Assembly (NCBI RefSeq): GCF_021233055.1 | Contig: NZ_CP089538.1 | Span: 2,620,501 to 2,684,500 of the forward strand | Origin: Spirosoma oryzicola | GTDB taxonomy: Bacteria; Bacteroidota; Bacteroidia; Cytophagales; Spirosomataceae | DNA: 64,000 bases | Direction of reading: 5' to 3' | In this document: piece by piece, positions 1 through 64,000 of the stretch | How the letters are laid out: the number at the start of each line of letters is the position of its first letter | Position numbering within the stretch: the first letter of the stretch is position 1 | Translations under genes and position numbers: made by a program | Notes under the pieces: model-generated | Seen by the model: the letters and a program-made list of their open reading frames with translations, nothing else | Databases searched by the model: none | What the model was told of the DNA's origin: nothing

Positions 1-1461
1 CAAAGCGTCGATTAGCGGTTGGCCGATCACGGCGTTGGTTTTGCCCCACAGTTTGATCATGGCATCGTTGGCCACCGAAATGAGCAGGTCGGCCGTTTCG
101 TAAACGGCAATGGCAAAGGGGGCATCCGCTACTAGGCTACGGAAACGTTGCTCGCTTTTTTCAATTTCCTGGCGCGCTGCGACTTGTATGGTTACCTCGA
201 CGGCCAGAATCAGAACGCCCGTAATTTGGCCATCGACTGCCCGGATGGGAGAATAGCTGAAGTCGAAATACACATCCTCGAGTTTACCTTGCCGGACGAG
301 TTTGGCTAACACCGCCGTCCCATAAAAGGGGGTACCCGTATCGTAGACGTTTTCCAGCAGCGCCATAAAAGGCTGGCCTTCCAGCTCGGGTAGGGCCTCC
401 AGAATAGGTTTACCCACCACCGATGCATCTTTGCCCCATACTTCGAAAATGCGCTCGTTGCCTACCTCGATGACCATGTCACGACCCTTGAGCTGACCGA
501 TTGCCATGGGTGCCTGTTCAACGACGCTCCGAAACCGGCTTTCCCGCTCGGCCAGCTGCTGGCGAACGAGGACCTGACTCGTCACGTCAAAGGCCACATT
601 GATGACCCCGTAAATCTGGCCCTTCTCGTCAAGTAGCGGATTATAGGCGTGGTTAAACCAAACTTGTTTTAGCTGGCCGTTCTCGATCACTTGGGCCATG
701 CCTTCCTTTTGAAGGAACGGCTCGCCCGTGTCAAAGACGTGCTGGAGCTGGGCTAGAAAGGGTTGTCCTTCCAGTTCAGGCATCGCCGTGTGCAACGGTT
801 TGCCTTTCACGGAATCGTCTTTGCCCCAGATCGATAGCATGGGGTCGTTGACCTGGTCAATGACCATCTCGCGACCCACAAAGACTGCCGTGGCGGTTGG
901 GGTCGCCATGACCAGGTCCCCAAAGCGGGCTTCGCTGACCCGAAGTTGGTGCTGCAAATGGGCTTCCCGAATCGCCTTCCGACGCGCCGTCAGTAAAGTT
1001 ACGACCTGTTTGGCCAGAATGTTGAGCGCCCTAAGTTGCCCCTCATCGAGCTGACGCACGGTTGAATCGATGACGCAGAGTGAACCTAGCGTTTGGCCAT
1101 CCTCGTCGATCAGCGGTTCGCCGGCGTAGAAGACGATACGGGGATCGCCGGTTACCAGTGGATTTTGGCGAAAGCGTTCATCCTGGCGGGCGTCTTCGAC
1201 AATCAAAGGGGTAGTAAGCAGTAGATTATGAGCGCAAAAGGCATGTTCTCGGGGCGTTTGCCGAAAGGAGAGTCCCCGGTTGGATTTAAACCACTGTCGC
1301 GACTGATCGACCAGCGTGATTAAGGCCACGGGCGTAGCGCAGATTTGGGCCGCTAGCAGGGTAATATCTTCGTAGTCTTTTTCGGGTAGAGAATCTAAGA
1401 TGGCATAGCTATCCAGAGCCGCCAGGCGCTTGGTTTCCTCGTCCGACAAGCGTGTATTCAT
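1..1461 (-). CDS. GAF/PAS multi-sensor signalling protein (N-terminal part, cut by window edge)
   Basis: The frame is open from an ATG at 1461 to the left window edge, giving 487 residues without a stop. Residues 1-160 resemble a GAF domain of the kind that starts many Bacteroidota sensor kinases (a leader like [13 protein letters not shown], then DQSRQWFKS and FCAHNLL). At least three PAS units follow, each with the recurring pattern [11 protein letters not shown] / WGKD / KGKPL / ELEGQPF / DTGEPF. Proteins of this design are usually cytoplasmic hybrid or simple histidine kinases, with the HisKA/HATPase part expected beyond the window. The catalytic part is not visible, so kinase function is inferred. 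The start is supported because translation begins directly in the conserved leader of the family. The 270-bp region upstream separates it from the divergent recombinase. Confidence 0.85.
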
Positions 1462-1702
1462 GAAGGGTACCAGTTACAAGTTAGGTTGGTAAAAATACGC
1501 GTAAATCTACTTACGAACAAGGTCAGATTTCGACACGGTCCATGAGCTAGGAACAGTATGAGCCGTAGTTACAAAAGCTCAGGTTCTTTTTGTGAACGTT
1601 TTTTATGTTCATCAAAACGCTCGATATACAAGACACTTTTTTGCTACGACGCGACTAGTTATTTGTAGCCCTAAAGTGTAAACCGAACTTGTCAATCATT
1701 GC

Positions 1703-1733
1703 GTGTCTAATATATCACCGTTATATTAGACAC
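1703..1733. promoter_or_regulatory. Perfect 12-bp inverted repeat (7-bp spacer) abutting recombinase start; candidate res site/operator
   Basis: GTGTCTAATATA (1703-1714) and TATATTAGACAC (1722-1733) are exact reverse complements separated by TCACCGT. The repeat ends one base before the recombinase ATG at 1735. Paired 12-bp half-sites with a short spacer are the usual form of small serine recombinase binding sites, so this may be a recombination subsite, an autoregulatory operator, or both. The function is inferred; the palindrome is directly visible. Confidence 0.75.
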
Positions 1734-1734
1734 T

Positions 1735-2307
1735 ATGAAGATTGGCTACGCTAGAGTGTCCACACTCGACCAGAATTTAGATATGCAATTGAACGCATTG
1801 AAAACGGTCGGATGCGAAAGATTCTTTCAAGACAAAATGTCGGGGGCTAGTACGGATCGTCCCCAGCTGCAGCTGATGGTTGATCAGCTGAGGCCCGGTG
1901 ATGAGGTGGTTGTCTGGAAGCTCGACCGGCTAGGCCGATCCATTACCCACCTAATTGAATTGGTCAATTCATTTTCGGATAAGGGCGTGGCCTTCTCCAG
2001 TCTGTCAGATAACATCGACACTAGCACGCCGTCGGGCAAACTAATCTTTCATATTTTTTGCAGCCTGGCCGAATACGAGCGGGCGCTGATCCGGGAGCGA
2101 ACAATGGCCGGCTTAGCCGCTGCAAAACTTCGGGGTAAAACGGGAGGGAAGCCTAAAGGTTTGACTGAGGAGGCCAAGAACACCGCGCGGGTCGCTGAAT
2201 CCCTCTACAAAGAAGGGTATTCGATTAAGCTCATCAGCGATCAGCTGAAGATAACCCGCATGACAGTGTACAATTATTTAAAATTTAGAGGAGTAAATAT
2301 AAAATAA
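1735..2307 (+). CDS. Small serine recombinase (resolvase/invertase family)
   Basis: 190 residues, the usual length for Tn3-resolvase/Hin-type enzymes. The N-terminus reads GYARVST with the catalytic serine at residue 9. The downstream motifs WKLDRLGRS, the helix LAEYERALIRERT and the GLAAAKLRGKTGGKPKG linker are typical, followed by a C-terminal helix-turn-helix (about residues 145-186). The enzyme cuts and rejoins DNA through a phosphoserine link at paired sites. A perfect palindrome lies immediately before its start. Its C-terminus is partly duplicated at 3235-3399. It may belong to the accessory island or be a relic of another element. It is the only recombinase recognised near the prophage, but it is much shorter than phage large serine integrases. 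Confidence 0.93.
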   Translation: MKIGYARVSTLDQNLDMQLNALKTVGCERFFQDKMSGASTDRPQLQLMVDQLRPGDEVVVWKLDRLGRSITHLIELVNSFSDKGVAFSSLSDNIDTSTPSGKLIFHIFCSLAEYERALIRERTMAGLAAAKLRGKTGGKPKGLTEEAKNTARVAESLYKEGYSIKLISDQLKITRMTVYNYLKFRGVNIK

Positions 2308-2342
2308 ATATATACTAACATTTTTAATGTCATTGTATCCCT

Positions 2343-3149
2343 ATGCCTCAACACTGGAAAGAAAAAGCAACTGTTCAGTCAGCAATAGCGAACGCTTTAG
2401 TAGGTATTATACCGGCTACTATTGTTGCAATTGCAGCTATTTTAGTACAAGTACATTACGCCGATAAGCAAATAAAAATTAATGAAGTAGCGGCTAGAAG
2501 TCAGGATATCAAAGACAGTCTAAATACAGTGCGCGCAGCAGAACAGTATAAAAATGATAGCCTACTTGCTTTACAACAATTGAAATTAAATCAACTTCAA
2601 TTTGAACTTGCTGCAATGAAAAGAAAAGATGACATGGAGCAAGGCCGTATATTAGCTGAGATTAACGGAAGTCAAGTTGATGTACTTAAAGCTCAGTTGA
2701 AATTTGCTGACAATAACAACCGTGTGGAAGTTTTGAAAAACTTGAATCAATTTGGCCGTAATCTCAAAAAGTATGGAGATGTTGTCAATAGTCAAAAGTT
2801 TTATAATAGCTATACAATGAATGATACTCAGCCAATACGGTATATATTGACGTATTTGCAAGAACAATCTAACAATCCTATTCTATTTGAAGATCCTGAT
2901 TTGCTAAGAGGATTTTATTTAAATATTTATAGGTTTAATTCAACATTGGCGTTTACTTTATCAGCCAAAGATTCTTTACAGAACGACAATATTTTTGATG
3001 ATTATGAGCATAAAGCTCGTATTGAGTATCACCAGATACGAGAATTTTATGTTAGGCAAAAAGAGTTTTATGAAAGTATGCTGTATAGGTATTTAAAGAT
3101 TCGAAGTGGACAAAAGATTATAGGCTATGAATTAGAAACCCAGTGGTAG
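2343..3149 (+). CDS. Unknown membrane-anchored coiled-coil protein
   Basis: 268 residues, with no family recognised. One hydrophobic segment (about residues 19-41, LVGIIPATIVAIAAILV) should anchor it in the inner membrane. It is followed by a long, charged, probably coiled-coil helix (about 45-120), then a C-terminal region rich in Tyr, Phe and charged residues. The DNA is clearly richer in A+T than the surrounding genes, which suggests horizontal transfer. It lies 35 bp after the recombinase, in the same direction, and is followed by a truncated recombinase tail. It therefore looks like cargo. A role in defence is conceivable because of the context, but nothing in the sequence proves it. Confidence 0.7.
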   Translation: MPQHWKEKATVQSAIANALVGIIPATIVAIAAILVQVHYADKQIKINEVAARSQDIKDSLNTVRAAEQYKNDSLLALQQLKLNQLQFELAAMKRKDDMEQGRILAEINGSQVDVLKAQLKFADNNNRVEVLKNLNQFGRNLKKYGDVVNSQKFYNSYTMNDTQPIRYILTYLQEQSNNPILFEDPDLLRGFYLNIYRFNSTLAFTLSAKDSLQNDNIFDDYEHKARIEYHQIREFYVRQKEFYESMLYRYLKIRSGQKIIGYELETQW

Positions 3150-3234
3150 AGTGCTGCTTTGTATAGGCAATAAATCTCAGTTTACTTTTAATCAATCCAG
3201 TTTGGAAACCTATAAAGTAATTTGGTTAAGGCTG

Positions 3235-3399
3235 CCTAAAGGTTTGATGGAAGAAGCCAAGAACACCGCGCGGGTCGTTGAGTCAATGTATACAGAAGGA
3301 TACCCAACTAAGATGATCGCAAAAAAGTTAAGTCTTTCTAGATAGACAATTTATAAATTCCTGAAATATAGAGAAATACACTTGAATAGCACCATATAA
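3235..3399 (+). pseudogene. Truncated duplicate of serine recombinase C-terminal HTH
   Basis: The translation from 3235 (PKGLMEEAKNTARVVESMY...) matches residues from about 139 to the end of the recombinase at 1735-2307. By my count 27 of about 49 aligned residues are identical, and a run of nearly 20 identical bases lies at the AAGAACACCGCGCGGGTCG segment. An in-frame TAG at 3343-3345 replaces the codon before the Thr of the recognition helix, and the similarity then continues to a TAA at 3397-3399. The N-terminal catalytic part is absent, so it is a dead fragment. Like the intact gene, it is followed directly by an accessory gene (the PIN protein). Confidence 0.8.
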
Positions 3400-3400
3400 A

Positions 3401-4255
3401 ATGAACTATTACTTAGATACTAATGCGGTTTATAATATAAATCAAATTCCTAGTCAAAAATTGGCTGATTGTTACACATCTTATCTAGCATACTTCGAAC
3501 TCATTTCCGGTATAAACGATCAGAAAGATTTTCAGAGGAGACAAAGCATACTAAGGAAAGCATCAAACAGTAGAATTAAAGTAGTGTATCAAACCCCCTC
3601 TCAAATGATGCATAATAGCTTTAATTTGGGCTACGAAATTGTTCCGTATGAACTTGAAGCCTTGCGAAACCTTGTAAATGTAATTGTAGAAGCTACAGAC
3701 TTCGCCACTCTACAGCAATCAATAGAATACAATAACATTGACTATGGAATAAGCTATTTTAATAATTTAGACAACATTATTGGTAAGAACTTTGTGGAGG
3801 TTACTCAAAGAGGCTATAATAATTACAAAAAAATTTTATTAGAGGGCTGTGAGCCTGTTGTAATAAATGATAAGACTTATGAATTAAGCTCTTTGCCTCA
3901 ACTCGTCAAGTTTATGAGCAATAGCGACGGACGAAATTTGTTCCGCTCAGCACACATTCAAGGAATTGCTGAATTAATTTTGAATAACCTCAGTACAGAA
4001 TTGACTAATATAACGATAGATGAGGTTATTCGTAGCTATAATGGAAACATGGATATACATACAGACTCTACTATAAATTACGACATATATAGACTTGGCG
4101 CTGGTGGTACACCAGGTACAAATGATCTTATTGATTTGTATCACTTACTGTATGTAAGAAACAATCGTCCTACACGCGTAGTAACCAATGATAAGCTGTT
4201 TCGTCATATAAGCCCTGATCTTTGTATAACAATTAGGGATTTTATTAATGGTTGA
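3401..4255 (+). CDS. PIN-domain protein (putative ribonuclease/toxin-like)
   Basis: 284 residues. The N-terminus (YYLDTNAVYNI) has the first PIN acidic residue (Asp6), and the motif YLAYFELISG supplies Glu33. Near the C-terminus NDLIDLYHLLYV (Asp242/Asp245) and VVTNDKLF (Asp264) give the remaining acidic site expected for Mg-dependent RNA cleavage. It is about twice the length of a VapC toxin because about 190 residues lie between the two halves of the PIN fold. No obvious VapB-type antitoxin sits beside it. The gene is AT-rich and starts two bases after the recombinase remnant. The PIN assignment is fairly secure. The substrate, and whether it acts in defence or toxicity, are unknown. Confidence 0.75.
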   Translation: MNYYLDTNAVYNINQIPSQKLADCYTSYLAYFELISGINDQKDFQRRQSILRKASNSRIKVVYQTPSQMMHNSFNLGYEIVPYELEALRNLVNVIVEATDFATLQQSIEYNNIDYGISYFNNLDNIIGKNFVEVTQRGYNNYKKILLEGCEPVVINDKTYELSSLPQLVKFMSNSDGRNLFRSAHIQGIAELILNNLSTELTNITIDEVIRSYNGNMDIHTDSTINYDIYRLGAGGTPGTNDLIDLYHLLYVRNNRPTRVVTNDKLFRHISPDLCITIRDFING

Positions 4256-4295
4256 AAAGTAGAATTAATCAACTAGAATAAACTTTATTCTGAAT

Positions 4296-4424
4296 AGGCG
4301 GTGCTGCTCTGACCCATCGCTCTAATTTTCCTGAACACAGGGTAAGTTGTGCATACCATTATGGAAACACGCACACGGGGGAACAGCACCGCCTTCTCAT
4401 TGGCGATGCCGTCCCCTGTGTTCA
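4296..4424. repeat. Interleaved inverted repeats between PIN gene and prophage tail end
   Basis: AGGCGGTGCTG (4296-4306) pairs exactly with CAGCACCGCCT (4384-4394), and TGAACACAGGG (4332-4342) pairs exactly with CCCTGTGTTCA (4414-4424). A shorter pair, CATCGC (4315-4320) and GCGATG (4403-4408), lies between them. The order is A-C-B then A'-C'-B', so the pairs cross and cannot form one nested hairpin. The region lies between two convergent genes and may be a terminator, an RNA pseudoknot, or part of the prophage/island junction. Confidence 0.65.
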
Positions 4425-4460
4425 ACAATTAGACAAAATAGAGCATGACAAAGGTACGAA

Positions 4461-7400
4461 CTACAGCGACGTTTCCATTTCGATCTGGTCTACTTTGTCT
4501 TCTACTTCACGCACTTTGAAGTAATTCTGGTTGATGGGTCGTTTTGCCATTTCCTCCATACGCTGGTTATTCAACTGCAGCTGCTGATGAATTGCCAGTA
4601 AAAGACCGTCTGACATTCCCCCGCCCGACTGACTAGTACTGCCCCCATTCGCCCCCGCTGAAGTGCCTACGGAACCCATGCTTTTGTACTGGCCCGAAAC
4701 CTGCAGCGCCTGCAAAGCACCGGCGATATTGGCCATCACCGGGTTTTTCAGCATCGGAGCCGACATGATCCATTCGGTGCCGGCTTCACCGGCAATAAAG
4801 TTTTTCCGGTTGTAATACGTCGGTCCCGTGGTGTAACCGCTTGGAGCGTCAGAGGAGTTCGTAAATCCACCGTCCGCGAAGGCAGGTGCATCAAACTTCT
4901 GGGCGCGGATGTTGGCTACCGCTGAGGCCATTTGCAACGTTGGTATGGCAATCCCTTTAGCGATCGCCAGCAGGTTGCCCGGAAAAGGTACGGTCGACGC
5001 CCCCGCAATCACACCCATTACGGCCCGGCTGTAGTTAATGGCCACGTCCTTCAGCGCGTACGCCTGCTGGGCAAGCATGGCCGCTTTATAGACCAGGGTA
5101 TTTTCTTTGAAAAAGAACTTTAGAACCGTTACCGAATCATTGAAGATCTCCTTTTTGCGGTTAAACAACTCACGTTGATCTCTGGCCTGCTGATCGGCGG
5201 ACTCCTTACTACGAGTAACTTCGGCGTCGGCTACTTCAGCACGTGCCGTAGCCTGATCCCCTTCATTCTTGGTAATGTCACCCGCAATCTTCGCATTCGA
5301 TTCTTTCTTTTTGGCTTCGATCTCCGCTTTTTTAGCTGCATCCTTCTCGTAGAGTTCGGCCAGTGACTGGTAATGGACTTCGTTAAGCGCAAGCGCGTCC
5401 TGCAGATAAGACCATTCCACCATTAGTTTCGCCTGGTTGCCGACCTCTTTGGTCATTTCACCATTGGCAACCATTTCGTCAATCTTCGCCAGATTTTTGG
5501 CTTTTTCCAGATTCAATTCTTCTTCGGCACCTTTACGAAGAAGCTCCATCTGTTTATCTTTTTCTTCCGCCCGTTTTTTAGTGTACTTCTCTTCGATTTC
5601 GTTCAACTCAACCTTCAGCGCATCTTCCACCCCTTTGGTCCAGGTTGCTTTTTTGGCTGCGTCGGCAGCTGAGGTGCGGATCTCCTCTTTCTCTTTATCC
5701 GATTTCCACTGAGCACGGGCCATCTCACGCTGCTCTTCGTCAGCAATGGCGTTCATCTCCATTTCCTTGATGGCCAGATCTGCCCGTTTATTGGCCGTGA
5801 TCTTCGCTTCAGCCTTCCGCTCGGCTTTGTCTTTTGCCTTTTGCTCATCATCCGATAGGCCACCCCCTTTGCTACCACCACCACCGGTATCAGCGGGCTT
5901 CCCACCGGTGCCCGTGGCGGGAGACGCCGGCTTATCGGTTGGTGCATCCAACAAACCACCCGACAACCCTTTTACGACGTCCTGTTTCTGCTGAATCTCT
6001 GCCGTGGTAGCGGCTAGTTCACCGCGCAACTTATTGAGTTGCTCCTGGCTCATGTGAATGACTTTCTCACTAACCTGACCATTACCCAGGATGGTACGGA
6101 TCGTCTGGGCCCCACCGCTGTTGAGCAGGTCCTGCTGCTGTTTCTGGGTTTTCTGCAAATCGGTCAGCGCCTTCTTATTTTCGTCGATGGCTGCTTTATT
6201 GGTATACTGCAGCATGGCTTTCTGCACGCGGATAAATTCACGCGCTTTGTCGGTATTCAGCCCCAGCGCATTCCCGTACTTATCAAATTCAGTGACCGCA
6301 CCTGGTACGACATTGGCAACCTGGCTAACAATTTTCTTCAGCTCATTCTGCTCATCTGTCGTCAGGACCGTTTTTTTCTTCAGCTGATCATGCCGATCCA
6401 GTAGGGGCGTCAGGTTAGTAGTTAAATCAGCGACTTTCTTTTTCTGATCGTCAAATGCCTGGGTAGCCGTTTCAGCAGCGGGTGTTAACAGATCCGTGAA
6501 CTGTTTGGCCAGATCAATGGCGCCACCTAAGAACTCATTGACCACCGGCATGACCTTCGTGCCGATCAGTACGGCGAGGCCAGACATCCGCGACGAAAAG
6601 ACCTCAATCTGATGGTCAAGCGATGCGTTATTTTTGGCCGCCTGGGTGTAAGCCTCTGAGGTGCCGGTGATATCGGTGGTCATTTTAGAAATCTCACTCC
6701 GGTGCGCAATGATGTGCTGAGCCGCCGTGATATTCTCTTTACCGAAAAGTTTGGTCATTTCTGCCGTCGACAGATTTTTCTTGCCCAGATTATCCAGCGC
6801 TTTATCCAGACCGACAACTTTGGGGTTTGTATCGTCCGAACCTGATCCGAGGGTTAATAGGACGTTTCGCAACTGGGTACCCGCTTCACCACCTTTTAAG
6901 GCGATCGTACTCAAACTTTGCAAAACGGCGTTGGTCTGCTCGAACGAAACATTCTGAGCCGCTGCCACGGTACCGGAATTTTTCAGCGCGGCTCCCATTT
7001 CGTCGATCTCGGCTGAGCCTTCATTGGCACCGGCTGCAATGGCGTTGATAAACCGGTTTGCCTGATCAGCACCTTCCCCGAACTGGTTTAAGGATTCAGC
7101 CGTAACCTTGGTTGCTTCTGCCAGATCAATCTTACCAGCCTGGCTTAAGGTGATGGCCGCTTCAGTGGTGGCCACCAGCAGTTCTTTTTGATCCAACAGT
7201 TCGGGTTTTGCTGAGGCCATTAATTTGTAGGCTTCCAGCATTTCAGCCGCACTCTTACCCAGGGCGGGACCGGTACGGGATGCGGTTTTATTTAAAAACT
7301 CCAGATCCTGACCAGTTGCCCCCGTAACCGCACTCAAATCTTTACTAGCGGCATCGAACTCCCGGAAGTTGGCAATGGCTGAGGAGATACCGCTACCGAT

Positions 7401-7703
7401 CATGCTGATCGTCGAGGTGATCAAATTTCCGGCTGTCACGGCCCCCGTCATGCTGGGCATATCAGCGGTGAAACGCTGCCAGGCTGTTTTCTCCTGGTTG
7501 ATTTTAACGATGCGTTGTTGCTGAGCGGCCAGCAGCGCTTCTAATTCCCTTTTCTGCTTGGCATAGCCCGGATCGGTTTCCGCCATGCGGGAGAGCGCTT
7601 TCTGAGCGTTGACCGCAGCCGTTTTGATGTTATAGAGACTGGTTTCCGACTGTTTGCCATTGATGACTAAGTCGATTACTGCCTTGTCCTGTTGAGTTGC
7701 CAT
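4461..7703 (-). CDS. Phage tail tape measure protein
   Basis: 1080 residues. This is the scaffold that fixes tail length and enters the cell envelope on infection. The N-terminus is a helical leader. Residues about 85-400 match the TP901-type tape measure core (FREFDAASKDLSAVTGATGQ, AAITLSQAG, LAEATKVTAESLNQFG, GGEAGTQLRNVLLTLG). Next come a predicted coiled coil, a Gly/Pro-rich linker (about 590-620), and very long Lys/Glu/Ala-rich helices (620-830). A hydrophobic patch (VFKFF... to PFPGNLLAIAKGIAIP, about 850-925) and a short C-terminal coiled coil follow. It ends with TAG and is the last gene of the late operon. The upstream gene ends 10 bp earlier in the same frame. Confidence 0.93.
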   Translation of the reverse strand: MATQQDKAVIDLVINGKQSETSLYNIKTAAVNAQKALSRMAETDPGYAKQKRELEALLAAQQQRIVKINQEKTAWQRFTADMPSMTGAVTAGNLITSTISMIGSGISSAIANFREFDAASKDLSAVTGATGQDLEFLNKTASRTGPALGKSAAEMLEAYKLMASAKPELLDQKELLVATTEAAITLSQAGKIDLAEATKVTAESLNQFGEGADQANRFINAIAAGANEGSAEIDEMGAALKNSGTVAAAQNVSFEQTNAVLQSLSTIALKGGEAGTQLRNVLLTLGSGSDDTNPKVVGLDKALDNLGKKNLSTAEMTKLFGKENITAAQHIIAHRSEISKMTTDITGTSEAYTQAAKNNASLDHQIEVFSSRMSGLAVLIGTKVMPVVNEFLGGAIDLAKQFTDLLTPAAETATQAFDDQKKKVADLTTNLTPLLDRHDQLKKKTVLTTDEQNELKKIVSQVANVVPGAVTEFDKYGNALGLNTDKAREFIRVQKAMLQYTNKAAIDENKKALTDLQKTQKQQQDLLNSGGAQTIRTILGNGQVSEKVIHMSQEQLNKLRGELAATTAEIQQKQDVVKGLSGGLLDAPTDKPASPATGTGGKPADTGGGGSKGGGLSDDEQKAKDKAERKAEAKITANKRADLAIKEMEMNAIADEEQREMARAQWKSDKEKEEIRTSAADAAKKATWTKGVEDALKVELNEIEEKYTKKRAEEKDKQMELLRKGAEEELNLEKAKNLAKIDEMVANGEMTKEVGNQAKLMVEWSYLQDALALNEVHYQSLAELYEKDAAKKAEIEAKKKESNAKIAGDITKNEGDQATARAEVADAEVTRSKESADQQARDQRELFNRKKEIFNDSVTVLKFFFKENTLVYKAAMLAQQAYALKDVAINYSRAVMGVIAGASTVPFPGNLLAIAKGIAIPTLQMASAVANIRAQKFDAPAFADGGFTNSSDAPSGYTTGPTYYNRKNFIAGEAGTEWIMSAPMLKNPVMANIAGALQALQVSGQYKSMGSVGTSAGANGGSTSQSGGGMSDGLLLAIHQQLQLNNQRMEEMAKRPINQNYFKVREVEDKVDQIEMETSL

Positions 7704-7712
7704 TACGGTAGG

Positions 7713-8216
7713 TTATAAATCTAGGTGGACACTGATATTGAGCGCGGTTTCAACGGTGTTGAAGGCCAGGCTAATGTTGCGCTGAGCCAGCAGTTCGTTG
7801 AGCTGGTGGATCTCGTAGCTTTTGCGTTTCGAATACCAGGCTTTTTTAATGCGGGTGCTGCGGCCCTGCTTGAGTTGACGATCGACGACACGCCGGGTGT
7901 GGGTAGTGCCCCGGCCAACACCCATATCCAGGAAGCGTCCGTACAACAGAAATTGAATCATGACCCGGTCCACACCCGCGCCCTCGGCAATGTTCTGGTA
8001 CCAGGTTCTGCGCAGCTGGTTGGTACGACTTTTACCTGAGCCAAACCGGTAGCCAGACAAGGAGCTGCGTTGTACCCCACTTTTGTTCGTGCGCAGGCCG
8101 TAGACCTTTTTGTCGAGTTCCTGCCCAAAGTGCTGCACGGTGTAGGTAGCCCACTGACGCAGAATATCCTTCAGGTTAATCTTCTCGTTAATGCTCAGGC
8201 TATCGTAGTTATTCAT
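7713..8216 (-). CDS. Phage tail-associated protein (unknown, upstream of tape measure)
   Basis: 167 residues, basic, with no confident family. The sequence has an N-terminal helical part (LKDILRQWATYTVQHFGQEL), a Ser/Arg/Gly-rich middle, and a motif with RFLDMGVGRG that recalls minor tail or tail-completion proteins. Its ATG overlaps the stop of the upstream baseplate-like gene (ATGA), so the two are translationally coupled. It ends with TAA. The next gene's ATG lies 9 bp further on in the same reading frame, so readthrough would fuse it to the tape measure protein. Confidence 0.7.
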   Translation of the reverse strand: MNNYDSLSINEKINLKDILRQWATYTVQHFGQELDKKVYGLRTNKSGVQRSSLSGYRFGSGKSRTNQLRRTWYQNIAEGAGVDRVMIQFLLYGRFLDMGVGRGTTHTRRVVDRQLKQGRSTRIKKAWYSKRKSYEIHQLNELLAQRNISLAFNTVETALNISVHLDL

Positions 8217-10288
8217 GGCAGAACCGTGTAGCCTTCGCCTGGATCAAGCTGGAGCGTTAAGGTATAGGCATCAATCGGCGGGTTGCGCTCGATGATATCG
8301 GGCAGATAGTAGCTGATCACGTCCGCGAACAGACTTTGACCCGCGCAACCTGCAGCGGCTGGATCGAGCGGGCCACCGCTTCCGATCGCGGGATATACTA
8401 CGACAGATTCCTCGTGAAAGTCCACCCGGATTGCCTGGTTACCGGCCCCCGGAATCCCTTTGCGGATGCGTCGCATATTGATGCTTCGATTCACCAGACC
8501 AGCGGGCTGAGTCTTGGCTGCATCCAACCAGTAGCTAAGCGTGTAGGTCGTCAGCTTGAGCGTTAAAGGCATCGGGAAGGCTATCGAAACAAACGGACCT
8601 TCCACCGCTGTCATCTGTACGTAGAAGTGCGGCTCCTCGACCTGCTGAGATAAATCAAGTCCGTCCGGAATCGAATACGCGTAGAGCTTGGATTCCATGA
8701 TGCCCGATGGCCCCGGACTTTCCGATCGGAGTTTTTCAATCAGATAACTCCGGCGCGACTGACCCGAAAGTGCCAGGCTAATCGGCTCGTGCAAATTCAG
8801 GGCAGCGGCTACGCCGGTGGGCAGGTTGAGGTCTACCGTCACTTCCCGCGTCTGATCCCGGAAATAGTAAAAATTGCGGAGTATGGTTTGCCATAGCCCA
8901 TTCTTACCCGTGAGGCTGCTCGAAGCCGTCAGCGCTTCTTGCTGTCTGCCATCCCGATCGGCGGGGGTAGCGCAGGGATAAACGGCCCCGTTTGAGCTTG
9001 GTACCACGCCCAGGTAGCTGATGATCCGCAGGCCCATCTGGTTGCGCAGGGTGCCGTCCTCGGTCGGATAGCGATCGGACGCGTAGTAGTTCGGATCGAG
9101 CATATTACCCGCCTGGCGAACGGTGGGCAACACCCATTTGGTATTAGCTAGAAAACCCGGCTCCAGGATCTGTTGACAGCTGCCCACACCGAGCTTTACT
9201 TCCAGCCGATCGCTGTCAGCGGTACCACCAATCTGCAGGCCCTTGGGAATGATGGTTTGTTGTTTGGTATCCCGGTAGAGCTCGTCTGCTGAATCAATGT
9301 AGTCGACAACCGAAAAGCCCTGATTGGATGGGGGTTTGATACCGTACTTATCGGGATTGACAATGTATTGGGTCAGATCCACCGGCTTACTTTTCACCAC
9401 ATCCGTAAACCGCCGAATGGTTACCACCTGCCGGGTTGAATTAAAGGTGTACATCAACCCATAGCGTTGCCGAATTGCCTTCAAAAAATCGCCAACCTGC
9501 ATATCGGGCAAGTGCTGACCCGGTTTGACGGTGTGCGATTTGAGGTTGGTCACCGACACCAGTCGCGCATCGATGGCCGTCATGTTGAGAATCACCAGGC
9601 GCTTCACGTTCGGATCAGCCAGCCAGTCACCCTCCACGCTGTAGCCGGCTTTGGCAAACAGCTGCTCGATGACCCAGGACAGGTAGAAAAACGGCACAAT
9701 GGGATAGCCCAGCCGGCTCAGCGAATCCTGACGAAAGCCAGCCTGGTACCAGGCGTTGACGTAGGGCTGACGAACCATCGTTGTCAGCTTGGCCGCATCG
9801 AATCCTTCTTCGAAGAATAATTCGTTCCGAACGGTAAAGAAGGTCAGCGGAAACTGACCCGGCTTCATATCCGCGATCTGCCGCATCCGGGTAGGCAGCT
9901 GCAACGATACATTCGTACCTAAATCAATGGGCGTATTGAGTGCATCCGATAACTTGAGCTTACGCAGTTTGGAGAAAACCTCACCACCGTCGATTTTTAG
10001 GTAAGCCGATCCTTTGCCTTCGTTGATCTCATAGGTGAACAGACAGCGCCGGTAGAGCACGTTCTGAAACTGAGCCGTCACAGGAAATTCCATAACAGGC
10101 TTAGCCGCATCCGGACGGTATCCGGACGACAAAAAAGCCTCGTTAGGCGTGATGGGGAAAGAGATGGGATAACTCTTTGCGCCGGGCAGGGTGTCATCCT
10201 GAAGCCAGCCAGCGGCCTGCTCAAGCGTCAGGTGCTGATCAGGATCGATGACCAGGGAAACGCCGGCTGCGTTCCGGATGTTAATCAT
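8213..10288 (-). CDS. Phage distal tail/baseplate protein (hub-like)
   Basis: 691 residues. The protein opens with a segment (RNAAGVSLVIDPDQ, then PGAKSYPISFPITPNE) of the kind seen at the start of distal tail proteins of Bacteroidota phages. It continues with regions rich in beta strands, including a late-gene D-like part (GDFLKAIRQRYGLMYTF). Its C-terminal 130 residues look like a small beta-sandwich (SYWLDAAKTQPAG). Position and size between the fibres and the tape measure protein suit a tail-tip hub. The assignment rests mainly on context. It is transcribed after the beta-helix tailspike gene and overlaps the next gene by four bases. Confidence 0.65.
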   Translation of the reverse strand: MINIRNAAGVSLVIDPDQHLTLEQAAGWLQDDTLPGAKSYPISFPITPNEAFLSSGYRPDAAKPVMEFPVTAQFQNVLYRRCLFTYEINEGKGSAYLKIDGGEVFSKLRKLKLSDALNTPIDLGTNVSLQLPTRMRQIADMKPGQFPLTFFTVRNELFFEEGFDAAKLTTMVRQPYVNAWYQAGFRQDSLSRLGYPIVPFFYLSWVIEQLFAKAGYSVEGDWLADPNVKRLVILNMTAIDARLVSVTNLKSHTVKPGQHLPDMQVGDFLKAIRQRYGLMYTFNSTRQVVTIRRFTDVVKSKPVDLTQYIVNPDKYGIKPPSNQGFSVVDYIDSADELYRDTKQQTIIPKGLQIGGTADSDRLEVKLGVGSCQQILEPGFLANTKWVLPTVRQAGNMLDPNYYASDRYPTEDGTLRNQMGLRIISYLGVVPSSNGAVYPCATPADRDGRQQEALTASSSLTGKNGLWQTILRNFYYFRDQTREVTVDLNLPTGVAAALNLHEPISLALSGQSRRSYLIEKLRSESPGPSGIMESKLYAYSIPDGLDLSQQVEEPHFYVQMTAVEGPFVSIAFPMPLTLKLTTYTLSYWLDAAKTQPAGLVNRSINMRRIRKGIPGAGNQAIRVDFHEESVVVYPAIGSGGPLDPAAAGCAGQSLFADVISYYLPDIIERNPPIDAYTLTLQLDPGEGYTVLP

Positions 10289-10336
10289 TATTGTTACGGT
10301 TAGGGTACTGGTAGGTTGACTTAAAGCAGCTTATTC

Positions 10337-11740
10337 CTAATGAGGATTTGGATCGGCGGTACCGCTTATGAAATTGCCGTTGTAGAAAACATTGCTGTAC
10401 TTATTGGCCGCATTGGCGTTGTCGGAGGCAATCTGCTTGCCGTTCACCGATCCACCCAGCAGGCGGATATTATTCACGACATTGTTATTACTACCGCTGT
10501 AGAAGCCGACCCACTCATACGCATCCTGCGCCTGGTAGTTGTCGTAGCTACCCCCATCGAAGGTGTTGTAGCTGCTATCGTCCAGGTAAAAACAGTAATT
10601 CTTGTTCGTCCGCACGCTACCCAGCTGAATATCGAACGCGCTGGAGTGCTGGAGTAAACTACCTTCACCACCGACCCAGCGACCGCCCGAAATCGCCACA
10701 CGCTGGGCGTAAAACGTTTGGATCGGTCTACCCGAAACGTTGACCAGCCCGCCCGTAATCGAGCCTTCTTTGGCTCCCCGGTTCGGGTTACCCCGTTCGG
10801 TGTTGCCTCCGTCAGTCAGATTGTAGCCGTTGCTTCCGTACTGATCGTTGTTCGTACCACCAAACCGCTTTGTGGAGGTCAGGATGTTGCCTGTTGCGCT
10901 GAAGTTGGTGGTACCAATAAACTCCACGGCATACCCCCGAAACCCGTAGGCTTTACAGGTATCGATTCCCACATTGGTGATATCCCCAGAAAAGCTGTAA
11001 GCCATGCCGTGCTCGGAGCTGAGACCCGAATTTTGGACCCGGCAATCGGTGACGTTAATCCCATCGTAGCGGGGTACGCCATCCCATTTGTGCGCGTGAA
11101 GCTCCAGAAACATCCGGTTCAGATCGAAGCCCCGACAATTCCGTACGGTCCAGTTTTTATTGAAGCTGCCCGCATTGGCGTCCGGACTCCATGCCTGCGC
11201 GGTGATTGCGTTGTAATCGCCAAAAGGACAGGTAAACCACAGATCTTCGAGTACCAGGTTGTTTACGGGGCCTTCTTCGTTGATCAGCAGAAGCGCGTAA
11301 TCTTTACCCCCTTCGGTTGATCGTAAACCGAAGTTTTTTAGCGTCAACCCACTGGCATTGTTGACCTTCACCAAATTGTGGTTGGTGCTGCCCCCATCCA
11401 AAAAAGCGTTGTAGCCTTCAATGACAATTCCTTTCTGGATCAGAATCGTTTTGCTCGGATCGGAGCAATCATAGCCACCACTGAGCACCAACGTTTGCCC
11501 TGGTGAGGCCGCGTTCACCGCGTTCTGAATACCCGTGCTCGTCTTGGTTTCAACTACGGTGTAGGTGTTTCCCGTAACAGCAGCAGCTGGAGTAATCCAG
11601 CCGGTGGCGTAATCCTGGTTGGACGATTTGGCAAGAACCTGTCCAACCGTGCCCCCAGCGGGAATACTACGATTGGACAGGTTTTTTACGTCGGCCCCAA
11701 CAGCTTGAACAAAGGCAGTTATTTTACCGACTAGACTCAT
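10337..11740 (-). CDS. Phage tailspike with right-handed beta-helix (pectate-lyase-like)
   Basis: 467 residues. Residues 1-23 (SLVGKITAFVQAVGADVKNL) are an anchor segment shared with the next fibre gene at 11746-12237. A connector with GGTVGQVLAKSS and YATGW, usual in tail fibres, follows. From about 75 onwards is a repetitive beta-helix: QNAVNAASPGQTLVLSGG, then rows with repeated Asn ladders (VRNCRGFDLNRMFLELH, ITNVGIDTCKAYGFRG). Such folds bind or cleave surface polysaccharides. No catalytic residue can be named from the sequence. It probably recognises the host capsule or O-antigen at the cell surface. Confidence 0.82.
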   Translation of the reverse strand: MSLVGKITAFVQAVGADVKNLSNRSIPAGGTVGQVLAKSSNQDYATGWITPAAAVTGNTYTVVETKTSTGIQNAVNAASPGQTLVLSGGYDCSDPSKTILIQKGIVIEGYNAFLDGGSTNHNLVKVNNASGLTLKNFGLRSTEGGKDYALLLINEEGPVNNLVLEDLWFTCPFGDYNAITAQAWSPDANAGSFNKNWTVRNCRGFDLNRMFLELHAHKWDGVPRYDGINVTDCRVQNSGLSSEHGMAYSFSGDITNVGIDTCKAYGFRGYAVEFIGTTNFSATGNILTSTKRFGGTNNDQYGSNGYNLTDGGNTERGNPNRGAKEGSITGGLVNVSGRPIQTFYAQRVAISGGRWVGGEGSLLQHSSAFDIQLGSVRTNKNYCFYLDDSSYNTFDGGSYDNYQAQDAYEWVGFYSGSNNNVVNNIRLLGGSVNGKQIASDNANAANKYSNVFYNGNFISGTADPNPH

Positions 11741-11745
11741 AATGA

Positions 11746-12237
11746 TTAGGCTTTAGCAGTGTTATAGACCGTGACCAGATCCGTGTCCGGATCGCCAATT
11801 TCCGCAGAGCCATAGGCCGAAATATTAGCCCGTGCTTGGGTCTGCTGAGCCGTCGTAAACGTCTGGGCATCCACGCCCACCCGCTTACCCAGGGCGGTCG
11901 TGGTCGTCGTGGCAAAGTTTGCGTCACCGCCCAAGGCGTCAGAAAGCTCCTTTAGGGTGTCCAGCGTGGTCGGAGCCGCGTTGACCAGGGCGGCTACTTT
12001 CGCGTTGACAAACGATTCGGTCTTGCTGCTGGAATAGACTTTGGTTGACGATGCGGCTGTGTCATCAATCTGCGCTCCGGCGACGCCCACCGAGGCTTTA
12101 ACTTCATTGAGGGCTGAGACCAGGTCCCCTTTGGCGGTGGTGGTCAGGTTAGCCAGGTTGCCAACTTTACCGTATAGCGACTTGATATCGACGGCAATGG
12201 CCTGGGCAAATAGGGTTACTCTCTGTGCGAGTGTCAT
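11746..12237 (-). CDS. Phage short tail-fibre protein
   Basis: 163 residues. The N-terminal anchor (TLAQRVTLFAQAIAVDIKSLYGKVGNL) is paralogous to the start of the adjacent tailspike. The middle contains the classic fibre segment LDTLKELSDALGGDANFATTT, found in many phage tail fibres, then QTQARANISAYG near the C-terminus. It is a likely trimeric fibre or adaptor on which the tailspike is assembled. The two genes lie 5 bp apart, and their shared N-terminus suggests that both plug into the same tail socket. Confidence 0.82.
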   Translation of the reverse strand: MTLAQRVTLFAQAIAVDIKSLYGKVGNLANLTTTAKGDLVSALNEVKASVGVAGAQIDDTAASSTKVYSSSKTESFVNAKVAALVNAAPTTLDTLKELSDALGGDANFATTTTTALGKRVGVDAQTFTTAQQTQARANISAYGSAEIGDPDTDLVTVYNTAKA

Positions 12238-12260
12238 AGAATTGAATTGTTACGGTTTGT

Positions 12261-12713
12261 TTACGCTTGTTTAAAGAGTTCATAGATACTGGCCAGGTCC
12301 GGTGCAACTTCGCCTGAGCTATCTAGTACAGTCGTGATCATCTGCACATTGATCGGGATTACGGCATCGATAGTCAGCGGCACGTGCTGATCTGAATAGG
12401 CGGGGGCATTGGTGGTCTGTCTATTGGTAACAACTCCACCCGCCAACACCGCCCTGTTATCAAAGTAGAGCGTATGCGATACCCCCCGCTCCGGCAGGTT
12501 GGTCGTGTCCAGCACCAGGTCGATAGTCTTGCCCGTGACGGTCACTGTCGGCTGCTCGACCGACGAAAACAGCCCACCGCCATTACTGAATTTCCAGCGC
12601 ACAGCGGTGGGCATCACAAAGTCATCCGGCAGGGTAACCAGCAGGTGAAGCTGGTTACCCCGGAATAGCACCAGGTCAAGCGTGGTGACGTTTTGGCGGA
12701 TGGTATTTTTCAT
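12261..12713 (-). CDS. Unknown phage late protein (probable tail accessory)
   Basis: 150 residues; not recognised. Many short hydrophobic/polar alternations (TVTVTGKTIDLVLDTTNL, HTLYFDNRAVLAGG) suggest a beta-sandwich. The N-terminus (NTIRQNVTTLDLVLFRGNQLHL) is like a baseplate upper protein of the BppU type, which carries receptor-binding proteins. That likeness is only general. Its ATG directly follows the stop of the upstream gene (TAGATG), and it precedes the fibre gene. Confidence 0.6.
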   Translation of the reverse strand: MKNTIRQNVTTLDLVLFRGNQLHLLVTLPDDFVMPTAVRWKFSNGGGLFSSVEQPTVTVTGKTIDLVLDTTNLPERGVSHTLYFDNRAVLAGGVVTNRQTTNAPAYSDQHVPLTIDAVIPINVQMITTVLDSSGEVAPDLASIYELFKQA

Positions 12714-13085
12714 CTAGTACGAGCAGCGAGCGGGTTTGATGGTATGACGCATGGCGTTGACCACAGCCTTGATCATTACCCATAATTCAGGATCACTTTT
12801 GTAGACGTCCTCCTTCAGGTACCACTCTTGTTGTTCAAGAGGAACATGGCTAGTAATGGCATAATAGCGGTTCCATAGCTCATCGACACTAATGTCCGGC
12901 TCATTGAGGATCTGGATAATCTCCCAAGCAAAGACTACCTGTTTGGACTTAGCCCAGTACTGCTCAAAGGGTACGCCTTTCTGCCACGAAGGACAAAATC
13001 CTTGAAATAGGCCGTAGACAATCTCACCCAACCGGCGATAATCGGGGTTTTCAAAACGTTTGTTAGCTTCTACGAATGCTTGCAT
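12714..13085 (-). CDS. Unknown phage late protein
   Basis: 123 residues, predicted mostly helical, rich in Trp and Tyr, with no family recognised. It is co-directional with the tail genes and fits tightly between the secreted 858-residue protein gene and the 150-residue gene, with no gap on the downstream side. It might be a fibre assembly chaperone, because such small helical genes often accompany fibres, but this is a guess from position only. Confidence 0.55.
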   Translation of the reverse strand: MQAFVEANKRFENPDYRRLGEIVYGLFQGFCPSWQKGVPFEQYWAKSKQVVFAWEIIQILNEPDISVDELWNRYYAITSHVPLEQQEWYLKEDVYKSDPELWVMIKAVVNAMRHTIKPARCSY

Positions 13086-13096
13086 TGTGTTAGGAA

Positions 13097-15673
13097 TTAA
13101 TTGTTGGGAAATGGATCTTCGTCTTTGTTGTTGAGCCAGTAGAGCGTAGCGTTCTCTCCCGCGTTGAACTGAGCGCCGAAATTGGCGTGGGGCCGGATAT
13201 TGATCCGGTTAATCACACCCTGCCAGGTTGAGGGTAGATTGATCACGGCAGTGTGAACCTGACCATCGGGAATCACCTCGAATTTGACCGTCTGATTGTC
13301 GCCGTTCCCCTTGCCGTTCCGGTACCGGATTACGTCCTCGTGCGCGTAGCGGTTGGTGCTCTCGTTTAGGTTTGGATCACCATTCGGCGTTTGAGCATTG
13401 CGCTGAAACGACAGACTCCACTGGGTTTCTTTGCCTGAATACTTATAGCGCAGGTAGATTGTCTGGGTCTGATCAGCCTTGTAAATCACCGCAGGCGATG
13501 ACATCACCGCATCGTAACCTGCGCCGAAATAAACCTTCCAGCCATCCTTTGCGCTGCCAGAATAACCATCATCCCAGGTGTGGATATCGGGCGCATCACC
13601 ACTATTCAGATACCAGCCTTCACGCCCGGCCCGATTCCACTTGAAACGGGGGGTAAAGTCCGGACGGAACGAATGCGCGTAAACGTAAGCCCGAACCTCA
13701 TCGACGGTGCCTACGATGACCTCGGCCTCGTGACGGTATTTCATCACGTGATCCAGAATCTCCTGGGGAGAGGCCGTGATGGTGGCATAGCTACCACCCA
13801 TGTGCGGGTTATCGGCAAAGAAACCGCCGTCACCACGGTAGGCGTAGGCAGCCTCGTAGTTGTGCTTTAGCATCAGCCCGATGCCCTGCCCATCCTTACC
13901 ACCTACCCAGATCCACGGCTCGCTTAGAAACTGCCCACCCGGACGCCCACCGTTCCAGTCTACGTTGTTGGCATTATTGCGGCCCAGCCGGGCTTCAATC
14001 GTAGTTAGGCCGTCATTGCTGTAGGGATTCGTGCCATCATACCACTTGAAGATATTGAGCCCGTTCACGTACAAGCACGGGGTCTCCTGGGGCTTGGTCA
14101 CCACACGGGCATCGGCATACTCAGCCGCACCCTGCTGGTTAAAGTTGGCCTGGTAGTTGAGCTTCAGCGCACGCCCGGACAACCGGACCCACTTCTCCAT
14201 CGTGATGGCCGAGACTGGCAAATAGAACCGGTTCTGACCATAAATCGGGGGTCTGGTTTTGTTATGAAAACCCTGCCCATCCGGAGACACGTGATACTCC
14301 TGAAGCTCACCGCTGTTGAGCATATCATCCCCACACTCATTCGGATTCAAACCAAGACCTGTGTCGTGAGAAGGGCCAGCCGCCCCGTTAGCGGCATCCG
14401 TATAAAAGGGCTTTGGTAGCTTATACAAGCAATCACTTAACCCCTGACCCCAGAAGATTCGGTTGGGAAAACCTGAGCGATTTACCGGGCCGTCATCATC
14501 GCCGTTATACCTGTTGGGGTTGTACAACAAGGTGTGGCTGACGTTGCCTTTCTTGTTCCAGAGTTTCCAGATGGCACCACCGCCCCCCGGTGTGTTTGAG
14601 TAGCCTTTCTGGTTATCAAGGGCCAGCTGGATCTTGATAAACTCGTTCTCGAATACGGGGAATTTATCGGCTGTCGAAGCGGTAGGCCACGACGGATAAT
14701 CGTAGGTGTCGCCCCGGTAAGAATAGTAACCCGATCCGGGCGAGGTGACCGTTGTGGTTTGGCAACCTGTTACGGTAACCGTGGCGGTTGCTGACTTACT
14801 ACAACCATTCTTCGAGGCCGTTACGGTGTAGGGGTAGGAGCCGTTCTCGCTGGGCGCGTTGAAGGTGATCGACGTGCCCGACATCCCGTTTGACCAGGCA
14901 TACTGTAAACCGCTGGCCGCTGTTCCGGACGCCATAGCGGTCAGCTGCACGGATGCACCACAGCTTACGCTGGGCGAACTGACCGCCAGTTGCAGATCAC
15001 CACAGCCGGTCGAGTTATCGGTGGGTACCGTCGTGGTACCAACCCGGCTTACCGCGATTTTGTCAGAAGCGAAATAGCCTTGGGGCGTGATGCGAACCGA
15101 GTTGGTGCCGGTTTGAAACCCCGATACCGTGGCGGTCGCGGTTTTTAATGAGCCTTCCGTGGCCTCCAGCTGAAGCGACTGCGCCGAGCCGTTATTGACG
15201 CTGATCAGGGCGGTCGGCGGGGCCGAGTTCGACTGATACGACAAGACCAAGGTGTAGCTGCCCGGTGCCGGAATACTGCTCACCGAATAGGTCAGCTCAC
15301 CGTCTTTGATCTTGCTGTCACTTGCACCGGGCTTATCGTAGGTGGTGCCCGCGCCGGACGCCTGGTAAGCGGCAAACGACTGGTTGTAGTTGATCGGTAC
15401 CGTCGTTGAGCACGTGGGCTTGTTTTTGGGCGGTTTGGTACCTTTGGGAATAATACAGCCGTCAGCGGTGGTCAGATTCCAGACGCCGTCGTAAACGGCT
15501 TTATTGAAAGCCGCTTGCCCTGTACTGGTCAGGGCGTAGTAGCCTTTCGGGGCGTCACTCGTCACGACATACGACTCACCCTTGTAGGTAATCGTCGCCT
15601 GAATGTTGGCTTTGTTTTGCCCCCAACTAGCCAGGCTCAGCAGGCTAAAGAGAAGTACTAAGAAACGATTCAT
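13097..15673 (-). CDS. Large secreted multi-domain protein in the tail-fibre region (carbohydrate-binding/Ig-like)
   Basis: 858 residues from the ATG at 15673; a TTG two codons earlier is also possible. It starts with a classic signal peptide (MNRFLVLLFSLLSLASWGQ), which is unusual for a virion protein. Residues about 95-210 look like a CBM6/35-type beta-sandwich (SFAAYQASGAGTTYDKPG, TGTNSVRITPQG). About 220-305 are an Ig/SprB-like module. The remaining 550 residues are rich in Trp, Tyr and Asn and may be an enzyme or adhesin of a glycan-active class, but I do not recognise it. It lies 24 bp after the 641-residue secreted gene and so is co-expressed with it. It could be a receptor-binding protein or a lysogenic-conversion product. 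Confidence 0.75.
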   Translation of the reverse strand: MNRFLVLLFSLLSLASWGQNKANIQATITYKGESYVVTSDAPKGYYALTSTGQAAFNKAVYDGVWNLTTADGCIIPKGTKPPKNKPTCSTTVPINYNQSFAAYQASGAGTTYDKPGASDSKIKDGELTYSVSSIPAPGSYTLVLSYQSNSAPPTALISVNNGSAQSLQLEATEGSLKTATATVSGFQTGTNSVRITPQGYFASDKIAVSRVGTTTVPTDNSTGCGDLQLAVSSPSVSCGASVQLTAMASGTAASGLQYAWSNGMSGTSITFNAPSENGSYPYTVTASKNGCSKSATATVTVTGCQTTTVTSPGSGYYSYRGDTYDYPSWPTASTADKFPVFENEFIKIQLALDNQKGYSNTPGGGGAIWKLWNKKGNVSHTLLYNPNRYNGDDDGPVNRSGFPNRIFWGQGLSDCLYKLPKPFYTDAANGAAGPSHDTGLGLNPNECGDDMLNSGELQEYHVSPDGQGFHNKTRPPIYGQNRFYLPVSAITMEKWVRLSGRALKLNYQANFNQQGAAEYADARVVTKPQETPCLYVNGLNIFKWYDGTNPYSNDGLTTIEARLGRNNANNVDWNGGRPGGQFLSEPWIWVGGKDGQGIGLMLKHNYEAAYAYRGDGGFFADNPHMGGSYATITASPQEILDHVMKYRHEAEVIVGTVDEVRAYVYAHSFRPDFTPRFKWNRAGREGWYLNSGDAPDIHTWDDGYSGSAKDGWKVYFGAGYDAVMSSPAVIYKADQTQTIYLRYKYSGKETQWSLSFQRNAQTPNGDPNLNESTNRYAHEDVIRYRNGKGNGDNQTVKFEVIPDGQVHTAVINLPSTWQGVINRINIRPHANFGAQFNAGENATLYWLNNKDEDPFPNN

Positions 15674-15697
15674 AGTCAAGTTACAGAAGTAGGTAGG

Positions 15698-17623
15698 TTA
15701 GTTTTGCGCACTGCCGATGCGGCCCGAATAGCCCGCTTTTTCCCAGAGCGTCTGGGCAGCGGGCAGGGCTTCGTAAGTTTGATTGGTGTCGGACGAATTG
15801 ACCGTGAACTCGTAGACCTGAGCGCCGGGGCCGCGCAGTTTGACCTTAAACTGATTGTTGTTCAACAGCCCACCCGGAACCCGCACGATATCGGTTCGCT
15901 CATCGGTCCAGCCCTGATTCATACCCCCCAGGATGTAGACCTGCCAGCCCGTGGCCGTGGCTTTGTAGCGTAATAGATAGGCCGGTTTCTGCACGCCATA
16001 CGTCCCATCACTGTAGTTGTAGGCGTCGGTGCCATCGTAGGCCGAAAAGCCGCCCGATCCACCCACCTGCACCTCTGGATTCTCGATAAGTGTACTGCCC
16101 GTGTAGAAACGCTCCAGCGGCTGCATATCCGCTCTGGCCTGAAAGATGGCCGTGTACGTGTGCAACTCGTGGTTGTAGAGCGGCATTGACTTAAAATCAC
16201 CCCGCACAAATTGTGGACTTGTCGGAAATACGTAAAAGCCCCAGTCCTGCTCGTTCCCCGCAAAAAAGCGCGTTACTGCGTAGCGTGAGTAGGTCATGTA
16301 CGGCGGTTGCCAGACCTTCGGAGTCTCGTAGCCGCCAGGATTCTGGATATAATCGAAGGGCATCCGCTGAGCCGTAGCCGGGTAAGCGCCATCCACAAAG
16401 CCCCCATCGCCCTCGTACATCGGCTCCATCATCCGCCAGAAGGGCCGGTACTTCCCTTGACGGTCCATCATTTTCTTGCGGTTCAGCTGGATATAGCCCT
16501 TTTCGTCGGCCACGATGTGGACCGTTTTCATCTTGCTCCACAGGTAAGGCAGACTCTGGGTACCCGCTTTTTTGTTGACCCAGATATCCTGATAGTCCTG
16601 ACCACCAATATCGAAGTTGAACAGGTAGTAATAGCCCATCAAAAAATCCTCGACATCGTAGTGCGAGCCGGTCAGCTTGTAGGTACGCTGTCCGCCGTCC
16701 GGATTGTTGAGCGTGATGTTCCCCTGACTGTCCCCACCGATGTGGCTTACGTCGCAACGCCCCTCGGCAAAAATGCCGTTCCCATTCTTGAAGTCCATCC
16801 GGGGACGGCCCTGGTAGGGAGAAGCCCCGAACGTGATTTTGCAATCCGGGTGCGCTTTTTCCTTCACCACCAGCATACAAAGCCTATACCGGTTGGTACG
16901 CCGGATCTGGGTTTCGTTCTGCCACCAGCTGTCCCCCATGTTGCGGATCTGCTCGACCGTTCGGGTCACCCCATCGGTTTCGCACTTGACCAGGTGATTT
17001 TTGCTCGACTCCCAGGAAGGCCAGTACTGCCCCGTGCCGTAGATGCCGAAGCCCCAGTCTGAACTGGTTTCGATGTTGAGCGCCAAATACTTCATAAACG
17101 CCAGGTCGCCGTACCCATACGAGGGACAGCGGGACCAGATCATGTTGTAATAGGTCTGGAGATCATTCTCGTAGAAAGCCGCTCCTTCGAGGGTGTGGTG
17201 GATGCCTGACTCGGTGATATATGCCTGTCCTTCACCGGGGCTGTACTGGCTGCGCGTAGACGCCTCGACGGCATAGTCATTGAACGTATTGATCCCGTAG
17301 TCGAGCCGTTGCTGTTTGGTGGCTAGACCCGCGAAATCGACACTAAAGCGAAACGTGGGTGAGTAGTATTTGCCCGTACCAAACTGAGCGGGGTTAAACT
17401 CCCCCCGGCCCTCCGGGGCGTAGGGAATCAGGGTGCGGCCCGCTGACCGGCTACGCACTGCGTCGGGGGGCAAGTGATCGACCAATACTTTACTACCGTC
17501 CGAATAAAGACGGTAGACCAGCTGAGTGCCATCCACCAGGGTAGACGCCCGGTGTCCGGTGATGGTTTGTGCCTGCGATACAAGGGTTGCCAGCAAGCAC
17601 CAGAGTAGGGTTAGCTTTTTCAT
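15698..17623 (-). CDS. Large secreted protein in the tail-fibre region (unknown)
   Basis: 641 residues with a clear signal peptide (KKLTLLWCLLATLVSQAQ) and no recognised family. The body is rich in aromatic residues and Gly, like polysaccharide-active or lectin-like extracellular proteins (SSDWGFGIYGTGQYWPSW, GGFVDGAYPATAQRMPF). It ends in a small beta domain (TATGWQVYILGGMNQGW). The start overlaps the upstream gene's stop by four bases (ATGA). A second signal-peptide protein follows, so this pair forms an export-targeted unit inside a phage late operon. Virion protein and host-modifying moron are both possible. Confidence 0.72.
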   Translation of the reverse strand: MKKLTLLWCLLATLVSQAQTITGHRASTLVDGTQLVYRLYSDGSKVLVDHLPPDAVRSRSAGRTLIPYAPEGRGEFNPAQFGTGKYYSPTFRFSVDFAGLATKQQRLDYGINTFNDYAVEASTRSQYSPGEGQAYITESGIHHTLEGAAFYENDLQTYYNMIWSRCPSYGYGDLAFMKYLALNIETSSDWGFGIYGTGQYWPSWESSKNHLVKCETDGVTRTVEQIRNMGDSWWQNETQIRRTNRYRLCMLVVKEKAHPDCKITFGASPYQGRPRMDFKNGNGIFAEGRCDVSHIGGDSQGNITLNNPDGGQRTYKLTGSHYDVEDFLMGYYYLFNFDIGGQDYQDIWVNKKAGTQSLPYLWSKMKTVHIVADEKGYIQLNRKKMMDRQGKYRPFWRMMEPMYEGDGGFVDGAYPATAQRMPFDYIQNPGGYETPKVWQPPYMTYSRYAVTRFFAGNEQDWGFYVFPTSPQFVRGDFKSMPLYNHELHTYTAIFQARADMQPLERFYTGSTLIENPEVQVGGSGGFSAYDGTDAYNYSDGTYGVQKPAYLLRYKATATGWQVYILGGMNQGWTDERTDIVRVPGGLLNNNQFKVKLRGPGAQVYEFTVNSSDTNQTYEALPAAQTLWEKAGYSGRIGSAQN

Positions 17624-17958
17624 TGTTTAGGTCCGCCGTCGTCGTTGGAATCAGATGTGTAAAGAATTGCGTTGACCTCGTCGGCTGGATTGGAACTGAC
17701 CGGGTCGGGCGTGGTGGGTGTTGTGCCATCGGGGGTAAAGTCCGCTGGGTTAGAGGTCACCACGATATCATCATCCGCCGGGCACTCCCGTGTTTTCCAC
17801 TGAAAACCGGCTACCGAATCGGGCAGGGTGTAGACGATCTCGGTACTATTGACCATGCCCGACTGAGCACTACAGCCACTTGCCAGCGTCACCCGAAGCC
17901 AGCACGCTACGCCGTCGATGGTGCCAGGCACGTAATCGTATTCTTGAATTGCTGCCAT
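17620..17958 (-). CDS. Small unknown phage late protein
   Basis: 112 residues, acidic, with a C-terminal region rich in Asp, Pro and Thr that is probably disordered (about residues 70-112). It has three Cys residues and no signal peptide. It starts two bases after the stop of the discoidin-containing gene and overlaps the start of the secreted 641-residue gene, so it is translationally coupled to both. No function is assigned. Confidence 0.55.
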   Translation of the reverse strand: MAAIQEYDYVPGTIDGVACWLRVTLASGCSAQSGMVNSTEIVYTLPDSVAGFQWKTRECPADDDIVVTSNPADFTPDGTTPTTPDPVSSNPADEVNAILYTSDSNDDGGPKQ

Positions 17959-17960
17959 GA

Positions 17961-20747
17961 TTAGGGGGCGGTGTAGAGGGTTGTCCGGGCCTGGAGGCCG
18001 GTGATGGTGACAGTCCGGGTGATCACGTTATTCACGCCGTCAGGGCTGATATTGATTTCTACCTGCTCACCCGGATTGATCGGGCCGATGTTGCTGCCAA
18101 ACTTGTAGCAGCCGATCACGCCCGACGGGAATGCGTCCATTTCGTAGAAAGGGAAATCGAAACCGCCCACCATCTTGACTCTCGCCTGCCAGGGTTTACC
18201 GTCTGGGGTTCTGTAATAGGCGTGGAGCTGGAAGGTATTCGCTTGACCACCCTCAAAAACTGCGTACTGAATGGAGGTTTTCTGATTGGCGCACGGATCA
18301 GCTTCGGCCACATTGAGCAGCTGTACACCTTTGGTAATGGTCGAATTGTTGCCAAACGTGAAGCGGAGCGGTAGCGTCAGATTACCCGAAATGCTGTTCT
18401 TATCGAGCGTTACCGTACCCTTACCCGCTCCAGCGGTCGAGAAGGTCATCCGGTCAGGATAATTTCCATCGATGCTGTAGGAGCCGGAGCCGGTGTAGTC
18501 CTTTGTCGATCCATCCGAGTAGACTTCCACCACCTGATAGGTACCAGTCACTGCATCCGTGGCACTTTCCTGCAACGTTAGATCGCCTACGATATCGTAG
18601 TGGTCGAAGGTCGCCTGCGAATCGTTGACGTTCTCGAGCGAAATGGTTCGCTCAATAAAGCCACCCCCAGCCGGGAAGGTGAACCGCAAGACGCGGTCCA
18701 GATTGGCCGTGATGCTGTTGCGGGGCAGGGTTACGACGCAGGTTGCATTCGCACCGGTGACGGCGGTCATACCGTCCGGATAGGGTTCGATGATCGAGTA
18801 CGAACCAGCTCCCATGTACTGGGTTTCTGTTTCGTCCGACATAGTTGCCACAATGCGGAAGCTGCCCGACGTGCCCTCGACTAGTTGCGGTGGCCCTTCC
18901 TGCTTGTCGATGCGGTAGGTTTTGGCAAACACGGCGGTCGCATCATAGATGCTCACGTCTTTGAAGGCCGATAGACCCGTTGCCGGATTGTACGCCTTCA
19001 GCTGACAGCTGCGCGTATCGTTGGGCGTATTGTTGCTGGCTATCGTCAACCGGGCTTCATTGCCTACTTTCTCAAAGGCTACGTCGCTACCGCCATTGTA
19101 GGCAATCTGGGCGCTGGTTGTTACGTCCTCCTGGGAGTTGTCGGTATAAAACTGGACAACTTTATAGTAGGTCTGGGTGCCTTCCCGGACCCCGCCATCC
19201 CCTTGAATGAGCAAACTTTGCGGCTGCTTGGTCGGTGGTGGGCCGTCGAGCGGAGTCCAGCTGGGGGCCATCACTTTCACGATAGCCAGTTGCACGCGGG
19301 GGCAATCACCACCGGCCTGTCCGTTTTTGGTGACCGTTAAGCGCACGTAGCGGCAGGTGCGGTAGTTGCCCTGTAGATCCTTCTCGACTTGCAGGATCAC
19401 CTCGTCCGCCCCCCGTGACTGGTTGTTGACCGTTGCCATGCGGAACCAGTCGGTGCCGTTGATCGAGCCATCGACGTAATACGCAATCGGCATGGCTCCC
19501 GGATCATCCTGACGAGGCAGGATCTTGATTTGCTGAGGAGCCGCTGTGCCGTTTAAATCAATCGTTACGGTTGACTGATCCGTTTCGCCCAGACAGGGCG
19601 TTGACCACATATTTTGCGTGTTCTCGCTGGTCAGCGTCGCGGGTACCCAAGCTGGATTCGCCGTTTCGGTACTGGAGGCCGTGACAGACTTGCCAGCGGC
19701 CACGTTGATCAAATTCGACAGATCCAGACAGCCCTCATCGGAGGTTTTGGGCGAGTAGCGGAACGCGTTGGTACCCGAAACCGGACGAAGCTCGACCACC
19801 AGTTTCTGACCGGTACGGAATTTGGCCGGAACGGTGTACTCAAAGCCGTAGATATGGCCGGTTGTGTTCGTTAGTCCCAGCACTGTACTGACTTCCTCGC
19901 GCTTGACGTGGGCGGTGATGGTCGTCGCCAGAATACCATTGATGTAGAGCCGTGCCTGGGCGCGTTCGTTAGGGTGGTTAAGATCCGCTACCCAGCCCGT
20001 GATCTGAAAGCAGGTGACGGTATCGAGGGAACCATCGTAGTTTGGTCCCAGCAGGCCAATCGGCTCCAGATAACGCGGTGCCCCCGTTCTTACGAAGTTG
20101 AGTGAGGCTGCGGTCAGCGTGGTGCCCTTGCTGTAGGTTTTACCCCCAAACGAGGCCGTCACGGTGTAGGCTCCGCCCACTTCCGCATCCGGGCCGGGCG
20201 TCATCACGCCGGTCGCAAAGTTGATACTAGCATCCTTGCCCTGAACGGAGAACACAGCCCCGACAGCGGGTTTGTTAGTCCCATCGGTGTAATAGGCCGT
20301 GGCAACAAATTGACCGGTCTGGTTGATGGGAAAGCTGTTTGGTCCCGTTACCCGGATGTAATCGAGCTGTTTGCCCCCACGGCGGTAGAGCTTACCGTCC
20401 GCACCGATCACCACCTGGGGTAAATCGCTATCACTGGTGGTGGGCAGATCGGTCTGAATGCCGCCCATCAGCTGCACTAAAAAGTCGGTCCATCCCTTTC
20501 GTTTGGAAGAACCCGACTTGACGACCTGGTCGAAGATCCGCTCGGAGGAATCTTCTCCGAATATAATGGTCACGTCGCGCCGGACATTTTTTTTCTGATT
20601 GCGACAATGAACGGTGTACAGCGTGCCATCCACGAAGGGGGCACCGCTGGCCTGAACAAGAAATTTGGGTGATGCCTGCCAGGTCTGGCCGTCGAGTGAG
20701 TAGTCCCACTCGTTACCCGTTGGGGTATCAATGCGAATGCCTGCCAT
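17961..20747 (-). CDS. Phage adhesin/tail fibre with Ig-like and F5/8-type C (discoidin) domains
   Basis: 928 residues. The N-terminal 120 residues look like a tail attachment region (DTPTGNEWDYSLDGQTW). Residues about 130-215 are Ig-like (BIG-type). Residues about 345-495 form a discoidin/F5-8C domain (VAAGKSVTASSTETANPAW, YYVDGSINGTDWFRMATV, CRYVRLTV), a sugar-binding fold. Two tandem repeats of about 100 residues follow at about 615-815, each with a GSYSI..YPD.MT segment and a VTL..NSI.(A/G)NL...LRFTF segment. No signal peptide is seen, so a virion-bound receptor-binding or decoration role is likely. Its start is two bases after the upstream stop. Confidence 0.75.
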   Translation of the reverse strand: MAGIRIDTPTGNEWDYSLDGQTWQASPKFLVQASGAPFVDGTLYTVHCRNQKKNVRRDVTIIFGEDSSERIFDQVVKSGSSKRKGWTDFLVQLMGGIQTDLPTTSDSDLPQVVIGADGKLYRRGGKQLDYIRVTGPNSFPINQTGQFVATAYYTDGTNKPAVGAVFSVQGKDASINFATGVMTPGPDAEVGGAYTVTASFGGKTYSKGTTLTAASLNFVRTGAPRYLEPIGLLGPNYDGSLDTVTCFQITGWVADLNHPNERAQARLYINGILATTITAHVKREEVSTVLGLTNTTGHIYGFEYTVPAKFRTGQKLVVELRPVSGTNAFRYSPKTSDEGCLDLSNLINVAAGKSVTASSTETANPAWVPATLTSENTQNMWSTPCLGETDQSTVTIDLNGTAAPQQIKILPRQDDPGAMPIAYYVDGSINGTDWFRMATVNNQSRGADEVILQVEKDLQGNYRTCRYVRLTVTKNGQAGGDCPRVQLAIVKVMAPSWTPLDGPPPTKQPQSLLIQGDGGVREGTQTYYKVVQFYTDNSQEDVTTSAQIAYNGGSDVAFEKVGNEARLTIASNNTPNDTRSCQLKAYNPATGLSAFKDVSIYDATAVFAKTYRIDKQEGPPQLVEGTSGSFRIVATMSDETETQYMGAGSYSIIEPYPDGMTAVTGANATCVVTLPRNSITANLDRVLRFTFPAGGGFIERTISLENVNDSQATFDHYDIVGDLTLQESATDAVTGTYQVVEVYSDGSTKDYTGSGSYSIDGNYPDRMTFSTAGAGKGTVTLDKNSISGNLTLPLRFTFGNNSTITKGVQLLNVAEADPCANQKTSIQYAVFEGGQANTFQLHAYYRTPDGKPWQARVKMVGGFDFPFYEMDAFPSGVIGCYKFGSNIGPINPGEQVEINISPDGVNNVITRTVTITGLQARTTLYTAP

Positions 20748-20749
20748 AG

Positions 20750-22738
20750 TTACGAGGGTTCCTGATCACCGGTCCAGCTGCGGGCAACGGGCCTAAAGCC
20801 GACTAGATCTCTGATTTGTTGAAATGAGGCGCTGAGCGCGTTTAGATTGGCCTCCGTCACGGTTGGCACATCGGCCAGGCCCGCTTCGTCCCGGTTGGTG
20901 GGTTTTTGCGTCAGCTCTTTGTAGCTGATGGGAAGATCCTGTCGACGGAATAGCTTTGCTCCTGACTGCTGGGTGAGAAAGCCCAAGGTTTCGGGATTGG
21001 GCCGGGACGCTGCGTTTCTAAAATTTAAAATGTCAACTGGGGTGAGCGTCCGCACCGAATCGTCGATCGATGGGTCGCGCGTGAGCACGGGCTGGGTTGG
21101 CTGAATCGTTACCGTGCCAACGGGCAGGGAAACAACCGGCACGGTCTGCGCTACTTCCAGCGTATCTTCCGAGTAGTACTCATCCCGCTTAAGCAGCGAA
21201 TAGGAGAAGCTGTGAGCAAACTGATTGTCGCCGTCTTTGAACTGCTTGATCTGTTTGCTGGTCAGACCAATGGCTACCGCTTTGGACCCCTTTACTTGGA
21301 AGCGGACGTACGCACAGTAAAAATCATCCCACCGGATCAGATCGGCCTGCAGCTGCCAGCCCGAGGTTACCTCGAAGCTCTGTTGACGCGAAACATTGTA
21401 ATCGACAAACTGCGCGGCTGTTGGCGCGTAGTTGGACGGTAGTGCCCGTTCGGCCTGCTCGTAGAAGCGCTGCAACTCGGCTGAGCCTTTTCCCCAGGTA
21501 GTGATGCAATCGAAAGCGCCCAGGCTATTCTGGTAGGCAAAAAAGCGACGGTAAGGTTTGGGGTCGTAATCGACAATAAACCGATACTGGGCGCTGTAAT
21601 CAGCCGAAGACGATCGGATTTTAACGTAGTACTCCTTCAGGTGTTTGCCAGCCGGAACACCAGCCAGTAAACCACGCTGGGCAATGCCAACGGCGTAGGT
21701 TAGTTTGTCTCCCTTTTTGAAGACCATAGCGGCCTGCACGCCGGGCACGTTTTGGGTGCTGTCATCGTCATACTTGACGAACACGTCCAGTGTGACGGGC
21801 TGAGGAGCATCTTCGCGCAGGTTAACGAAGGTTAGCCAGGCGGGTTCGTCGACGTAAATTTTGCGGGTAACCGGTCCAAACCGCAGGGGACGATCCTGGG
21901 CGGTAGTGGCTCCCTTAACGTAGTTGATCAGGGAAAACCCACCACTGGCCCGATGCTCAAAATCAGCACCGCCCAAATAGGCGTGCCGAATTGTATCGTT
22001 TTTGATCAGCGTAGGCTTGATCGGATTGCCCCAGGCTTCCCCGTAGGCGATGTAGTATTTACGGTGGGAGGTTTGGGATAGCTGGCCACCAGTAGACCCA
22101 AATGCGGGAATGTCCGCGCTCAGGTAGCCGTGCAGCAGATCGCCGGCATCAAACTCGCAGCGGCCATCGTCATCAGCTTCCACGTGCTGTTCGCTGATCA
22201 ATTCAAAATCGTCGTCCCCAACACCATCGGTACCAGGCTTTTGCAGGTATACTTCAATGTACACCCCATACCGCTCCCGGATCAGCGCTTCGCCACCAGC
22301 TGGCAGGGAACCCGACACGTGAAAACCAACCGAATCGCCGTAGGGCTCGACCGTATAGGCCGTGCCAGGCCTTTTTGCCGTTAGCTCGATGATACCGAAG
22401 GGAGGTCCCGGATAGATAGCGACCGTAAAATCCTGCCGGATGGGATAGTAGCCGGTGAAGTAAGGCAGGATGCTTTCCAGGTAAGCCGCTGAGCCGTCAC
22501 CCGCCGGAAATTCGCCCGGTTCGGTCGGATTCGTGCGGGCCGTCATAACGACTTCCTTATTGCCCCATTGAAGAACGAACTGATCGCCGTCAGCACTGCC
22601 CCGATCGTAGACCAGAATGGCGGTGACTGCTTTGATTCCGGTGCTTTCGTACCGACCGCTCCCCGTAAACTGGTAGCGCATACGCCCCCCTTTGGTGAGC
22701 GCAAATTCGTCGGGTGCAGAAACTAAAACAACGGCCAT
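20750..22738 (-). CDS. Phage tail/baseplate protein (unknown family)
   Basis: 662 residues, mainly beta, with repeating Tyr- and Gly-rich stretches and no signal peptide. The C-terminus (about 610-650) has LADVPTVTEANLNALSASFQQIRDLVGF, a helical segment like those that join fibres to baseplates. It is the first gene behind copy 1 of the 18-bp prophage motif, which ends 32 bp before the ATG, so it may start a separate late transcript for the adhesion block. The exact role is not recognised. Confidence 0.62.
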   Translation of the reverse strand: MAVVLVSAPDEFALTKGGRMRYQFTGSGRYESTGIKAVTAILVYDRGSADGDQFVLQWGNKEVVMTARTNPTEPGEFPAGDGSAAYLESILPYFTGYYPIRQDFTVAIYPGPPFGIIELTAKRPGTAYTVEPYGDSVGFHVSGSLPAGGEALIRERYGVYIEVYLQKPGTDGVGDDDFELISEQHVEADDDGRCEFDAGDLLHGYLSADIPAFGSTGGQLSQTSHRKYYIAYGEAWGNPIKPTLIKNDTIRHAYLGGADFEHRASGGFSLINYVKGATTAQDRPLRFGPVTRKIYVDEPAWLTFVNLREDAPQPVTLDVFVKYDDDSTQNVPGVQAAMVFKKGDKLTYAVGIAQRGLLAGVPAGKHLKEYYVKIRSSSADYSAQYRFIVDYDPKPYRRFFAYQNSLGAFDCITTWGKGSAELQRFYEQAERALPSNYAPTAAQFVDYNVSRQQSFEVTSGWQLQADLIRWDDFYCAYVRFQVKGSKAVAIGLTSKQIKQFKDGDNQFAHSFSYSLLKRDEYYSEDTLEVAQTVPVVSLPVGTVTIQPTQPVLTRDPSIDDSVRTLTPVDILNFRNAASRPNPETLGFLTQQSGAKLFRRQDLPISYKELTQKPTNRDEAGLADVPTVTEANLNALSASFQQIRDLVGFRPVARSWTGDQEPS

Positions 22739-22770
22739 GCCGCGAAATTGCCTAGGGCGCGCGCGCTAAT

Positions 22771-22788
22771 ACAGGACAACAATCAATC
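22771..22788 (-). promoter_or_regulatory. 18-bp prophage motif, copy 1
   Basis: On the minus strand this reads GATTGATTGTTGTCCTGT, identical to three other copies (28102-28119, 35896-35913, 36472-36489). It overlaps the last codons of the 22783-23298 gene and ends 32 bp before the ATG at 22738. It is a candidate late promoter or activator site. Confidence 0.7.
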
Positions 22789-23298
22789 CTGGTAAAGCAC
22801 GTCGCTTTCGGTCAGGGTCAAGTTCACCGGCACCAGCCAGGTGAACTGAATACCATAGCCGTATTTATCCCCACCCACTGGGCCAATCTTCTGACAGGGA
22901 AACTTCCGGATCTCCATGCTGATGTCCTGATCAGCAAGCTCTCCGCTTTCGCTGTCCTGAATCATCAGCGCAATGGCTTTAAGCAGGATAGCCCGGTTTT
23001 GCCGGTACACTTCCCGTTTGCCTGCTTTACTGGCTGAGCCGCCTGCCTTGCTCATCACGGCCATACTGCCCACGATCTGACTGTAGTAGTTGTCCCGGCC
23101 AGCCGTTTCGATATCTTCCTCGAAATCTTCCCAGACCAGTACTGGATTCGGACCAAAATTAAAACTGATCACTTCCGTGGGGGAGCCAACGTCTTCCACA
23201 AAACAGAATGTTTTATTGGATTCGCTGTAGGCAATGTCCGCCAGCCGGCTGGCCAGGCCCTCGCCGTAGGCTTTATAGAACTCAGACAGATCGGTCAT
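22783..23298 (-). CDS. Unknown phage tail-region protein
   Basis: 171 residues. The sequence is acidic in the first half and beta-rich at the end (YGIQFTWLVPVNLTL). Size and position between the lysis-type genes and the tail proteins fit a tail completion or terminator protein, but no family is recognised. The ATG overlaps the stop of the upstream gene. The last codons coincide with copy 1 of the 18-bp motif, so coding and regulatory constraints overlap here. Confidence 0.6.
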   Translation of the reverse strand: MTDLSEFYKAYGEGLASRLADIAYSESNKTFCFVEDVGSPTEVISFNFGPNPVLVWEDFEEDIETAGRDNYYSQIVGSMAVMSKAGGSASKAGKREVYRQNRAILLKAIALMIQDSESGELADQDISMEIRKFPCQKIGPVGGDKYGYGIQFTWLVPVNLTLTESDVLYQD

Positions 23299-24065
23299 TT
23301 CTCTAGTTTTGCTTTAAGCTCCTCGTTTTCCTTCATGATCGCGTCCAGCGTACTCAGCACCAGAAACAGGTTTGACCGCTCCAACTGGGCAAACGTACCC
23401 AGGGCACTCGTCTGCCTGGCTAATGATAAGCCCACATCCAGCCAGCTTCCACCGCCATCACCCTGGCCAGATTGTTTAAACAAATGCGGGAACTGAGTCG
23501 GAAAGCGGTCCAGACAACCTTCAAAGTTCATCAGCACGCCCTGCTGAATTTCGACCGGTACTATAGACACTCGTTTAATTTGCTCAGGATGTTCCCGGAT
23601 ATCAAACAGCTTCCGATAGCCTTCGCCGGAGGGTTGAAAGAAAAACGCGCGGGGCCGGTAGAGCGAAGCCATTAATTCAGCCAGGTCTTCGGGTTGACCG
23701 TCCGACCGGTAGCGATCGCGCGCAGCCTGGGCGTACATAAACTCCCCGAAGGTCAGAAAGTCAAGCCCATCGCCGGGACCGATGTAGGTGCGTTTACCGA
23801 TGCGCAGTTTAGGCAGCATCCACCGCTCAGGCCGTGTATCCAGAAAGTCAAGCAGGCTAATCAGACTCACCCGATTGTCATCGCTTAGCTTATGCCAGTA
23901 CTTGTGGCCAATGCCGTACCAAAGCTCGAGCAACACCCACCGACCAGCCGGATCGGAGTCTAGACCGATCCGCCAGTTCAGTAGCTGCCGGAAGTGGCGG
24001 GGGGTGATATCAGCCCAACCAGCCGGGCCGGTGAATGTCTTAGAGCCGATCTGGACGGTGTTCAT
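23295..24065 (-). CDS. Unknown phage structural-region protein
   Basis: 256 residues with several Trp-rich helices and a C-terminal coiled segment (MKENEELKAKLEK). I do not recognise the family. It overlaps both neighbours by four bases, the holin-like gene before it and the 171-residue gene after it, and so is part of one transcript. A role in tail assembly is inferred only from its place before the tail genes. Confidence 0.6.
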   Translation of the reverse strand: MNTVQIGSKTFTGPAGWADITPRHFRQLLNWRIGLDSDPAGRWVLLELWYGIGHKYWHKLSDDNRVSLISLLDFLDTRPERWMLPKLRIGKRTYIGPGDGLDFLTFGEFMYAQAARDRYRSDGQPEDLAELMASLYRPRAFFFQPSGEGYRKLFDIREHPEQIKRVSIVPVEIQQGVLMNFEGCLDRFPTQFPHLFKQSGQGDGGGSWLDVGLSLARQTSALGTFAQLERSNLFLVLSTLDAIMKENEELKAKLEK

Positions 24066-24391
24066 GCTGCTGCAGCTTTTGCCGCTGAGCTGCGCTGAGA
24101 GCGGTTTGTCCTTTCAACTTTCTGCTCGACAGCCGTCAGCCGGTTCTCCATATTCTTACCGCTATCGACTACGGATTTAGCCAGGTTGTCGACCGATGTA
24201 GCCAGTTGTAAATGGCTGGCGGAGTTCTGATTGACAATCTGAAACATCTTTTCCTGCGTTTCCTTGCGGTCATCAGCATGAGACTGAATCAATTCGGTGA
24301 GCTTTTTCCAAAGCGTGTAAATCATATACAGCGCAATGGCCGCAAAGGGGGAAATCCTTAAAATTTCGGTGATTATGGGTAGGATATCCAT
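24062..24391 (-). CDS. Holin-like small membrane protein
   Basis: 109 residues with a single N-terminal transmembrane segment (about residues 10-27, ISPFAAIALYMIYTLW). A long soluble coiled-coil region and an Ala/Lys-rich tail follow. One-TM proteins with this layout, placed next to a lysin, are often holins (BhlA/UviB-like). The assignment comes from architecture and neighbours: the lysin-like gene ends 6 bp before it and a spanin-like gene lies further upstream. It could also be a membrane-bound regulator. Confidence 0.5.
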   Translation of the reverse strand: MDILPIITEILRISPFAAIALYMIYTLWKKLTELIQSHADDRKETQEKMFQIVNQNSASHLQLATSVDNLAKSVVDSGKNMENRLTAVEQKVERTNRSQRSSAAKAAAA

Positions 24392-24397
24392 GCCATT

Positions 24398-24829
24398 TTA
24401 AGCGTTTACAATTGTGATAAATACGTCGTCATTCTGGGCTTCCGCTTCCCGCAGAAGATCCATGAGTAGCTTTAAGCCGACGGCTGAACGCTGTACCATG
24501 TTGCCCACGCGTTTTGTGCCCACCAGAATACAGCCGTCCGTATCTTTCGTCCAGTTACCGATGTGAATCCGGATGCCAGAAAAGAAGGGCACTTTTAAAA
24601 GCTCTGGGAGGACGATACCAAACCGTTTTGATTTGGTTAACTCCACTTTATAGCGACCAGCTGGAATCGCTGTTTCACCCCAAATTTTACCTTCACCTTT
24701 GGGGCCGAATCCCCGGATCGGGTCTTCCAGGGTAGCCAGGATCTGCACCGATTTATTTGCCTTGAAAACGGCTAAAACACCACCGGTATAGCTATCCGTA
24801 CGGTCAATTCGATTAAGCAGCAGTTCCAT
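24398..24829 (-). CDS. DUF5675-like protein, candidate endolysin
   Basis: 143 residues. The sequence has the hallmarks of the DUF5675 family: LATLEDPIR, then [33 protein letters not shown], and DTDGCILVG with a conserved Cys (about residue 100). Members are frequent in Bacteroidota phages, and their HxGN...DGC signature looks like a peptidase or transpeptidase site. The family assignment is my recognition; the enzyme activity is inferred. It lies between a spanin-like and a holin-like gene, which supports a role in lysis. Its start overlaps the upstream gene by 17 bases. Confidence 0.62.
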
Positions 24830-25379
24830 TGCGGGGGGTGATTATAAATTTTCGGGTAAACGAATACAGCCCGAAAGCGACCGCTATCAAGGCAAATAGA
24901 ACGATAGCCGCCGTTCGCCATCGTTCCATCCAGGTTTTGTACTTAGGATCGACACCCCAAATGGCTTGCTTTCTGGGTACTTTGGCCAGCACGTCCTTAG
25001 CAATAGTGGCCGAATCACACCCGCCCTCGACGCGCGTCTGATTCTTGTCCCGGTAGAGCCGTACCCAGCTGGTCCGATTATGCTCCTCGATGATTACGCG
25101 GCTGGTGTCGGTTCGAACAGTGATCACAGCCGAATCGCGGGGTATTGTAACCGCCACCGGTACCGTTACCATTGTGGTGTCCGTGACCGTTTGGCCGTAC
25201 TTGCGAAAAGCAGACTCGAAAGAAGAGCAACCCGACAACAGGTAAGCGATCAACCCAGCAACAGCCAGCAATAGCAATTGATACCGGCAATCACGAATGG
25301 CATTAACCAGGTGAATTAACGCCGTGATGGCGATCACCCGCAGGGTGCAAAACAGGACTCGAAATAGGACACGTGTCAT
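24813..25379 (-). CDS. Spanin-like membrane protein with lipobox
   Basis: 188 residues. A long hydrophobic stretch (about 35-50) ends in a lipobox-like LLSGCSS with Cys at about 51. A beta-rich periplasmic region with Thr/Val repeats follows ([16 protein letters not shown]). A C-terminal transmembrane helix (about 157-175, [16 protein letters not shown]) is present. A lipid-anchored segment and an inner-membrane segment in one polypeptide are what a unimolecular spanin needs to join the two membranes at lysis. This function is inferred from topology and from the neighbouring lysin and holin candidates. Some Bacteroidota prophages encode related proteins of unknown role at this spot. Confidence 0.5.
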
Positions 25380-25391
25380 AAGAAACGGTGG

Positions 25392-26315
25392 TTAAAAACT
25401 AACAATAGGTCGATTAATGATTGGGCTACCGCCGGAGGCCTCCGGGGAAGGGTTCGAGGGCGTATCGTTGATCAGGCCAGCTAATTCAGAAAGGAACCGG
25501 GAAGACTGCTCATCGAAGTAGGTGATACTACGCTCCAGTGACTTATCACTGGGAGCCGATCGGTAATTGGTCGTTAGCGATTGGGAGATGGCCAGCACCT
25601 GAACGCCGTCCTCGGTGATGCTCACCAGGCGTTCGCGCAGGGCACGGGCAACGGTCAAATACACCAGCGCGCGACGGGCAGCATCCAGCTGATCAGCCTG
25701 CTTATCCGTTAGGCTCGTACCCAGCAGGCCGGTCAGTTTATCGCCCAGCATCCTGCGAACCGACGACTCCGCCGTGCGCATCGATGCGGCCAGGGTCGAG
25801 AAAATCAGCCGCGACGATTTGATGTTGTAGTACCGGTTAAAAATCGCAGCCGATGGGATCAGTTTGCTTTTTTCCTGCTTGTACTCCTCCGATTCTTTGT
25901 AAGCTGGAAACGTGTCGAGATTCTGGGCCAGGAACTCCAGCAGCTGCTCGATGCCGTCAAAAATGGTATTCTGCAGCGAACGCGTCATGCGGTCGACCTG
26001 CCACTCAAACGCATCGTTGGTATCCGCCGTCTGGGTACGCATCAGTCCCAGATCGGTAATCCGGGCCGTGTTCAGACTGGCATAGCGGAGTAGGACCAGG
26101 GCGGCCATCGGCACCCCGACCAGGTTTAGCAATTCTTCTTCGTCCGGATTTGTCGCTCCGTTTTCGCCCAGCTGATCCAGCAGCTGATTGCCCACAAACG
26201 TGGAAAGAAACCGCTGGGCTGGTCGAAACGAAGGTGATAGCTGCTCGTGACCGACATCCCCCGAAAAATTAACGAAGCTGCGGACCTGCTCGACCGAGTT
26301 AAATATTAGGTTCAT
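25392..26315 (-). CDS. Phage head-tail adaptor-like protein (DUF6712-like)
   Basis: 307 residues, highly helical. The opening (NLIFNSVEQVRSFVNFSG) and the helical core with FLGNQ/LLDQL and RRMLGDKL are features I associate with a Bacteroidota phage family located next to the portal. Such proteins are probably head-tail connectors. The ATG overlaps the portal stop by four bases. The C-terminal 30 residues are Ser/Pro/Gly-rich and look disordered. Confidence 0.55.
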   Translation of the reverse strand: MNLIFNSVEQVRSFVNFSGDVGHEQLSPSFRPAQRFLSTFVGNQLLDQLGENGATNPDEEELLNLVGVPMAALVLLRYASLNTARITDLGLMRTQTADTNDAFEWQVDRMTRSLQNTIFDGIEQLLEFLAQNLDTFPAYKESEEYKQEKSKLIPSAAIFNRYYNIKSSRLIFSTLAASMRTAESSVRRMLGDKLTGLLGTSLTDKQADQLDAARRALVYLTVARALRERLVSITEDGVQVLAISQSLTTNYRSAPSDKSLERSITYFDEQSSRFLSELAGLINDTPSNPSPEASGGSPIINRPIVSF

Positions 26316-27667
26316 ACGGCAGTCTCTTGTTTAGCGGTGGTGGCACCGGTGCTCTGGGGAGTCATCACCGTATCCCGAAATTTGAAGGTTAGGCGGGGGA
26401 ACCGCTTCTTCCAGCCGTTGTACTCCGCGATAAATTTGAGGGGTTCCAGAATGCGGGACCGGTAGGGCGTGGATTTGGCAATGAAGATGTTGTACGCCTG
26501 GTTTTTATCCGAGCCGCCGGAGCGCTGGATATCTTTCGACTGAAAGCCAAACAGGGACGGATCGGTGCCCAGCGCATAAAGCAAATTAGCCTGGCCATCG
26601 GAGTAGTCTTCGTTGTACTTATTATCCTTCTCCTTATCGTCCAGGACGTGAATGACGACGCCTAATTCGTTCTTGTTATCGTCGAACCACTTGTCGGTTA
26701 GAATTGCTTTGTTGGCATTTTCAACGTTGGTCAGCGATTCGGTCATGCCTTTCAGGAACTCATCCCGGATAGCCCGTTTTGCGTCGAAATTAGACTCCGT
26801 CCAACGCTCACCGTACACCCGCTCCCAGTACTCCTCCGGCACTTCAATGTGATAGCGCAGGGCCATCTTATTGACCATGCCGAACTTTTTAAACTGGGGA
26901 ATGCTGGCCAGATAATCCAGCCAGCCCGACGTGCGCACAGCATCCCAAGCCGGCAGCTGGTAGTAGCTCTTACCCGGCGAGGGAAAACAAAGCGGATAAA
27001 TGAACTTGGGATCTTTCTGGCCACGTACCCACTCGATCCGGTCAGAGCGGTAGGGACTAATGGCCCGAATGAGTTCTGTATCCGCATCGTCTGCGGTTGC
27101 TTCGGGCCAGTTGGCATTGAGGTAGACTTTATCCAGTGCACCGGTGCGCTCATCCATGCGGCCCCAGCGGCAATACGCTGTTTCGTTGTTATGCAGCTGG
27201 TTGATCTTTTTGCGGTCCCGGCTCATGCAGAACTCCGGAAAGCCGTTCCACCACCAACCCATATCGACCGAAGCCTCCAGCAAGTAACGCTCGAAGGTGG
27301 TATCGGTTAAGAAATTGTAGATTTCGTCATCGTCGATCTCTTCATCCGAGTTCAGCGAGGCCGTGGCCATTACGCCACCGGCAACCCAGAGCGCTGCTTT
27401 GTCGGCGATCGCCTGGGGGATGATGGTTGACTTGCTGGCCAGCTCAATAATTTTCTGGGGATAGTCATTACCCTCACCCCAGAACGTAATTTTATCGTCA
27501 CCGGGCGAAAGCATCCGGCGCTTGACTGGCTCAGTGGGCATCACGCCCAGTTCAGCGGGTGAGGTGGGCGTCCCTTTCACGGTAGGGAATCCTTTCAGTG
27601 AAACAACCGCCCGAGCCGCTGGCAATAGAGCGATATTCCCCGCATCGTTTAGTGTAACTTCACTCAT
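26312..27667 (-). CDS. Phage portal protein
   Basis: 451 residues. The N-terminal third has WGEGNDYPQKIIELASKS and many acidic turns. The middle has conserved Trp/Tyr segments (YHIEVPEEYWERVYGERW), a probable long helical stem (FDAKRAIRDEFLKGMTESL), and then the typical portal crown helix region with ALGTDPSLFGFQSKDIQRSGGSD. The portal ring is the DNA entry and exit channel and the docking point for the terminase. The order portal then adaptor is normal, but here both lie after the terminase genes and a terminator. The assignment rests on sequence impression and context. Confidence 0.75.
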   Translation of the reverse strand: MSEVTLNDAGNIALLPAARAVVSLKGFPTVKGTPTSPAELGVMPTEPVKRRMLSPGDDKITFWGEGNDYPQKIIELASKSTIIPQAIADKAALWVAGGVMATASLNSDEEIDDDEIYNFLTDTTFERYLLEASVDMGWWWNGFPEFCMSRDRKKINQLHNNETAYCRWGRMDERTGALDKVYLNANWPEATADDADTELIRAISPYRSDRIEWVRGQKDPKFIYPLCFPSPGKSYYQLPAWDAVRTSGWLDYLASIPQFKKFGMVNKMALRYHIEVPEEYWERVYGERWTESNFDAKRAIRDEFLKGMTESLTNVENANKAILTDKWFDDNKNELGVVIHVLDDKEKDNKYNEDYSDGQANLLYALGTDPSLFGFQSKDIQRSGGSDKNQAYNIFIAKSTPYRSRILEPLKFIAEYNGWKKRFPRLTFKFRDTVMTPQSTGATTAKQETAV

Positions 27668-28029
27668 CGTACCGACTGACCGTTAACTTCTAGGATTAAG
27701 TGGAGGTGGATTTTGCGCAGCTGATCGCTGCCAACAGCCCGGATCAGCCGGGTCCATTTAGCTTTGAGCGTTCGTTTGGCCTTCTTTTTGGGGCCAACCT
27801 GCTCGAATTGTTCGGTTTTTGTAACCCGACCGCCGTTGACGTGCCAGACGGCCTTTTCATAGCGAATGATCTCGCCACCGGTGCCTTTGTCTTCGTCAGC
27901 TGTGCAAAAAGCGATGGCGAAGGGTATAGGAACCCCCCGCGCATCGCAGCTTTCGATGATTGCCAGAGCCTCCTGCCAGGAGAGTAGTGTCGTCGGACGT
28001 GTGGCAGACTTACGGTTTACATGGCTCAT
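27664..28029 (-). CDS. Unknown phage protein upstream of portal
   Basis: 121 residues, basic in the C-terminal half (KKKAKRTLKAKWTRLIRAV), with no recognised family. It overlaps the portal ATG by four bases and so begins the second late transcription unit. Copy 2 of the 18-bp motif lies 72 bp before its ATG. It may be a small nucleic-acid-binding or head-assembly protein; this is a guess from charge and place. Confidence 0.58.
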   Translation of the reverse strand: MSHVNRKSATRPTTLLSWQEALAIIESCDARGVPIPFAIAFCTADEDKGTGGEIIRYEKAVWHVNGGRVTKTEQFEQVGPKKKAKRTLKAKWTRLIRAVGSDQLRKIHLHLILEVNGQSVR

Positions 28030-28101
28030 CGTCGTTTAAGTGAAGCGTTCGGGTTACGGACCGAAATAGGGCGGCAAGTTGCGCCCACAGCGGGGCGAAA
28101 A

Positions 28102-28119
28102 ACAGGACAACAATCAATC
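28102..28119 (-). promoter_or_regulatory. 18-bp prophage motif, copy 2
   Basis: Exact copy of GATTGATTGTTGTCCTGT on the minus strand. It lies in the divergent gap between the 121-residue gene (minus) and the small plus-strand regulator-like gene at 28164. A rho-independent terminator at 28713-28744 ends the preceding transcript, so a new start is needed here. Confidence 0.75.
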
Positions 28120-28163
28120 AGCGTGCACCGCTAATCTCAAAATTGAAATGGCTACCTTTAGGC

Positions 28164-28388
28164 ATGGCAACGTTTAACACCAACAACGCCCTGCGTTTGC
28201 TGCTTTACGAGGAAGAATACCTACAGTACTGGCTCGATGCCGGCTACACCAAAGCGGACCGCGCGCGGACCCGGCATCGATTTAAAAATGATCAGCTGAG
28301 TCTGGACTTGATTGAGGAGATGCTCGACAAGTGCGGCTTCAAAGTCGCGCAGGAGAAGAAATGGAACAAACCCCAGAAAAAGCTGTGA
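28164..28388 (+). CDS. Small putative DNA-binding regulator (only plus-strand gene in the late region)
   Basis: 74 residues from the ATG at 28164; an upstream ATG at 28143 would add seven. It is helical, with a WLDAGYTKADRARTRHRFKN segment and SLDLIEEMLDKCGFKV, a pattern I associate with small HTH-type phage or plasmid regulators of Bacteroidota. It runs against all neighbouring late genes and begins 45 bp from copy 2 of the 18-bp motif. It is therefore a candidate for the factor that acts on that motif, but this link is inference. A -7-like TACCTTTA (28153-28160) lies very close to the ATG. Confidence 0.55.
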   Translation: MATFNTNNALRLLLYEEEYLQYWLDAGYTKADRARTRHRFKNDQLSLDLIEEMLDKCGFKVAQEKKWNKPQKKL

Positions 28389-28712
28389 GTTTGATTCAAT
28401 CACCTGGCATGATTGGCCCTGCAATTCTGAAAAAACCCAGAAAAACGCGCAGTTTCCGTTTTACGCTTTTTTGAGGGTTAACCGTCGTGCGCTCAGATGA
28501 ATAGCAGTGAATCGCGTTTCAAATTTGATACGAAAATTTTAGCCTGTTTTTCAACGATTTTCGGCTAAATGGCTGATTTGTAAGGGTCGCTTGCCTGAAA
28601 ATAATGGTATATCAACTTTTCCCGGTTTCCTGACCCCGCTACGCACTACCGGTGAGTGCAGTTGCAGGGGGTGGCGGGGGTCGTGCATATATGATTGGGC
28701 CTTCGACCGGGC
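28389..28712. other. Non-coding stretch between the small regulator gene and the terminase terminator
   Basis: No open frame with coding character was found on either strand. The left part is rich in A/T runs, including AAAAACGCG...CGTTTT, which could be a weak terminator of the plus-strand gene. Around 28650-28690 there is a G-rich run (GGGGGTGGCGGGGGTC). Confidence 0.4.
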
Positions 28713-28744
28713 CAAATAAAAAGCCCAGCCTTGAGGCTGAGCTT
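28713..28744 (-). terminator. Rho-independent terminator after large terminase
   Basis: On the minus strand AAGCTCAGCCT-CA-AGGCTGGGCTT forms an 11-bp stem with one mismatch, followed by TTTTATTT. It lies 30 bp after the terminase stop and ends the first late transcript. Confidence 0.85.
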
Positions 28745-28773
28745 ATCGTCATGCTTGCAGTCGATCTTGTAGT

Positions 28774-30516
28774 CTAGTTACCAAAGACAGCACCCAATAG
28801 GTCGGTCTTACCAGGCTCCACAATGGTTAGATACCAGAACACGGTATCCATTGCATCGGTATAGTGGGTGGTCTCATCCTGGGGTACTTCATCGACGTAC
28901 TTCTCATCCGTCTTATCTTTCTCAAAGCCATTCCTACCCTCTTTGACCTTTGCATTGCCCATTGCCTTCACAACCTTACGCATGTTCTCCCGGTTGAAGC
29001 GTTGCTTGGCAAAGCGGGTGTCGATCTCTCTGAGGCACCAGCCCCAGGCCAGGAACCTGGCATCGTGCGAGGGTACTTTCGAGAAGTACTTGGTCTTGAC
29101 CTTCCAGCCAGCAGCCTTCAGTCCTTTGATCACTTCATCCGCATAGGTCATCGGGGACTTACCATCCTTACCAACAGCTGTAGGGTCATACACATAGGTA
29201 AGCTGCTTTTTGTAGAAATAGCGGTAATACTCCACAAACCGGGCTACTACATCCTGTACCTTATCGGGGTACAACACATCAAAGGATTTGAGGTACCTGA
29301 CTTCATCAAAACCTGATTTATTCATCAGGTGTAGTTTTGAAAAACGCTGGCCAACAACAATACCGTTAAAGCTGCTACCATAGTCCATTCCGATGGTGAG
29401 CGGCTGGTTATGGTCCAGATCCGCATCCTTCCGGCAGTCATTGTACGATTCCCCCGCTATAACCCGTTTGTCGACAAAATTGTAATCCGTCGCGTCGTAC
29501 TGGTGATGGTGCTGGTCAAAGTCCGGATAGAAGCCGTTATCGACGCCATCCTGCTCTTTATTAAGAATAAACGCATCGAAAGCGCTGGGCTTAAACATGC
29601 GTTTCTTTTCCCTAAAATAAGCCAGGCCCAACGCGTGCACGTTGGCAAAGCTGGAAGCGGCTGCATAATGGACCAGCCCTTTACGAAGCTCATTCAATTG
29701 GCGCTCGTAGCTCTCGATCCGTTTGAGCCGGGCCGCATTGCGCGCGCGGGTTTTGAGCCGCAGTCGTTCATTGTAAAGCTCAAGCTGAATAGCCAGAATC
29801 AACTCGATGGCTTTCTGGTGGTGTGGCTTGAGTGACTCTTCTCTGTCCTTTAGAATCCATTTAGCCTCCCGCTCGGTCGGCATATCGGTGGTAAAGGTCA
29901 CGCTGTGATGTTCCGGGATATCGCCATAACGTTCGTAACCGCCCCGGTTAATGGCCATCACTTCCGAATCGAGTTTATCCTTTTTAAACGTTTTGGCTTC
30001 GTCACCCAGAATAGCCGAGATGCTCATACCATTGGCAGAGCCGGGCCGGTCCTGGCTGACCATGCGAAGAACCGACACGCAGTCGGTTCCCGGATTACGC
30101 ATAAAAATAGAGTGGTGCGGATCGAGCGGAGCGTTGTAGGGCAAACGCAAATTATACTTCTTATCAGGAAAGCGACCCTGCCAGAAATCGACGTTGCGCA
30201 CGTAGCCCAGCGCTTCCATACCCTCCATGAGTTCGGGCAATGTGCGGTCCATGAGTTGCACATAGGTAGCGCCAATGACAACGATCGACGAACGCGCTAA
30301 TTTCTTTAGCAACTGATGCAGTTTAGGAGCCAGCACACCCCGCGTTTTTCCGGTACCACGTCCGGCCACAACGGTGGTGTACTGCGCCCCGATCGCCAGA
30401 CAAATCATCTGGAGATAGTTAAAGTGCATTCGTTTTTGCTCCCGTAGGTCTTCTTCAGGACTGATGGACGCCTTTGGGGCCGGAAGACTATCCCGGCGCA
30501 TGAGTTGTTGATTCAT
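28774..30516 (-). CDS. terL: Phage terminase large subunit
   Basis: 580 residues. The Walker A motif AGRGTGKT sits at residues 51-58 and a Walker B motif AILGDEA at about 168-174, the ATPase that drives DNA packaging. The C-terminal nuclease half has TIGMDYGSSFNG (about 373-384), a typical first acidic residue of the RNase H-like nuclease. The length is normal. It starts two bases after the small subunit gene and is followed by a strong terminator. Confidence 0.93.
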   Translation of the reverse strand: MNQQLMRRDSLPAPKASISPEEDLREQKRMHFNYLQMICLAIGAQYTTVVAGRGTGKTRGVLAPKLHQLLKKLARSSIVVIGATYVQLMDRTLPELMEGMEALGYVRNVDFWQGRFPDKKYNLRLPYNAPLDPHHSIFMRNPGTDCVSVLRMVSQDRPGSANGMSISAILGDEAKTFKKDKLDSEVMAINRGGYERYGDIPEHHSVTFTTDMPTEREAKWILKDREESLKPHHQKAIELILAIQLELYNERLRLKTRARNAARLKRIESYERQLNELRKGLVHYAAASSFANVHALGLAYFREKKRMFKPSAFDAFILNKEQDGVDNGFYPDFDQHHHQYDATDYNFVDKRVIAGESYNDCRKDADLDHNQPLTIGMDYGSSFNGIVVGQRFSKLHLMNKSGFDEVRYLKSFDVLYPDKVQDVVARFVEYYRYFYKKQLTYVYDPTAVGKDGKSPMTYADEVIKGLKAAGWKVKTKYFSKVPSHDARFLAWGWCLREIDTRFAKQRFNRENMRKVVKAMGNAKVKEGRNGFEKDKTDEKYVDEVPQDETTHYTDAMDTVFWYLTIVEPGKTDLLGAVFGN

Positions 30517-30518
30517 GG

Positions 30519-31085
30519 CTATAAGGGTTCTTCGTCCTGAATTAAGAGCTCTCGCCGGGCGGCTTCTTCACCGATAAATTTGGCGACCGTTTCGAATAGT
30601 TTCGGGATTGGCTTAGCCCCGATCAGACGCGGGTCGAAATCGATTAGCAGTTCGATGTTTTTGCCCTGGTTGTCTTCTTTCTGCTCGACTTCATCACCGA
30701 CGCCCATTTTCTGCAGGATCGCATCGCACTGAGCGACTACTTTATAATCTTCAGCTAGGGAAGCCTTCACGCGGTTATCCCGGATCTGGGCAACCAGCAT
30801 GATGCGATCCCACTCCTTATTGGTTTTTTCCATCGATGCAAAAAACCGTTTCATGTTGCGCACGTCGCGCCAGGCTTGGGGTTCACTGACTTCACAATCT
30901 TTCATCAGAAAGTTGACCGTGAAGGAATCTGTTAGCGGTCGCTGGGTTAGGACAAACTCCCTGGCTTTCTTCCAGCGCAAGAGTTCAGCTTGCAGTTCAG
31001 GCGTAAGGGGGTATTTGTCCTCATCCTGGTACCACTTCATGATCTTGTCAAAGATCAGCTCGAAGCGGGCTTCTTCGGTTTTCAT
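30519..31085 (-). CDS. terS: Phage terminase small subunit (probable)
   Basis: 188 residues. It is mostly helical, with a possible helix-turn-helix region (LMKDCEVSEPQAWRDVRNM, about 60-80) that would bind the packaging site. It has a central coiled segment for oligomer formation. The C-terminal part (about 150-188, IELLIDFDPRLIGAKPIP) probably contacts the large subunit. It is placed directly before the large subunit with a 2-bp gap, which is the main support. Confidence 0.72.
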   Translation of the reverse strand: MKTEEARFELIFDKIMKWYQDEDKYPLTPELQAELLRWKKAREFVLTQRPLTDSFTVNFLMKDCEVSEPQAWRDVRNMKRFFASMEKTNKEWDRIMLVAQIRDNRVKASLAEDYKVVAQCDAILQKMGVGDEVEQKEDNQGKNIELLIDFDPRLIGAKPIPKLFETVAKFIGEEAARRELLIQDEEPL

Positions 31086-31097
31086 AAAAGCTACGGT

Positions 31098-31850
31098 TTA
31101 GCCCGCTCCGGGCGGGGGCGAATCATGGTTGCTCTTTAGCTCTAATTGTTGTTTACGGGCCAGGTACAGATCGTACTGGACTTGATAGGACTGACGTTGC
31201 TCAGGCGTCAGGTTCTTTTTCTTCAAATAGCCTTTATAGCGGCTCACATAGCTACGTGTATTGAGTAGGAGCGACCGCTGGTCGACGTCCTGTTCAATGG
31301 GTTGGGGTAAATAGCCGTACTGGGTAAAGAAATCCAGCTGACTGTATAGCTCATCAAGTTGAAGCGTCAGGCGTTTAACCTGGTAGGCGTATGGCCGGCG
31401 TTGGATCTGGGCCGCTTCACTATTGCCCAGGTGCTCATTGGCCCGAATCCAGGCTTTGGCATCCGTGCGCAGATCCATCAGCTGAAAGATCTGTCGACGA
31501 ATACTTTGCACCGCTTCGGGTTCATCCGTTGGGGGCGTTTCTACGCGCAGCGGATTGGTCGTAACGACAACAACGGAATTACTCCCGGAGCCGTAATCCA
31601 TCGACACCGCCAGGGGAGCCGAAGATTGTTTTGCTGCCAAGGGCGAAAGATCCGGCCCAGGCTGCAGCATACTATTCTGTTTGTTGCACCAGGCGGTTAG
31701 TTCAGTCTCTAACCGGTTACGGGTATACGCATCTTCGCCCATATCCAGAACACTCAGGGCAAAGCCAGTATAACCTGTTTCACGTAGCAGAATGAGACCA
31801 GCCTCGTAGTCGCCAGAGGATGTTAGCCAGGAAGTAATGCGCTCCAGCAT
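31098..31850 (-). CDS. Unknown phage late protein
   Basis: 250 residues, rich in Gln and Leu and largely helical. The first 45 residues could form a small helical domain. The C-terminal half (about 115-235) has helix pairs with many Arg/Tyr residues and ends in a Pro/Gly tail. No family is recognised. It is co-transcribed with the terminases, starting about 60 bp after the small gene upstream. It could help tail or head assembly; the sequence does not decide. Confidence 0.58.
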   Translation of the reverse strand: MLERITSWLTSSGDYEAGLILLRETGYTGFALSVLDMGEDAYTRNRLETELTAWCNKQNSMLQPGPDLSPLAAKQSSAPLAVSMDYGSGSNSVVVVTTNPLRVETPPTDEPEAVQSIRRQIFQLMDLRTDAKAWIRANEHLGNSEAAQIQRRPYAYQVKRLTLQLDELYSQLDFFTQYGYLPQPIEQDVDQRSLLLNTRSYVSRYKGYLKKKNLTPEQRQSYQVQYDLYLARKQQLELKSNHDSPPPGAG

Positions 31851-31909
31851 GATGATTACTATAAAAAATAGCGGACGTAAAGACGGCCGCTATTTTTAGG
31901 TAGATTCGG

Positions 31910-32125
31910 TTAAATCGTTTTTTGGACCTTATCCCAGCCAAGCCGATCCAGCAACTCAAGAAGCCCCAGATTATCGGTTAGCTGCTTAATGGTGTAGCTC
32001 CGCTGCAGCAGCGGGATGTATACTTCCGTTACACCCTTTTTGATACCGACCAGCTTATAGGTTGCTGGACCCAGCGGTGTGGAAGCTACCTCCGTCACCA
32101 CCGGGGCTTTGTCTCCAGGCTGCAT
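31910..32125 (-). CDS. Small unknown phage protein after tail tube
   Basis: 71 residues from the ATG at 32125, which follows the tail-tube stop by one base; a longer frame from 32281 would overlap the tail-tube gene by 155 bases and is less likely. It is a compact sequence with VYIPLLQRSYTIKQLTDNLGLLELLDRLGW at the end and no family. Small genes in this position in siphophages often encode tail assembly factors. Confidence 0.6.
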   Translation of the reverse strand: MQPGDKAPVVTEVASTPLGPATYKLVGIKKGVTEVYIPLLQRSYTIKQLTDNLGLLELLDRLGWDKVQKTI

Positions 32126-32126
32126 C

Positions 32127-32648
32127 TTAAGCTGGATCAGCGGCCATCGTGATGGTCGACGCTTTGTACTTGATCTTGTTAGCGGCAAAGCAGCTATACT
32201 TGAAGTTCCAGCCACGTCCGTCACCCGAGTTCTTGGTTGCATCGTACTCCGGCATGATCTGAACCTGAAAATCAGCATCACCTACCTGGAAGAGTTCAGG
32301 AATACCTGGTACGGGGACCAGCGCAATCCAGCGCTCGTTTTTAGCATCGTTGGCGAATGCTTCGATTTCATCCGATTCACCAGGGTGATAAAACTCACCT
32401 GTTACGTCGAAGCTGTTGCGGTCAGGACCGCCCAGGGGTGAATACTTCACCGTACCCGTATCTTTCGTTACGTACAACTCAATGAAGCCTTTACCCACTG
32501 GGAATGTATGCGCTTCAGTGATGTTGTATTTTCCAGCAGCTGGCTTCTGAAGAATCAGAAAGTCCAGAAAAGGCGCTAACAAAATACGCTGGGCCGTACC
32601 ACCCATCCGGCTCACTTTACCCGGATCTTTGATTGATTTATAGGCCAT
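32127..32648 (-). CDS. Probable major tail tube protein
   Basis: 173 residues, predicted beta-rich, with Gly/Pro turns and no signal peptide. The length and composition (GKYNITEAHTFPVGKGFIEL, SFDVTGEFYHPG, GWNFKYSCFAANKIKY) suit a tail tube protein that stacks in rings around the tape measure protein. It sits after the capsid genes. The position is normal and the family assignment is inferred. Confidence 0.6.
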   Translation of the reverse strand: MAYKSIKDPGKVSRMGGTAQRILLAPFLDFLILQKPAAGKYNITEAHTFPVGKGFIELYVTKDTGTVKYSPLGGPDRNSFDVTGEFYHPGESDEIEAFANDAKNERWIALVPVPGIPELFQVGDADFQVQIMPEYDATKNSGDGRGWNFKYSCFAANKIKYKASTITMAADPA

Positions 32649-32651
32649 CGG

Positions 32652-33059
32652 TTAATCCTGTTTTTCGATTAAAAAGCCCGCCTGAATGCTAACAAGCTCC
32701 TTTTGAAGTCCTTTATTGCTGATCAGATCAGCCACCGTGTAGGTCTCACCTTTGTACTTGAAAGACTTGGCGTGCACCTCAAATTTTTTCTTGTTCACTT
32801 CGATGATGGGGTGAGACGACGGTTTGGTCTCCAGTTCATTCACCCGCGCCTGCAGCGAAGTAATCGTTTCTTTCTGGCCGGTGATGACGCTAGCTGCTTC
32901 GCTAAGTGCACCAGCGGCATCGTCTTTGGCTTCGAGGGCAATATCCAAGGCGTCTTTCGTAGCCTGATGCGCATTCTTCTCAGCCTCCAGCTGAGCCAGA
33001 AGTGACTCCACGGTCACCTCTGGCCCTTCCCCCGCAGGGGATTCTTTTATTTCAGACAT
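32652..33059 (-). CDS. Coiled-coil phage head-region protein
   Basis: 135 residues. A long coiled coil (about 15-80, LLAQLEAEKNAHQATKDAL... ETITSLQARVNELE) is followed by a small C-terminal domain (NKKKFEVHAKSFKYKGETYT). It lies between the capsid and tail tube genes. Such proteins in related phages are head fibres or decoration proteins, which is a plausible but unproved role. Confidence 0.6.
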   Translation of the reverse strand: MSEIKESPAGEGPEVTVESLLAQLEAEKNAHQATKDALDIALEAKDDAAGALSEAASVITGQKETITSLQARVNELETKPSSHPIIEVNKKKFEVHAKSFKYKGETYTVADLISNKGLQKELVSIQAGFLIEKQD

Positions 33060-33114
33060 GTCGGTTTGTTATCGGTGAGTTAGGGTATAAAAAGTAAATC
33101 GGTAGGACTACCGA

Positions 33115-34059
33115 CTACTCCTGATCATTACAGAAAATAAGCTCAGGTAAGATGAAGCCAACGCCATACCACCAGTCGGTTAGAATGTTGACCTGACGCT
33201 TATCAGCCTGTACGTCGAAACGCTTCTGGTTCTGGGTCTTTTTCTTCAGGACAATGCTGTTGTCCTTTGGCGTACAGAAAATACGGCTCTTGCCTTGCAT
33301 CGACGCCCGGCCTACGATCGTGATATTGGTATCTTTAACCGTATCGTTGAGCGCGTTATCGACTGTGTCCTTGCCATATACTTTGCGCAAACCACGACGG
33401 TAGCGTTTTTTCAGACGCTCGTTCATGTTGAGCTCCATTGGCTGGCTCCAGTACTTCTCATCGATCTGATCGCACAAATCCTCGACATACTCAACCATTT
33501 CAACCTCATCGGTTGGTACGACGCCCATCGTAATAGGTGTGGTCCGCGTGCCAGCAATATGCTGTTTGATGATGGTCAAGAAACCGTCCATACCAGCACC
33601 AGCAGCACCTACTACACCAGCTGTTGGCTCAACGCGTACACCTTTGCCGATTTCGAGCGTTTCCATATCGTCTTCAATCTGGTTGACGATCTGCTGCTCG
33701 ATCCACCAACGCACAAACGGCCAATCCTTCGGACTGACGTTGTTATCGGCCAGAAAACCTAGCCAGCTGGCTTCCAGATCGTGCGGAGTTTCCGAGGTGT
33801 CCACTTTGTGGTGGAACATCTTAATTTGCACCGGATCAAAAGCGAGTGGGTTGATGGGCGTAAAGCCTTTTTGATACGCCTGTACCAGCCGGCCAAAGGA
33901 AACCTTACCCGCCTGCCAGATCGTGTCGTCAGTCAGCTGGGTGGTGAACATACTTTCGGAGGCCAACTTCCGGCGCAACACCTGGTAAAGTCGGCTAATG
34001 TTTTGTCCCCGATCCTGGTAATACGCACCATATTCGGTTACTACATCCTGAATATCCAT
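33115..34059 (-). CDS. Probable major capsid protein
   Basis: 314 residues. The gene follows the protease-scaffold gene, the usual position for the major capsid protein. The sequence has a helical N-terminus (possible delta domain), a middle region with WPFVRWWIEQQIVNQIEDDMET (the long helix of HK97-type coats) and a Gly-rich loop (GVVGAAGAGMDGFL). A beta-rich C-terminus ends in WWYGVGFILPELIF. The context is strong, though no signature motif defines the fold. Confidence 0.75.
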   Translation of the reverse strand: MDIQDVVTEYGAYYQDRGQNISRLYQVLRRKLASESMFTTQLTDDTIWQAGKVSFGRLVQAYQKGFTPINPLAFDPVQIKMFHHKVDTSETPHDLEASWLGFLADNNVSPKDWPFVRWWIEQQIVNQIEDDMETLEIGKGVRVEPTAGVVGAAGAGMDGFLTIIKQHIAGTRTTPITMGVVPTDEVEMVEYVEDLCDQIDEKYWSQPMELNMNERLKKRYRRGLRKVYGKDTVDNALNDTVKDTNITIVGRASMQGKSRIFCTPKDNSIVLKKKTQNQKRFDVQADKRQVNILTDWWYGVGFILPELIFCNDQE

Positions 34060-34116
34060 TTTTTAGAAAGAGTTACGGAATTATAAATTGATTGGTTATT
34101 TGCGCGAAGCCGCGTT

Positions 34117-35418
34117 TTATTTTGTCTGCGATGCGGCAACGTTGTCCCACAGCCAGCTGCCTTCCAGGGATTTGTTATGAGCTAGGTTAGCGATCGTTTT
34201 GTCTGAATCGCTCTGCTCACCCGAATCCGCCTGGACTTCGTTTTTCTTTTGCACCTGCGTTTTTTCGGCTGCGTTCATCGCGCCGTATTCTTCCGCTTTT
34301 TCTTTAAATTCATTACGCTCGGTGGTCAGCGTACTGACTTTGTTATTAGCCGTCGTTAGCTCATTGGTCAAACGAGTTACTTCAGCCGTAGCCGTTGCCA
34401 GGGCTGTGGCATCGCCAGCGCCTTTATTGGCATTCTCAACAGCGGCATCGAGTTGGGACTGTGAAACGATGGCCAGTCCGGGGTAGGCGGCATTCAATTC
34501 GGTATTGATAGCCTCCAACTGAGCGTCGGACAAATCGGCTGCAGCCGTACCTTTCACCGCTGCCAGAGCGGATAATTTTACGTAACCTAACATGGTTGTA
34601 CGGGGGGTTGTGTTTGAAGTTGTCGTAGAAAAAGATTTGAACGCTGATTTCAGATCAGCAATACCGTCGATCAGACCGTTCTCCAAGGAATCGGTACCAT
34701 TGAATAATCGACCCTTGAGTGCGGCTTCATTAATGCCAGGCCGGCGCGCTAACACGTAATCGATGAAGCGCTGGGCTTCGGAATCAGCGGCCTGCTGGAG
34801 TAATTTGAAATTACCGTCAGCCGCCTGGCGAAATTCTTCGTTTTTCTGGGTCGACTGTTTAGCGTAAAGCTCTTTGGTCACGATACCCATTTTATCAAAG
34901 TACTTGCTCCAGTCCTGATAGGAGATCAGCGTACCAATCGAGCCAGCCCGGTCGTTTGGCCGGCTGGCATAGATGGCATCACAGGCGCAGGCGACCATGT
35001 AGTGGGCCGAAGCGGCCATCCCGTAGTCGATAAAAGCAAACGTCGGTATGGGTGAAGCCTGGATCTTATCCGCCAGTTTATTGCCGGCGTTAGCGGCCCC
35101 ACCTGGACCATTGATCCGCACAATCAGCCGGGCTGCATTGGGATCGGCATAGATCATGTCCAGCTTCGCGCACAGGTAATTCACGTAGTAGTCGTAAATC
35201 ACACCCGTGATGTTAAGGATAACGGTACTACCTTCTTTCTGCGCAGCCGGGTAGTAGATCCAGTTCGGATCAGCGTAGTGAATTGGATCTTCGTCAATCT
35301 CCAGCGCAAGCACCCCATTGCCCGAAACAAGCTGAGCCAGTAACATGGTGCCGGCTTCGCGTTCAATAAGCCAGGGCTGGGCCATAAAGGCCATCAGATC
35401 GAGATTGTGTCTAAGCAT
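34117..35418 (-). CDS. Prohead protease (S49/SppA-like) fused to a scaffold-type coiled coil
   Basis: 433 residues from the ATG at 35418, which overlaps the upstream stop by eight bases; more upstream ATGs would run far into that gene. The N-terminal about 290 residues contain an S49 peptidase region: VRINGPGGAANAGNK, then the nucleophile segment DYGMAASAHYMVACACD and GSIGTLISYQDW. The rest is low in structure and contains a long coiled coil (ATALATATAEVTRLTNELTTAN, then TTERNEFKEKAEEYGAM) of scaffold type. Protease and internal scaffold in one frame allow the scaffold to be removed during head maturation, as in lambda-like phages. The major capsid gene follows. Confidence 0.78.
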   Translation of the reverse strand: MLRHNLDLMAFMAQPWLIEREAGTMLLAQLVSGNGVLALEIDEDPIHYADPNWIYYPAAQKEGSTVILNITGVIYDYYVNYLCAKLDMIYADPNAARLIVRINGPGGAANAGNKLADKIQASPIPTFAFIDYGMAASAHYMVACACDAIYASRPNDRAGSIGTLISYQDWSKYFDKMGIVTKELYAKQSTQKNEEFRQAADGNFKLLQQAADSEAQRFIDYVLARRPGINEAALKGRLFNGTDSLENGLIDGIADLKSAFKSFSTTTSNTTPRTTMLGYVKLSALAAVKGTAAADLSDAQLEAINTELNAAYPGLAIVSQSQLDAAVENANKGAGDATALATATAEVTRLTNELTTANNKVSTLTTERNEFKEKAEEYGAMNAAEKTQVQKKNEVQADSGEQSDSDKTIANLAHNKSLEGSWLWDNVAASQTK

Positions 35419-35863
35419 ACGCAGAGCGCTGGGTGGAAGTCCCTTTGAGGTTGAGATCATAGCCACGCTGGCCCGGTACGTCGGGATCAGTGCCCAGTTC
35501 GTGGCTGAAGGTGAGTGCCTCGTCGGGCAGACCCACAATGCGAACAAGTCCGCTGTTATCAGTAAAGCGGACGATTAATTTTTCGTAAGCAAACAGAGCA
35601 TCGATAGCCGCAGATTTGACGGCATTATCGTCAGGCGAAAAGCCCTTAATTTCGAAGGAGTATAAACGACCGTTATCGGTGTGCTGGCTACCCATGCGGT
35701 ACTGGAGCGTACCCTGGGTGCAATAGATACGCGTCCAATCGAAGCCGGCTTTGAAGGTAATAGCACCAGGGACCTGCGTAGGCTCGACCCCCACAGCCGC
35801 CACTACATCAAGCCACCTGCCTCCGCCCGGATTCCATTTGCCACTGCGTGCTATCTCGCTCAT
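35411..35863 (-). CDS. Unknown phage late protein
   Basis: 150 residues, rich in Gly, Thr and aromatic residues, with beta-strand patterns (AITFKAGFDWTRIYCTQGTLQYR) and a C-terminal segment SHELGTDPDVPGQ. It could be a small head or tail completion protein. The start at 35863 overlaps the end of the preceding gene by 56 bases. Copy 3 of the 18-bp motif ends 32 bp before this ATG. Confidence 0.6.
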   Translation of the reverse strand: MSEIARSGKWNPGGGRWLDVVAAVGVEPTQVPGAITFKAGFDWTRIYCTQGTLQYRMGSQHTDNGRLYSFEIKGFSPDDNAVKSAAIDALFAYEKLIVRFTDNSGLVRIVGLPDEALTFSHELGTDPDVPGQRGYDLNLKGTSTQRSAYA

Positions 35864-36413
35864 GGGGCAAGATTACGAACTCAGCATCCGGCGAAACAGG
35901 ACAACAATCAATCGGCATAACGGGCGTGCTGTCAGCCGCCAACGAACCTGAACACATCGACCGGCGATTCCGGGCGTAATAACGAAGGGCGGTTTGCAAA
36001 CTCAGTTCCTCCTCGGTAATGCCGTAGCGATTCAAAAACCGCTCGACTGAGGCTTTGATGCCCATCCCGTAGCTCATGCGCAGGGTGACTTCTTCGGCCA
36101 TTTTTTCGAAGAACATCTGGCGGACGAAATCATTAAAAACCGAGATCTTCTGGGGCGTCAGTTTGGCTCCGGCTCCGTAGCGTTGCACCCAGGCGGGAAT
36201 ACCAATCGTCAACTCGGCTGTTAGCCGGCTGTACTTGCGGGGTAGGCGCGTATCAAAATGACAGTAGCGATCCAGGCTGTTGTAAAGAAAACCAGCGTAG
36301 GGGTTCGAATAGCCGCCTAGCGTAAAGGGCTCTGTGTTGTACTGAGAAGAAAGGAATTTTAAAACCAGCGGATAAACCGGGATCGTAAACGTTGACAAAG
36401 GCGAAGGGGTCAT
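35808..36413 (-). CDS. First gene of the late operon (unknown)
   Basis: 201 residues with many aromatic and Arg residues (YNSLDRYCHFDTRLPRKY) and a helical segment (FFEKMAEEVTLRMSYGMGIKA). No family is recognised. It is the first gene after the early-operon terminator and the fourth motif copy, so it opens the late region. The end contains the codons for copy 3, reading as IDCCPV, and overlaps the next gene by 56 bases. If the true end is earlier or the frame is broken the overlap would shrink, but no alternative is evident. Confidence 0.58.
   Translation of the reverse strand: MTPSPLSTFTIPVYPLVLKFLSSQYNTEPFTLGGYSNPYAGFLYNSLDRYCHFDTRLPRKYSRLTAELTIGIPAWVQRYGAGAKLTPQKISVFNDFVRQMFFEKMAEEVTLRMSYGMGIKASVERFLNRYGITEEELSLQTALRYYARNRRSMCSGSLAADSTPVMPIDCCPVSPDAEFVILPHERDSTQWQMESGRRQVA
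35896..35913 (-). promoter_or_regulatory. 18-bp prophage motif, copy 3
   Basis: Exact copy of GATTGATTGTTGTCCTGT on the minus strand. It lies inside the 3' part of the 201-residue gene and 32 bp before the ATG at 35863, the same spacing as copy 1. Confidence 0.7.
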
Positions 36414-36471
36414 TATGCTGAAGCGAGTGGGGGTTAACTGGAGCGAAGCTAGTTACCCTTTACCAGTCGAT

Positions 36472-36489
36472 ACAGGACAACAATCAATC
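36472..36489 (-). promoter_or_regulatory. 18-bp prophage motif, copy 4
   Basis: Exact copy of GATTGATTGTTGTCCTGT on the minus strand. It lies between the early terminator (36577-36617) and the first late ATG (36413), the place where a late promoter is expected. No canonical -7 element of the host type is seen beside it. Confidence 0.78.
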
Positions 36490-36576
36490 GTGTTTCGTTA
36501 ACACCCTAAATTTAACAACTGTGACGCATTTGTACGGTATGATATAATGAAAATATATTCTTTGCCTTGGTAGTTC

Positions 36577-36617
36577 TAAAAAAACGTTAGGCTGCTCAAT
36601 TATGGCAGCCTAACGTT
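36577..36617 (-). terminator. Rho-independent terminator ending the early operon
   Basis: A perfect 13-bp stem (AACGTTAGGCTGC at 36583-36595 with GCAGCCTAACGTT at 36605-36617), loop of nine, and TTTTTTT on the minus strand. It is 50 bp after the stop of the 106-residue gene. Confidence 0.92.
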
Positions 36618-36668
36618 AAGTATCTCCAGAAACGAAAAGTTAGTGATACCGCAAAAGTTCAAGACTTT

Positions 36669-36989
36669 TTATGGTGCCGAAATGTACTCCTCGTAGGGAT
36701 GGGGGATGAATGCCTGATCGATGCAGTACTGGATGATCTGCTCATCGCTGGGTATCTTCCAGACTGAGGAATCTTCAACAAGTACCGCTTCAATAACGCT
36801 ATTTGGCACAATAGCAAAGCCCATTAGCGCAGTAATCATGGCCGTCAAATCTTTAATCAAGAGTTGATAACCCAGACGCTTCTTGTCGTTTTTGATCCAT
36901 AGACAGAATCCATCCCGGTAAATTTCGTAGTCAGTAAGGTTTAATCGAGTTGCGAATAACTCGCTGCGGATTTTAAACAATGCGGCCAT
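36669..36989 (-). CDS. Unknown early phage protein
   Basis: 106 residues from the ATG at 36989, two bases after the upstream stop. It is helical and contains LYFY-like aromatic pairs and IKNDKKRLGYQLLIKDLTAMI. No family is recognised. It is the last gene of the early operon and is followed by the strong terminator at 36577-36617. Confidence 0.58.
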   Translation of the reverse strand: MAALFKIRSELFATRLNLTDYEIYRDGFCLWIKNDKKRLGYQLLIKDLTAMITALMGFAIVPNSVIEAVLVEDSSVWKIPSDEQIIQYCIDQAFIPHPYEEYISAP

Positions 36990-36990
36990 A

Positions 36991-37395
36991 TTACACGATT
37001 TCTTCAGTCTCATACCCCCAGTCCTCCAGTTGAGTCAGCAGTTGTACTACTGCCGTCATGTCGGGCCGTTGGGAGATAAAATTTCCCCACAGCGTTTTGA
37101 AATTGGCATACCGATCACCTTCGCCTACAAAATCCTCGCTCAGCTGATCAAGCTGCTGCTGGGTCAACTCAGCCAGGTTCTTAAAAACAGGTTCCTCGTA
37201 CAGATCAGAATGGATAAGCCGGGACTGATCAATCCTCTTTTTAATCTCCTTTGGTGATTGCTTTACCGAAAGCGCATGTTCACTAATAAGATTCACGCAC
37301 GTGCTGTCACCTAAATCAGCTAATTGAGATATGGACGATGGCATCACGTAAACTATTCTGTCGTCGTGCAGGGTCAATTCAATGAGATTGTACAT
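36991..37395 (-). CDS. Unknown early phage protein
   Basis: 134 residues, acidic, mostly helical, with ADLGDSTCVNLISEHAL and QLDQLSEDFVGEGDRY. No domain is recognised. It follows the 102-residue gene with a 20-bp gap in the same direction and feeds directly into the next gene. Confidence 0.55.
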   Translation of the reverse strand: MYNLIELTLHDDRIVYVMPSSISQLADLGDSTCVNLISEHALSVKQSPKEIKKRIDQSRLIHSDLYEEPVFKNLAELTQQQLDQLSEDFVGEGDRYANFKTLWGNFISQRPDMTAVVQLLTQLEDWGYETEEIV

Positions 37396-37415
37396 GGTTG
37401 AGTAAGTTGAAAAGT

Positions 37416-37724
37416 TTACGATTCATTAGACCATTCCTGACCAGCTAGATAAGGAGCTACTAGATTGCGGCCCGACCAGTCCTGGCGGCTACAGGCATCT
37501 TCTAAAATGTCCTGTGGGCAGTGCTGGCATAAATGGGATACTTTATTCATATCCTTATCGCACAGATCCGACCATAAAACGTATAGGTTAGTCCCCCTAA
37601 TGGTTGTTGCTTGCTCAAGCATTCCAATGATTGGGGCTGATATACTGACATAAGAATTGTAAAGTTGAATAAGGAATTGCATGGCTCCGGGATTACCGTT
37701 AGCCCAACTGATTAATTTTTGCAT
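37416..37724 (-). CDS. Unknown early phage protein with Cys cluster
   Basis: 102 residues. The C-terminal half has four Cys residues (CDKDMN, CQHCPQDILEDAC), which could bind a metal, plus a conserved-looking WSGRNLVAPYLAGQEW end. The pattern resembles a small zinc-binding module, but no known family is identified. It is a tightly packed early gene. Confidence 0.55.
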   Translation of the reverse strand: MQKLISWANGNPGAMQFLIQLYNSYVSISAPIIGMLEQATTIRGTNLYVLWSDLCDKDMNKVSHLCQHCPQDILEDACSRQDWSGRNLVAPYLAGQEWSNES

Positions 37725-37730
37725 GCTGAT

Positions 37731-38141
37731 TTATTCGATTAATCGACCTGGTTGCTTTAAATTTTGTGTCGCTTCATATACCCACCCTGTCACGGTTCCT
37801 ACTTCTACATTGAGAAGGCTACCGGATTGGTAGTTGATAATGGCCTGATCGAGTTTGCCCAGAAATGAGCGTTGGAAGGGAGATAGGCAATCTCTTTGCA
37901 TATCTTCATGTAAAGCTTTGGCAACAGCCACAGGCATGCTAACCGCATATTCCTTTTGAGCAGACTTACCACCCCAGGACAGTATGCGCTCCATATTCCA
38001 GGTTTTGGCGTACTGGATGATCACCAGTTGCGAAACAGTTCGCTGGGTTAAGGGTAGCTGCTGAACACCTTTGAACGTGTGTAGGTAGCTGATCAGACCC
38101 GCGCACTCACTGGGGAAAATTTTAAGCGTGATCTTTGCCAT
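37731..38141 (-). CDS. Unknown early phage protein
   Basis: 136 residues with KITLKIFPSECAGLISYLHTF at the start and a central Ser/Lys-rich helical part. It is not recognised. It starts three bases after the stop of the preceding gene and so is translated from the same message. No catalytic motif is evident. Confidence 0.55.
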   Translation of the reverse strand: MAKITLKIFPSECAGLISYLHTFKGVQQLPLTQRTVSQLVIIQYAKTWNMERILSWGGKSAQKEYAVSMPVAVAKALHEDMQRDCLSPFQRSFLGKLDQAIINYQSGSLLNVEVGTVTGWVYEATQNLKQPGRLIE

Positions 38142-38144
38142 GCG

Positions 38145-38840
38145 CTAAACGGGTCTGGTGTGAAATGCCTGAATCTTCACTCTGAAAAACTCCTGTACCT
38201 GTCCATGAGGATGACCTTCGCGCAGTAGCTTTTCCATGTATTTCATCAGTGCATCCTCGTTTTTGAACGTCCGGCTTGGATCGAAGGGGTCTTTTACAGC
38301 TGCCTGCTTACTGGAATCAGGAATGATAGCTGTTCCGTTTGGAGCGTTAGACTTGCCACCCGTGGGGAACATTTCGGTACCATAGTTATAGACAATCGGG
38401 TTGTAGAGATCTTTTAAAAACTTCATCAACCAGGCTTCAGTAATTATCACTGGCTCAGGCATGAACCGGGTACCGTACAAGCTCATCAGCTTCACGCTAT
38501 CATTATCGTCATCCGAGAAATTGCGATAGAAATCGATTCGGTATCCTTCAACGATGTACTTGGGCTTTAGCCGAGTAATACAGTTCAGAAGCAGTTCCTG
38601 CTTATTGGCCTTTTCAGCCATTCCGAACGGCTTTGAGTAGCCGTAAAGGGTTTGCAGGCGAGGCCGGTAGATCTTCCAGCTGTAGGTAGAGCCGGGCCGT
38701 TCAAACTTGCCAAAGTTCTTGATAAACGTACTTGAATTTCCCTCCGATGGCTGTTGAGTTTGGGGCTGGACTTCTGGATTAAAAACGGGTTGGACAAGTT
38801 GTCCGATAGACGTTGGTCGGTTACTTCTTGGGCTTTCCAT
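38145..38840 (-). CDS. Unknown early phage protein, Gln/Pro/Asn-rich N-terminus
   Basis: 231 residues from the ATG at 38840; an upstream ATG at 38981 would add 47 residues but they look non-coding. Residues 1-45 are Gln/Pro/Ser-rich and probably disordered. The rest has YSWKIYRPRLQTLYGYS and a helical part with FRVKIQAFHTRP at the end. The function is unknown. It is the gene nearest to the tRNA region and may begin the short-gene block. Confidence 0.55.
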   Translation of the reverse strand: MESPRSNRPTSIGQLVQPVFNPEVQPQTQQPSEGNSSTFIKNFGKFERPGSTYSWKIYRPRLQTLYGYSKPFGMAEKANKQELLLNCITRLKPKYIVEGYRIDFYRNFSDDDNDSVKLMSLYGTRFMPEPVIITEAWLMKFLKDLYNPIVYNYGTEMFPTGGKSNAPNGTAIIPDSSKQAAVKDPFDPSRTFKNEDALMKYMEKLLREGHPHGQVQEFFRVKIQAFHTRPV

Positions 38841-39288
38841 AACAAAATAATATTTGGGAGGGACACAGGCTAGTAGGTGCGTTTTAAGGCTTCCTGTGGG
38901 ATTTGTTGGCAGAGATGGGGCCGGTCGCGTTTTTCGATTTTTTTCGCGCATTGTACACTTGTACAGATGTACATTGTACATATTTCCGGTACATAGAACA
39001 TCTTAAAAGTTTCTCTTACTGAAGGGTGCACTTTCAGTGCCTTTACAGTACAGTAAAACCGCACTTAAAAAATAGCCGCTTAGCTATTAGGGCAATACTT
39101 TCTCCGGTCGGCTCCTGAAAATCTTTTTTTTCAGTGCGTAGCGGTTACGGGATGCGCGTGAGCAATTAGACCGATCCGATTTGCAACTCAGACCAGGCAT
39201 CCTGGGGCGATATGTGGCCTCACGTAGTTACGTAGGGACAAAAAGGTACTGGGCGAAGGTTTTTCGCATGATGATACGTTCGTTAAAG
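38841..39288. other. Non-coding stretch upstream of the early small-gene block
   Basis: No open frame with coding character was found. It contains T/A-rich tracts (a CTTTTTTTTCAG run near 39122) and many G+C-rich short stretches, and ends at a 6-bp hairpin and the tRNA gene. It probably holds the promoter of the minus-strand genes that end at 36669, but no clear TTG-N19-TAnnTTTG pair was seen. Confidence 0.4.
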
Positions 39289-39305
39289 AGGCACGAGTTG
39301 TGCCT
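39289..39305 (-). terminator. Short hairpin at the tRNA 3' end
   Basis: AGGCAC-AACTC-GTGCCT on the minus strand directly follows the encoded CCA and is followed by CTTTAACG. It is a 6-bp stem with a weak U tract, so it is a possible terminator or processing signal for the tRNA. Confidence 0.5.
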
Positions 39306-39381
39306 GGCGGCAGGGAGCCGGACTCGAACCGACAACCGCAGCATTTAAAGTGCTGTGCTCTACCAATTGAGCTATCCCACC
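39305..39381 (-). tRNA. tRNA with UUA anticodon (putative ochre suppressor), prophage-located
   Basis: The minus strand folds into a complete cloverleaf: D arm GCTC-AATTGGTA-GAGC, anticodon arm CAGCA-CTTTAAA-TGCTG, five-base variable loop, and T arm GTCGG-TTCGAGT-CCGGC. The seven-base loop places the anticodon at 39346-39348 as UUA, which pairs with the codon UAA. CCA is encoded (39305-39307). The acceptor stem GGTGGGA against TCCCTGCC needs a bulged T and one G-U pair, so the acceptor is imperfect and it could be decayed. A tRNA-Lys (UUU) differs in the third anticodon base. Which amino acid it carries cannot be read from the sequence. Confidence 0.75.
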
Positions 39382-39389
39382 GTGTGTAA

Positions 39390-39421
39390 ACTACCGGGCC
39401 AGATCGGGCCAGCCCGGTAGT
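39390..39421. terminator. Stem-loop between HNH gene and tRNA
   Basis: ACTACCGGGC (39390-39399) pairs with GCCCGGTAGT (39412-39421), a perfect 10-bp stem with a 12-base loop. It lies 3' of the HNH gene and 5' of the tRNA on the minus strand, so it may stop the HNH message or mark the tRNA precursor. There is no U tract, so its use as a terminator is uncertain. Confidence 0.5.
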
Positions 39422-39521
39422 CTGCTTCTATCCACACCATTACCTCCTTTCAGGTTCAACCAATCGGAGGTCTACCATAACAGGGTAGATCGTTTGTCAG
39501 CCACGTGGCTGAGCCAATGTC

Positions 39522-39551
39522 TTGCTGATAGGGCATAATTGCCTACCTTTG
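39522..39551 (+). promoter_or_regulatory. Bacteroidota-type promoter (TTG-N19-TACCTTTG)
   Basis: TTG at 39522-39524 and TACCTTTG at 39544-39551 with a spacer of exactly 19 bases match the Bacteroidota housekeeping sigma consensus. The start would lie near 39558-39560, on the plus strand, opposite to the surrounding genes. Confidence 0.7.
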
Positions 39552-39557
39552 CCCGTT

Positions 39558-39627
39558 GCGTTTCCGCAATAGTTAATTATGAGATTACTTTACAGCTCTC
39601 TGCCCGTGGTAGCGGGCTGTTTTATTT
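39558..39627 (+). ncRNA. Candidate small RNA, antisense to the end of the HNH gene
   Basis: A short unit starts at the promoter at 39522-39551 and ends at a terminator hairpin (GCCCG-TGGTAG-CGGGC, 39602-39617, then TGTTTTATTT). The predicted RNA is about 70 bases. A 26-codon frame (ATG AGA TTA CTT...) would run beyond the terminator, so a peptide is unlikely. The terminator part overlaps the 3' end of the HNH gene on the other strand. Function unknown; there is no resemblance to a known RNA family that I can name. Confidence 0.45.
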
Positions 39628-39936
39628 GCTACCAAACAGATCCAGCTGGTTTAGCTTAGCCAGCTTACCAAACCTCACTTTCCAAGCATTGTCAGCCCGA
39701 TCATAAGCGAAGTGACACCGTGGGCACATCGCCATCAACTGCTCGTCTGTCGTCTGCTCAGGCATCCGGTTCAGGTGCGCCGTCTGGAGCTTCACTTTCT
39801 TTCCGGTTACCGGGTGCGGCTGGCCATGCTCGGCTCCGCAGCCCTTCACCTCGCATCGACCACCCGCCCGAATGAATCGGATGCGATGACTGATCTGTTT
39901 CCAGTCAGGCGGGTAGCGTTTGCGATCAATAGCCAT
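39622..39936 (-). CDS. HNH endonuclease
   Basis: 104 residues from the ATG at 39936, which overlaps the upstream gene's TAA; an earlier start at 40014 would overlap that gene and is less likely. The zinc motif is visible: CEVKGC at about 31-36 and CPRCHFAYD near the C-terminus, with LQTAHLNRMPEQTTDEQL between, which carries the conserved His-Asn pair of HNH nucleases. Such enzymes cut DNA and, in phages, often assist packaging or defend against rivals. It is a small early gene here. Confidence 0.82.
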   Translation of the reverse strand: MAIDRKRYPPDWKQISHRIRFIRAGGRCEVKGCGAEHGQPHPVTGKKVKLQTAHLNRMPEQTTDEQLMAMCPRCHFAYDRADNAWKVRFGKLAKLNQLDLFGSK

Positions 39937-40172
39937 TAGCCTAACTCCGTCATGCCGTCCAAACCACGACGGCGGTTTAGCTCCTGCTGAATCCGGTTTG
40001 CCACATCTTGGCACCAGAGAATAGCTCCCTGACCGATTAGCGTATTCACCCAGTGCGAACCGCTGATGGTGTTAATTCGCCACTCGATTACCACCAATGA
40101 ATCATCCAGTACTGGCGTTGGTACCTCGCTGTCAACCAGACCGGTATCGACTATGTCCTCGACTGTACGCAT
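39936..40172 (-). CDS. Small unknown early phage protein
   Basis: 78 residues, acidic at the start (RTVEDIVDTGLVDSEVPTP), with a middle part (NTLIGQGAILWCQDVANRIQQEL) that is likely helical. No family is recognised. Its stop TAA overlaps the ATG of the HNH gene, so the two are translated together. Confidence 0.5.
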   Translation of the reverse strand: MRTVEDIVDTGLVDSEVPTPVLDDSLVVIEWRINTISGSHWVNTLIGQGAILWCQDVANRIQQELNRRRGLDGMTELG

Positions 40173-40311
40173 GACGCTTTATATTCTGTTTGTGCCAACG
40201 TATGTTGCTGTTGGTAAGCCAGATACAGGCTAGTATTAAACTCAGCACAAGAATTTCATACAGCCAATGGGCGTGCAGCTGTAGCCACTCAATTAGTTTG
40301 ATCGTTTGCAT
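40132..40311 (-). CDS. Very small single-pass membrane protein (early)
   Basis: 59 residues. The frame from the ATG at 40311 to TGA at 40132-40134 is open. A hydrophobic helix (about 17-33, LYEILVLSLILACIWL) lies in the first half, and the C-terminal tail is Arg/His-rich. Its start overlaps the preceding stop by 23 bases and its end overlaps the following gene by 41 bases. It has the layout of a small phage membrane protein, but no function is recognised. Confidence 0.45.
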   Translation of the reverse strand: MQTIKLIEWLQLHAHWLYEILVLSLILACIWLTNSNIRWHKQNIKRHAYSRGHSRYRSG

Positions 40312-40813
40312 GATCGGTTCGTAAGATCTTGGTACTGGACAACATAGCCTTCATTACTGCCTTCAAACTCATCTTCAGCGTAAATACCGAAACGTCCTTT
40401 AATCTGCTCGTGCCGTGCGTGGCCAGCCAGCGCAGTTCCTTGCTCAGATACTTTCTGAGTAGCTTATAGTGCTTTGCTTTAAGAATAAACTGGGTACTGT
40501 CGGGAGAAGAAGGCCGGTCGGGATCTCGGCAGGGAAGTACTAATTGTAGCTGCAGAAGTTCAGGGAGCGTACAATCAAACGGTGTGTAGTTGATAGCTGG
40601 CAGATACGATGTTTGCTGGTAATCTTTATTGATCAACAGGTGCAAACAATGAAAACCTAATTGAACATTATAATCTATATCGAGCACCGCACTTTGAAAA
40701 CCAAGCGGTTTAGGACTGGTAAACTTGGCAATACGTGCCGGGCTTAAGTGAGAAAACATACGTCGGGCCAGGATCGAGGCCAGTGACTGGGGTTGATTGT
40801 TCTGCGTTTCCAT
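40289..40813 (-). CDS. Unknown early phage protein
   Basis: 174 residues, basic C-terminus (KYLSKELRWLATHGTSRLKDV), with HLLINKDYQQTSYLPAINYTPF in the middle. It is not recognised. It has the same direction as its neighbours and a 33-bp gap to the upstream gene. Confidence 0.55.
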   Translation of the reverse strand: METQNNQPQSLASILARRMFSHLSPARIAKFTSPKPLGFQSAVLDIDYNVQLGFHCLHLLINKDYQQTSYLPAINYTPFDCTLPELLQLQLVLPCRDPDRPSSPDSTQFILKAKHYKLLRKYLSKELRWLATHGTSRLKDVSVFTLKMSLKAVMKAMLSSTKILRTDHANDQTN

Positions 40814-40846
40814 TTTATAGTTATTATGAGAAAATTGGGTAATGCG

Positions 40847-41173
40847 TTACTGACCTTCCGCCTGCGGAACGGGCCGAATAAATTCTTTAGCCTGGGGGAA
40901 GGGGGGATCAAGCTGCGCGTCGACGAAGTGCTTATTAACGTCACCCATCAGCCTGTTAATGATACCGATCATCTCGACCGCTTCGATACCGATTTGCTCA
41001 AAATCAAACCAGATCCGGCCCTCTTTCTGAGGGTCTTTATATAATCCGACCAGCAGTACGCCGTCGGCTTTCAATGACTCTATAGCGTGTTGCCCTAAAC
41101 AGTGGAGGTGATACTGGTGGTAGATCTCCTCTTGCTTCTGTTTGTTGATAGCGTCTTGGTTCTTAGAATCCAT
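40847..41173 (-). CDS. Unknown early phage protein
   Basis: 108 residues from the ATG at 41173; an earlier frame start at 41221 would overlap the lipoprotein gene. It has a Gln/Lys-rich helix first (NQDAINKQKQEEIYHQYHLH) and then QIGIEAVEMIGIINRLMGDVN. Unknown. It overlaps the end of the lipoprotein gene by 11 bases, hence is co-translated. Confidence 0.52.
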   Translation of the reverse strand: MDSKNQDAINKQKQEEIYHQYHLHCLGQHAIESLKADGVLLVGLYKDPQKEGRIWFDFEQIGIEAVEMIGIINRLMGDVNKHFVDAQLDPPFPQAKEFIRPVPQAEGQ

Positions 41174-41465
41174 AGCGAGGAGTAAGGCTTTTAATGATAA
41201 TCGGATAAACGCCTTTCGCATCTACGACATAGATGTTACCGAATCGCTCCGGGTCGGTAATGTCAGGCTGTACAAACAGCCGCTGGCCTACGCGGTAACT
41301 CTCCAGGCTGGCCAGCGGTAGCTTTAAACCAACTTCGATTTGAGCCGGTACGTCGATGAAAGCCTGTACCAAAACGCTGTCGGGTGTTTCCGAAAAGCGA
41401 GTAATTGTTTTGCTACCGCAGCTACTAAGAGCCAGGCAGAGAGCGGAGAAAAATAAAATTTTCAT
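41163..41465 (-). CDS. Small phage-encoded lipoprotein
   Basis: 100 residues from the ATG at 41465. A signal peptide with lipobox ends ALSSCGS, with Cys at about residue 16, so it should be lipid-anchored. The mature part has TRFSETPDSVLVQAFIDVPAQIEVG and a conserved-looking SLTPRYGF end. A surface-exposed lipoprotein in an early lysogen gene cluster might affect superinfection or be a remnant of host DNA. A GTG start four codons upstream is also possible. Confidence 0.62.
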   Translation of the reverse strand: MKILFFSALCLALSSCGSKTITRFSETPDSVLVQAFIDVPAQIEVGLKLPLASLESYRVGQRLFVQPDITDPERFGNIYVVDAKGVYPIIIKSLTPRYGF

Positions 41466-41486
41466 ATATCCATTCACATTTTTGGT

Positions 41487-41735
41487 CTAACTCTTATTAA
41501 CCACTCCGAACATCGGAGCTGTATCAGGCATGTGCGCAATGAAGATGTCCCGGACTGGGGCCTTCACCTTGTGCAAATTGTAGCCATGTTTACTAGCCGC
41601 ATCGAGCCAGTACCTGAAAACACCCGCTTTTTTGAGAGCCAGGATGATTTCTGCACGTAAAATGGGATTCGCATCTTGATAAATATCCCAGAGTTTATTC
41701 TTACGCGTGGTTGGTTTTGAAGCGGTTGTTTCCAT
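41487..41735 (-). CDS. Small early protein, possible regulator
   Basis: 82 residues with RYWLDAASKHGYN, a segment like that in the small plus-strand gene at 28164 (YWLDAGYTKAD). The two may belong to one group of small helical regulators; this is only a motif likeness. It is the first gene of the minus-strand early operon, divergent from the repressor gene, with about 210 bp of regulatory DNA between. Confidence 0.52.
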   Translation of the reverse strand: METTASKPTTRKNKLWDIYQDANPILRAEIILALKKAGVFRYWLDAASKHGYNLHKVKAPVRDIFIAHMPDTAPMFGVVNKS

Positions 41736-41872
41736 TGCTATAGCCTAGTTTGCAGTAACTATTAAAGTTCTAATAGCCAATACATTTTGCAGCGTTTAGC
41801 ACAATTATTGGCGTCAATTACTAATTTTGGTACTCATTACAACTTAAATCGGTAATGCAATACTAGATTTTA

Positions 41873-41906
41873 TTGGAACTGATTCCAAATTTTGAATCAA
41901 TAAAAT
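41873..41906. promoter_or_regulatory. Operator-like palindromes before the repressor gene
   Basis: TTGGAA-CTGA-TTCCAA (41873-41888) is a perfect inverted repeat, and AATTTT-GAATCAAT-AAAATT (41887-41906) is a second one right next to it. Both lie 40-70 bp before the repressor ATG, in the gap shared with the divergent early operon, which is the normal place for a phage immunity operator. Function inferred. Confidence 0.55.
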
Positions 41907-41948
41907 TGAAATAAAAAATGCACGTTAATATTTAAACGCTGATTTTCA

Positions 41949-42449
41949 ATGGAATACAATTTCGGAGAGAAGGTTGAGCGGTTACTAAATGAGAACGGAA
42001 AGACAAAAAAAAGTCTTTACGACCATCTGAAAATGACCGCAAATGGTTTCGATGGGATGCTTAAAAACAACAGTATCTCTGCCGTTAGGTTAGCGCAGAT
42101 TGCAGATTTTTTTGGAATGCCAATTCTATATTTTTATGGAACGGATAGCGCTCAAAGTGATATCGTAGAAGATTTTGGCGACCAAGTAACCAGAAGAATG
42201 GCTCAAAACATTGAGGAAATTAAACATTTGTTTGAGGAAGAACTCCGAGTGAAAAATCAGCAGATAGCTGGATTGCAGCGAACGGTTGATGCTTTAGTGG
42301 GAAAGTTTGAGGGTGATACCGATCAACCGACTTCGAACTACGAAGCTGCTCAGGAAAATGCTAAACGTGCCTATTTACAACTAGGACTTGCTCTTGTAGA
42401 TGCACCTCGGCAACTTGCCCCTAAGCGACCAATCGTGGCTTCAAAGTAG
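41949..42449 (+). CDS. Phage HTH repressor-like regulator
   Basis: 166 residues. The N-terminal 60 residues look like an XRE/Cro-C1 helix-turn-helix (LLNENGKTKKSLYDHLKMTANGF, then NSISAVRLAQIADFFGMPI). They are followed by an acidic helical middle (EEIKHLFEEELRVKNQQIAGL) that could be a dimer-forming coiled coil. There is no LexA-like cleavage site. It faces the early operon divergently, with palindromes in the gap, as expected for a lysogeny regulator. The gene is the only strong plus-strand gene on this side of the prophage. Confidence 0.78.
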   Translation: MEYNFGEKVERLLNENGKTKKSLYDHLKMTANGFDGMLKNNSISAVRLAQIADFFGMPILYFYGTDSAQSDIVEDFGDQVTRRMAQNIEEIKHLFEEELRVKNQQIAGLQRTVDALVGKFEGDTDQPTSNYEAAQENAKRAYLQLGLALVDAPRQLAPKRPIVASK

Positions 42450-42505
42450 GCATCACCCCGTTAACCTAAGCGGTTAACACGGTTATTAAGAAGAGGTTAG
42501 ATAGT

Positions 42506-42531
42506 TAGGGTCAAATCCCTCGCTCTCTGCT
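42506..42531 (+). other. tRNA 3'-end-like remnant, candidate attR
   Basis: TAGGGTCAAATCCCTCGCTCTCTGCT resembles the T arm and 3' acceptor strand of a tRNA-Ser, but the T loop lacks one T and the 5' half of a tRNA is absent. A terminator follows seven bases later. tRNA 3' ends are common phage attachment sites. No matching copy was found at the left end, so this is a low-confidence boundary mark. Confidence 0.3.
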
Positions 42532-42537
42532 AATGAT

Positions 42538-42582
42538 AAGCGTAACGCTGTGAAAAACAGTTAGTTACGCTTTCTTGTTTTT
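42538..42582 (+). terminator. Terminator after the repressor/tRNA-like remnant
   Basis: AAGCGTAAC (42538-42546) pairs with GTTACGCTT (42564-42572), with an inner CTGT/ACAG stem and a U-rich tail TCTTGTTTTT. Confidence 0.78.
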
Positions 42583-42885
42583 AGGTGTTGCAATGTCGTT
42601 TTAACTGCTGCCACAACCCTTCTTTTTACGCGTACTCATAGGCTATTTGTCAAACGGAACCTCCTAGAGACATCACTCGCTGAATTTAATCGTCACATCG
42701 CCTTACCTGGTTATGTTGACGGTAGGCATTTCGGTCTCCCGGCCCGCAAGCATATAGTCAAAGCATAGAACGGGGGGCAACTGGTAACTTTATAAATCAG
42801 ACAAAAAAGCGTTGCCTGGCTGCCTAATAATGCGTATTTTTAATGGAGAGCAAGTGGGTCTAAATACGATGTTTGTTGCGGTACA
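42583..42885. other. Non-coding stretch after the prophage
   Basis: No open frame with coding character seen. It contains mixed AT-rich host-like sequence with a TATTTTTAATGG tract near 42835 that could be part of a promoter for the small gene at 42886. Confidence 0.4.
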
Positions 42886-43056
42886 ATGAAGGATTCAGTG
42901 ATTCGGCCCGGTGATCGGGTGGTGGTTATTCGCATGGTTCGTGGCTACGACCGGGGTACTTACTATGCGACCGTGGTACGCTGGACCGATGGCGGGCGGA
43001 TTACGGTTCTCTCGGACAACGTTAGGAAAGGGGGTAAAAGTGGTTTCACCCGATAA
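42886..43056 (+). pseudogene. Small KOW/SH3-like protein, probable frameshift
   Basis: 56 codons to a TAA at 43054. The start (IRPGDRVVVIRMVRGYD, then YYATVVRWTDGGRITVLSDNV) resembles small SH3-like host proteins. After the GGGGG tract at 43030-43034 the frame seems wrong: the +1 frame reads VKVVSPDNVKKR and stops at 43070, which continues the pattern better. One extra G in the run would explain this, either as a true mutation or a sequence error. Confidence 0.45.
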
Positions 43057-43175
43057 CGTCAAGAAGCGGTGATTACCTACGGATTTAACCAACAGGTTAA
43101 GGTTTGACTACGACTGATATTAAACTTGTCGATATAAGCAATCAATTACCGAATCTTGACTTAATAAGTGTAAAT

Positions 43176-43215
43176 AAAAACTGCCCGGCTCAGCTTGAAG
43201 TCGGGCGGTTTTTTT
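43176..43215 (+). terminator. Strong terminator with 14-base conserved loop
   Basis: AAAAACTGCCCG (43176-43187) pairs with CGGGCGGTTTTTT (43202-43214), one G-U pair, with loop GCTCAGCTTGAAGT. The same loop, with a different stem, occurs at 49692-49725. Confidence 0.85.
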
Positions 43216-43300
43216 GTTGGGCTATGTCTTGCCAAGCGATGGACAGGGAGCGGCTTACTTAAAGTAAAACTTTACTTGTTGTGATAATGCTACCCAGCAG

Positions 43301-43336
43301 AACAAGCCCTTTTATAGTTGTAGAAGGGCTTGTTTT
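43301..43336 (+). terminator. Stem-loop before the T9SS protein gene
   Basis: AACAAGCCCTT (43301-43311) and AAGGGCTTGTT (43324-43334) form an 11-bp perfect stem with a 12-base loop, followed by TTTACC. It is a likely terminator or transcript-end hairpin in the 460-bp gap before 43521; no second gene is supported in this gap. Confidence 0.6.
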
Positions 43337-43520
43337 ACCGCCATTTGGGAGAAATGTTATGGTTTTTGGGCGATTTGTTATCGTCCGATGGCTTGGCTCT
43401 GGTCTACTTTTGTCTCGCAGCGCAAGCGGGTGCTGACCTGCATCAAGCGGTTGTATACCCTTACGTTTTACTAACTATTTTTTTGGCGGGCAGGATCACT
43501 AACCCCCTGCACCAACGCGT

Positions 43521-46091
43521 ATGAAAACACGATTTACTCGTAAAGCCCGGCGGCTAGCAGCTTGCTGGCAATGGGGACTAGCACTGCTTCTAGGCGGCAG
43601 TGTAGCCACAGGCGTTCAGGCCCAGAACTCCGGATCGGTGACCACCACCCAGAGCTTTTCCTATACCGGCCAGATCGAAACATGGATGGTACCGACGAGT
43701 GTTACCTCCTTAACCATTGAAGCGAAGGGGGCTGAAGGGGGGGACATTGTCAACTCGATAGTTTCGGCGGGCAAAGGCGCCATCGTGATGGCCCAGATAA
43801 TCGTTACGCCGGGTCAATCGCTGAGTATCCTAGTGGGTCAGCGCCTGGATGGGCGAGCTGCCGGGGGCGGTGGCTCGTTCGTGGTTGGTCCGGGTAGTCC
43901 AGGTAATCCTACCCCCCTAGTGATCGCCGGTGGCGGCGCGGGGGCGGCGGATCTCGATTCTCCGACCAAGCACGGCCGAACCACAAATGATGGTGGTGGT
44001 GGTGGTACTGCTGGTGGTAGTGGTGGTACTGCTGGTGGTGGTGGTAGTGGTGGTAGTGGTGGTGGTGGTGGTGGGCTCCTGGGTAATGGTACTGGTGATG
44101 GTGGTGGCAAAGCCTTTATCAACGGAGGAGATGGCGGCTCTAGTGCTAGTATAGGTAGTTTTGGTGGTGGTGGTAGTGGTAATGGTACTGGTGCTGGTGG
44201 TGGTGGTGGCTACTCTGGTGGTGGTGGTGGTGGCTTCTCTCGTGGTCGTGGTAGTAGTGGCGGGGGGGGCGGCTCGTTCACGGCGGGTACTCGGCTGTTT
44301 GAACGGAGTGGCGCTACCGATGGTAACTCGGGCGATGGCCTAGTTACCATCACTTATGTATCCCCTTGTACGCCCTTCACCGTCAACCTGCTCGATGATA
44401 GCCCCCTGACCTGCGTCAAGAAAAGCGTCACACTCACCACCACCCGCGGGCCTACCGGGGCAACCTATGCCTATAGCCCAGGCGCTCAGGCTAGCTCAAC
44501 CAGCAGTGCCACCGCTACAGTGACCAACTCGGGTCCCTATAGCGTCACGGTAACTGTACCCGGCGGCTGCTCGGCCACGGCCACGACGAACGTTACCAGT
44601 AACACCATTGCTCCAGCGGCACCCCTCATTGCTACCCAGTCGGGCGGGCCTTACCCAGCAAATGTGAGCAGTCTGACTATTTCTCAAAATACGGGCAACG
44701 TGATCCTGGCCGTTTCGGGTTGTCAGGACGGTACTATCAACTGGAACGGAGGCAACAGCCCCACGTTGGCGGTCTCAACGGCTAACCTGGGCACGCAAAG
44801 CTTTACGGCTACCTGCACCAGTACCCAGAACGGCTGCACCAGCTCCATCGGCACCGCCACGGTGACGGTCGTTGCGCCCACGCTCAAAGTACTTTCACGT
44901 GATCCTGATAATGGGCTCTTGAACACTAACACGCTCAAGCCCTATCTGTTGCTGCAAAATGCGGGCACTACGCCCATTCCCTACAACACCATCACCCTAC
45001 GCTATTGGCTGACGACCGAGGATAATGTCGGTCTGGTCTTCCAGAAGAACTACGTGCAGATTGGGCCAAACAACCTCAACCTGCGCTACGTACCACTGGC
45101 TACTCCCCGTCAGGGGGCCACGGGCTACATCGAGTATAGCTTCACTGCGGGGGCGGGCAGTCTGGCACCAAACGGCGATTCGGGACCGCTGGAAGTGCAG
45201 GCCAACAAGCAGGATTACAGTAACTTCTTCCAGGGCGACGACTATTCCTATAGCACCAACGGCAGTTATACGCTCAACCCCCGCATCACGGCCTACCAGA
45301 ACGGCACCATCTTCTATGGTCAGGAGCCTACTTCTGTCAACTCGCAGACGGCGGTGCAGGTCTATTCAGCGCCCAAAGAGGGAATCACTGCTTATCAGGT
45401 GCAGCCCCGGCTGGAACTACGCAACACGGGCAACGTAGCCCTGTCAGTCCCTGATTTTCGATTACGCTACTATTTTACCTCCGACAACAACCAACCAGCC
45501 AACGTCTATGTCGATTATGCCGACATCGGCGCGGCCAACGTGCGAGCCCGGGTGATCAAGTTACCCGCGCCAGTCGGCGGAGCTGACAGCTACGTCGAGT
45601 TGCGCTTTACCGGTGGCCCCCTGACGCTCAATCCAGGCAGTAGCTTAGGAGCCATCGATCTACGGATTGTGCGATCAGACAACGGGCTTTTTGATCAAAG
45701 CAACGACTACTCCTATGCGCCTAACTACAGCGGTCTGGGGCTGAACAATCGCATCACGGTGCTGCTCAACAACCGGCTTATATTTGGCACTCCTCCAACG
45801 GGTGCACCGGCCCGGGTAGGGTCTGATGAGCGGGTCGGGTCGTTGTCGGTGAAGGTGCTGGGTAACCCCGTAGTCGGTCAAACAGCCGAGGTCGAGATAA
45901 GCGGTGTGAGTGGTCAGGATGTACAGCTGAAGCTAGTCGATCTGCAGGGTAAAACGCTGCACGGTCAGAGTATCAAGCAGGCTGGTTTAGTGGAACGGAT
46001 CAGTTTACCAGTGGGTAACGCCCAGGGCATTCTCTTACTGGATGTGAGCACAGCAACCCAGCGTCAGCAGGTCAAGCTGTTGCGGCCCTAG
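43521..46091 (+). CDS. Secreted glycine-rich protein with two CBM3 domains and T9SS C-terminal domain
   Basis: 856 residues. A signal peptide (about 1-35, ending VQA-Q) is followed by a beta-rich start and a glycine-rich tract (about 157-257) encoded by GGT repeats. An Ig-like module (about 283-365) and two CBM3-type cellulose-binding modules follow: the first about 452-600 (LKVLSRDPDNG, TLRYWLTTED, GYIEYSFTAGAGSLAPNGDSG), the second about 621-757. Residues about 775-856 are a T9SS sorting domain (KVLGNPVVGQ... LKLVDLQGKTLHGQS). The protein should pass the outer membrane by the type IX system and stay at the cell surface or be released, binding polysaccharides. No catalytic domain is seen. 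It is a paralogue of the next large gene. Confidence 0.88.
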   Translation: MKTRFTRKARRLAACWQWGLALLLGGSVATGVQAQNSGSVTTTQSFSYTGQIETWMVPTSVTSLTIEAKGAEGGDIVNSIVSAGKGAIVMAQIIVTPGQSLSILVGQRLDGRAAGGGGSFVVGPGSPGNPTPLVIAGGGAGAADLDSPTKHGRTTNDGGGGGTAGGSGGTAGGGGSGGSGGGGGGLLGNGTGDGGGKAFINGGDGGSSASIGSFGGGGSGNGTGAGGGGGYSGGGGGGFSRGRGSSGGGGGSFTAGTRLFERSGATDGNSGDGLVTITYVSPCTPFTVNLLDDSPLTCVKKSVTLTTTRGPTGATYAYSPGAQASSTSSATATVTNSGPYSVTVTVPGGCSATATTNVTSNTIAPAAPLIATQSGGPYPANVSSLTISQNTGNVILAVSGCQDGTINWNGGNSPTLAVSTANLGTQSFTATCTSTQNGCTSSIGTATVTVVAPTLKVLSRDPDNGLLNTNTLKPYLLLQNAGTTPIPYNTITLRYWLTTEDNVGLVFQKNYVQIGPNNLNLRYVPLATPRQGATGYIEYSFTAGAGSLAPNGDSGPLEVQANKQDYSNFFQGDDYSYSTNGSYTLNPRITAYQNGTIFYGQEPTSVNSQTAVQVYSAPKEGITAYQVQPRLELRNTGNVALSVPDFRLRYYFTSDNNQPANVYVDYADIGAANVRARVIKLPAPVGGADSYVELRFTGGPLTLNPGSSLGAIDLRIVRSDNGLFDQSNDYSYAPNYSGLGLNNRITVLLNNRLIFGTPPTGAPARVGSDERVGSLSVKVLGNPVVGQTAEVEISGVSGQDVQLKLVDLQGKTLHGQSIKQAGLVERISLPVGNAQGILLLDVSTATQRQQVKLLRP
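43990..44275 (+). repeat. GGT/GGC trinucleotide tract coding for poly-Gly/Ser
   Basis: The sequence is a dense run of GGT and GGC codons (many GGTGGTGGTGGT units) interspersed with AGT, ACT and GCT. It gives rise to long artefactual open frames on the other strand and in other frames. Such runs may vary in length by slippage in steps of three, keeping the frame. Confidence 0.85.
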
Positions 46092-46112
46092 GATAGTCAA
46101 AAAACTAGTCCA

Positions 46113-46153
46113 TAAGAAGCCCGGCTAGTCTCCCCGCTGCCGGGCTTCTTATA
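46113..46153. terminator. Strong 14-bp hairpin after the first CBM3 protein
   Basis: ATAAGAAGCCCGGC (46113-46126) and GCCGGGCTTCTTAT (46140-46153) are perfect reverse complements with a 13-base loop. It ends the transcript of the 856-residue gene. Confidence 0.85.
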
Positions 46154-46638
46154 GGTATAAAACCCGTAAAGCCACAATCGTCACACAAACGGTAATTATT
46201 GGCTAGACAAGCCTAGACGTGATTTTAGGAATAGGCCTGTCATTAAGCTAGAGGTTGGGGCTGTGTCATTTATTGGCTCTGGTGGGCTGAATTTTATGAT
46301 TAATAAGGCGTATTGACCCGTATTTGTTACAATTCGGATAGTGTTTGGGCGATTTTGGATAGTTGCACCCCTAGCCTCGGTTTATCTTTGCTGCCGCTTC
46401 CCAGGACATTTGTTGATTCATATGTACAGGAATTAATGATTGATAAGGCGTAGCTAATGAGGTCACGTTCAGCTAAAACAGCCTCATTTTCGTTACTGTA
46501 TATATGTAAATACTAGTATATTTGTATGTGTACGAGACGCCATTTTTTTAACCCTTTGGCGTAAAAGTATGTGAGTAAAATCTATAGGTTCTATCAATCA
46601 AATCAATTTAGTAATAGTCAAGACAACCAAGTACGTTT
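46154..46638. other. Long 5' region of the second CBM3 gene with candidate -7 box
   Basis: No open frame with coding character. TATATTTG at 46517-46524 fits the Bacteroidota -7 element, but no TTG lies 19 bases upstream (only TTACTG), so it is a weak candidate. It would leave a leader of over 100 bases before 46639. Confidence 0.4.
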
Positions 46639-49560
46639 ATGAGAAAAATTTCTACGTCTTATCTTTTTGCCAATCTGTGTCTGCTCATTAGTGGACTGGC
46701 ATTAACCTTTTCCGCATACGCGCAGACTAATTATCCTGAAGGCAACGATTTTCCGGGCATTGCGGGCGCACCCATTTATACACTAAATCAGGCGGGCGAC
46801 TATACCTTCTCGGGTACGGTTCAAACGCCAAATGACCAGCAGGATGCATTCAAGGTAGTTATACCAGTTGGCTTTAAGGTAACGAAAGCGGTCCTTCAGG
46901 CTTCTGGAGGGAACAGTCAGCAACAGCCAACCGGCTTTATTTCCTTTGCCGACAGCTACCCCGGCTACTCGGCGGCTACTTTTTCAAACAGCAGTGGCGT
47001 AAACGCCACCCGCACGGGGGACTTGGGACCCAATTCCGAGAGTAATCCCTACATTGGTCTTGCTTCAGTTGATTACAGTGTTGGAACAAGCTGGTCAATT
47101 CGGGTTACGGTAGTATCAACAGGTGGAGGAAGTACCTGTACCAATCCAACCCTACCCACTATTACCACCACACGAACCGCAATCTGTGCCGGAACCACCA
47201 CCACCTTATCTATCCAGAGCGGAAGCTTAAACGACGCGACCAATTGGAAATGGTACGAGGGGAGCTGCGGAGGTACGCCGGTCGGTACTGGTTCGTCCAT
47301 ACAAGTGAGCCCTGGATCAACCACGACTTACTATGTACGGGGCGAAGGGGGCTGTGTAACCCCTGGTGCGTGCGCATCGCAACAAATCACAGTCAGTGCA
47401 CCCTTCTTTGTTAGCCTGTCTAATAATGGCCCATTGACCTGTGCAAAGCAAAGCGTGTTGCTGTCCACGACCAACGCCCCTTCTGGCGCTAGCTATACCT
47501 ACAGCAATGGAGCAGTCGCCAGCTCGGCCAGCAGTGCGACCGCCACGGTCGCCAACTCAGGGCTCTACAGTGTGACCGTTACCGTGCCCGGCGGCTGTTC
47601 CGCCACCGCCCAAACGAACGTGACCAGCAATACCGCCGTGCCCAGCGTAAGCATCATTCCGGCTTCCCAGACCATCTGCCAGGGCCAAACGGCGAGCTTT
47701 ACGGCCCAGGGCGCTGATGCGTATCGCTGGAGTACAGGGGCAACGACCGCCAGCATCTCGGCCAACGTGGCTGGTAGCTACTCGGTGACGGGTACGGCCG
47801 GCAATGGCTGCTCGGCTACCGCCACGGCGACTTTAACGGTCAATGAAAAACCGCTGGCTCCCAGTGCTAACAATGTCAGCGTTTGTCAGAAAAGCACACC
47901 GGTTTCCCTGGTAGGAAGTGTCACCCAAGGCTCGAACCTGCGTTGGTACATCGCTTCTACGGGCGGCACAGGTTCGAGCGTAGCGCCAACTCCGCCAACC
48001 AACACCGTCGGATCGACGACCTATTACGTGAGTCAGGTCAACAGTAGCGGTTGTGAGAGTGATCGCACCCCTATTACCGTCACCGTAACCCCCTTGCCGA
48101 ATCCTTCGATCGTAGGGCTAGCGGACAGCTACTGCCAGGGGACAACAGCGGTGACGCTACTGGGTTCACCCTCGGGTGGGGTTTTTAAGGTTGATGGCAG
48201 TACCGCTACGGTATTTAACCCCGCTAGTCTGTCTGTAGGGCAGCACACGGTGGTATATTCCTACACTAACAGCAGCGGCTGTAGCAACACGGCTTCGCAG
48301 AACGTCACCATCAATGCCTTGCCCGTCGTCTCGATAACAGGTCTGGCCAGCGCTTACTGCCAGGACGCCACCGCAGTCCCACTAGTTCCGCTGGGCTCGC
48401 CCGAAGGCGGTAGCTTTACTATCGATGCTTCGGCGGCCACGGTTTTCAATCCCGCCACGCTGGCGGTAGGTTCCCATACCGTGACCTACTCCTACACCGA
48501 TGGCAACAGCTGCACCAATACCGTTACCCAGAACGTTACCGTCAAGGAAGTGCCCGCCACGCCCGTGCTGGTCACCCAGGCGGGCAACTCCTACCCGGCA
48601 GGCGTGAGTAACCTGACCATCAGCCAGAACGTGGGCTCGGTAATCCTGAGCGTCTCGGGTTGCTCGGGCGGCACCATCAACTGGAGCGGGGGCAGCGCCA
48701 CCACGCTGGCCGTCTCGACCAGCAGCCAGGGTACCCAGTCCTTCACCGCCACCTGTACTCGCAACGGCTGCACCAGTCCTACCACGACGGCTACGGTCAC
48801 GGTAGTCGCGCCAACGCTCAAAGTGCTTTCGCGCGATCCTGACAACGGCCAGCTGGGCAACAACACCATAAAGCCTTACCTGATCCTGCAAAACGCGGGT
48901 ACCACACCGATCGCCTACAGCACCATCACACTTCGCTACTGGCTGACCACCGAGAATAATATTCCCCTACTGTTCCAGAAGAACTACGTCCAGATCGGTC
49001 AGGGCAACCTCAACCTGCGCTATGTACCACTCGATCCGGCTCGTCAGGGGGCTACGGGTTATATCGAGTACAGCTTTAGTGCGGGAGCGGGCAGTCTGGC
49101 CCCCAACGGCGATTCAGGTCCGCTGGAAGTACAGGCTAATAAGCAAGACTATAGCAGCTTTTTCCAGCCCGATGACTACTCCTACATCAATAATAGCAGC
49201 TTCACGCTTAACCCCCGCATCACGGCTTACCAGAACGGAGTAATCTTCTACGGCGTTGAGCCTACGGGCACGGGCAGTAGCCGCGAAGCAGCGCCGGAAG
49301 CGGGCTCGCTGCTCGTGGTAAAGGTGTTGGGTAACCCAGTGGTCGGTCAATCAGCGGAGGTCGAGATCAGTGGTGTGAGTGGTCAGGCCGTACAACTCAA
49401 GCTAGTAGATTTGCAAGGTAAAACGGTGCACGGTCAGAGCATCAAGGAGGCTGGCTCTGTTGAGCGGGTCAGCTTACCAGTAGGTAACGCTCAGGGTATA
49501 CTGCTACTCGATGTGAGTACGGCGACCCAGCGCCAGCAGATCAAGCTGTTGCGGCCCTAA
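46639..49560 (+). CDS. Secreted multi-Ig protein with one CBM3 domain and T9SS C-terminal domain
   Basis: 973 residues. A signal peptide (about 1-30, LFANLCLLISGLALTFSAYA) leads to an N-terminal beta domain (about 31-160), then several Ig/SprB-like modules with SATATVxNSGxYSVTVTVPGG in the middle (about 255-340) and repeated GLASAYCQ/GLADSYCQ units (about 495-640). A CBM3 module lies at about 724-870 (LKVLSRDPDNGQ, TLRYWLTTENN) and a T9SS sorting domain at about 892-973 that is nearly identical to the one in the preceding gene. It should be a surface or released adhesin for polysaccharide, exported by the type IX system. The preceding paralogue ends 548 bp upstream, so they probably arose by duplication. 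Confidence 0.87.
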   Translation: MRKISTSYLFANLCLLISGLALTFSAYAQTNYPEGNDFPGIAGAPIYTLNQAGDYTFSGTVQTPNDQQDAFKVVIPVGFKVTKAVLQASGGNSQQQPTGFISFADSYPGYSAATFSNSSGVNATRTGDLGPNSESNPYIGLASVDYSVGTSWSIRVTVVSTGGGSTCTNPTLPTITTTRTAICAGTTTTLSIQSGSLNDATNWKWYEGSCGGTPVGTGSSIQVSPGSTTTYYVRGEGGCVTPGACASQQITVSAPFFVSLSNNGPLTCAKQSVLLSTTNAPSGASYTYSNGAVASSASSATATVANSGLYSVTVTVPGGCSATAQTNVTSNTAVPSVSIIPASQTICQGQTASFTAQGADAYRWSTGATTASISANVAGSYSVTGTAGNGCSATATATLTVNEKPLAPSANNVSVCQKSTPVSLVGSVTQGSNLRWYIASTGGTGSSVAPTPPTNTVGSTTYYVSQVNSSGCESDRTPITVTVTPLPNPSIVGLADSYCQGTTAVTLLGSPSGGVFKVDGSTATVFNPASLSVGQHTVVYSYTNSSGCSNTASQNVTINALPVVSITGLASAYCQDATAVPLVPLGSPEGGSFTIDASAATVFNPATLAVGSHTVTYSYTDGNSCTNTVTQNVTVKEVPATPVLVTQAGNSYPAGVSNLTISQNVGSVILSVSGCSGGTINWSGGSATTLAVSTSSQGTQSFTATCTRNGCTSPTTTATVTVVAPTLKVLSRDPDNGQLGNNTIKPYLILQNAGTTPIAYSTITLRYWLTTENNIPLLFQKNYVQIGQGNLNLRYVPLDPARQGATGYIEYSFSAGAGSLAPNGDSGPLEVQANKQDYSSFFQPDDYSYINNSSFTLNPRITAYQNGVIFYGVEPTGTGSSREAAPEAGSLLVVKVLGNPVVGQSAEVEISGVSGQAVQLKLVDLQGKTVHGQSIKEAGSVERVSLPVGNAQGILLLDVSTATQRQQIKLLRP

Positions 49561-49583
49561 TCAATTTACGAGTAACGAAATGC

Positions 49584-49615
49584 AAAAGCCCGGATCAGCG
49601 ACGATCCGGGCTTTT
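49584..49615. terminator. Bidirectional terminator after the second CBM3 gene
   Basis: AAAAGCCCGGATC (49584-49596) and GATCCGGGCTTTT (49603-49615) form a perfect 13-bp stem with a six-base loop and A/T flanks on both sides. Confidence 0.9.
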
Positions 49616-49691
49616 CATAGCTTACGAAATAGCAAACAGTAGAAATCTTCTGTCATTGAGCCTTGATTGTGGCTCATGGTGTGGATAGTTC

Positions 49692-49725
49692 AAACCGCTC
49701 AGCTCAGCTTGAAGTTGAGTGGTTT
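49692..49725 (+). terminator. Stem-loop with the same 14-base loop as 43176-43215
   Basis: AAACCGCTCA pairs with TGAGTGGTTT (one G-U pair) around the loop GCTCAGCTTGAAGT, which is identical to the one at 43188-43201 while the stem bases differ. The tail TTTTG is weak. It seems to be the same terminator family with compensatory stem changes. Confidence 0.65.
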
Positions 49726-49834
49726 TGTACCAGGAAATAGTATACTCGCAGCATGGTTAAAAGCTGGCGATTTTCGTTCGCTACATTACCCGGTCATTTT
49801 GACAACCTAATCAGTTCACCATTTATCTGTACAT

Positions 49835-49862
49835 CAAAAAAGCCTCCGGGTGTCGGGGGCTT
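49835..49862 (-). terminator. Terminator for the minus-strand gene remnant
   Basis: On the minus strand AAGCCCCCG-ACACC-CGGAGGCTT forms a stem with one G-U pair, followed by TTTTTTG. It lies just after the stop of the open frame at 49873. Confidence 0.7.
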
Positions 49863-49872
49863 TCTTACTTTT

Positions 49873-50100
49873 TTAGGATGAGACTGCCAAATCAACTGTC
49901 ACTCGTCGACTGGGCTTTCCGGAGCTGATCAACCTTTGAAACCGAGATTCGATCGCTTGCCGGACCTGGGACTCGGTCAGTCGAATTGGACGTGGCTCCA
50001 GGTAGGGGAGAGATAGGGCCGCAGGGGGGCTAGTACTGGTTGGTGTTCGGCTTTGCGAAAAGGCTGTGGTTTTAGTGGCAATTAAAACCGAAAAACAAGT
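49873..50100 (-). pseudogene. C-terminal remnant of an unknown gene
   Basis: A frame open for at least 70 codons ends at TAA (49873-49875). It reads LPYLEPRPIRLTESQVRQAIESRFQ (split here as EPRPIRLTESQVRQAIESR) and ...SSGKPSRRVTVDLAVSS, which looks like real protein, and it is followed by its own terminator. No ATG or other good start was found before the porin-like gene's end, so the 5' part is missing. It could be the tail of a lost gene. Confidence 0.35.
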
Positions 50101-50105
50101 ATTCT

Positions 50106-50726
50106 TTATTGCCCAAAAAATAAGTCAAAGCCAATACCCAGTGAAAATGATTTCGATGTGTCTGTGTAGGTGCCTGGAGTGGGTTGATCCGCTTCGTAGG
50201 TACTCCGATAGCTATTGTAATTCAGGCCTGCGTTCAACGCTACGTTGCGAGTTACAAAATAGGCTACCCCAAGTGTAGGCACAATCAGGGAGTAGTGAGA
50301 ACTGTTTTTAACCGTCTCTCTAGCGGAAGAAGTTTGTTTTGTGTTGGTAAGACTATAGGTATAGGACAGCCCAATATAGGGTTTAACCTTTGCCGACCCA
50401 ACATAGTAGCGCACGAAGGGGCCTAGTCCGTAAGAGGTTGCGATGCTTTTTGCTGGTACAGGGGAAGTCCCATTTGAATTATACTCTGGATAGCGAACGG
50501 AAGCGTAGCTCAGCGGTACTCTTGCTCCAACGAGTAGGCCGTTGGCTACAAAATAACCAGCAGAAGGCGATAGACTAGCCGAAAAATTTCGCTGTCCGTA
50601 TTGACCGGAATACGTGAAATCGCCAATTTGGGTGCCAGCCATCCAGCGACCTTTTTCAGTTTGTGCCTGAGCGGATGAAATGAGAACGCCCATCCATACG
50701 AATAACAATAACGCTACCTTTTTCAT
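50106..50726 (-). CDS. Outer-membrane beta-barrel protein (OMP_b-brl-like)
   Basis: 206 residues with a signal peptide (KKVALLLFVWMGVLISSAQAQ) and then many amphipathic beta strands (SLSPSAGYFVANGLLVGARV, KVKPYIGLSYTYSL, VALNAGLNYNSYRS). The last residues are FDLFFGQ, near the terminal aromatic typical of barrel proteins. About eight strands can be drawn. It resembles the small outer-membrane barrels common in Bacteroidota. Channel or adhesion function is not evident. Confidence 0.8.
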   Translation of the reverse strand: MKKVALLLFVWMGVLISSAQAQTEKGRWMAGTQIGDFTYSGQYGQRNFSASLSPSAGYFVANGLLVGARVPLSYASVRYPEYNSNGTSPVPAKSIATSYGLGPFVRYYVGSAKVKPYIGLSYTYSLTNTKQTSSARETVKNSSHYSLIVPTLGVAYFVTRNVALNAGLNYNSYRSTYEADQPTPGTYTDTSKSFSLGIGFDLFFGQ

Positions 50727-50854
50727 ACAATGCGTGGATTAAATAACTGTATTATATACTATGACAAGTAAAATGGTTATTTAAAACAAATCTACTACTC
50801 CTTTAAGAATTTTTATGATAAGTTACGCCGCTAAAAGCCGTTGCAGCTCACTGG

Positions 50855-50971
50855 TCAAATGCGGTTTACTTCGGTGGGTGAGCTGCTCAGCTTGTCTTTA
50901 TGAGCCGGGTCTTCGGCGTAGTGCTTAATGGTCCATCTGCGAAACGCTCGTTTAGCAGTCAGTGCAGACAT
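50855..50971 (-). CDS. Very small ORF in the 476-bp gap (doubtful)
   Basis: 38 residues from the ATG at 50971 to TGA at 50855: SALTAKRAFRRWTIKHYAED, then PAHKDKLSSSPTEVNRI. It is basic and might be a remnant of a DNA-binding or transposase-type gene. The other parts of the 50727-51202 gap show no coding character. Low confidence. Confidence 0.2.
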   Translation of the reverse strand: MSALTAKRAFRRWTIKHYAEDPAHKDKLSSSPTEVNRI

Positions 50972-51202
50972 CGAATTCTCAGGCTTGATCGTCAACCTGC
51001 ATCATTTGTGCACCGTTGGACTAATCACTCAGCCCGTCTGCTCGTCATTGGTGCAGGGTGTTCCGTCACACTCTAGGTGTCGAGCAGATGCTAGCCAAGC
51101 ATACACTTTATGGCGAGACGGTACGATATAACCGCTTGCTAAAGAGATTCATATGAGCCACCTCTTTGGGATTACCTTGCCGGAAACGTAATCGATAATT
51201 GC

Positions 51203-51601
51203 ATGGCCTTTACCCAAATTGAAATCGAAAGCTATACCGTTGCGGTATACCGGGATTCAAGTACCCGTTTTGAAATTAAGCTGACCAGCAAAGCGCTTCA
51301 GCACGGCATCCGCTATCAGGCCCGGCTCCTGTTTGAAGATCCTGTCTCCAAGAATAAAGGGTACATTCAAAATGTGGATGGGCTTAATTTCGACCCCAGA
51401 ACCTTGTTCGTCAACTATGATATGGCGGCCTTTGTAGGTTTCTATCAGGTGCTTAGTACCGAAAGCCCCGTTTTTTATTTTATTGCCTACGAGGATAAAG
51501 TGACGAACAACACAAGCGTAGCTCCGTTAAACAGCCGTCTGATTATTCAGACCCAACTCAAAACTAATTCTGAAGTGCCCGGCGATTTTGAGAATAAATA
51601 A
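51203..51601 (+). CDS. Unknown conserved-looking small protein
   Basis: 132 residues, no signal peptide, with a beta-rich pattern (IEIESYTVAVYRDSSTRFEI, YFIAYEDKVTNNTSV) and balanced composition. No family is recognised. A 22-bp perfect terminator follows. It stands alone in a region of mostly non-coding sequence upstream. Confidence 0.65.
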   Translation: MAFTQIEIESYTVAVYRDSSTRFEIKLTSKALQHGIRYQARLLFEDPVSKNKGYIQNVDGLNFDPRTLFVNYDMAAFVGFYQVLSTESPVFYFIAYEDKVTNNTSVAPLNSRLIIQTQLKTNSEVPGDFENK

Positions 51602-51626
51602 GCTGCTGTTGCCGCGCAAACTTTGG

Positions 51627-51689
51627 CTTCTGATTGTCTCACGTTGAAACGAAATACGATTCAACGTGAGACAATCAGAAGTTTTTTTT
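51627..51689 (+). terminator. Very long 22-bp perfect terminator stem
   Basis: CTTCTGATTGTCTCACGTTGAA without the last two bases is 20 long; the full 22-base stem at 51627-51648 pairs perfectly with 51660-51681, with an 11-base loop, followed by TTTTTTTT. Confidence 0.93.
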
Positions 51690-51948
51690 ACTCCAGCTTT
51701 TCGGAGCTTTCTATAACCGAACTTGACACCTCTTTTCAAATTAGCCCGCGGGCTATGACCGAGGCTGCCTTTCGTAATGACTATCGGAAAGCAGAATGGT
51801 AAATGAATCGCTCTTCAGTCAGTAACGGCTTGCCAAACCTCAGTTCTATCGCTTCTAGATTTAACAGACACACTAAATTTTTAAGGTATCTTTAGCAGAG
51901 GTGTAACAAATAGACCGGTCATGTATCAAAAGGTAAAAAACTGCTATC

Positions 51949-52788
51949 ATGAGAATTGTCCGGCTCGTCTTACTCGTTACCTCACTACTCTTTTCACTTC
52001 GTACCCAAGCTCAGCAAACAGCTTTTACCGTAAAAGTCACTGGCCAGGGGGAGCCGGTACTCTTGTTGCCTGGATTCGCCTGTACCGCAGACGTGTGGCA
52101 GGAAACTGTTGCGGCTATTTCGGCGAACCATGAATGCCATGCGTTTACGTTCGCCGGGTTTGGGGATGTTCCACCGATCGGTTTTCCCTGGCTACCTACC
52201 ATTAAGGAACAATTGATTGACTACGTTAAAAAGAAAAACCTAAAGCAAGCGACCATCATTGGGCACAGTTTGGGAGGAACATTAGGCATGTGGTTAGTGA
52301 CTTCCGAACCGACTCTGTTTAAGAAACTAATTGCGGTCGATGCCTTACCCTGCACAGGTGCCTTACTGATGCCTACTTTTAAGGCAAGCCAGATGGTGTA
52401 CGATAATCCTTACAGTAAACAACAACTGGCTATGGATAGCGTACATTTTCACCAGATGGCTCGACAGATGGCTTCCGGGATGAGTCTGAACCAAACGAAG
52501 CATGGTCAACTCGTTGACTGGATGATGAAGGCTGACCGAAAAACGTACGTGTATGGCTACATTGATTTATTGAGGTTAGACTTGCGGGACGATTTAGCGA
52601 ACACAACCGTGCCCATAGTCGTTCTGGCCGCTACGCATCCCAATCGGCAACAGGTTGAAACGACCTGGAATCAACAGCTGGCGAAGCTAAAAGAAAAGCG
52701 GATCTATTACGCTGATCAGTCCGCTCACTTTATCATGTATGACCAGCCAGCGTGGTTTATCGCTAAAATTCGGGAGAACCTCCAATAA
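51949..52788 (+). CDS. Secreted alpha/beta hydrolase
   Basis: 279 residues with a signal peptide (about 1-22, LVLLVTSLLFSLRTQAQ), so exported. The oxyanion and nucleophile region is visible (VLLLPGFACTADVWQ, then GHSLGG with the nucleophile Ser107). The catalytic His is likely in QSAHFIMYDQP near residue 262. The fold is an esterase/lipase-like alpha/beta hydrolase. It is followed three bases later by an ECF sigma factor gene, so it may be in the same regulon. A -7-like TATCTTTA lies at 51887-51894. Confidence 0.88.
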   Translation: MRIVRLVLLVTSLLFSLRTQAQQTAFTVKVTGQGEPVLLLPGFACTADVWQETVAAISANHECHAFTFAGFGDVPPIGFPWLPTIKEQLIDYVKKKNLKQATIIGHSLGGTLGMWLVTSEPTLFKKLIAVDALPCTGALLMPTFKASQMVYDNPYSKQQLAMDSVHFHQMARQMASGMSLNQTKHGQLVDWMMKADRKTYVYGYIDLLRLDLRDDLANTTVPIVVLAATHPNRQQVETTWNQQLAKLKEKRIYYADQSAHFIMYDQPAWFIAKIRENLQ

Positions 52789-52791
52789 CCA

Positions 52792-53280
52792 ATGCCGCTA
52801 CAAAAGGAGGAGTTCACCCAAATCTACAGCACCCATTTTACGAAGGTATTGCGTCTCTGTAAGGGTTACGTAAACGGGGATCAGGCCATCGCTACCGATC
52901 TGGCGCAAGAAGTGTTTATGAAAGTGTGGCAACATCGGGCTGAATTCAGAGCGGATGCTTCTGTCAGCACATGGATCTACAAGATAGCGGTTAATACCTG
53001 CCTGCTACAGCTTCGAAAGGCGGCTGTTAATAAAGAAATTCGAACGGATATCCTGCCTGATCGGGCCGACGAAAGTGATACGCTAGCGACGGAAGAACGA
53101 TTTCAGCAAATGTATGCGGGTATCTACCAACTCGACAGCACTGCCCGCTTAATTATCCTGCTGGTACTGGACGGACTGGCTTACGAAGAAATTGCGAGTA
53201 TCGTCGGGATTTCGGAAAGTCTGTTACGCGTGAAAATTCACCGAATCAAAAAACGATTAGCGAAACTGATACAGTTATGA
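52792..53280 (+). CDS. ECF-type RNA polymerase sigma factor
   Basis: 162 residues, normal for the group. Region 2 has the core-binding segment ATDLAQEVFMKVWQHRAEF (about 34-52). Region 4 shows LDGLAYEEIASIVGISESLLRVKIHRIKKRL near the C-terminus, a DNA-recognition helix for the -35 element. It lies three bases after the hydrolase stop and overlaps the next gene by four, so all three are one operon. It should activate its own operon or genes for envelope or stress functions. Confidence 0.92.
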   Translation: MPLQKEEFTQIYSTHFTKVLRLCKGYVNGDQAIATDLAQEVFMKVWQHRAEFRADASVSTWIYKIAVNTCLLQLRKAAVNKEIRTDILPDRADESDTLATEERFQQMYAGIYQLDSTARLIILLVLDGLAYEEIASIVGISESLLRVKIHRIKKRLAKLIQL

Positions 53281-53864
53281 CCGACTTTGAGCGTATTCAA
53301 TCCCTTTGGAACCAGCAGCCAGACGCAAGTCAATCCGAGACAGCTATGACCATTATGACGCGAGCCGAAACGGACAGTAAACGGTTACTTGCTACTCACC
53401 GCGGTACAATGGTCACTCTTTCGGCTACCGTACTCATACTGGCTGGCTACTTTTGGACTTACGGGACGACTAGCAATCGGACGGTTTTAGTGGGTAGTCT
53501 GCTCATGGTCGTTTCCCTGTTGTTGCGCATCGGTGTGGAATACGTCAGCTATCGCCGGTTCGCCCGTATAAAACTAAACACCGATTTGCGGACCTGTCTG
53601 GAGCAAATCAGCGCCTTTCATCGGGTAAGGCAACAGATTCAGTTCGTGGTGACGCCCCTGAGTTTTGGAAGTTATGTGTGGGGATTTATCTTGCTTTTGC
53701 CGTACATCAAAGCGGGGGTAAGCGAAGGATTCTATTTGTACATCATCTTTTCCGGCACCCTCTTTCTGCTACTCATCGGCGTTGTCATATACCGGCAAAT
53801 TCGCGGTGAGATGCGCTTGCTGGCTCAGCTTAAAGCGAGTTATGCAACGCTGCTGGAAAATTGA
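53277..53864 (+). CDS. Multi-spanning membrane protein, candidate anti-sigma or signal partner
   Basis: 195 residues with four likely transmembrane helices: about 44-62, 69-87, 125-140 and 147-170 (MVTLSATVLILAGYFW; VLVGSLLMVVSLLLRI; and the last, YLYIIFSGTLFLLLIGVVI). The first 40 residues are cytoplasmic and include RIQSLWNQQPDASQSETAM, a segment often seen at the start of sigma-associated proteins in this phylum. It overlaps the sigma factor by four bases. It is not a standard zinc-finger anti-sigma, but its position suggests that it controls the sigma factor. Confidence 0.65.
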   Translation: MTDFERIQSLWNQQPDASQSETAMTIMTRAETDSKRLLATHRGTMVTLSATVLILAGYFWTYGTTSNRTVLVGSLLMVVSLLLRIGVEYVSYRRFARIKLNTDLRTCLEQISAFHRVRQQIQFVVTPLSFGSYVWGFILLLPYIKAGVSEGFYLYIIFSGTLFLLLIGVVIYRQIRGEMRLLAQLKASYATLLEN

Positions 53865-53940
53865 ACAGTGATCCCAAAACGGAATGATCCTGGTTCAGGC
53901 TGTCGCGCCTGGATGTGATTTGTGTTTCTTTATTGTGCCC

Positions 53941-53996
53941 GAGCGAAATTCCCTGGTAGACAGCTAAACGTAACTGTCTACCAGGGAATTTCGCTC
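53941..53996. terminator. 22-bp perfect hairpin after the sigma operon
   Basis: The 22-base stem 53941-53962 pairs perfectly with 53975-53996 around a 12-base loop. There is no U tract (only TTAG), so it may be a processing or transcript-end element more than a canonical terminator. Confidence 0.75.
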
Positions 53997-54328
53997 TTAG
54001 ATAGCTTTGATCATAAAGTTGGGCCGTACATAAGTAGAGGTTATCATACGCAAGTCAACCAAACTTAATCGTATTGGAAACAATCAAAACGTATTTTTGC
54101 GGTGTACTACTGATTAAAAGCGTGTTTTCTTCGTCAATAGGCGTCCTGACTTCTCCTGAGTGGCCTTCCTGTTTGCAAAGTCTGATTCACTCATACCGCC
54201 TAAAGTCAAAACGTACAGAAAATAGCTTTTCAACATGAATCCTGTAGTCTAAGCAGCCAACTTAGTAACTAAACAGAACGTTGCTACGAATAGCATCATG
54301 AAATACTTCAAAGCACTAAAATCAACGT
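53997..54328. other. Non-coding stretch
   Basis: No open frame with coding character was seen on either strand. The sequence has scattered AT-rich parts, including a TACTACTGATTAAAAGC segment. A promoter for the small gene at 54329 may lie here but no clear consensus was found. Confidence 0.4.
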
Positions 54329-54526
54329 ATGATAGCCGAGCATAAACAAGCCCTCGCCATGCTAGCCAGCCAATTACTCAACATTGACGATGATCTGGAG
54401 CGTCTGGTGAGTGATATTGAAGAGGAGAGCGACCCTGCGGATACGGAAGCGGTCTGGGAACAGATTCGGGTAGTTGTATCGGCACTAGCTGTGGCCCGGA
54501 CCAATCTGGAGGAGCTATTGGAATGA
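54329..54526 (+). CDS. Small acidic helical protein
   Basis: 65 residues, strongly acidic (EEESDPADTEAVWEQI), all helical in appearance, no domain recognised. The ATG is at 54329. It is unlike its neighbours in charge and could be a small regulator or antitoxin-like protein; nothing decides this. Confidence 0.5.
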   Translation: MIAEHKQALAMLASQLLNIDDDLERLVSDIEEESDPADTEAVWEQIRVVVSALAVARTNLEELLE

Positions 54527-54684
54527 ACAGGAATGGTAATCAGGTGGCTTGATCGAGCGGAAAGGCAACGAGAAGCCGACAGCGAATCAGGCTCCTGGTA
54601 AGACGTGAATACGAACGGCGCAACCGGTCTCGACCAGCAACTGCATGGAATTGCAGCCGTAAGTAGCGCCGTATAAAATAGTCT

Positions 54685-55395
54685 TTACGGCTGTCCGTGA
54701 TTAATGGGCTGCCCCGCTTTTTCGACCTGGAGGGTTTGCGTGACTGTTTCGCGTTCCACGGGGTACAAGTCGTTTTCTTTTTTGCTCAAATTAAGCTTAT
54801 TCAGCAGATTCTGTATTCGTGAGGGATCGTAGCCCGCCAGGTAAGCCAGGAGTGATACGGATACCGAAAATCGAAGATAGGACGAAGCGGTTATACCCGA
54901 AAAGCCACCCGCGTTACCTGGGTCGTTGGCAGACGTAAAATCGGTTAAGTACGATCCCGCGATAAAGATCATAAAGGTAACAAAGCCCCGAAGCAGCGAG
55001 ACCAGCGGGTTTTCGGTCATGTACAGGTAGCTTTGAAAATCTTCGGAACTAGAGCTGATTTTCGACGGCTGTACGAGCGAAAACTTATTACTAGCCGCCA
55101 AATTACTGGCAATACCTCCCAAGGCTCCCGCCAGAGAAGCCAGCAGCGCCACGTTGATAGGCGTAAAACTTACGGCATATAACGTCAGGTAGTGGAAGCT
55201 TACTGTATCGGCGGGCGCAACGCAGGGACGGTAATCGTTGGCGTCCAGACTCAGACCCAGAATAAACAGCAGCAACCAGATCAAAAATAACCCCGTGCCC
55301 AGCAGGGTCTTGACGAGCTTCTGGCCAACCGATAACGGGCGGAACTCCGCGCTATTCTCAGCCGGAGCCGGAATTCGATTTGCTGACGATTCCAT
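54685..55395 (-). CDS. Unknown membrane protein with about four TM helices
   Basis: 236 residues. A 30-residue soluble lead is followed by hydrophobic segments at about 30-48 (LLGTGLFLIWLLLFILGL), 78-98 (INVALLASLAGALGGIA), 135-151 (GFVTFMIFIAGSYL) and 170-187 (YLRFSVSVSLLAYLA). The C-terminal 50 residues are polar, with Lys/Glu-rich RIQNLLNKLNLSKKENDL. No family is recognised. It is a single gene in its own unit on the minus strand. Confidence 0.65.
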   Translation of the reverse strand: MESSANRIPAPAENSAEFRPLSVGQKLVKTLLGTGLFLIWLLLFILGLSLDANDYRPCVAPADTVSFHYLTLYAVSFTPINVALLASLAGALGGIASNLAASNKFSLVQPSKISSSSEDFQSYLYMTENPLVSLLRGFVTFMIFIAGSYLTDFTSANDPGNAGGFSGITASSYLRFSVSVSLLAYLAGYDPSRIQNLLNKLNLSKKENDLYPVERETVTQTLQVEKAGQPINHGQP

Positions 55396-55780
55396 AGTAC
55401 CTAGTGGCTAAGAGGATTAAGCCAATGACCTTCTGTTAGTCGTGCCCTTACCGGAAATAGGTATCAAACGAAGCTAAAAATAGCTAGTCCAACGGGGGAT
55501 TCGGCAACTGGGCATCATTATCGGTTGATGAATTACTAGTAGCGGCATTCGAAAGAGGGGACGACAGTTATGAGACGGGTCGTTACTTAGTCACCTACTG
55601 TGCTGTTGGCTTTGAGAAACCGACAACACAGTCGCACAGAAACCGAAGACCTCACCCAGCAAGCTGGGGCTGAACCTGATAAACCCGTCGAACGCATTCA
55701 GTAAGGCGATAGTTGTTGAACGGCTTTCTTAACAAAAGGAAAAGTTGGGTCGTTTTTAGTAGTGGTTCATAGACAGAGAA
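55396..55780. other. Non-coding stretch
   Basis: No convincing gene. A short frame from a GTG near 55600 to TAA at about 55702 (ending DKPVERIQ) looks like chance. No strong promoter or terminator was identified. Confidence 0.35.
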
Positions 55781-56254
55781 ATGAAACGAAGCCATCAACT
55801 ACCTTGTCGCGTCAGTTCGGTACGAACCGCTGTTTTTGCGGTAATCTTTCTTCTTTCAGGAGCGTATGGCTTTTCGCAAAAAGTCGCTATTTATTCGTAC
55901 GGTAAGCCGGGCACAAAAGACTATGAGGAGATTGCATTCTGGGTTAGAAGCAACAATCGGGCTGAGATCAATTACGTATTTGGCGAAAACAGGCGTCCTT
56001 CACCATTGAGATATGCTGGTAAGGACGTGCTCAACGGCGAAAAAGGATTCAAAGTGCAGTTTACCAACAAGCATGTTTTGTACGTGATCCCGAAGGAACA
56101 ATCGCTTAAAATCTCAGACCTGTCTGGAAATTATCGAAAGAATTTTACCTGGAAATACGAAGGCCCGGTTGCTGGCATCGGTACATTCTGCGAACCGTGT
56201 GCCGACGATGAGAAAGAAGCTATGCAACTAATTCGATTGTATTACATGAAGTAA
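55781..56254 (+). CDS. Unknown secreted protein
   Basis: 157 residues with a signal peptide (about 1-33, TAVFAVIFLLSGAYGFSQ). The mature part is beta-rich (KVAIYSYGKPGTKDYEEIAFW) and has two Cys in ICEPCADDE-like FCEPCADDE near the end. No family is recognised. It stands alone, with 240 bp before the next gene. Confidence 0.6.
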   Translation: MKRSHQLPCRVSSVRTAVFAVIFLLSGAYGFSQKVAIYSYGKPGTKDYEEIAFWVRSNNRAEINYVFGENRRPSPLRYAGKDVLNGEKGFKVQFTNKHVLYVIPKEQSLKISDLSGNYRKNFTWKYEGPVAGIGTFCEPCADDEKEAMQLIRLYYMK

Positions 56255-56498
56255 AGGCATTTTCTCGTTGAACCGGCATCTTTAGTTAACTCTTTCGGCA
56301 CGCTTAACCGTCTCATAATCCGGCTGTTTCTGAGCAAACGTTTATTTTCAGACGAAGAATTGTTTACGTATATGGTAAATAGTTAGGGTAGGTGACTCAA
56401 TGAGTAATTCTACTACCGTTAACACAATATAGGCTCTTTGTTAAATCGGTGTATTGGTTAGTTTTCGTACATTCAGATAATATTAAGCCTGTACCTCT

Positions 56499-56699
56499 GT
56501 GGATTATAAGGGATTTACAATTAGATCTAGAACCGTTTTAACCGGTGATATTGACAACGATTATTATGTGGTAGACGGTGAAACCCAGGCCTATGAGGTC
56601 ATCGAGCCAAAATCGGGATACATACTCAGCATCTTTTCTACGGCAGAACTCGCGAAAAAAGCCATTGACAAAAATGGCGAACGGTGGCTCAAGGCATAA
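56499..56699 (+). CDS. Small unknown protein with GTG start
   Basis: 66 residues starting with GTG at 56499. It is a balanced sequence with YKGFTIRSRTVLTGDI and DYYVVDGETQAYEVIEP, suggesting a small beta-rich domain, and LAKKAIDKNGERWL at the end. No domain is recognised. No Shine-Dalgarno is evident, which is normal for this phylum. Confidence 0.5.
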   Translation: MDYKGFTIRSRTVLTGDIDNDYYVVDGETQAYEVIEPKSGYILSIFSTAELAKKAIDKNGERWLKA

Positions 56700-56926
56700 G
56701 TGATAAGTAGCCGCAAAACTGTGTTGTACTGAAGCAGTTGGTCTTGCTAGTACTACTCAAACAGAATCTCCGCTTACGTTACTGCGCAATCGAGGCAACA
56801 CCTGACTGGCACAGGTCGATTAACCGGCAAAAGTGGTTGGTTAACCGCAAACGATGGTAGCTGAGCAACATCTGCCGTCGACGCTGCGTATTCGTCAATA
56901 CACCAATATTGACACCAAGCCAAGTG

Positions 56927-58510
56927 ATGAAACGCAGTGAAGTTCTGATACAACGGTTAACCAATCTTCTCAATCGAGCCGTTCGAAGCCGCTTTGCCAG
57001 CGGGAGCCTGATTGCCATCCTAATTCTGGGCGCATTAATTGCCTGCTCGAAAAGCGAGGATGCCGTAACCCCAGGCGGCACAACGACAACGGAAAACGCT
57101 GTCGCTATCGATAGCATAACCACTACTTCTACCACGAAAGAAGGGAATACAGGCACCGCAGCCAATGCCGATGACATATTGGCTAACTCCACCTTTTCTT
57201 CTACGGTGACAGTTGGTTTTGGTAGCTCCGTTACGATCACAAACCCACTAGCCGCGAGTGGCGTAACGATAACCGAAAGCAATGGTGATGTCGTTATTAA
57301 TGCTACCGCTACGGGTGTGGAATATATCCTGTCGGGAACGACGACAAATGGATCGGTGAAGATATACAGCGACAAAAAGTTTAAACTCACCTTAAACGGG
57401 GTTAACATCACCAACGCCGATGGACCCGCCATCAACATTCAGTCAAGCAAACGCGCTTTCGTGGTGTTGACCGACAACACAACTAACTCTCTAACCGACG
57501 GGACGACGTATACGGCCAGCGGAACGGAAGACATGAAGGCCACGCTGTTTAGCGAAGGCCAGTTGATCGTCAGCGGCAAGGGCAGCCTGAGCGTAAAAGG
57601 AAACTACAAACATGCCATTTGCAGCGATGATTACGTGCGCGTGATGGGCGGGACGATTACCGTAACGGGGGCGGTTTCAGACGGTATTCACAGCAATGAT
57701 GCGTTTATTGCGGATGGCGGTACGCTGAACATTACAACGTCGGGAGATGGTATTCAATGCGAACAAGGCTACATTGTCATCAACAGCGGTACCTTTACAA
57801 TCAACGTGGTCGATAAAGGAATCTCTGCCAACTACGACGTCGACACGACGATTGACCCGTACGTAACCATCAACGGGGGAACGATCACGGTCAATTCGAC
57901 GGCGGGCGAGGGTATTGAAAGTAAAAGTATACTGACCATCAACGATGGAATCATCACCGCGAAAACAAAGGACGATGGCTTGAATGCAGGGACGTTTATC
58001 TACATCAACGGAGGAACCGTCTATGCCTATAGCACTTCCAACGACGCTATTGATTCCAACGGTAAAATTACGGTCACGGGTGGTAAAGTAATTGCTGTTG
58101 GTTCGACCGCGCCCGAGGAAGGCTTCGACTGTGATCGAAACACGTTTAAAATAACGGGGGGTGTTCTTGTCGGCATTGCCGGGGCTACCAGTACGCCAAC
58201 GGCTACGGTGAGCACGCAGCCTTCCGTCATTTTGGGCGGGAGCTCGGCTAACCAGTTGATTCATATTCGGTCGAATGAAGGTACCGAAGCGCTAACGTTT
58301 CTGATTCCCCGGACCTACGCAACTATGTTGTTTTCGAGCCCCAAGTTGAAAACGGGTCAGACGTATACGGTATACACGGGAGGAAGTGTGTCGAACGGGA
58401 CCAGTCTCAATGGCTTGTATACGAGCGGTACGTATAGCATAGGTTCACAATCGTCTACCTTTACAACCAGCAGCATGGTTACCAGAGTAGGGGGCAGCAC
58501 CGGACCCTAG
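56927..58510 (+). CDS. Lipoprotein with carbohydrate-binding (Cthe_2159-like) repeat region
   Basis: 527 residues from the ATG at 56927; an ATG at 56909 would add six. A hydrophobic segment ends in a lipobox LIACSKSED, with Cys at about residue 40, so it is probably a lipoprotein with a longer-than-usual leader. The rest (about 95-460) is a repetitive beta structure with rows of TVNGGTITVNSTAGEGIESKS-like and INGGTVYAYSTSNDAIDSNG units, the sign of the Cthe_2159/DUF4353 polysaccharide-binding fold, probably calcium-binding. It is monocistronic, with a 27-bp-stem bidirectional terminator after it. It likely acts at the cell surface in polysaccharide contact. Confidence 0.8.
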   Translation: MKRSEVLIQRLTNLLNRAVRSRFASGSLIAILILGALIACSKSEDAVTPGGTTTTENAVAIDSITTTSTTKEGNTGTAANADDILANSTFSSTVTVGFGSSVTITNPLAASGVTITESNGDVVINATATGVEYILSGTTTNGSVKIYSDKKFKLTLNGVNITNADGPAINIQSSKRAFVVLTDNTTNSLTDGTTYTASGTEDMKATLFSEGQLIVSGKGSLSVKGNYKHAICSDDYVRVMGGTITVTGAVSDGIHSNDAFIADGGTLNITTSGDGIQCEQGYIVINSGTFTINVVDKGISANYDVDTTIDPYVTINGGTITVNSTAGEGIESKSILTINDGIITAKTKDDGLNAGTFIYINGGTVYAYSTSNDAIDSNGKITVTGGKVIAVGSTAPEEGFDCDRNTFKITGGVLVGIAGATSTPTATVSTQPSVILGGSSANQLIHIRSNEGTEALTFLIPRTYATMLFSSPKLKTGQTYTVYTGGSVSNGTSLNGLYTSGTYSIGSQSSTFTTSSMVTRVGGSTGP

Positions 58511-58536
58511 CCGATGCGCCATACACCGCTCAAGTC

Positions 58537-58599
58537 AGCTCGTATAAAAAGGCCAAACCCTTTCCAATACAAAAGGGGTTTGGCCTTTTTATACGAGCT
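58537..58599. terminator. Bidirectional terminator with 27-bp stem
   Basis: 58537-58563 pairs with 58573-58599 over 27 bases with one G-U pair and a nine-base loop. The stem contains an A5 run on one side and T5 on the other, so it can stop both the lipoprotein gene (plus) and the Hsp70-like gene (minus), which converge here. Confidence 0.9.
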
Positions 58600-58602
58600 T
58601 TC

Positions 58603-59901
58603 TTATACGTTGACGCTATTCGTTTCAACAGGGCGGGTCGAGTGCTGGCCAAATTTGTACTGGCTGTCGTAAGCCAGACCAAGACCAACGCTGGAAAGCT
58701 TGTTTTCCTCGGCGATGGTCGCGTTGGGAAAGAGTCGCTTGAACTCGTTTTTCACCGAGTGGACTTCGGTTGAGCCACCAGTAAGAATGACCAGTTCAAT
58801 AGCATGTTGTTTAACCCCAGCTTCCTGAAGGCACTGTCTGGCCGAAGCGGCTATTTTCTGGACTTCTTCGTGGATGGCTTCGTCAAAAAGTGTCCGTTTG
58901 ACGGGGATAGAGAAGCCGCTCTCAATGAAATCAAGCGGAGCGTCGTGCTCTTCCTGAGCCGTAAGGGCAATTTTCGTTCCTTCGGCAGCGGCCAGGAGCG
59001 TATGCCCCGTTTCGTGTTCAAGTACGTGCAACAGCCGTCCGTAGCGCTTTTTATCGTGCGATTGGTGGAGCAGCTGCCGGGTTTGCATAATCGTCTTTGG
59101 GGTGTACAGAAAGTTAACCTTACTCCATTCGGCCAAATCGTGATACGGCTTCAGGGGCACTTCCAGCTGTTTAGCACCGTACGTAGTCCGGTAGCCAAGT
59201 TCGGGCATAATAGCCGCCAGACTCAACTCTTTATCAAAATCGTTGCCGCCAATGCGAACCCCGGTATTGGCCAGAATATCGGACATGCGATCCGGTTTGT
59301 GAATGAATTGATTCGAGAGCCTGATGACCGTAAAGTCAGAGGTACCTCCGCCCAGATCGACAACAATCGCCAGTTTTTCGCCCGTAAGATTTACTTCGTG
59401 GGCAAAGGCCGCTGCAATGGGTTCGAACTGAAAGTCAATATTTTTGAACCCGATGCGTTGGGCAATCGCTTTTAATTCAGCCTGCGCGCGCGTGTCGGCT
59501 TCCGGGTCGTTGTCGACAAAATGAACGGGTCGCCCCATCACGACATTTTCGATTTCCTGACCCGCAACCGCATCGGCTTTGTCTTTTAAGTCCTTTAAGA
59601 AAGAGGTGATGATCGTCGCGAAGTTCATCGTCGCGCCGTTGACGACGGTCCCGTTCTTCATGAGCGAGGTTCCCAGAACGCGCTTCAGACTCCGCATAAA
59701 GCGTCCATCCTGACGATCAAGAAATAAATGAATCGCTGTTCGGCCATAGAACGGTTTGTTATCGACGCGCCGAAAGAAAATTGCGCTGGGAATGGTAACG
59801 TGCGTCTGCTCGACTGGCACCAGACTAACGTGACCGTCTTTGTTAAGGGCGACACTTGAATTTGATGTGCCAAAATCGATTCCGCAGGAAAGTGCTGTCA
59901 T
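58603..59901 (-). CDS. YegD-like Hsp70-family protein
   Basis: 432 residues, shorter than DnaK. The ATPase motifs are visible: GIDFGTSNSSVAL at 7-19 (phosphate 1), VVDLGGGTSDFTV at about 190-202 (phosphate 2), and VILTGGSTEVHSVKNEF near residue 365 (adenosine). There is no separate substrate-binding beta domain and lid, so it is of the YegD type rather than a classic DnaK. A -7-like TACATTTG lies on the minus strand at 59986-59993, some 85 bp before the start. The cellular role of this group is not well known. Confidence 0.85.
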   Translation of the reverse strand: MTALSCGIDFGTSNSSVALNKDGHVSLVPVEQTHVTIPSAIFFRRVDNKPFYGRTAIHLFLDRQDGRFMRSLKRVLGTSLMKNGTVVNGATMNFATIITSFLKDLKDKADAVAGQEIENVVMGRPVHFVDNDPEADTRAQAELKAIAQRIGFKNIDFQFEPIAAAFAHEVNLTGEKLAIVVDLGGGTSDFTVIRLSNQFIHKPDRMSDILANTGVRIGGNDFDKELSLAAIMPELGYRTTYGAKQLEVPLKPYHDLAEWSKVNFLYTPKTIMQTRQLLHQSHDKKRYGRLLHVLEHETGHTLLAAAEGTKIALTAQEEHDAPLDFIESGFSIPVKRTLFDEAIHEEVQKIAASARQCLQEAGVKQHAIELVILTGGSTEVHSVKNEFKRLFPNATIAEENKLSSVGLGLAYDSQYKFGQHSTRPVETNSVNV

Positions 59902-59985
59902 TCCGGTCTGGGATTGTGATCATGCACAGGTCTGTCGGTTTGGGTTAACGGACGATGCGATGCATGATTTTAGTTAAAAAGGCCG

Positions 59986-59993
59986 CAAATGTA
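59986..59993 (-). promoter_or_regulatory. Candidate -7 element of the YegD-like gene
   Basis: TACATTTG on the minus strand matches TAnnTTTG, but no TTG lies at the right distance upstream, so only half of the promoter is seen. It would give a leader of about 80 bases. Confidence 0.35.
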
Positions 59994-60191
59994 CAACGAA
60001 AAAGGGTTACTATGGAAAAGCCTTTTAAAAATAGTATTAATACAAATTCAGGGGCCATTGCCTCATTTATAGGTGTTTGAACCAACGAATGAAGATTCGG
60101 CGATGTAATTTGCTTAGATCTTAAACGGAGGAGTCGCTGGGAATACGAGTCTTTGGCTTCGCTAATCAAGAGGATGGGTCTTATTCATCGC

Positions 60192-60221
60192 TTGTTGATC
60201 GTACTCTATAGTATAGCTTTA
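60192..60221 (+). promoter_or_regulatory. Bacteroidota-type promoter of the GT39-like gene
   Basis: TTG (60192-60194) and TAGCTTTA (60214-60221) are separated by exactly 19 bases. The start would be near 60228, which means the ATG at 60223 is too early and the ATG at 60337 is the likely start. Confidence 0.65.
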
Positions 60222-60336
60222 AATGATAAATAAGTATCGCCAGGCGAATAGAAGTTGCGAAATCAAAGTGCAGTCTTCTAGATCCTATTTTTTTAGCACT
60301 TTTCCTCTTTCGACGCAACGTGTACCAAAACACACC

Positions 60337-61959
60337 ATGGTAAAGCATCAGGAAGATAGTCAGTTATTGGCTGCTGCCATATTCTTGCTTTTTTCGCTTA
60401 GTATCATCGCGGGCCTGTTTTTTCGGGAACCGTGGCTTTGGATGGACGAGGTACTTAGTTACGTACTTATTTCCGACCCATCGCCCACGCATCTGAACCA
60501 GGCGGTAGTGAGCAACATGGATGCCAACCCACCGCTCTTCCCGAATCTTTACTGGCTGGTTGGACACATGATCAGCTTGAAACCGATTTTTTTTCGGTCA
60601 TTTTCGGTAATTCTGTTTACAAGTACATTAGCGTTGTTTTTCTGGTATACAACCCGGCTGATCGGCAATGCAGTCACCAATTTTGTGCTGATCTCGGCAA
60701 TGGTGTACCTTACCTATCAGAACTTCGAACACGCCACCCAGATTCGTTCCTACGCGCTTCTGCTGCCAATCAGCTACGTGTACTTTATTGTTTTACAGCA
60801 GCTTATCAATCGACCTACTGATACGTGGCTACTGGCTCTGCACACGGTCATAGGCTTACTGATGGCGTTTTGTCACAACTACGGGTTATTCTACCTGGCG
60901 GCCTCCGGAGCCTTTTTTGGGGTGTTGCTGATTTGGTCCAAAGAAAAAAGCTACCTGCCAATCTTTGCTACCTACGCGCTGATTGGACTGGTCTGGCTGG
61001 TCGTTTGGTATCCCAGCTTTACAATTCAGTCCGACGCGGGCAAGCCACATTCCTGGATTCCCCTGCCAACGGTTAAATCGTTCTTCACCGGGGTTGGCGA
61101 CCTGATTCCCAGCGTATCGGATAAGCTCGAATGGCAATCCTCGTTCTGGTGGCTGGCGATCCTGCGCGTTAGTCTGGTAATCGGGTTGTTTGTGTACCTG
61201 GCTGTACCGAAGCTGAAACTGGGTTTCGATGCCATGCGCCGGGACAAAGCCTTTCAGTTTTTTCTGTTGTCAGGAAGTATCTATCTGGGGATACTCGTCA
61301 TCGCCTTGGTTATTTCGTTTACCTATACGTCTGTTTTTCTGCGCCGATACATGTGGCCGAGCCAGCTTTTGATCATGTTCGAACTGGTTTATGCCTATTA
61401 TCAGTTCGTTGGTGAGCGACGGGTAATGCCTCAGTTTGCCCGGCTGCTACCCATCTATGCGTTCGTATTAGGCGGGGCAATCTTTTACAAGGTCTGGAAA
61501 ATGCAAACGTCTTTTCAAAGCCGTATCCTGACGTATCTACCTCAATTGAGTGCTCAGTATCCGGTATTTGTCGAGCGGGCCGATTATTTCTTGCCGATCT
61601 GGTTTCACAATCAACATCCTAATGTGTCGTTTCTGCTGGATTGGCGAAACGCTGACCGACCGGGGAATATTAAAAGTGCGACGGTAGACTATAAAATCCT
61701 GAAATCACTAAAAGACAATTATAACGTGAGCGGTATTATACCTGTAGACCGCTTCAATGCTACCAACTATCCGCACTTCTATGTCGTTGATGAACAGGCT
61801 GTCTATCAGATTGAGGATTACATCAAAAGCGGACAAGTGAAAGTAATTAGTCAGCGACCTGTGTCTATTGCAGGCGTCCGGTTATTGGAATGTTCATTCG
61901 TGAGCCAGGATAGCCTGCCAGCGGGATCAGCAAAACACCTGATAAGTTTCAATAAATAG
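60337..61959 (+). CDS. Multi-spanning membrane glycosyltransferase (GT39/ArnT-like)
   Basis: 540 residues from the ATG at 60337. A periplasm-facing loop after the first helix has EPWLWMDEVLSY (Asp-Glu pair, usual in this class) and the motif DANPPLFPNLYWLVG. About 10-11 transmembrane helices follow. A C-terminal soluble part (about 410-540) may bind the acceptor. Enzymes of this class use polyprenyl-phosphate sugars to modify lipids or surface glycans in the inner membrane. The donor and acceptor cannot be told from the sequence. Confidence 0.75.
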   Translation: MVKHQEDSQLLAAAIFLLFSLSIIAGLFFREPWLWMDEVLSYVLISDPSPTHLNQAVVSNMDANPPLFPNLYWLVGHMISLKPIFFRSFSVILFTSTLALFFWYTTRLIGNAVTNFVLISAMVYLTYQNFEHATQIRSYALLLPISYVYFIVLQQLINRPTDTWLLALHTVIGLLMAFCHNYGLFYLAASGAFFGVLLIWSKEKSYLPIFATYALIGLVWLVVWYPSFTIQSDAGKPHSWIPLPTVKSFFTGVGDLIPSVSDKLEWQSSFWWLAILRVSLVIGLFVYLAVPKLKLGFDAMRRDKAFQFFLLSGSIYLGILVIALVISFTYTSVFLRRYMWPSQLLIMFELVYAYYQFVGERRVMPQFARLLPIYAFVLGGAIFYKVWKMQTSFQSRILTYLPQLSAQYPVFVERADYFLPIWFHNQHPNVSFLLDWRNADRPGNIKSATVDYKILKSLKDNYNVSGIIPVDRFNATNYPHFYVVDEQAVYQIEDYIKSGQVKVISQRPVSIAGVRLLECSFVSQDSLPAGSAKHLISFNK

Positions 61960-62102
61960 TCAATAACAACCCGCTTTAAACGGGGAGCTGTTCTAGCGCT
62001 CTGCCTGCGGATGCCTGTAAACTTTTCCCATAGCCGGTGGTAAACCTGACGCGATTTTACCTTTTATTGCCAGGTAATCCTCAGACTGTAATTAAAGTAT
62101 CC

Positions 62103-64000
62103 ATGATCAGGCAAACGTCGGTAGCAGGTTCAGTAGCCAGTTTTGTTCAGACAAGTATCAGTATAGCGTGTGTTATTGGGGGAATGACCGTTCCCGCGTC
62201 TGGACAACAAATCGCCGATCCCATTGCCAGGCCGACTGATCTCCACTGCGAATACCTGACGAATCCACTGGGTGTTGATGCCGCCCGTCCGCGCTTATCG
62301 TGGCGGCTGGCTGATGGCCGGCGAGGGGCGCGTCAGACCGCCTATCAACTGTACGTTGGCACCGATTCGCTGGCTGTGAGCCAAGGGAAAGCGGATCAGT
62401 GGAATACAGATAAGATTACCGCTGCACAGACCTTATTGACGTACGCCGGAAAGCCGCTGAAACCTTTTACCAAGTATTACTGGCGGGTCGATACCTGGGA
62501 CAAGGATGGAAAGAAAAACCAGGCCGCCGTGCTAAGCCGTTTCGAAACGGGGATGATGAGCGACAGAAACTGGCAGGGGGCGTGGATCAGTGACAGCCGT
62601 GACGTAGCCACAAAGCCCGCTCCGTATTTTCGCAAGGCTTTCCAGACGACAAAAAAAGTACGCAGCGCCCGGGCTTACATCGCCGTTGCGGGCTTGTATG
62701 AGCTGTATATCAATGGTCAGAAAATAGGCAATCATCGCCTTGATCCGATGTATACCCGCTTCGACCGGCGGACGCTGTATGTAACGCACGACGTAACGGC
62801 GCAGCTGCAATCGGGTAAAAACGCAATTGGCGTGTTGTTGGGCAACGGTTGGTACAACCATCAGTCAACGGCGGTGTGGTATTTTCACGAAGCGCCCTGG
62901 CGTAACCGTCCGGCTTTTTGCCTGGACCTGCGCATCACCTACGACGACGGCTCTGTTGAAACCATACGCTCGGATAAGGATTGGAAAACGGCTTTAAGCC
63001 CGCTGGTATTTAACAGCATTTATACTGCCGAGCACTATGACGCACGCCAGGAGCAAGCCAACTGGAACAAGGCCGATTTCGATGATGCCAAGTGGAAAGA
63101 GGTGATTTACCGGGCAACGCCGTCCGAAAATATCGTCGCGCAGGTTATGCATCCCATCCGGGCGGTGGAGCAGATTTCCGCAAAATCGGTCAAGAAACTA
63201 AACGATACTACTTACGTTTTTGACCTCGGAAGAAATATTTCCGGGGTTAGCCAGATCAACGTAAAGGGAAACGCTGGAACGACATTGCGCCTGAAACACG
63301 GCGAACGTTTATACGATAACGGACACGTTGATTTGTCCAACATTGACGTTCACTACCGACCCACGGACAAAAGCGATCCGTTTCAAACCGACATTTTCAT
63401 TCTGGGTGGGCGAGGAGAGGAAACGTTTATGCCCCGCTTCAACTACAAAGGTTTTCAGTACGTAGAGGTCACCAGTAGCAAACCCGTTGAACTGACGCAG
63501 GCCAGCCTAACGGGCCATTTCATGCACAGCGATGTGCCGCCCGTGGGCCGTGTCCAGACATCCAATCCGACGATTGATAAGATCTGGCAGGCAACGAACA
63601 ACGCGTATTTATCGAACCTGTTTGGTTATCCCACGGACTGCCCCCAGCGGGAAAAAAACGGCTGGACGGGCGATGCGCACATTGCCGTTGAAACGGGGCT
63701 ATACAATTTTGACGGAATTACTGTCTACGAAAAATGGCTGGCTGACCACCGCGACGAACAACAGCCGAATGGGGTCCTGCCCTCCATTATTCCGACGAGC
63801 GGCTGGGGCTACGAGTGGGGAAATGGCCCCGACTGGACAAGTACTATTGCCATTATCCCCTGGAACATCTACCTTTTTTACGGCGATACAAAATTGTTAG
63901 CAGACTGCTACGACAACATCAAGCGCTACGTCGATCACATCAATGAACAAAGCCCGTCGGGACTGACAAGCTGGGGACTTGGTGACTGGGTACCCGTCAA
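62103..64000 (+). CDS. Secreted alpha-L-rhamnosidase (GH78), 3' end beyond the window
   Basis: At least 632 residues, cut by the right edge. A signal peptide-like start (about 1-35, ending ASGQQ) leads to a Fn3-like N-terminal domain (about 45-140, with PTDLHCEYLTNPLGVD and PRLSWRL). The bacterial rhamnosidase N domain (about 150-320, with AYIAVAGLYELYINGQKIG) and the concanavalin-like region (about 340-470) follow. The GH78 catalytic barrel starts at about 475 with YPTDCPQREKNGWTGDAHI, whose Glu is the likely general acid, and SIIPTSGWGYEWGNGPDW later. It cleaves terminal rhamnose from plant or bacterial polysaccharides in the periplasm or outside. Confidence 0.92.
   Translation, partial: MIRQTSVAGSVASFVQTSISIACVIGGMTVPASGQQIADPIARPTDLHCEYLTNPLGVDAARPRLSWRLADGRRGARQTAYQLYVGTDSLAVSQGKADQWNTDKITAAQTLLTYAGKPLKPFTKYYWRVDTWDKDGKKNQAAVLSRFETGMMSDRNWQGAWISDSRDVATKPAPYFRKAFQTTKKVRSARAYIAVAGLYELYINGQKIGNHRLDPMYTRFDRRTLYVTHDVTAQLQSGKNAIGVLLGNGWYNHQSTAVWYFHEAPWRNRPAFCLDLRITYDDGSVETIRSDKDWKTALSPLVFNSIYTAEHYDARQEQANWNKADFDDAKWKEVIYRATPSENIVAQVMHPIRAVEQISAKSVKKLNDTTYVFDLGRNISGVSQINVKGNAGTTLRLKHGERLYDNGHVDLSNIDVHYRPTDKSDPFQTDIFILGGRGEETFMPRFNYKGFQYVEVTSSKPVELTQASLTGHFMHSDVPPVGRVQTSNPTIDKIWQATNNAYLSNLFGYPTDCPQREKNGWTGDAHIAVETGLYNFDGITVYEKWLADHRDEQQPNGVLPSIIPTSGWGYEWGNGPDWTSTIAIIPWNIYLFYGDTKLLADCYDNIKRYVDHINEQSPSGLTSWGLGDWVPV

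Follow-up and report, generated by a model that had tools for sequence, protein, structure and literature searches.

How do the tailed phages of the Bacteroidota turn on their late genes? To our knowledge this switch is hardly described, and a literature search (with subscription journals outside its scope) returned no paper on the late promoters of these phages. The question is raised by a prophage of Spirosoma oryzicola in which one 18-bp sequence recurs four times. The window analysed here is a stretch of 64,000 nucleotides (contig NZ_CP089538.1, positions 2,620,501 to 2,684,500), in which the prophage genes occupy the minus strand from ~41.7 kb down to 4.5 kb, with the early genes first.

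Four copies of an 18-bp repeat in the late region

The initial annotation had reported four identical copies on one strand and had seen no further full copy by eye. A motif scan located four exact minus-strand copies of the 18-mer (i.e. GATTGATTGTTGTCCTGT) and no fifth copy in the window at up to 3 mismatches, the shuffle expectation being 0.02. The copies and the features around them are as follows.

41949-42449: gene with weak Cro/C1-type matches
36577-36617, minus strand: intrinsic terminator at the end of the early region, preceding copy D (predicted fold)
36472-36489, minus strand: putative late-promoter upstream element, copy D, ahead of the gene for the candidate regulator (exact match and layout)
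35808-36413, minus strand: candidate late regulator, 201 aa (conservation, position between repeat copies)
35896-35913, minus strand: putative late-promoter upstream element, copy C, within the 3' end of 35808-36413 (exact match)
35411-35863, minus strand: slot C gene and first of the late genes, predicted leaderless
34117-35547, minus strand: head maturation protease (phrog_53 match)
28774-30516, minus strand: large terminase (annotated as such in homologues from other phages)
28713-28744, minus strand: intrinsic terminator following the terminase gene and preceding copy B (predicted fold)
28102-28119, minus strand: putative late-promoter upstream element, copy B, after the terminase gene (exact match)
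27664-28029, minus strand: slot B gene
26312-27667: 'portal', a name given from position alone
22771-22788, minus strand: putative late-promoter upstream element, copy A, before the tail-side genes (exact match)
20750-22738, minus strand: slot A gene, predicted leaderless
4461-7703, minus strand: tail tape measure protein

Every copy was followed by AT or TT, and the ATG listed for each lay 32 (A), 72 (B), 32 (C) and 58 nt (D) past the motif end, in agreement with the 32-72 bp and the equal 32-nt spacings of copies A and C given in the initial annotation. The terminators placed ahead of copies B and D both exist, with computed folding energies of -16.4 kcal/mol (28712-28750; z -4.2) and -23.5 kcal/mol (36574-36620; z -8.7), respectively. 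Copies A and C had both been described as embedded in the 3' coding end of the preceding gene; this holds for copy C, whereas copy A overlaps the stop codon of its preceding gene and no more. The 201-aa gene ahead of the protease gene has copy D at its start and copy C at its end.

The host genome (7.33 Mb) contained 15 sites within 3 mismatches of GATTGATTGTTGTCCTGT, comprising the four exact copies, one site with 2 mismatches (93-106 kb from the exact copies) and ten with 3, as compared to 5 sites for a reversed control pattern; no other host-genome copy was present within 1 mismatch. At this threshold the own genome was the only one of 99 to carry the sequence, the 98 relatives having no site. 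Exact scans of public collections found the 17-mer in 15 viral stretches and the 18-mer in 8 genome stretches (257 Gb), the latter close to the chance expectation (about 7.5 by our own arithmetic). Among 24 occurrences of the 17/18-mer in other DNA (one of them with 2 mismatches to it), several of which are near-identical to each other, none had the downstream box described below, and no stretch contained a match to the candidate regulator.

Separately, read-through of TAA codons by the prophage's TAA-reading tRNA was considered and rejected, as the proportion of stops after which the next listed gene followed in frame was not above that of TAG for TAA (8/22 TAA, 3/9 TAG and 0/9 TGA).

Related prophages have repeats of their own

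Relatives were collected by their terminase, which was found in 15/36 genus genomes at E 1e-3 and in 31/222 family genomes at E 1e-30 (36 places), giving a set of 36 prophages with that of the window included. Gene order was largely common to the first nine prophages collected, and slot genes in the remainder were sought by tblastn; no slot was found by this means in G211, and slot B alone in G136, G217, G253, G255 and G256. The 18-mer of the window was present in 0/35 of the other prophages. Instead, 20 relatives have a repeated motif of their own (e.g. GCTTGAGTGTTGTCATT, GTCATCACGCCTGTAACG, GGTCGCCTGATGTCCTGTTTT and GCGTCATCGCGGGTGTCGCGG), mostly in the shared gene slots, so that with the window 21/36 prophages possess such a repeat; no catalogued repeat was found in the other 15. 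The absence of GATTGATTGTTGTCCTGT from the 98 related genomes had at first seemed to argue against a conserved element, until these motifs were found.

Strict patterns for these motifs matched 86 copies in the 21 prophages, with 0 antisense matches. When 18 strict patterns were tested across prophages, one was common to two prophages (G050 and G220). Cross matches between G009a and G009b reflect overlapping fetched DNA. Two copies in G019 read CGTC in place of TGTC and run into terminator-like repeats.

A degenerate -7 box lies 24 nt past the repeat core

The initial annotation had stated that the motif shows no match to the host -7 element. This is contradicted by the DNA downstream, where a degenerate -7 box begins 20 nt after each copy.

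36444-36451, minus strand: -7-like box TAGCTTCG of copy D (24 nt past its TGTC), with an ATG 30 nt on
35868-35875, minus strand: -7-like box TAATCTTG of copy C (24 nt past its TGTC), with the 35411-35863 ATG 4 nt on
28074-28081, minus strand: -7-like box CAACTTGC of copy B, positioned as in the others; variant with 5/7 consensus positions; ATG 44 nt on
22743-22750, minus strand: -7-like box CAATTTCG of copy A (24 nt past its TGTC), with the 20750-22738 ATG 4 nt on

The layout shared across phages consists of a phage-specific repeat with a TGTC-like core, 24 nt, a -7-like box and a gene start, together with a regulator gene. Window copies A, C and D fit this layout and copy B departs from it by its variant box; the ATG is 4 nt past the box at A and C alone. 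In Flavobacterium johnsoniae, according to the available part of PMC6847099, the -7 element TAHHTTTG spans -12 to -5 with the start 4-5 nt beyond, the -33 element is weak, and leaders exceed 10 nt in 87% of predicted transcripts with a probable promoter. Applied to boxes 4 nt before an ATG, this box-to-start rule (from the same part of PMC6847099) places the predicted starts of copies A and C at the ATG itself, and the slot A and slot C mRNAs are thus predicted to be leaderless. The -33 TTTG element is missing, its position being held by CTGT in the window and by ATTT, GCGG and others in relatives.

The same spacing recurred among relatives. A strict box was present at a gap of 24 in 38/86 copies and in 0 to 2 copies at any other gap from 16 to 33. 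Among the 80 copies anchored by the repeat alone (G144b and G058, whose anchors had been set to fit the ruler, were excluded), 61 had a box matching at least 6/7 consensus positions at gap 24, 12 had one at gap 23 and 0 to 3 at each remaining gap of 18-30, counts in which one copy may score at two gaps and for which the scoring consensus was drawn from the data scored; the background at random positions was 2.2%. G204 departs from the gap of 24. An ATG followed 3-5 nt past the box in 42/80 copies. While the degenerate form of the Bacteroidota sigma-A-type -7 box (i.e. TANNTTTG) stood at the fixed position in these 61/80 copies, the strict consensus was found in 1/86, with frequent deviations at -12 (to C) and at -6 (to C or G). 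For 14 of the 15 uncatalogued prophages, a core-24-box arrangement was detected in 20/31 stretches at the slots versus 4.4% of random stretches, using a core alphabet likewise drawn from the data scored; the other 11/31 failed and G211 yielded no stretch.

These spacings bear on two alternatives. That the repeats are chance or mobile sequences without function retains a negligible probability: 18 bp is short and exact 18-mers occur elsewhere at about the chance rate, but 21 prophages combine a sequence of their own with one ruler. Another explanation, that the repeats are operators through which a lysogenic repressor silences late promoters, appears improbable. A repressor could act at -50 to -33, where the repeats lie, and the prophage has a gene with weak Cro/C1-type matches. 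However, there is no copy near the divergent region at ~41.7-41.9 kb at up to 3 mismatches, and whereas contact by an activator or a sigma factor calls for a constant 24-nt distance to a degraded -7 box, repression does not.

Hairpins were also present at some boxes. In 8/86 copies a perfect inverted repeat of at least 8 bp had the box in its left arm, as compared to 2/86 in stretches shifted by 400 nt, the strongest being of 18 bp (G009b) and 13 bp (G001b, in which the right arm ends with the ATG); the arrangement is absent from the window copies. Such a hairpin would form in read-through RNA and not in RNA begun at the promoter, which fits a start just after the box, albeit from few cases. 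An RNA-level element in read-through transcripts, serving anti-termination or translation control, would accord with these hairpins and with the position of two window copies after terminators. This reading is nevertheless very improbable, as the ruler ends at a promoter-like box, often with an ATG, and copies A and C leave 4 nt between box and ATG. The initial proposal of a phage-specific late promoter or activator site is supported by the relatives' own motifs, the mostly shared slots, the strict orientation and the fixed distance to a -7-like box.

A conserved 201-aa gene as candidate regulator

The gene between copies D and C was the most widely shared of the early genes tested. Early genes of three phages were compared across 43 elements, and relatives of the 201-aa gene were found in 40 when grown from the window or G050; a search grown from laban gave 31. 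No other early gene tested exceeded 11/43. Leef, Ingeline, 6H and laban have a gene annotated as LuxR-like, which was rejected as the regulator, having been found in 5/43 elements alone when grown from laban. In 10 prophages a TGTC core begins 1-21 nt past the end of the regulator gene. In five others the gene lies 6.2-10.6 kb before the protease gene, and in the isolated phage Mea-Yong924-1 it is likewise ~6-11 kb from it.

The 201-aa protein is without a Pfam or PHROG match, none was found for four members of its family, and fold and sequence searches returned no significant solved structure. Residues 87-157 are predicted to form three helices, weakly resembling helix-turn-helix domains. The best viral-model match was to an uncharacterised protein of Leef_1 (E 6.9e-9), and relatives are called hypothetical or uncharacterized protein wherever the sources name them.

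Covariation between motif and protein was examined in 17 of the 21 catalogued prophages, the 4 without one of the genes being dropped. The identity of the regulator tracked motif similarity (rho 0.72; with control for three genes, a partial value of 0.39, P = 0.0005), but two neighbour genes correlated equally well (0.75 and 0.71) and, with all five other genes controlled, the regulator retained 0.15 (HTH part 0.21) against 0.32 and 0.35 for the neighbours. Covariation therefore fails as proof of a cognate regulator and gives it no support; linkage may lie behind the pattern.

The product of 35808-36413 nevertheless probably reads the repeat. The main alternative, which we consider unlikely but a good deal less so than a repressor or an RNA element, is that these are late promoters whose repeat is read by a phage-made sigma or other protein, the 201-aa product having another role. 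The failure of covariation to favour the 201-aa gene over its neighbours and its lack of a family match would agree with this, as would the repeat covering the -33 position (with the -7 position assigned after the available part of PMC6847099). Against it stand the presence of the gene in nearly all elements, where no other early gene tested exceeds 11/43, and its distance of ~6-11 kb from the protease gene in five prophages and in Mea-Yong924-1. Furthermore, the scanned early proteins of the window had no sigma-like match.

A model for late transcription

From the computed features (repeats, orientation, slots, spacing, box and gene conservation) we infer promoter activity, start sites, the identity of the binding protein and use of the host sigma factor. 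The four repeats are probably the upstream halves of late promoters, with the 201-aa product as the most likely binder and the host polymerase recruited to a degenerate -7 box. The 201-aa protein would be made as the early phase ends and would occupy the repeat at about -50 to -33. It would thereby recruit the host RNA polymerase, still carrying its usual sigma factor, to a degenerate and weak -7 box that lies exactly 24 nt past the TGTC core and would be too poor for use alone. Transcription would start 4-5 nt past the box, which at copies A and C would be at the ATG, producing leaderless messages. Copy D, ahead of the regulator gene, would provide positive feedback. Each phage would have its own repeat sequence, presumably with a matching regulator. 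Of the activator or sigma-like factor that the initial annotation had thought plausible, the activator is retained; complete replacement of sigma is not needed, because the downstream half is a degenerate host-type -7 box.

More broadly, and with a little under an even chance in our estimation, this may be an undescribed and widespread late-transcription system of Bacteroidota tailed phages, in which a fast-diversifying DNA-binding family of a new type takes over the -33 contact and reads a phage-private repeat over a rigid 24-nt ruler, with many late mRNAs leaderless. If true, these phages would offer a natural collection of promoter/activator pairs insulated from one another, and leaderless late mRNAs would occur in a phylum where most host messages carry leaders. 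The layout yields testable predictions of late promoters and start sites from the sequence alone and names a widely shared regulator candidate. The pairs could possibly serve as orthogonal promoter parts for the Bacteroidota, a phylum with few tools. Host messages of the Bacteroidota lack Shine-Dalgarno sequences, as given in the available part of PMC6847099, and the predicted leaderless starts would bear on translation initiation in such bacteria.

Comparison with known systems

Among isolated phages, Leef_1, Ingeline_1, laban6-1, 6H and Mea-Yong924-1, all reached via the terminase, have shorter TGTC-type repeats. Their 27 copies had the box at gap 24 in 18 and at gap 23 in 8, a result that is partly circular since the motifs were picked by a gap-24 scan; the strand bias is not circular, with one antisense match to the exact patterns in Ingeline and 0 in the other four. 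The Helgolandviridae/Duneviridae phages (Leef, Ingeline, laban and 6H) resemble the window in their terminase relatives, regulator relatives and TGTC-type repeats, and differ in the shorter repeats (e.g. TGTCCTTT) and low GC. In the paper describing Leef and Ingeline, the word 'promoter' is absent from the main text as available (PMC8776804). For Mea-Yong924-1 the host on record is a cyanobacterium, Microcystis, with which a Bacteroidota box is at odds unless the phage actually infects another host.

The prophage boxes resemble the Bacteroidota housekeeping promoter (TTTG / TAHHTTTG, after the available part of PMC6847099) in form and in distance to the inferred start, and differ from it in the phage-specific sequence at -33 and the degenerate box. 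Hairpins have a precedent in those T4 late promoters that sit within hairpin arms (e.g. at the lysozyme gene); some relatives are alike, with the box in the left arm, and the window is not.

The late promoters of phage Mu (activator C; Mor at the middle promoter) are like those proposed for the window in being four in number with an upstream activator site. The Mu C site has dyad symmetry, unlike the asymmetric repeat of the window. For the four regulator-family members, no match to the Mor/C family was found in Pfam or PHROGs, and the fold search was weak. In the available part of PMC4461284, each of the four Mu late promoters has its C site upstream of a non-consensus -35/-10.

At T4 middle promoters, a phage element (i.e. 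the MotA box, with AsiA) stands in for the -35 region and the host -10 is retained, according to the available part of PMC2988021; the window would be alike in combining a phage element with a retained host-type box. The scanned early proteins of the window had no MotA or AsiA match in Pfam or PHROGs, an absence that is weak evidence. The MotA box is one 10-bp consensus at 12 bp ± 1 from the -10, whereas the prophage motifs are longer in most relatives, lie 24 nt from TGTC to box and differ between phages. The T4 element is centred at -30, and that of the window, assuming a start 4 nt past the box, would span ~-50 to -33. The proposed mechanism would follow a logic similar to that of T4 middle or Mu late promoters.

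Overlap of the candidate regulator gene and the next predicted promoter

In the window's subfamily, the C-terminal codons of the candidate late regulator gene also encode the next predicted promoter.

35808-36413, minus strand, gene of the candidate late regulator

These promoter-coding codons specify a DCCP peptide, and the stretch ILPHERD is specified by codons spanning the box and start of the next gene. Seven further proteins (i.e. P0002-P0008), listed with this gene for the overlap, were compared at the protein level. As the next predicted promoter falls within these codons, the DNA site and the protein tail would come under joint constraint in this subfamily.

A tRNA with a stop-codon anticodon

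The window prophage carries a tRNA gene with anticodon TTA (Rfam tRNA, 57.4 bits), and a second was found in a related prophage (i.e. G001b).

39309-39381, minus strand, tRNA gene, anticodon TTA
L071:12669-12741 (G001b), tRNA gene, anticodon TTA

The two differ at 20 bases and have identical anticodons. The predicted codon of the window tRNA would be the stop codon UAA; TAA terminates 22 of the 40 listed genes of this prophage. Separately, the early region of G001b contains an 1843-aa reading frame over long exact internal repeats (joined locus 14511-20042).

Other prophage and host features

A DNA invertase/resolvase gene lies near the prophage tail end.

1735-2307, plus strand, DNA invertase/resolvase gene

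The host genome encodes a second, distant terminase relative (G000:C1:2560705-2562087; E 4.8e-13) ~60 kb to the left of the window, and therefore perhaps another prophage. Contig C21 of a related genome (G009) carries a pair of distinct prophages from the window's prophage family, ~25 kb apart on opposite strands, and their motifs differ from each other.

Predicted late promoters in hairpin arms

At some late-promoter copies of relatives, the -7 box lies within or at the end of a hairpin left arm (joined-locus positions).

G009b 27182
G001b 21398
G052 9618
G005 23954
G220 23817
G058 12919

Some of these copies adjoin an ATG or a T run. With this arrangement, transcripts reading through from upstream would fold or be stopped, whilst those initiated at the promoter would escape. 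In phage 6H, a TGAC-24-box layout is present in two identical stretches ~2.4 kb apart (L161 reverse complement, 9554 and 11938).
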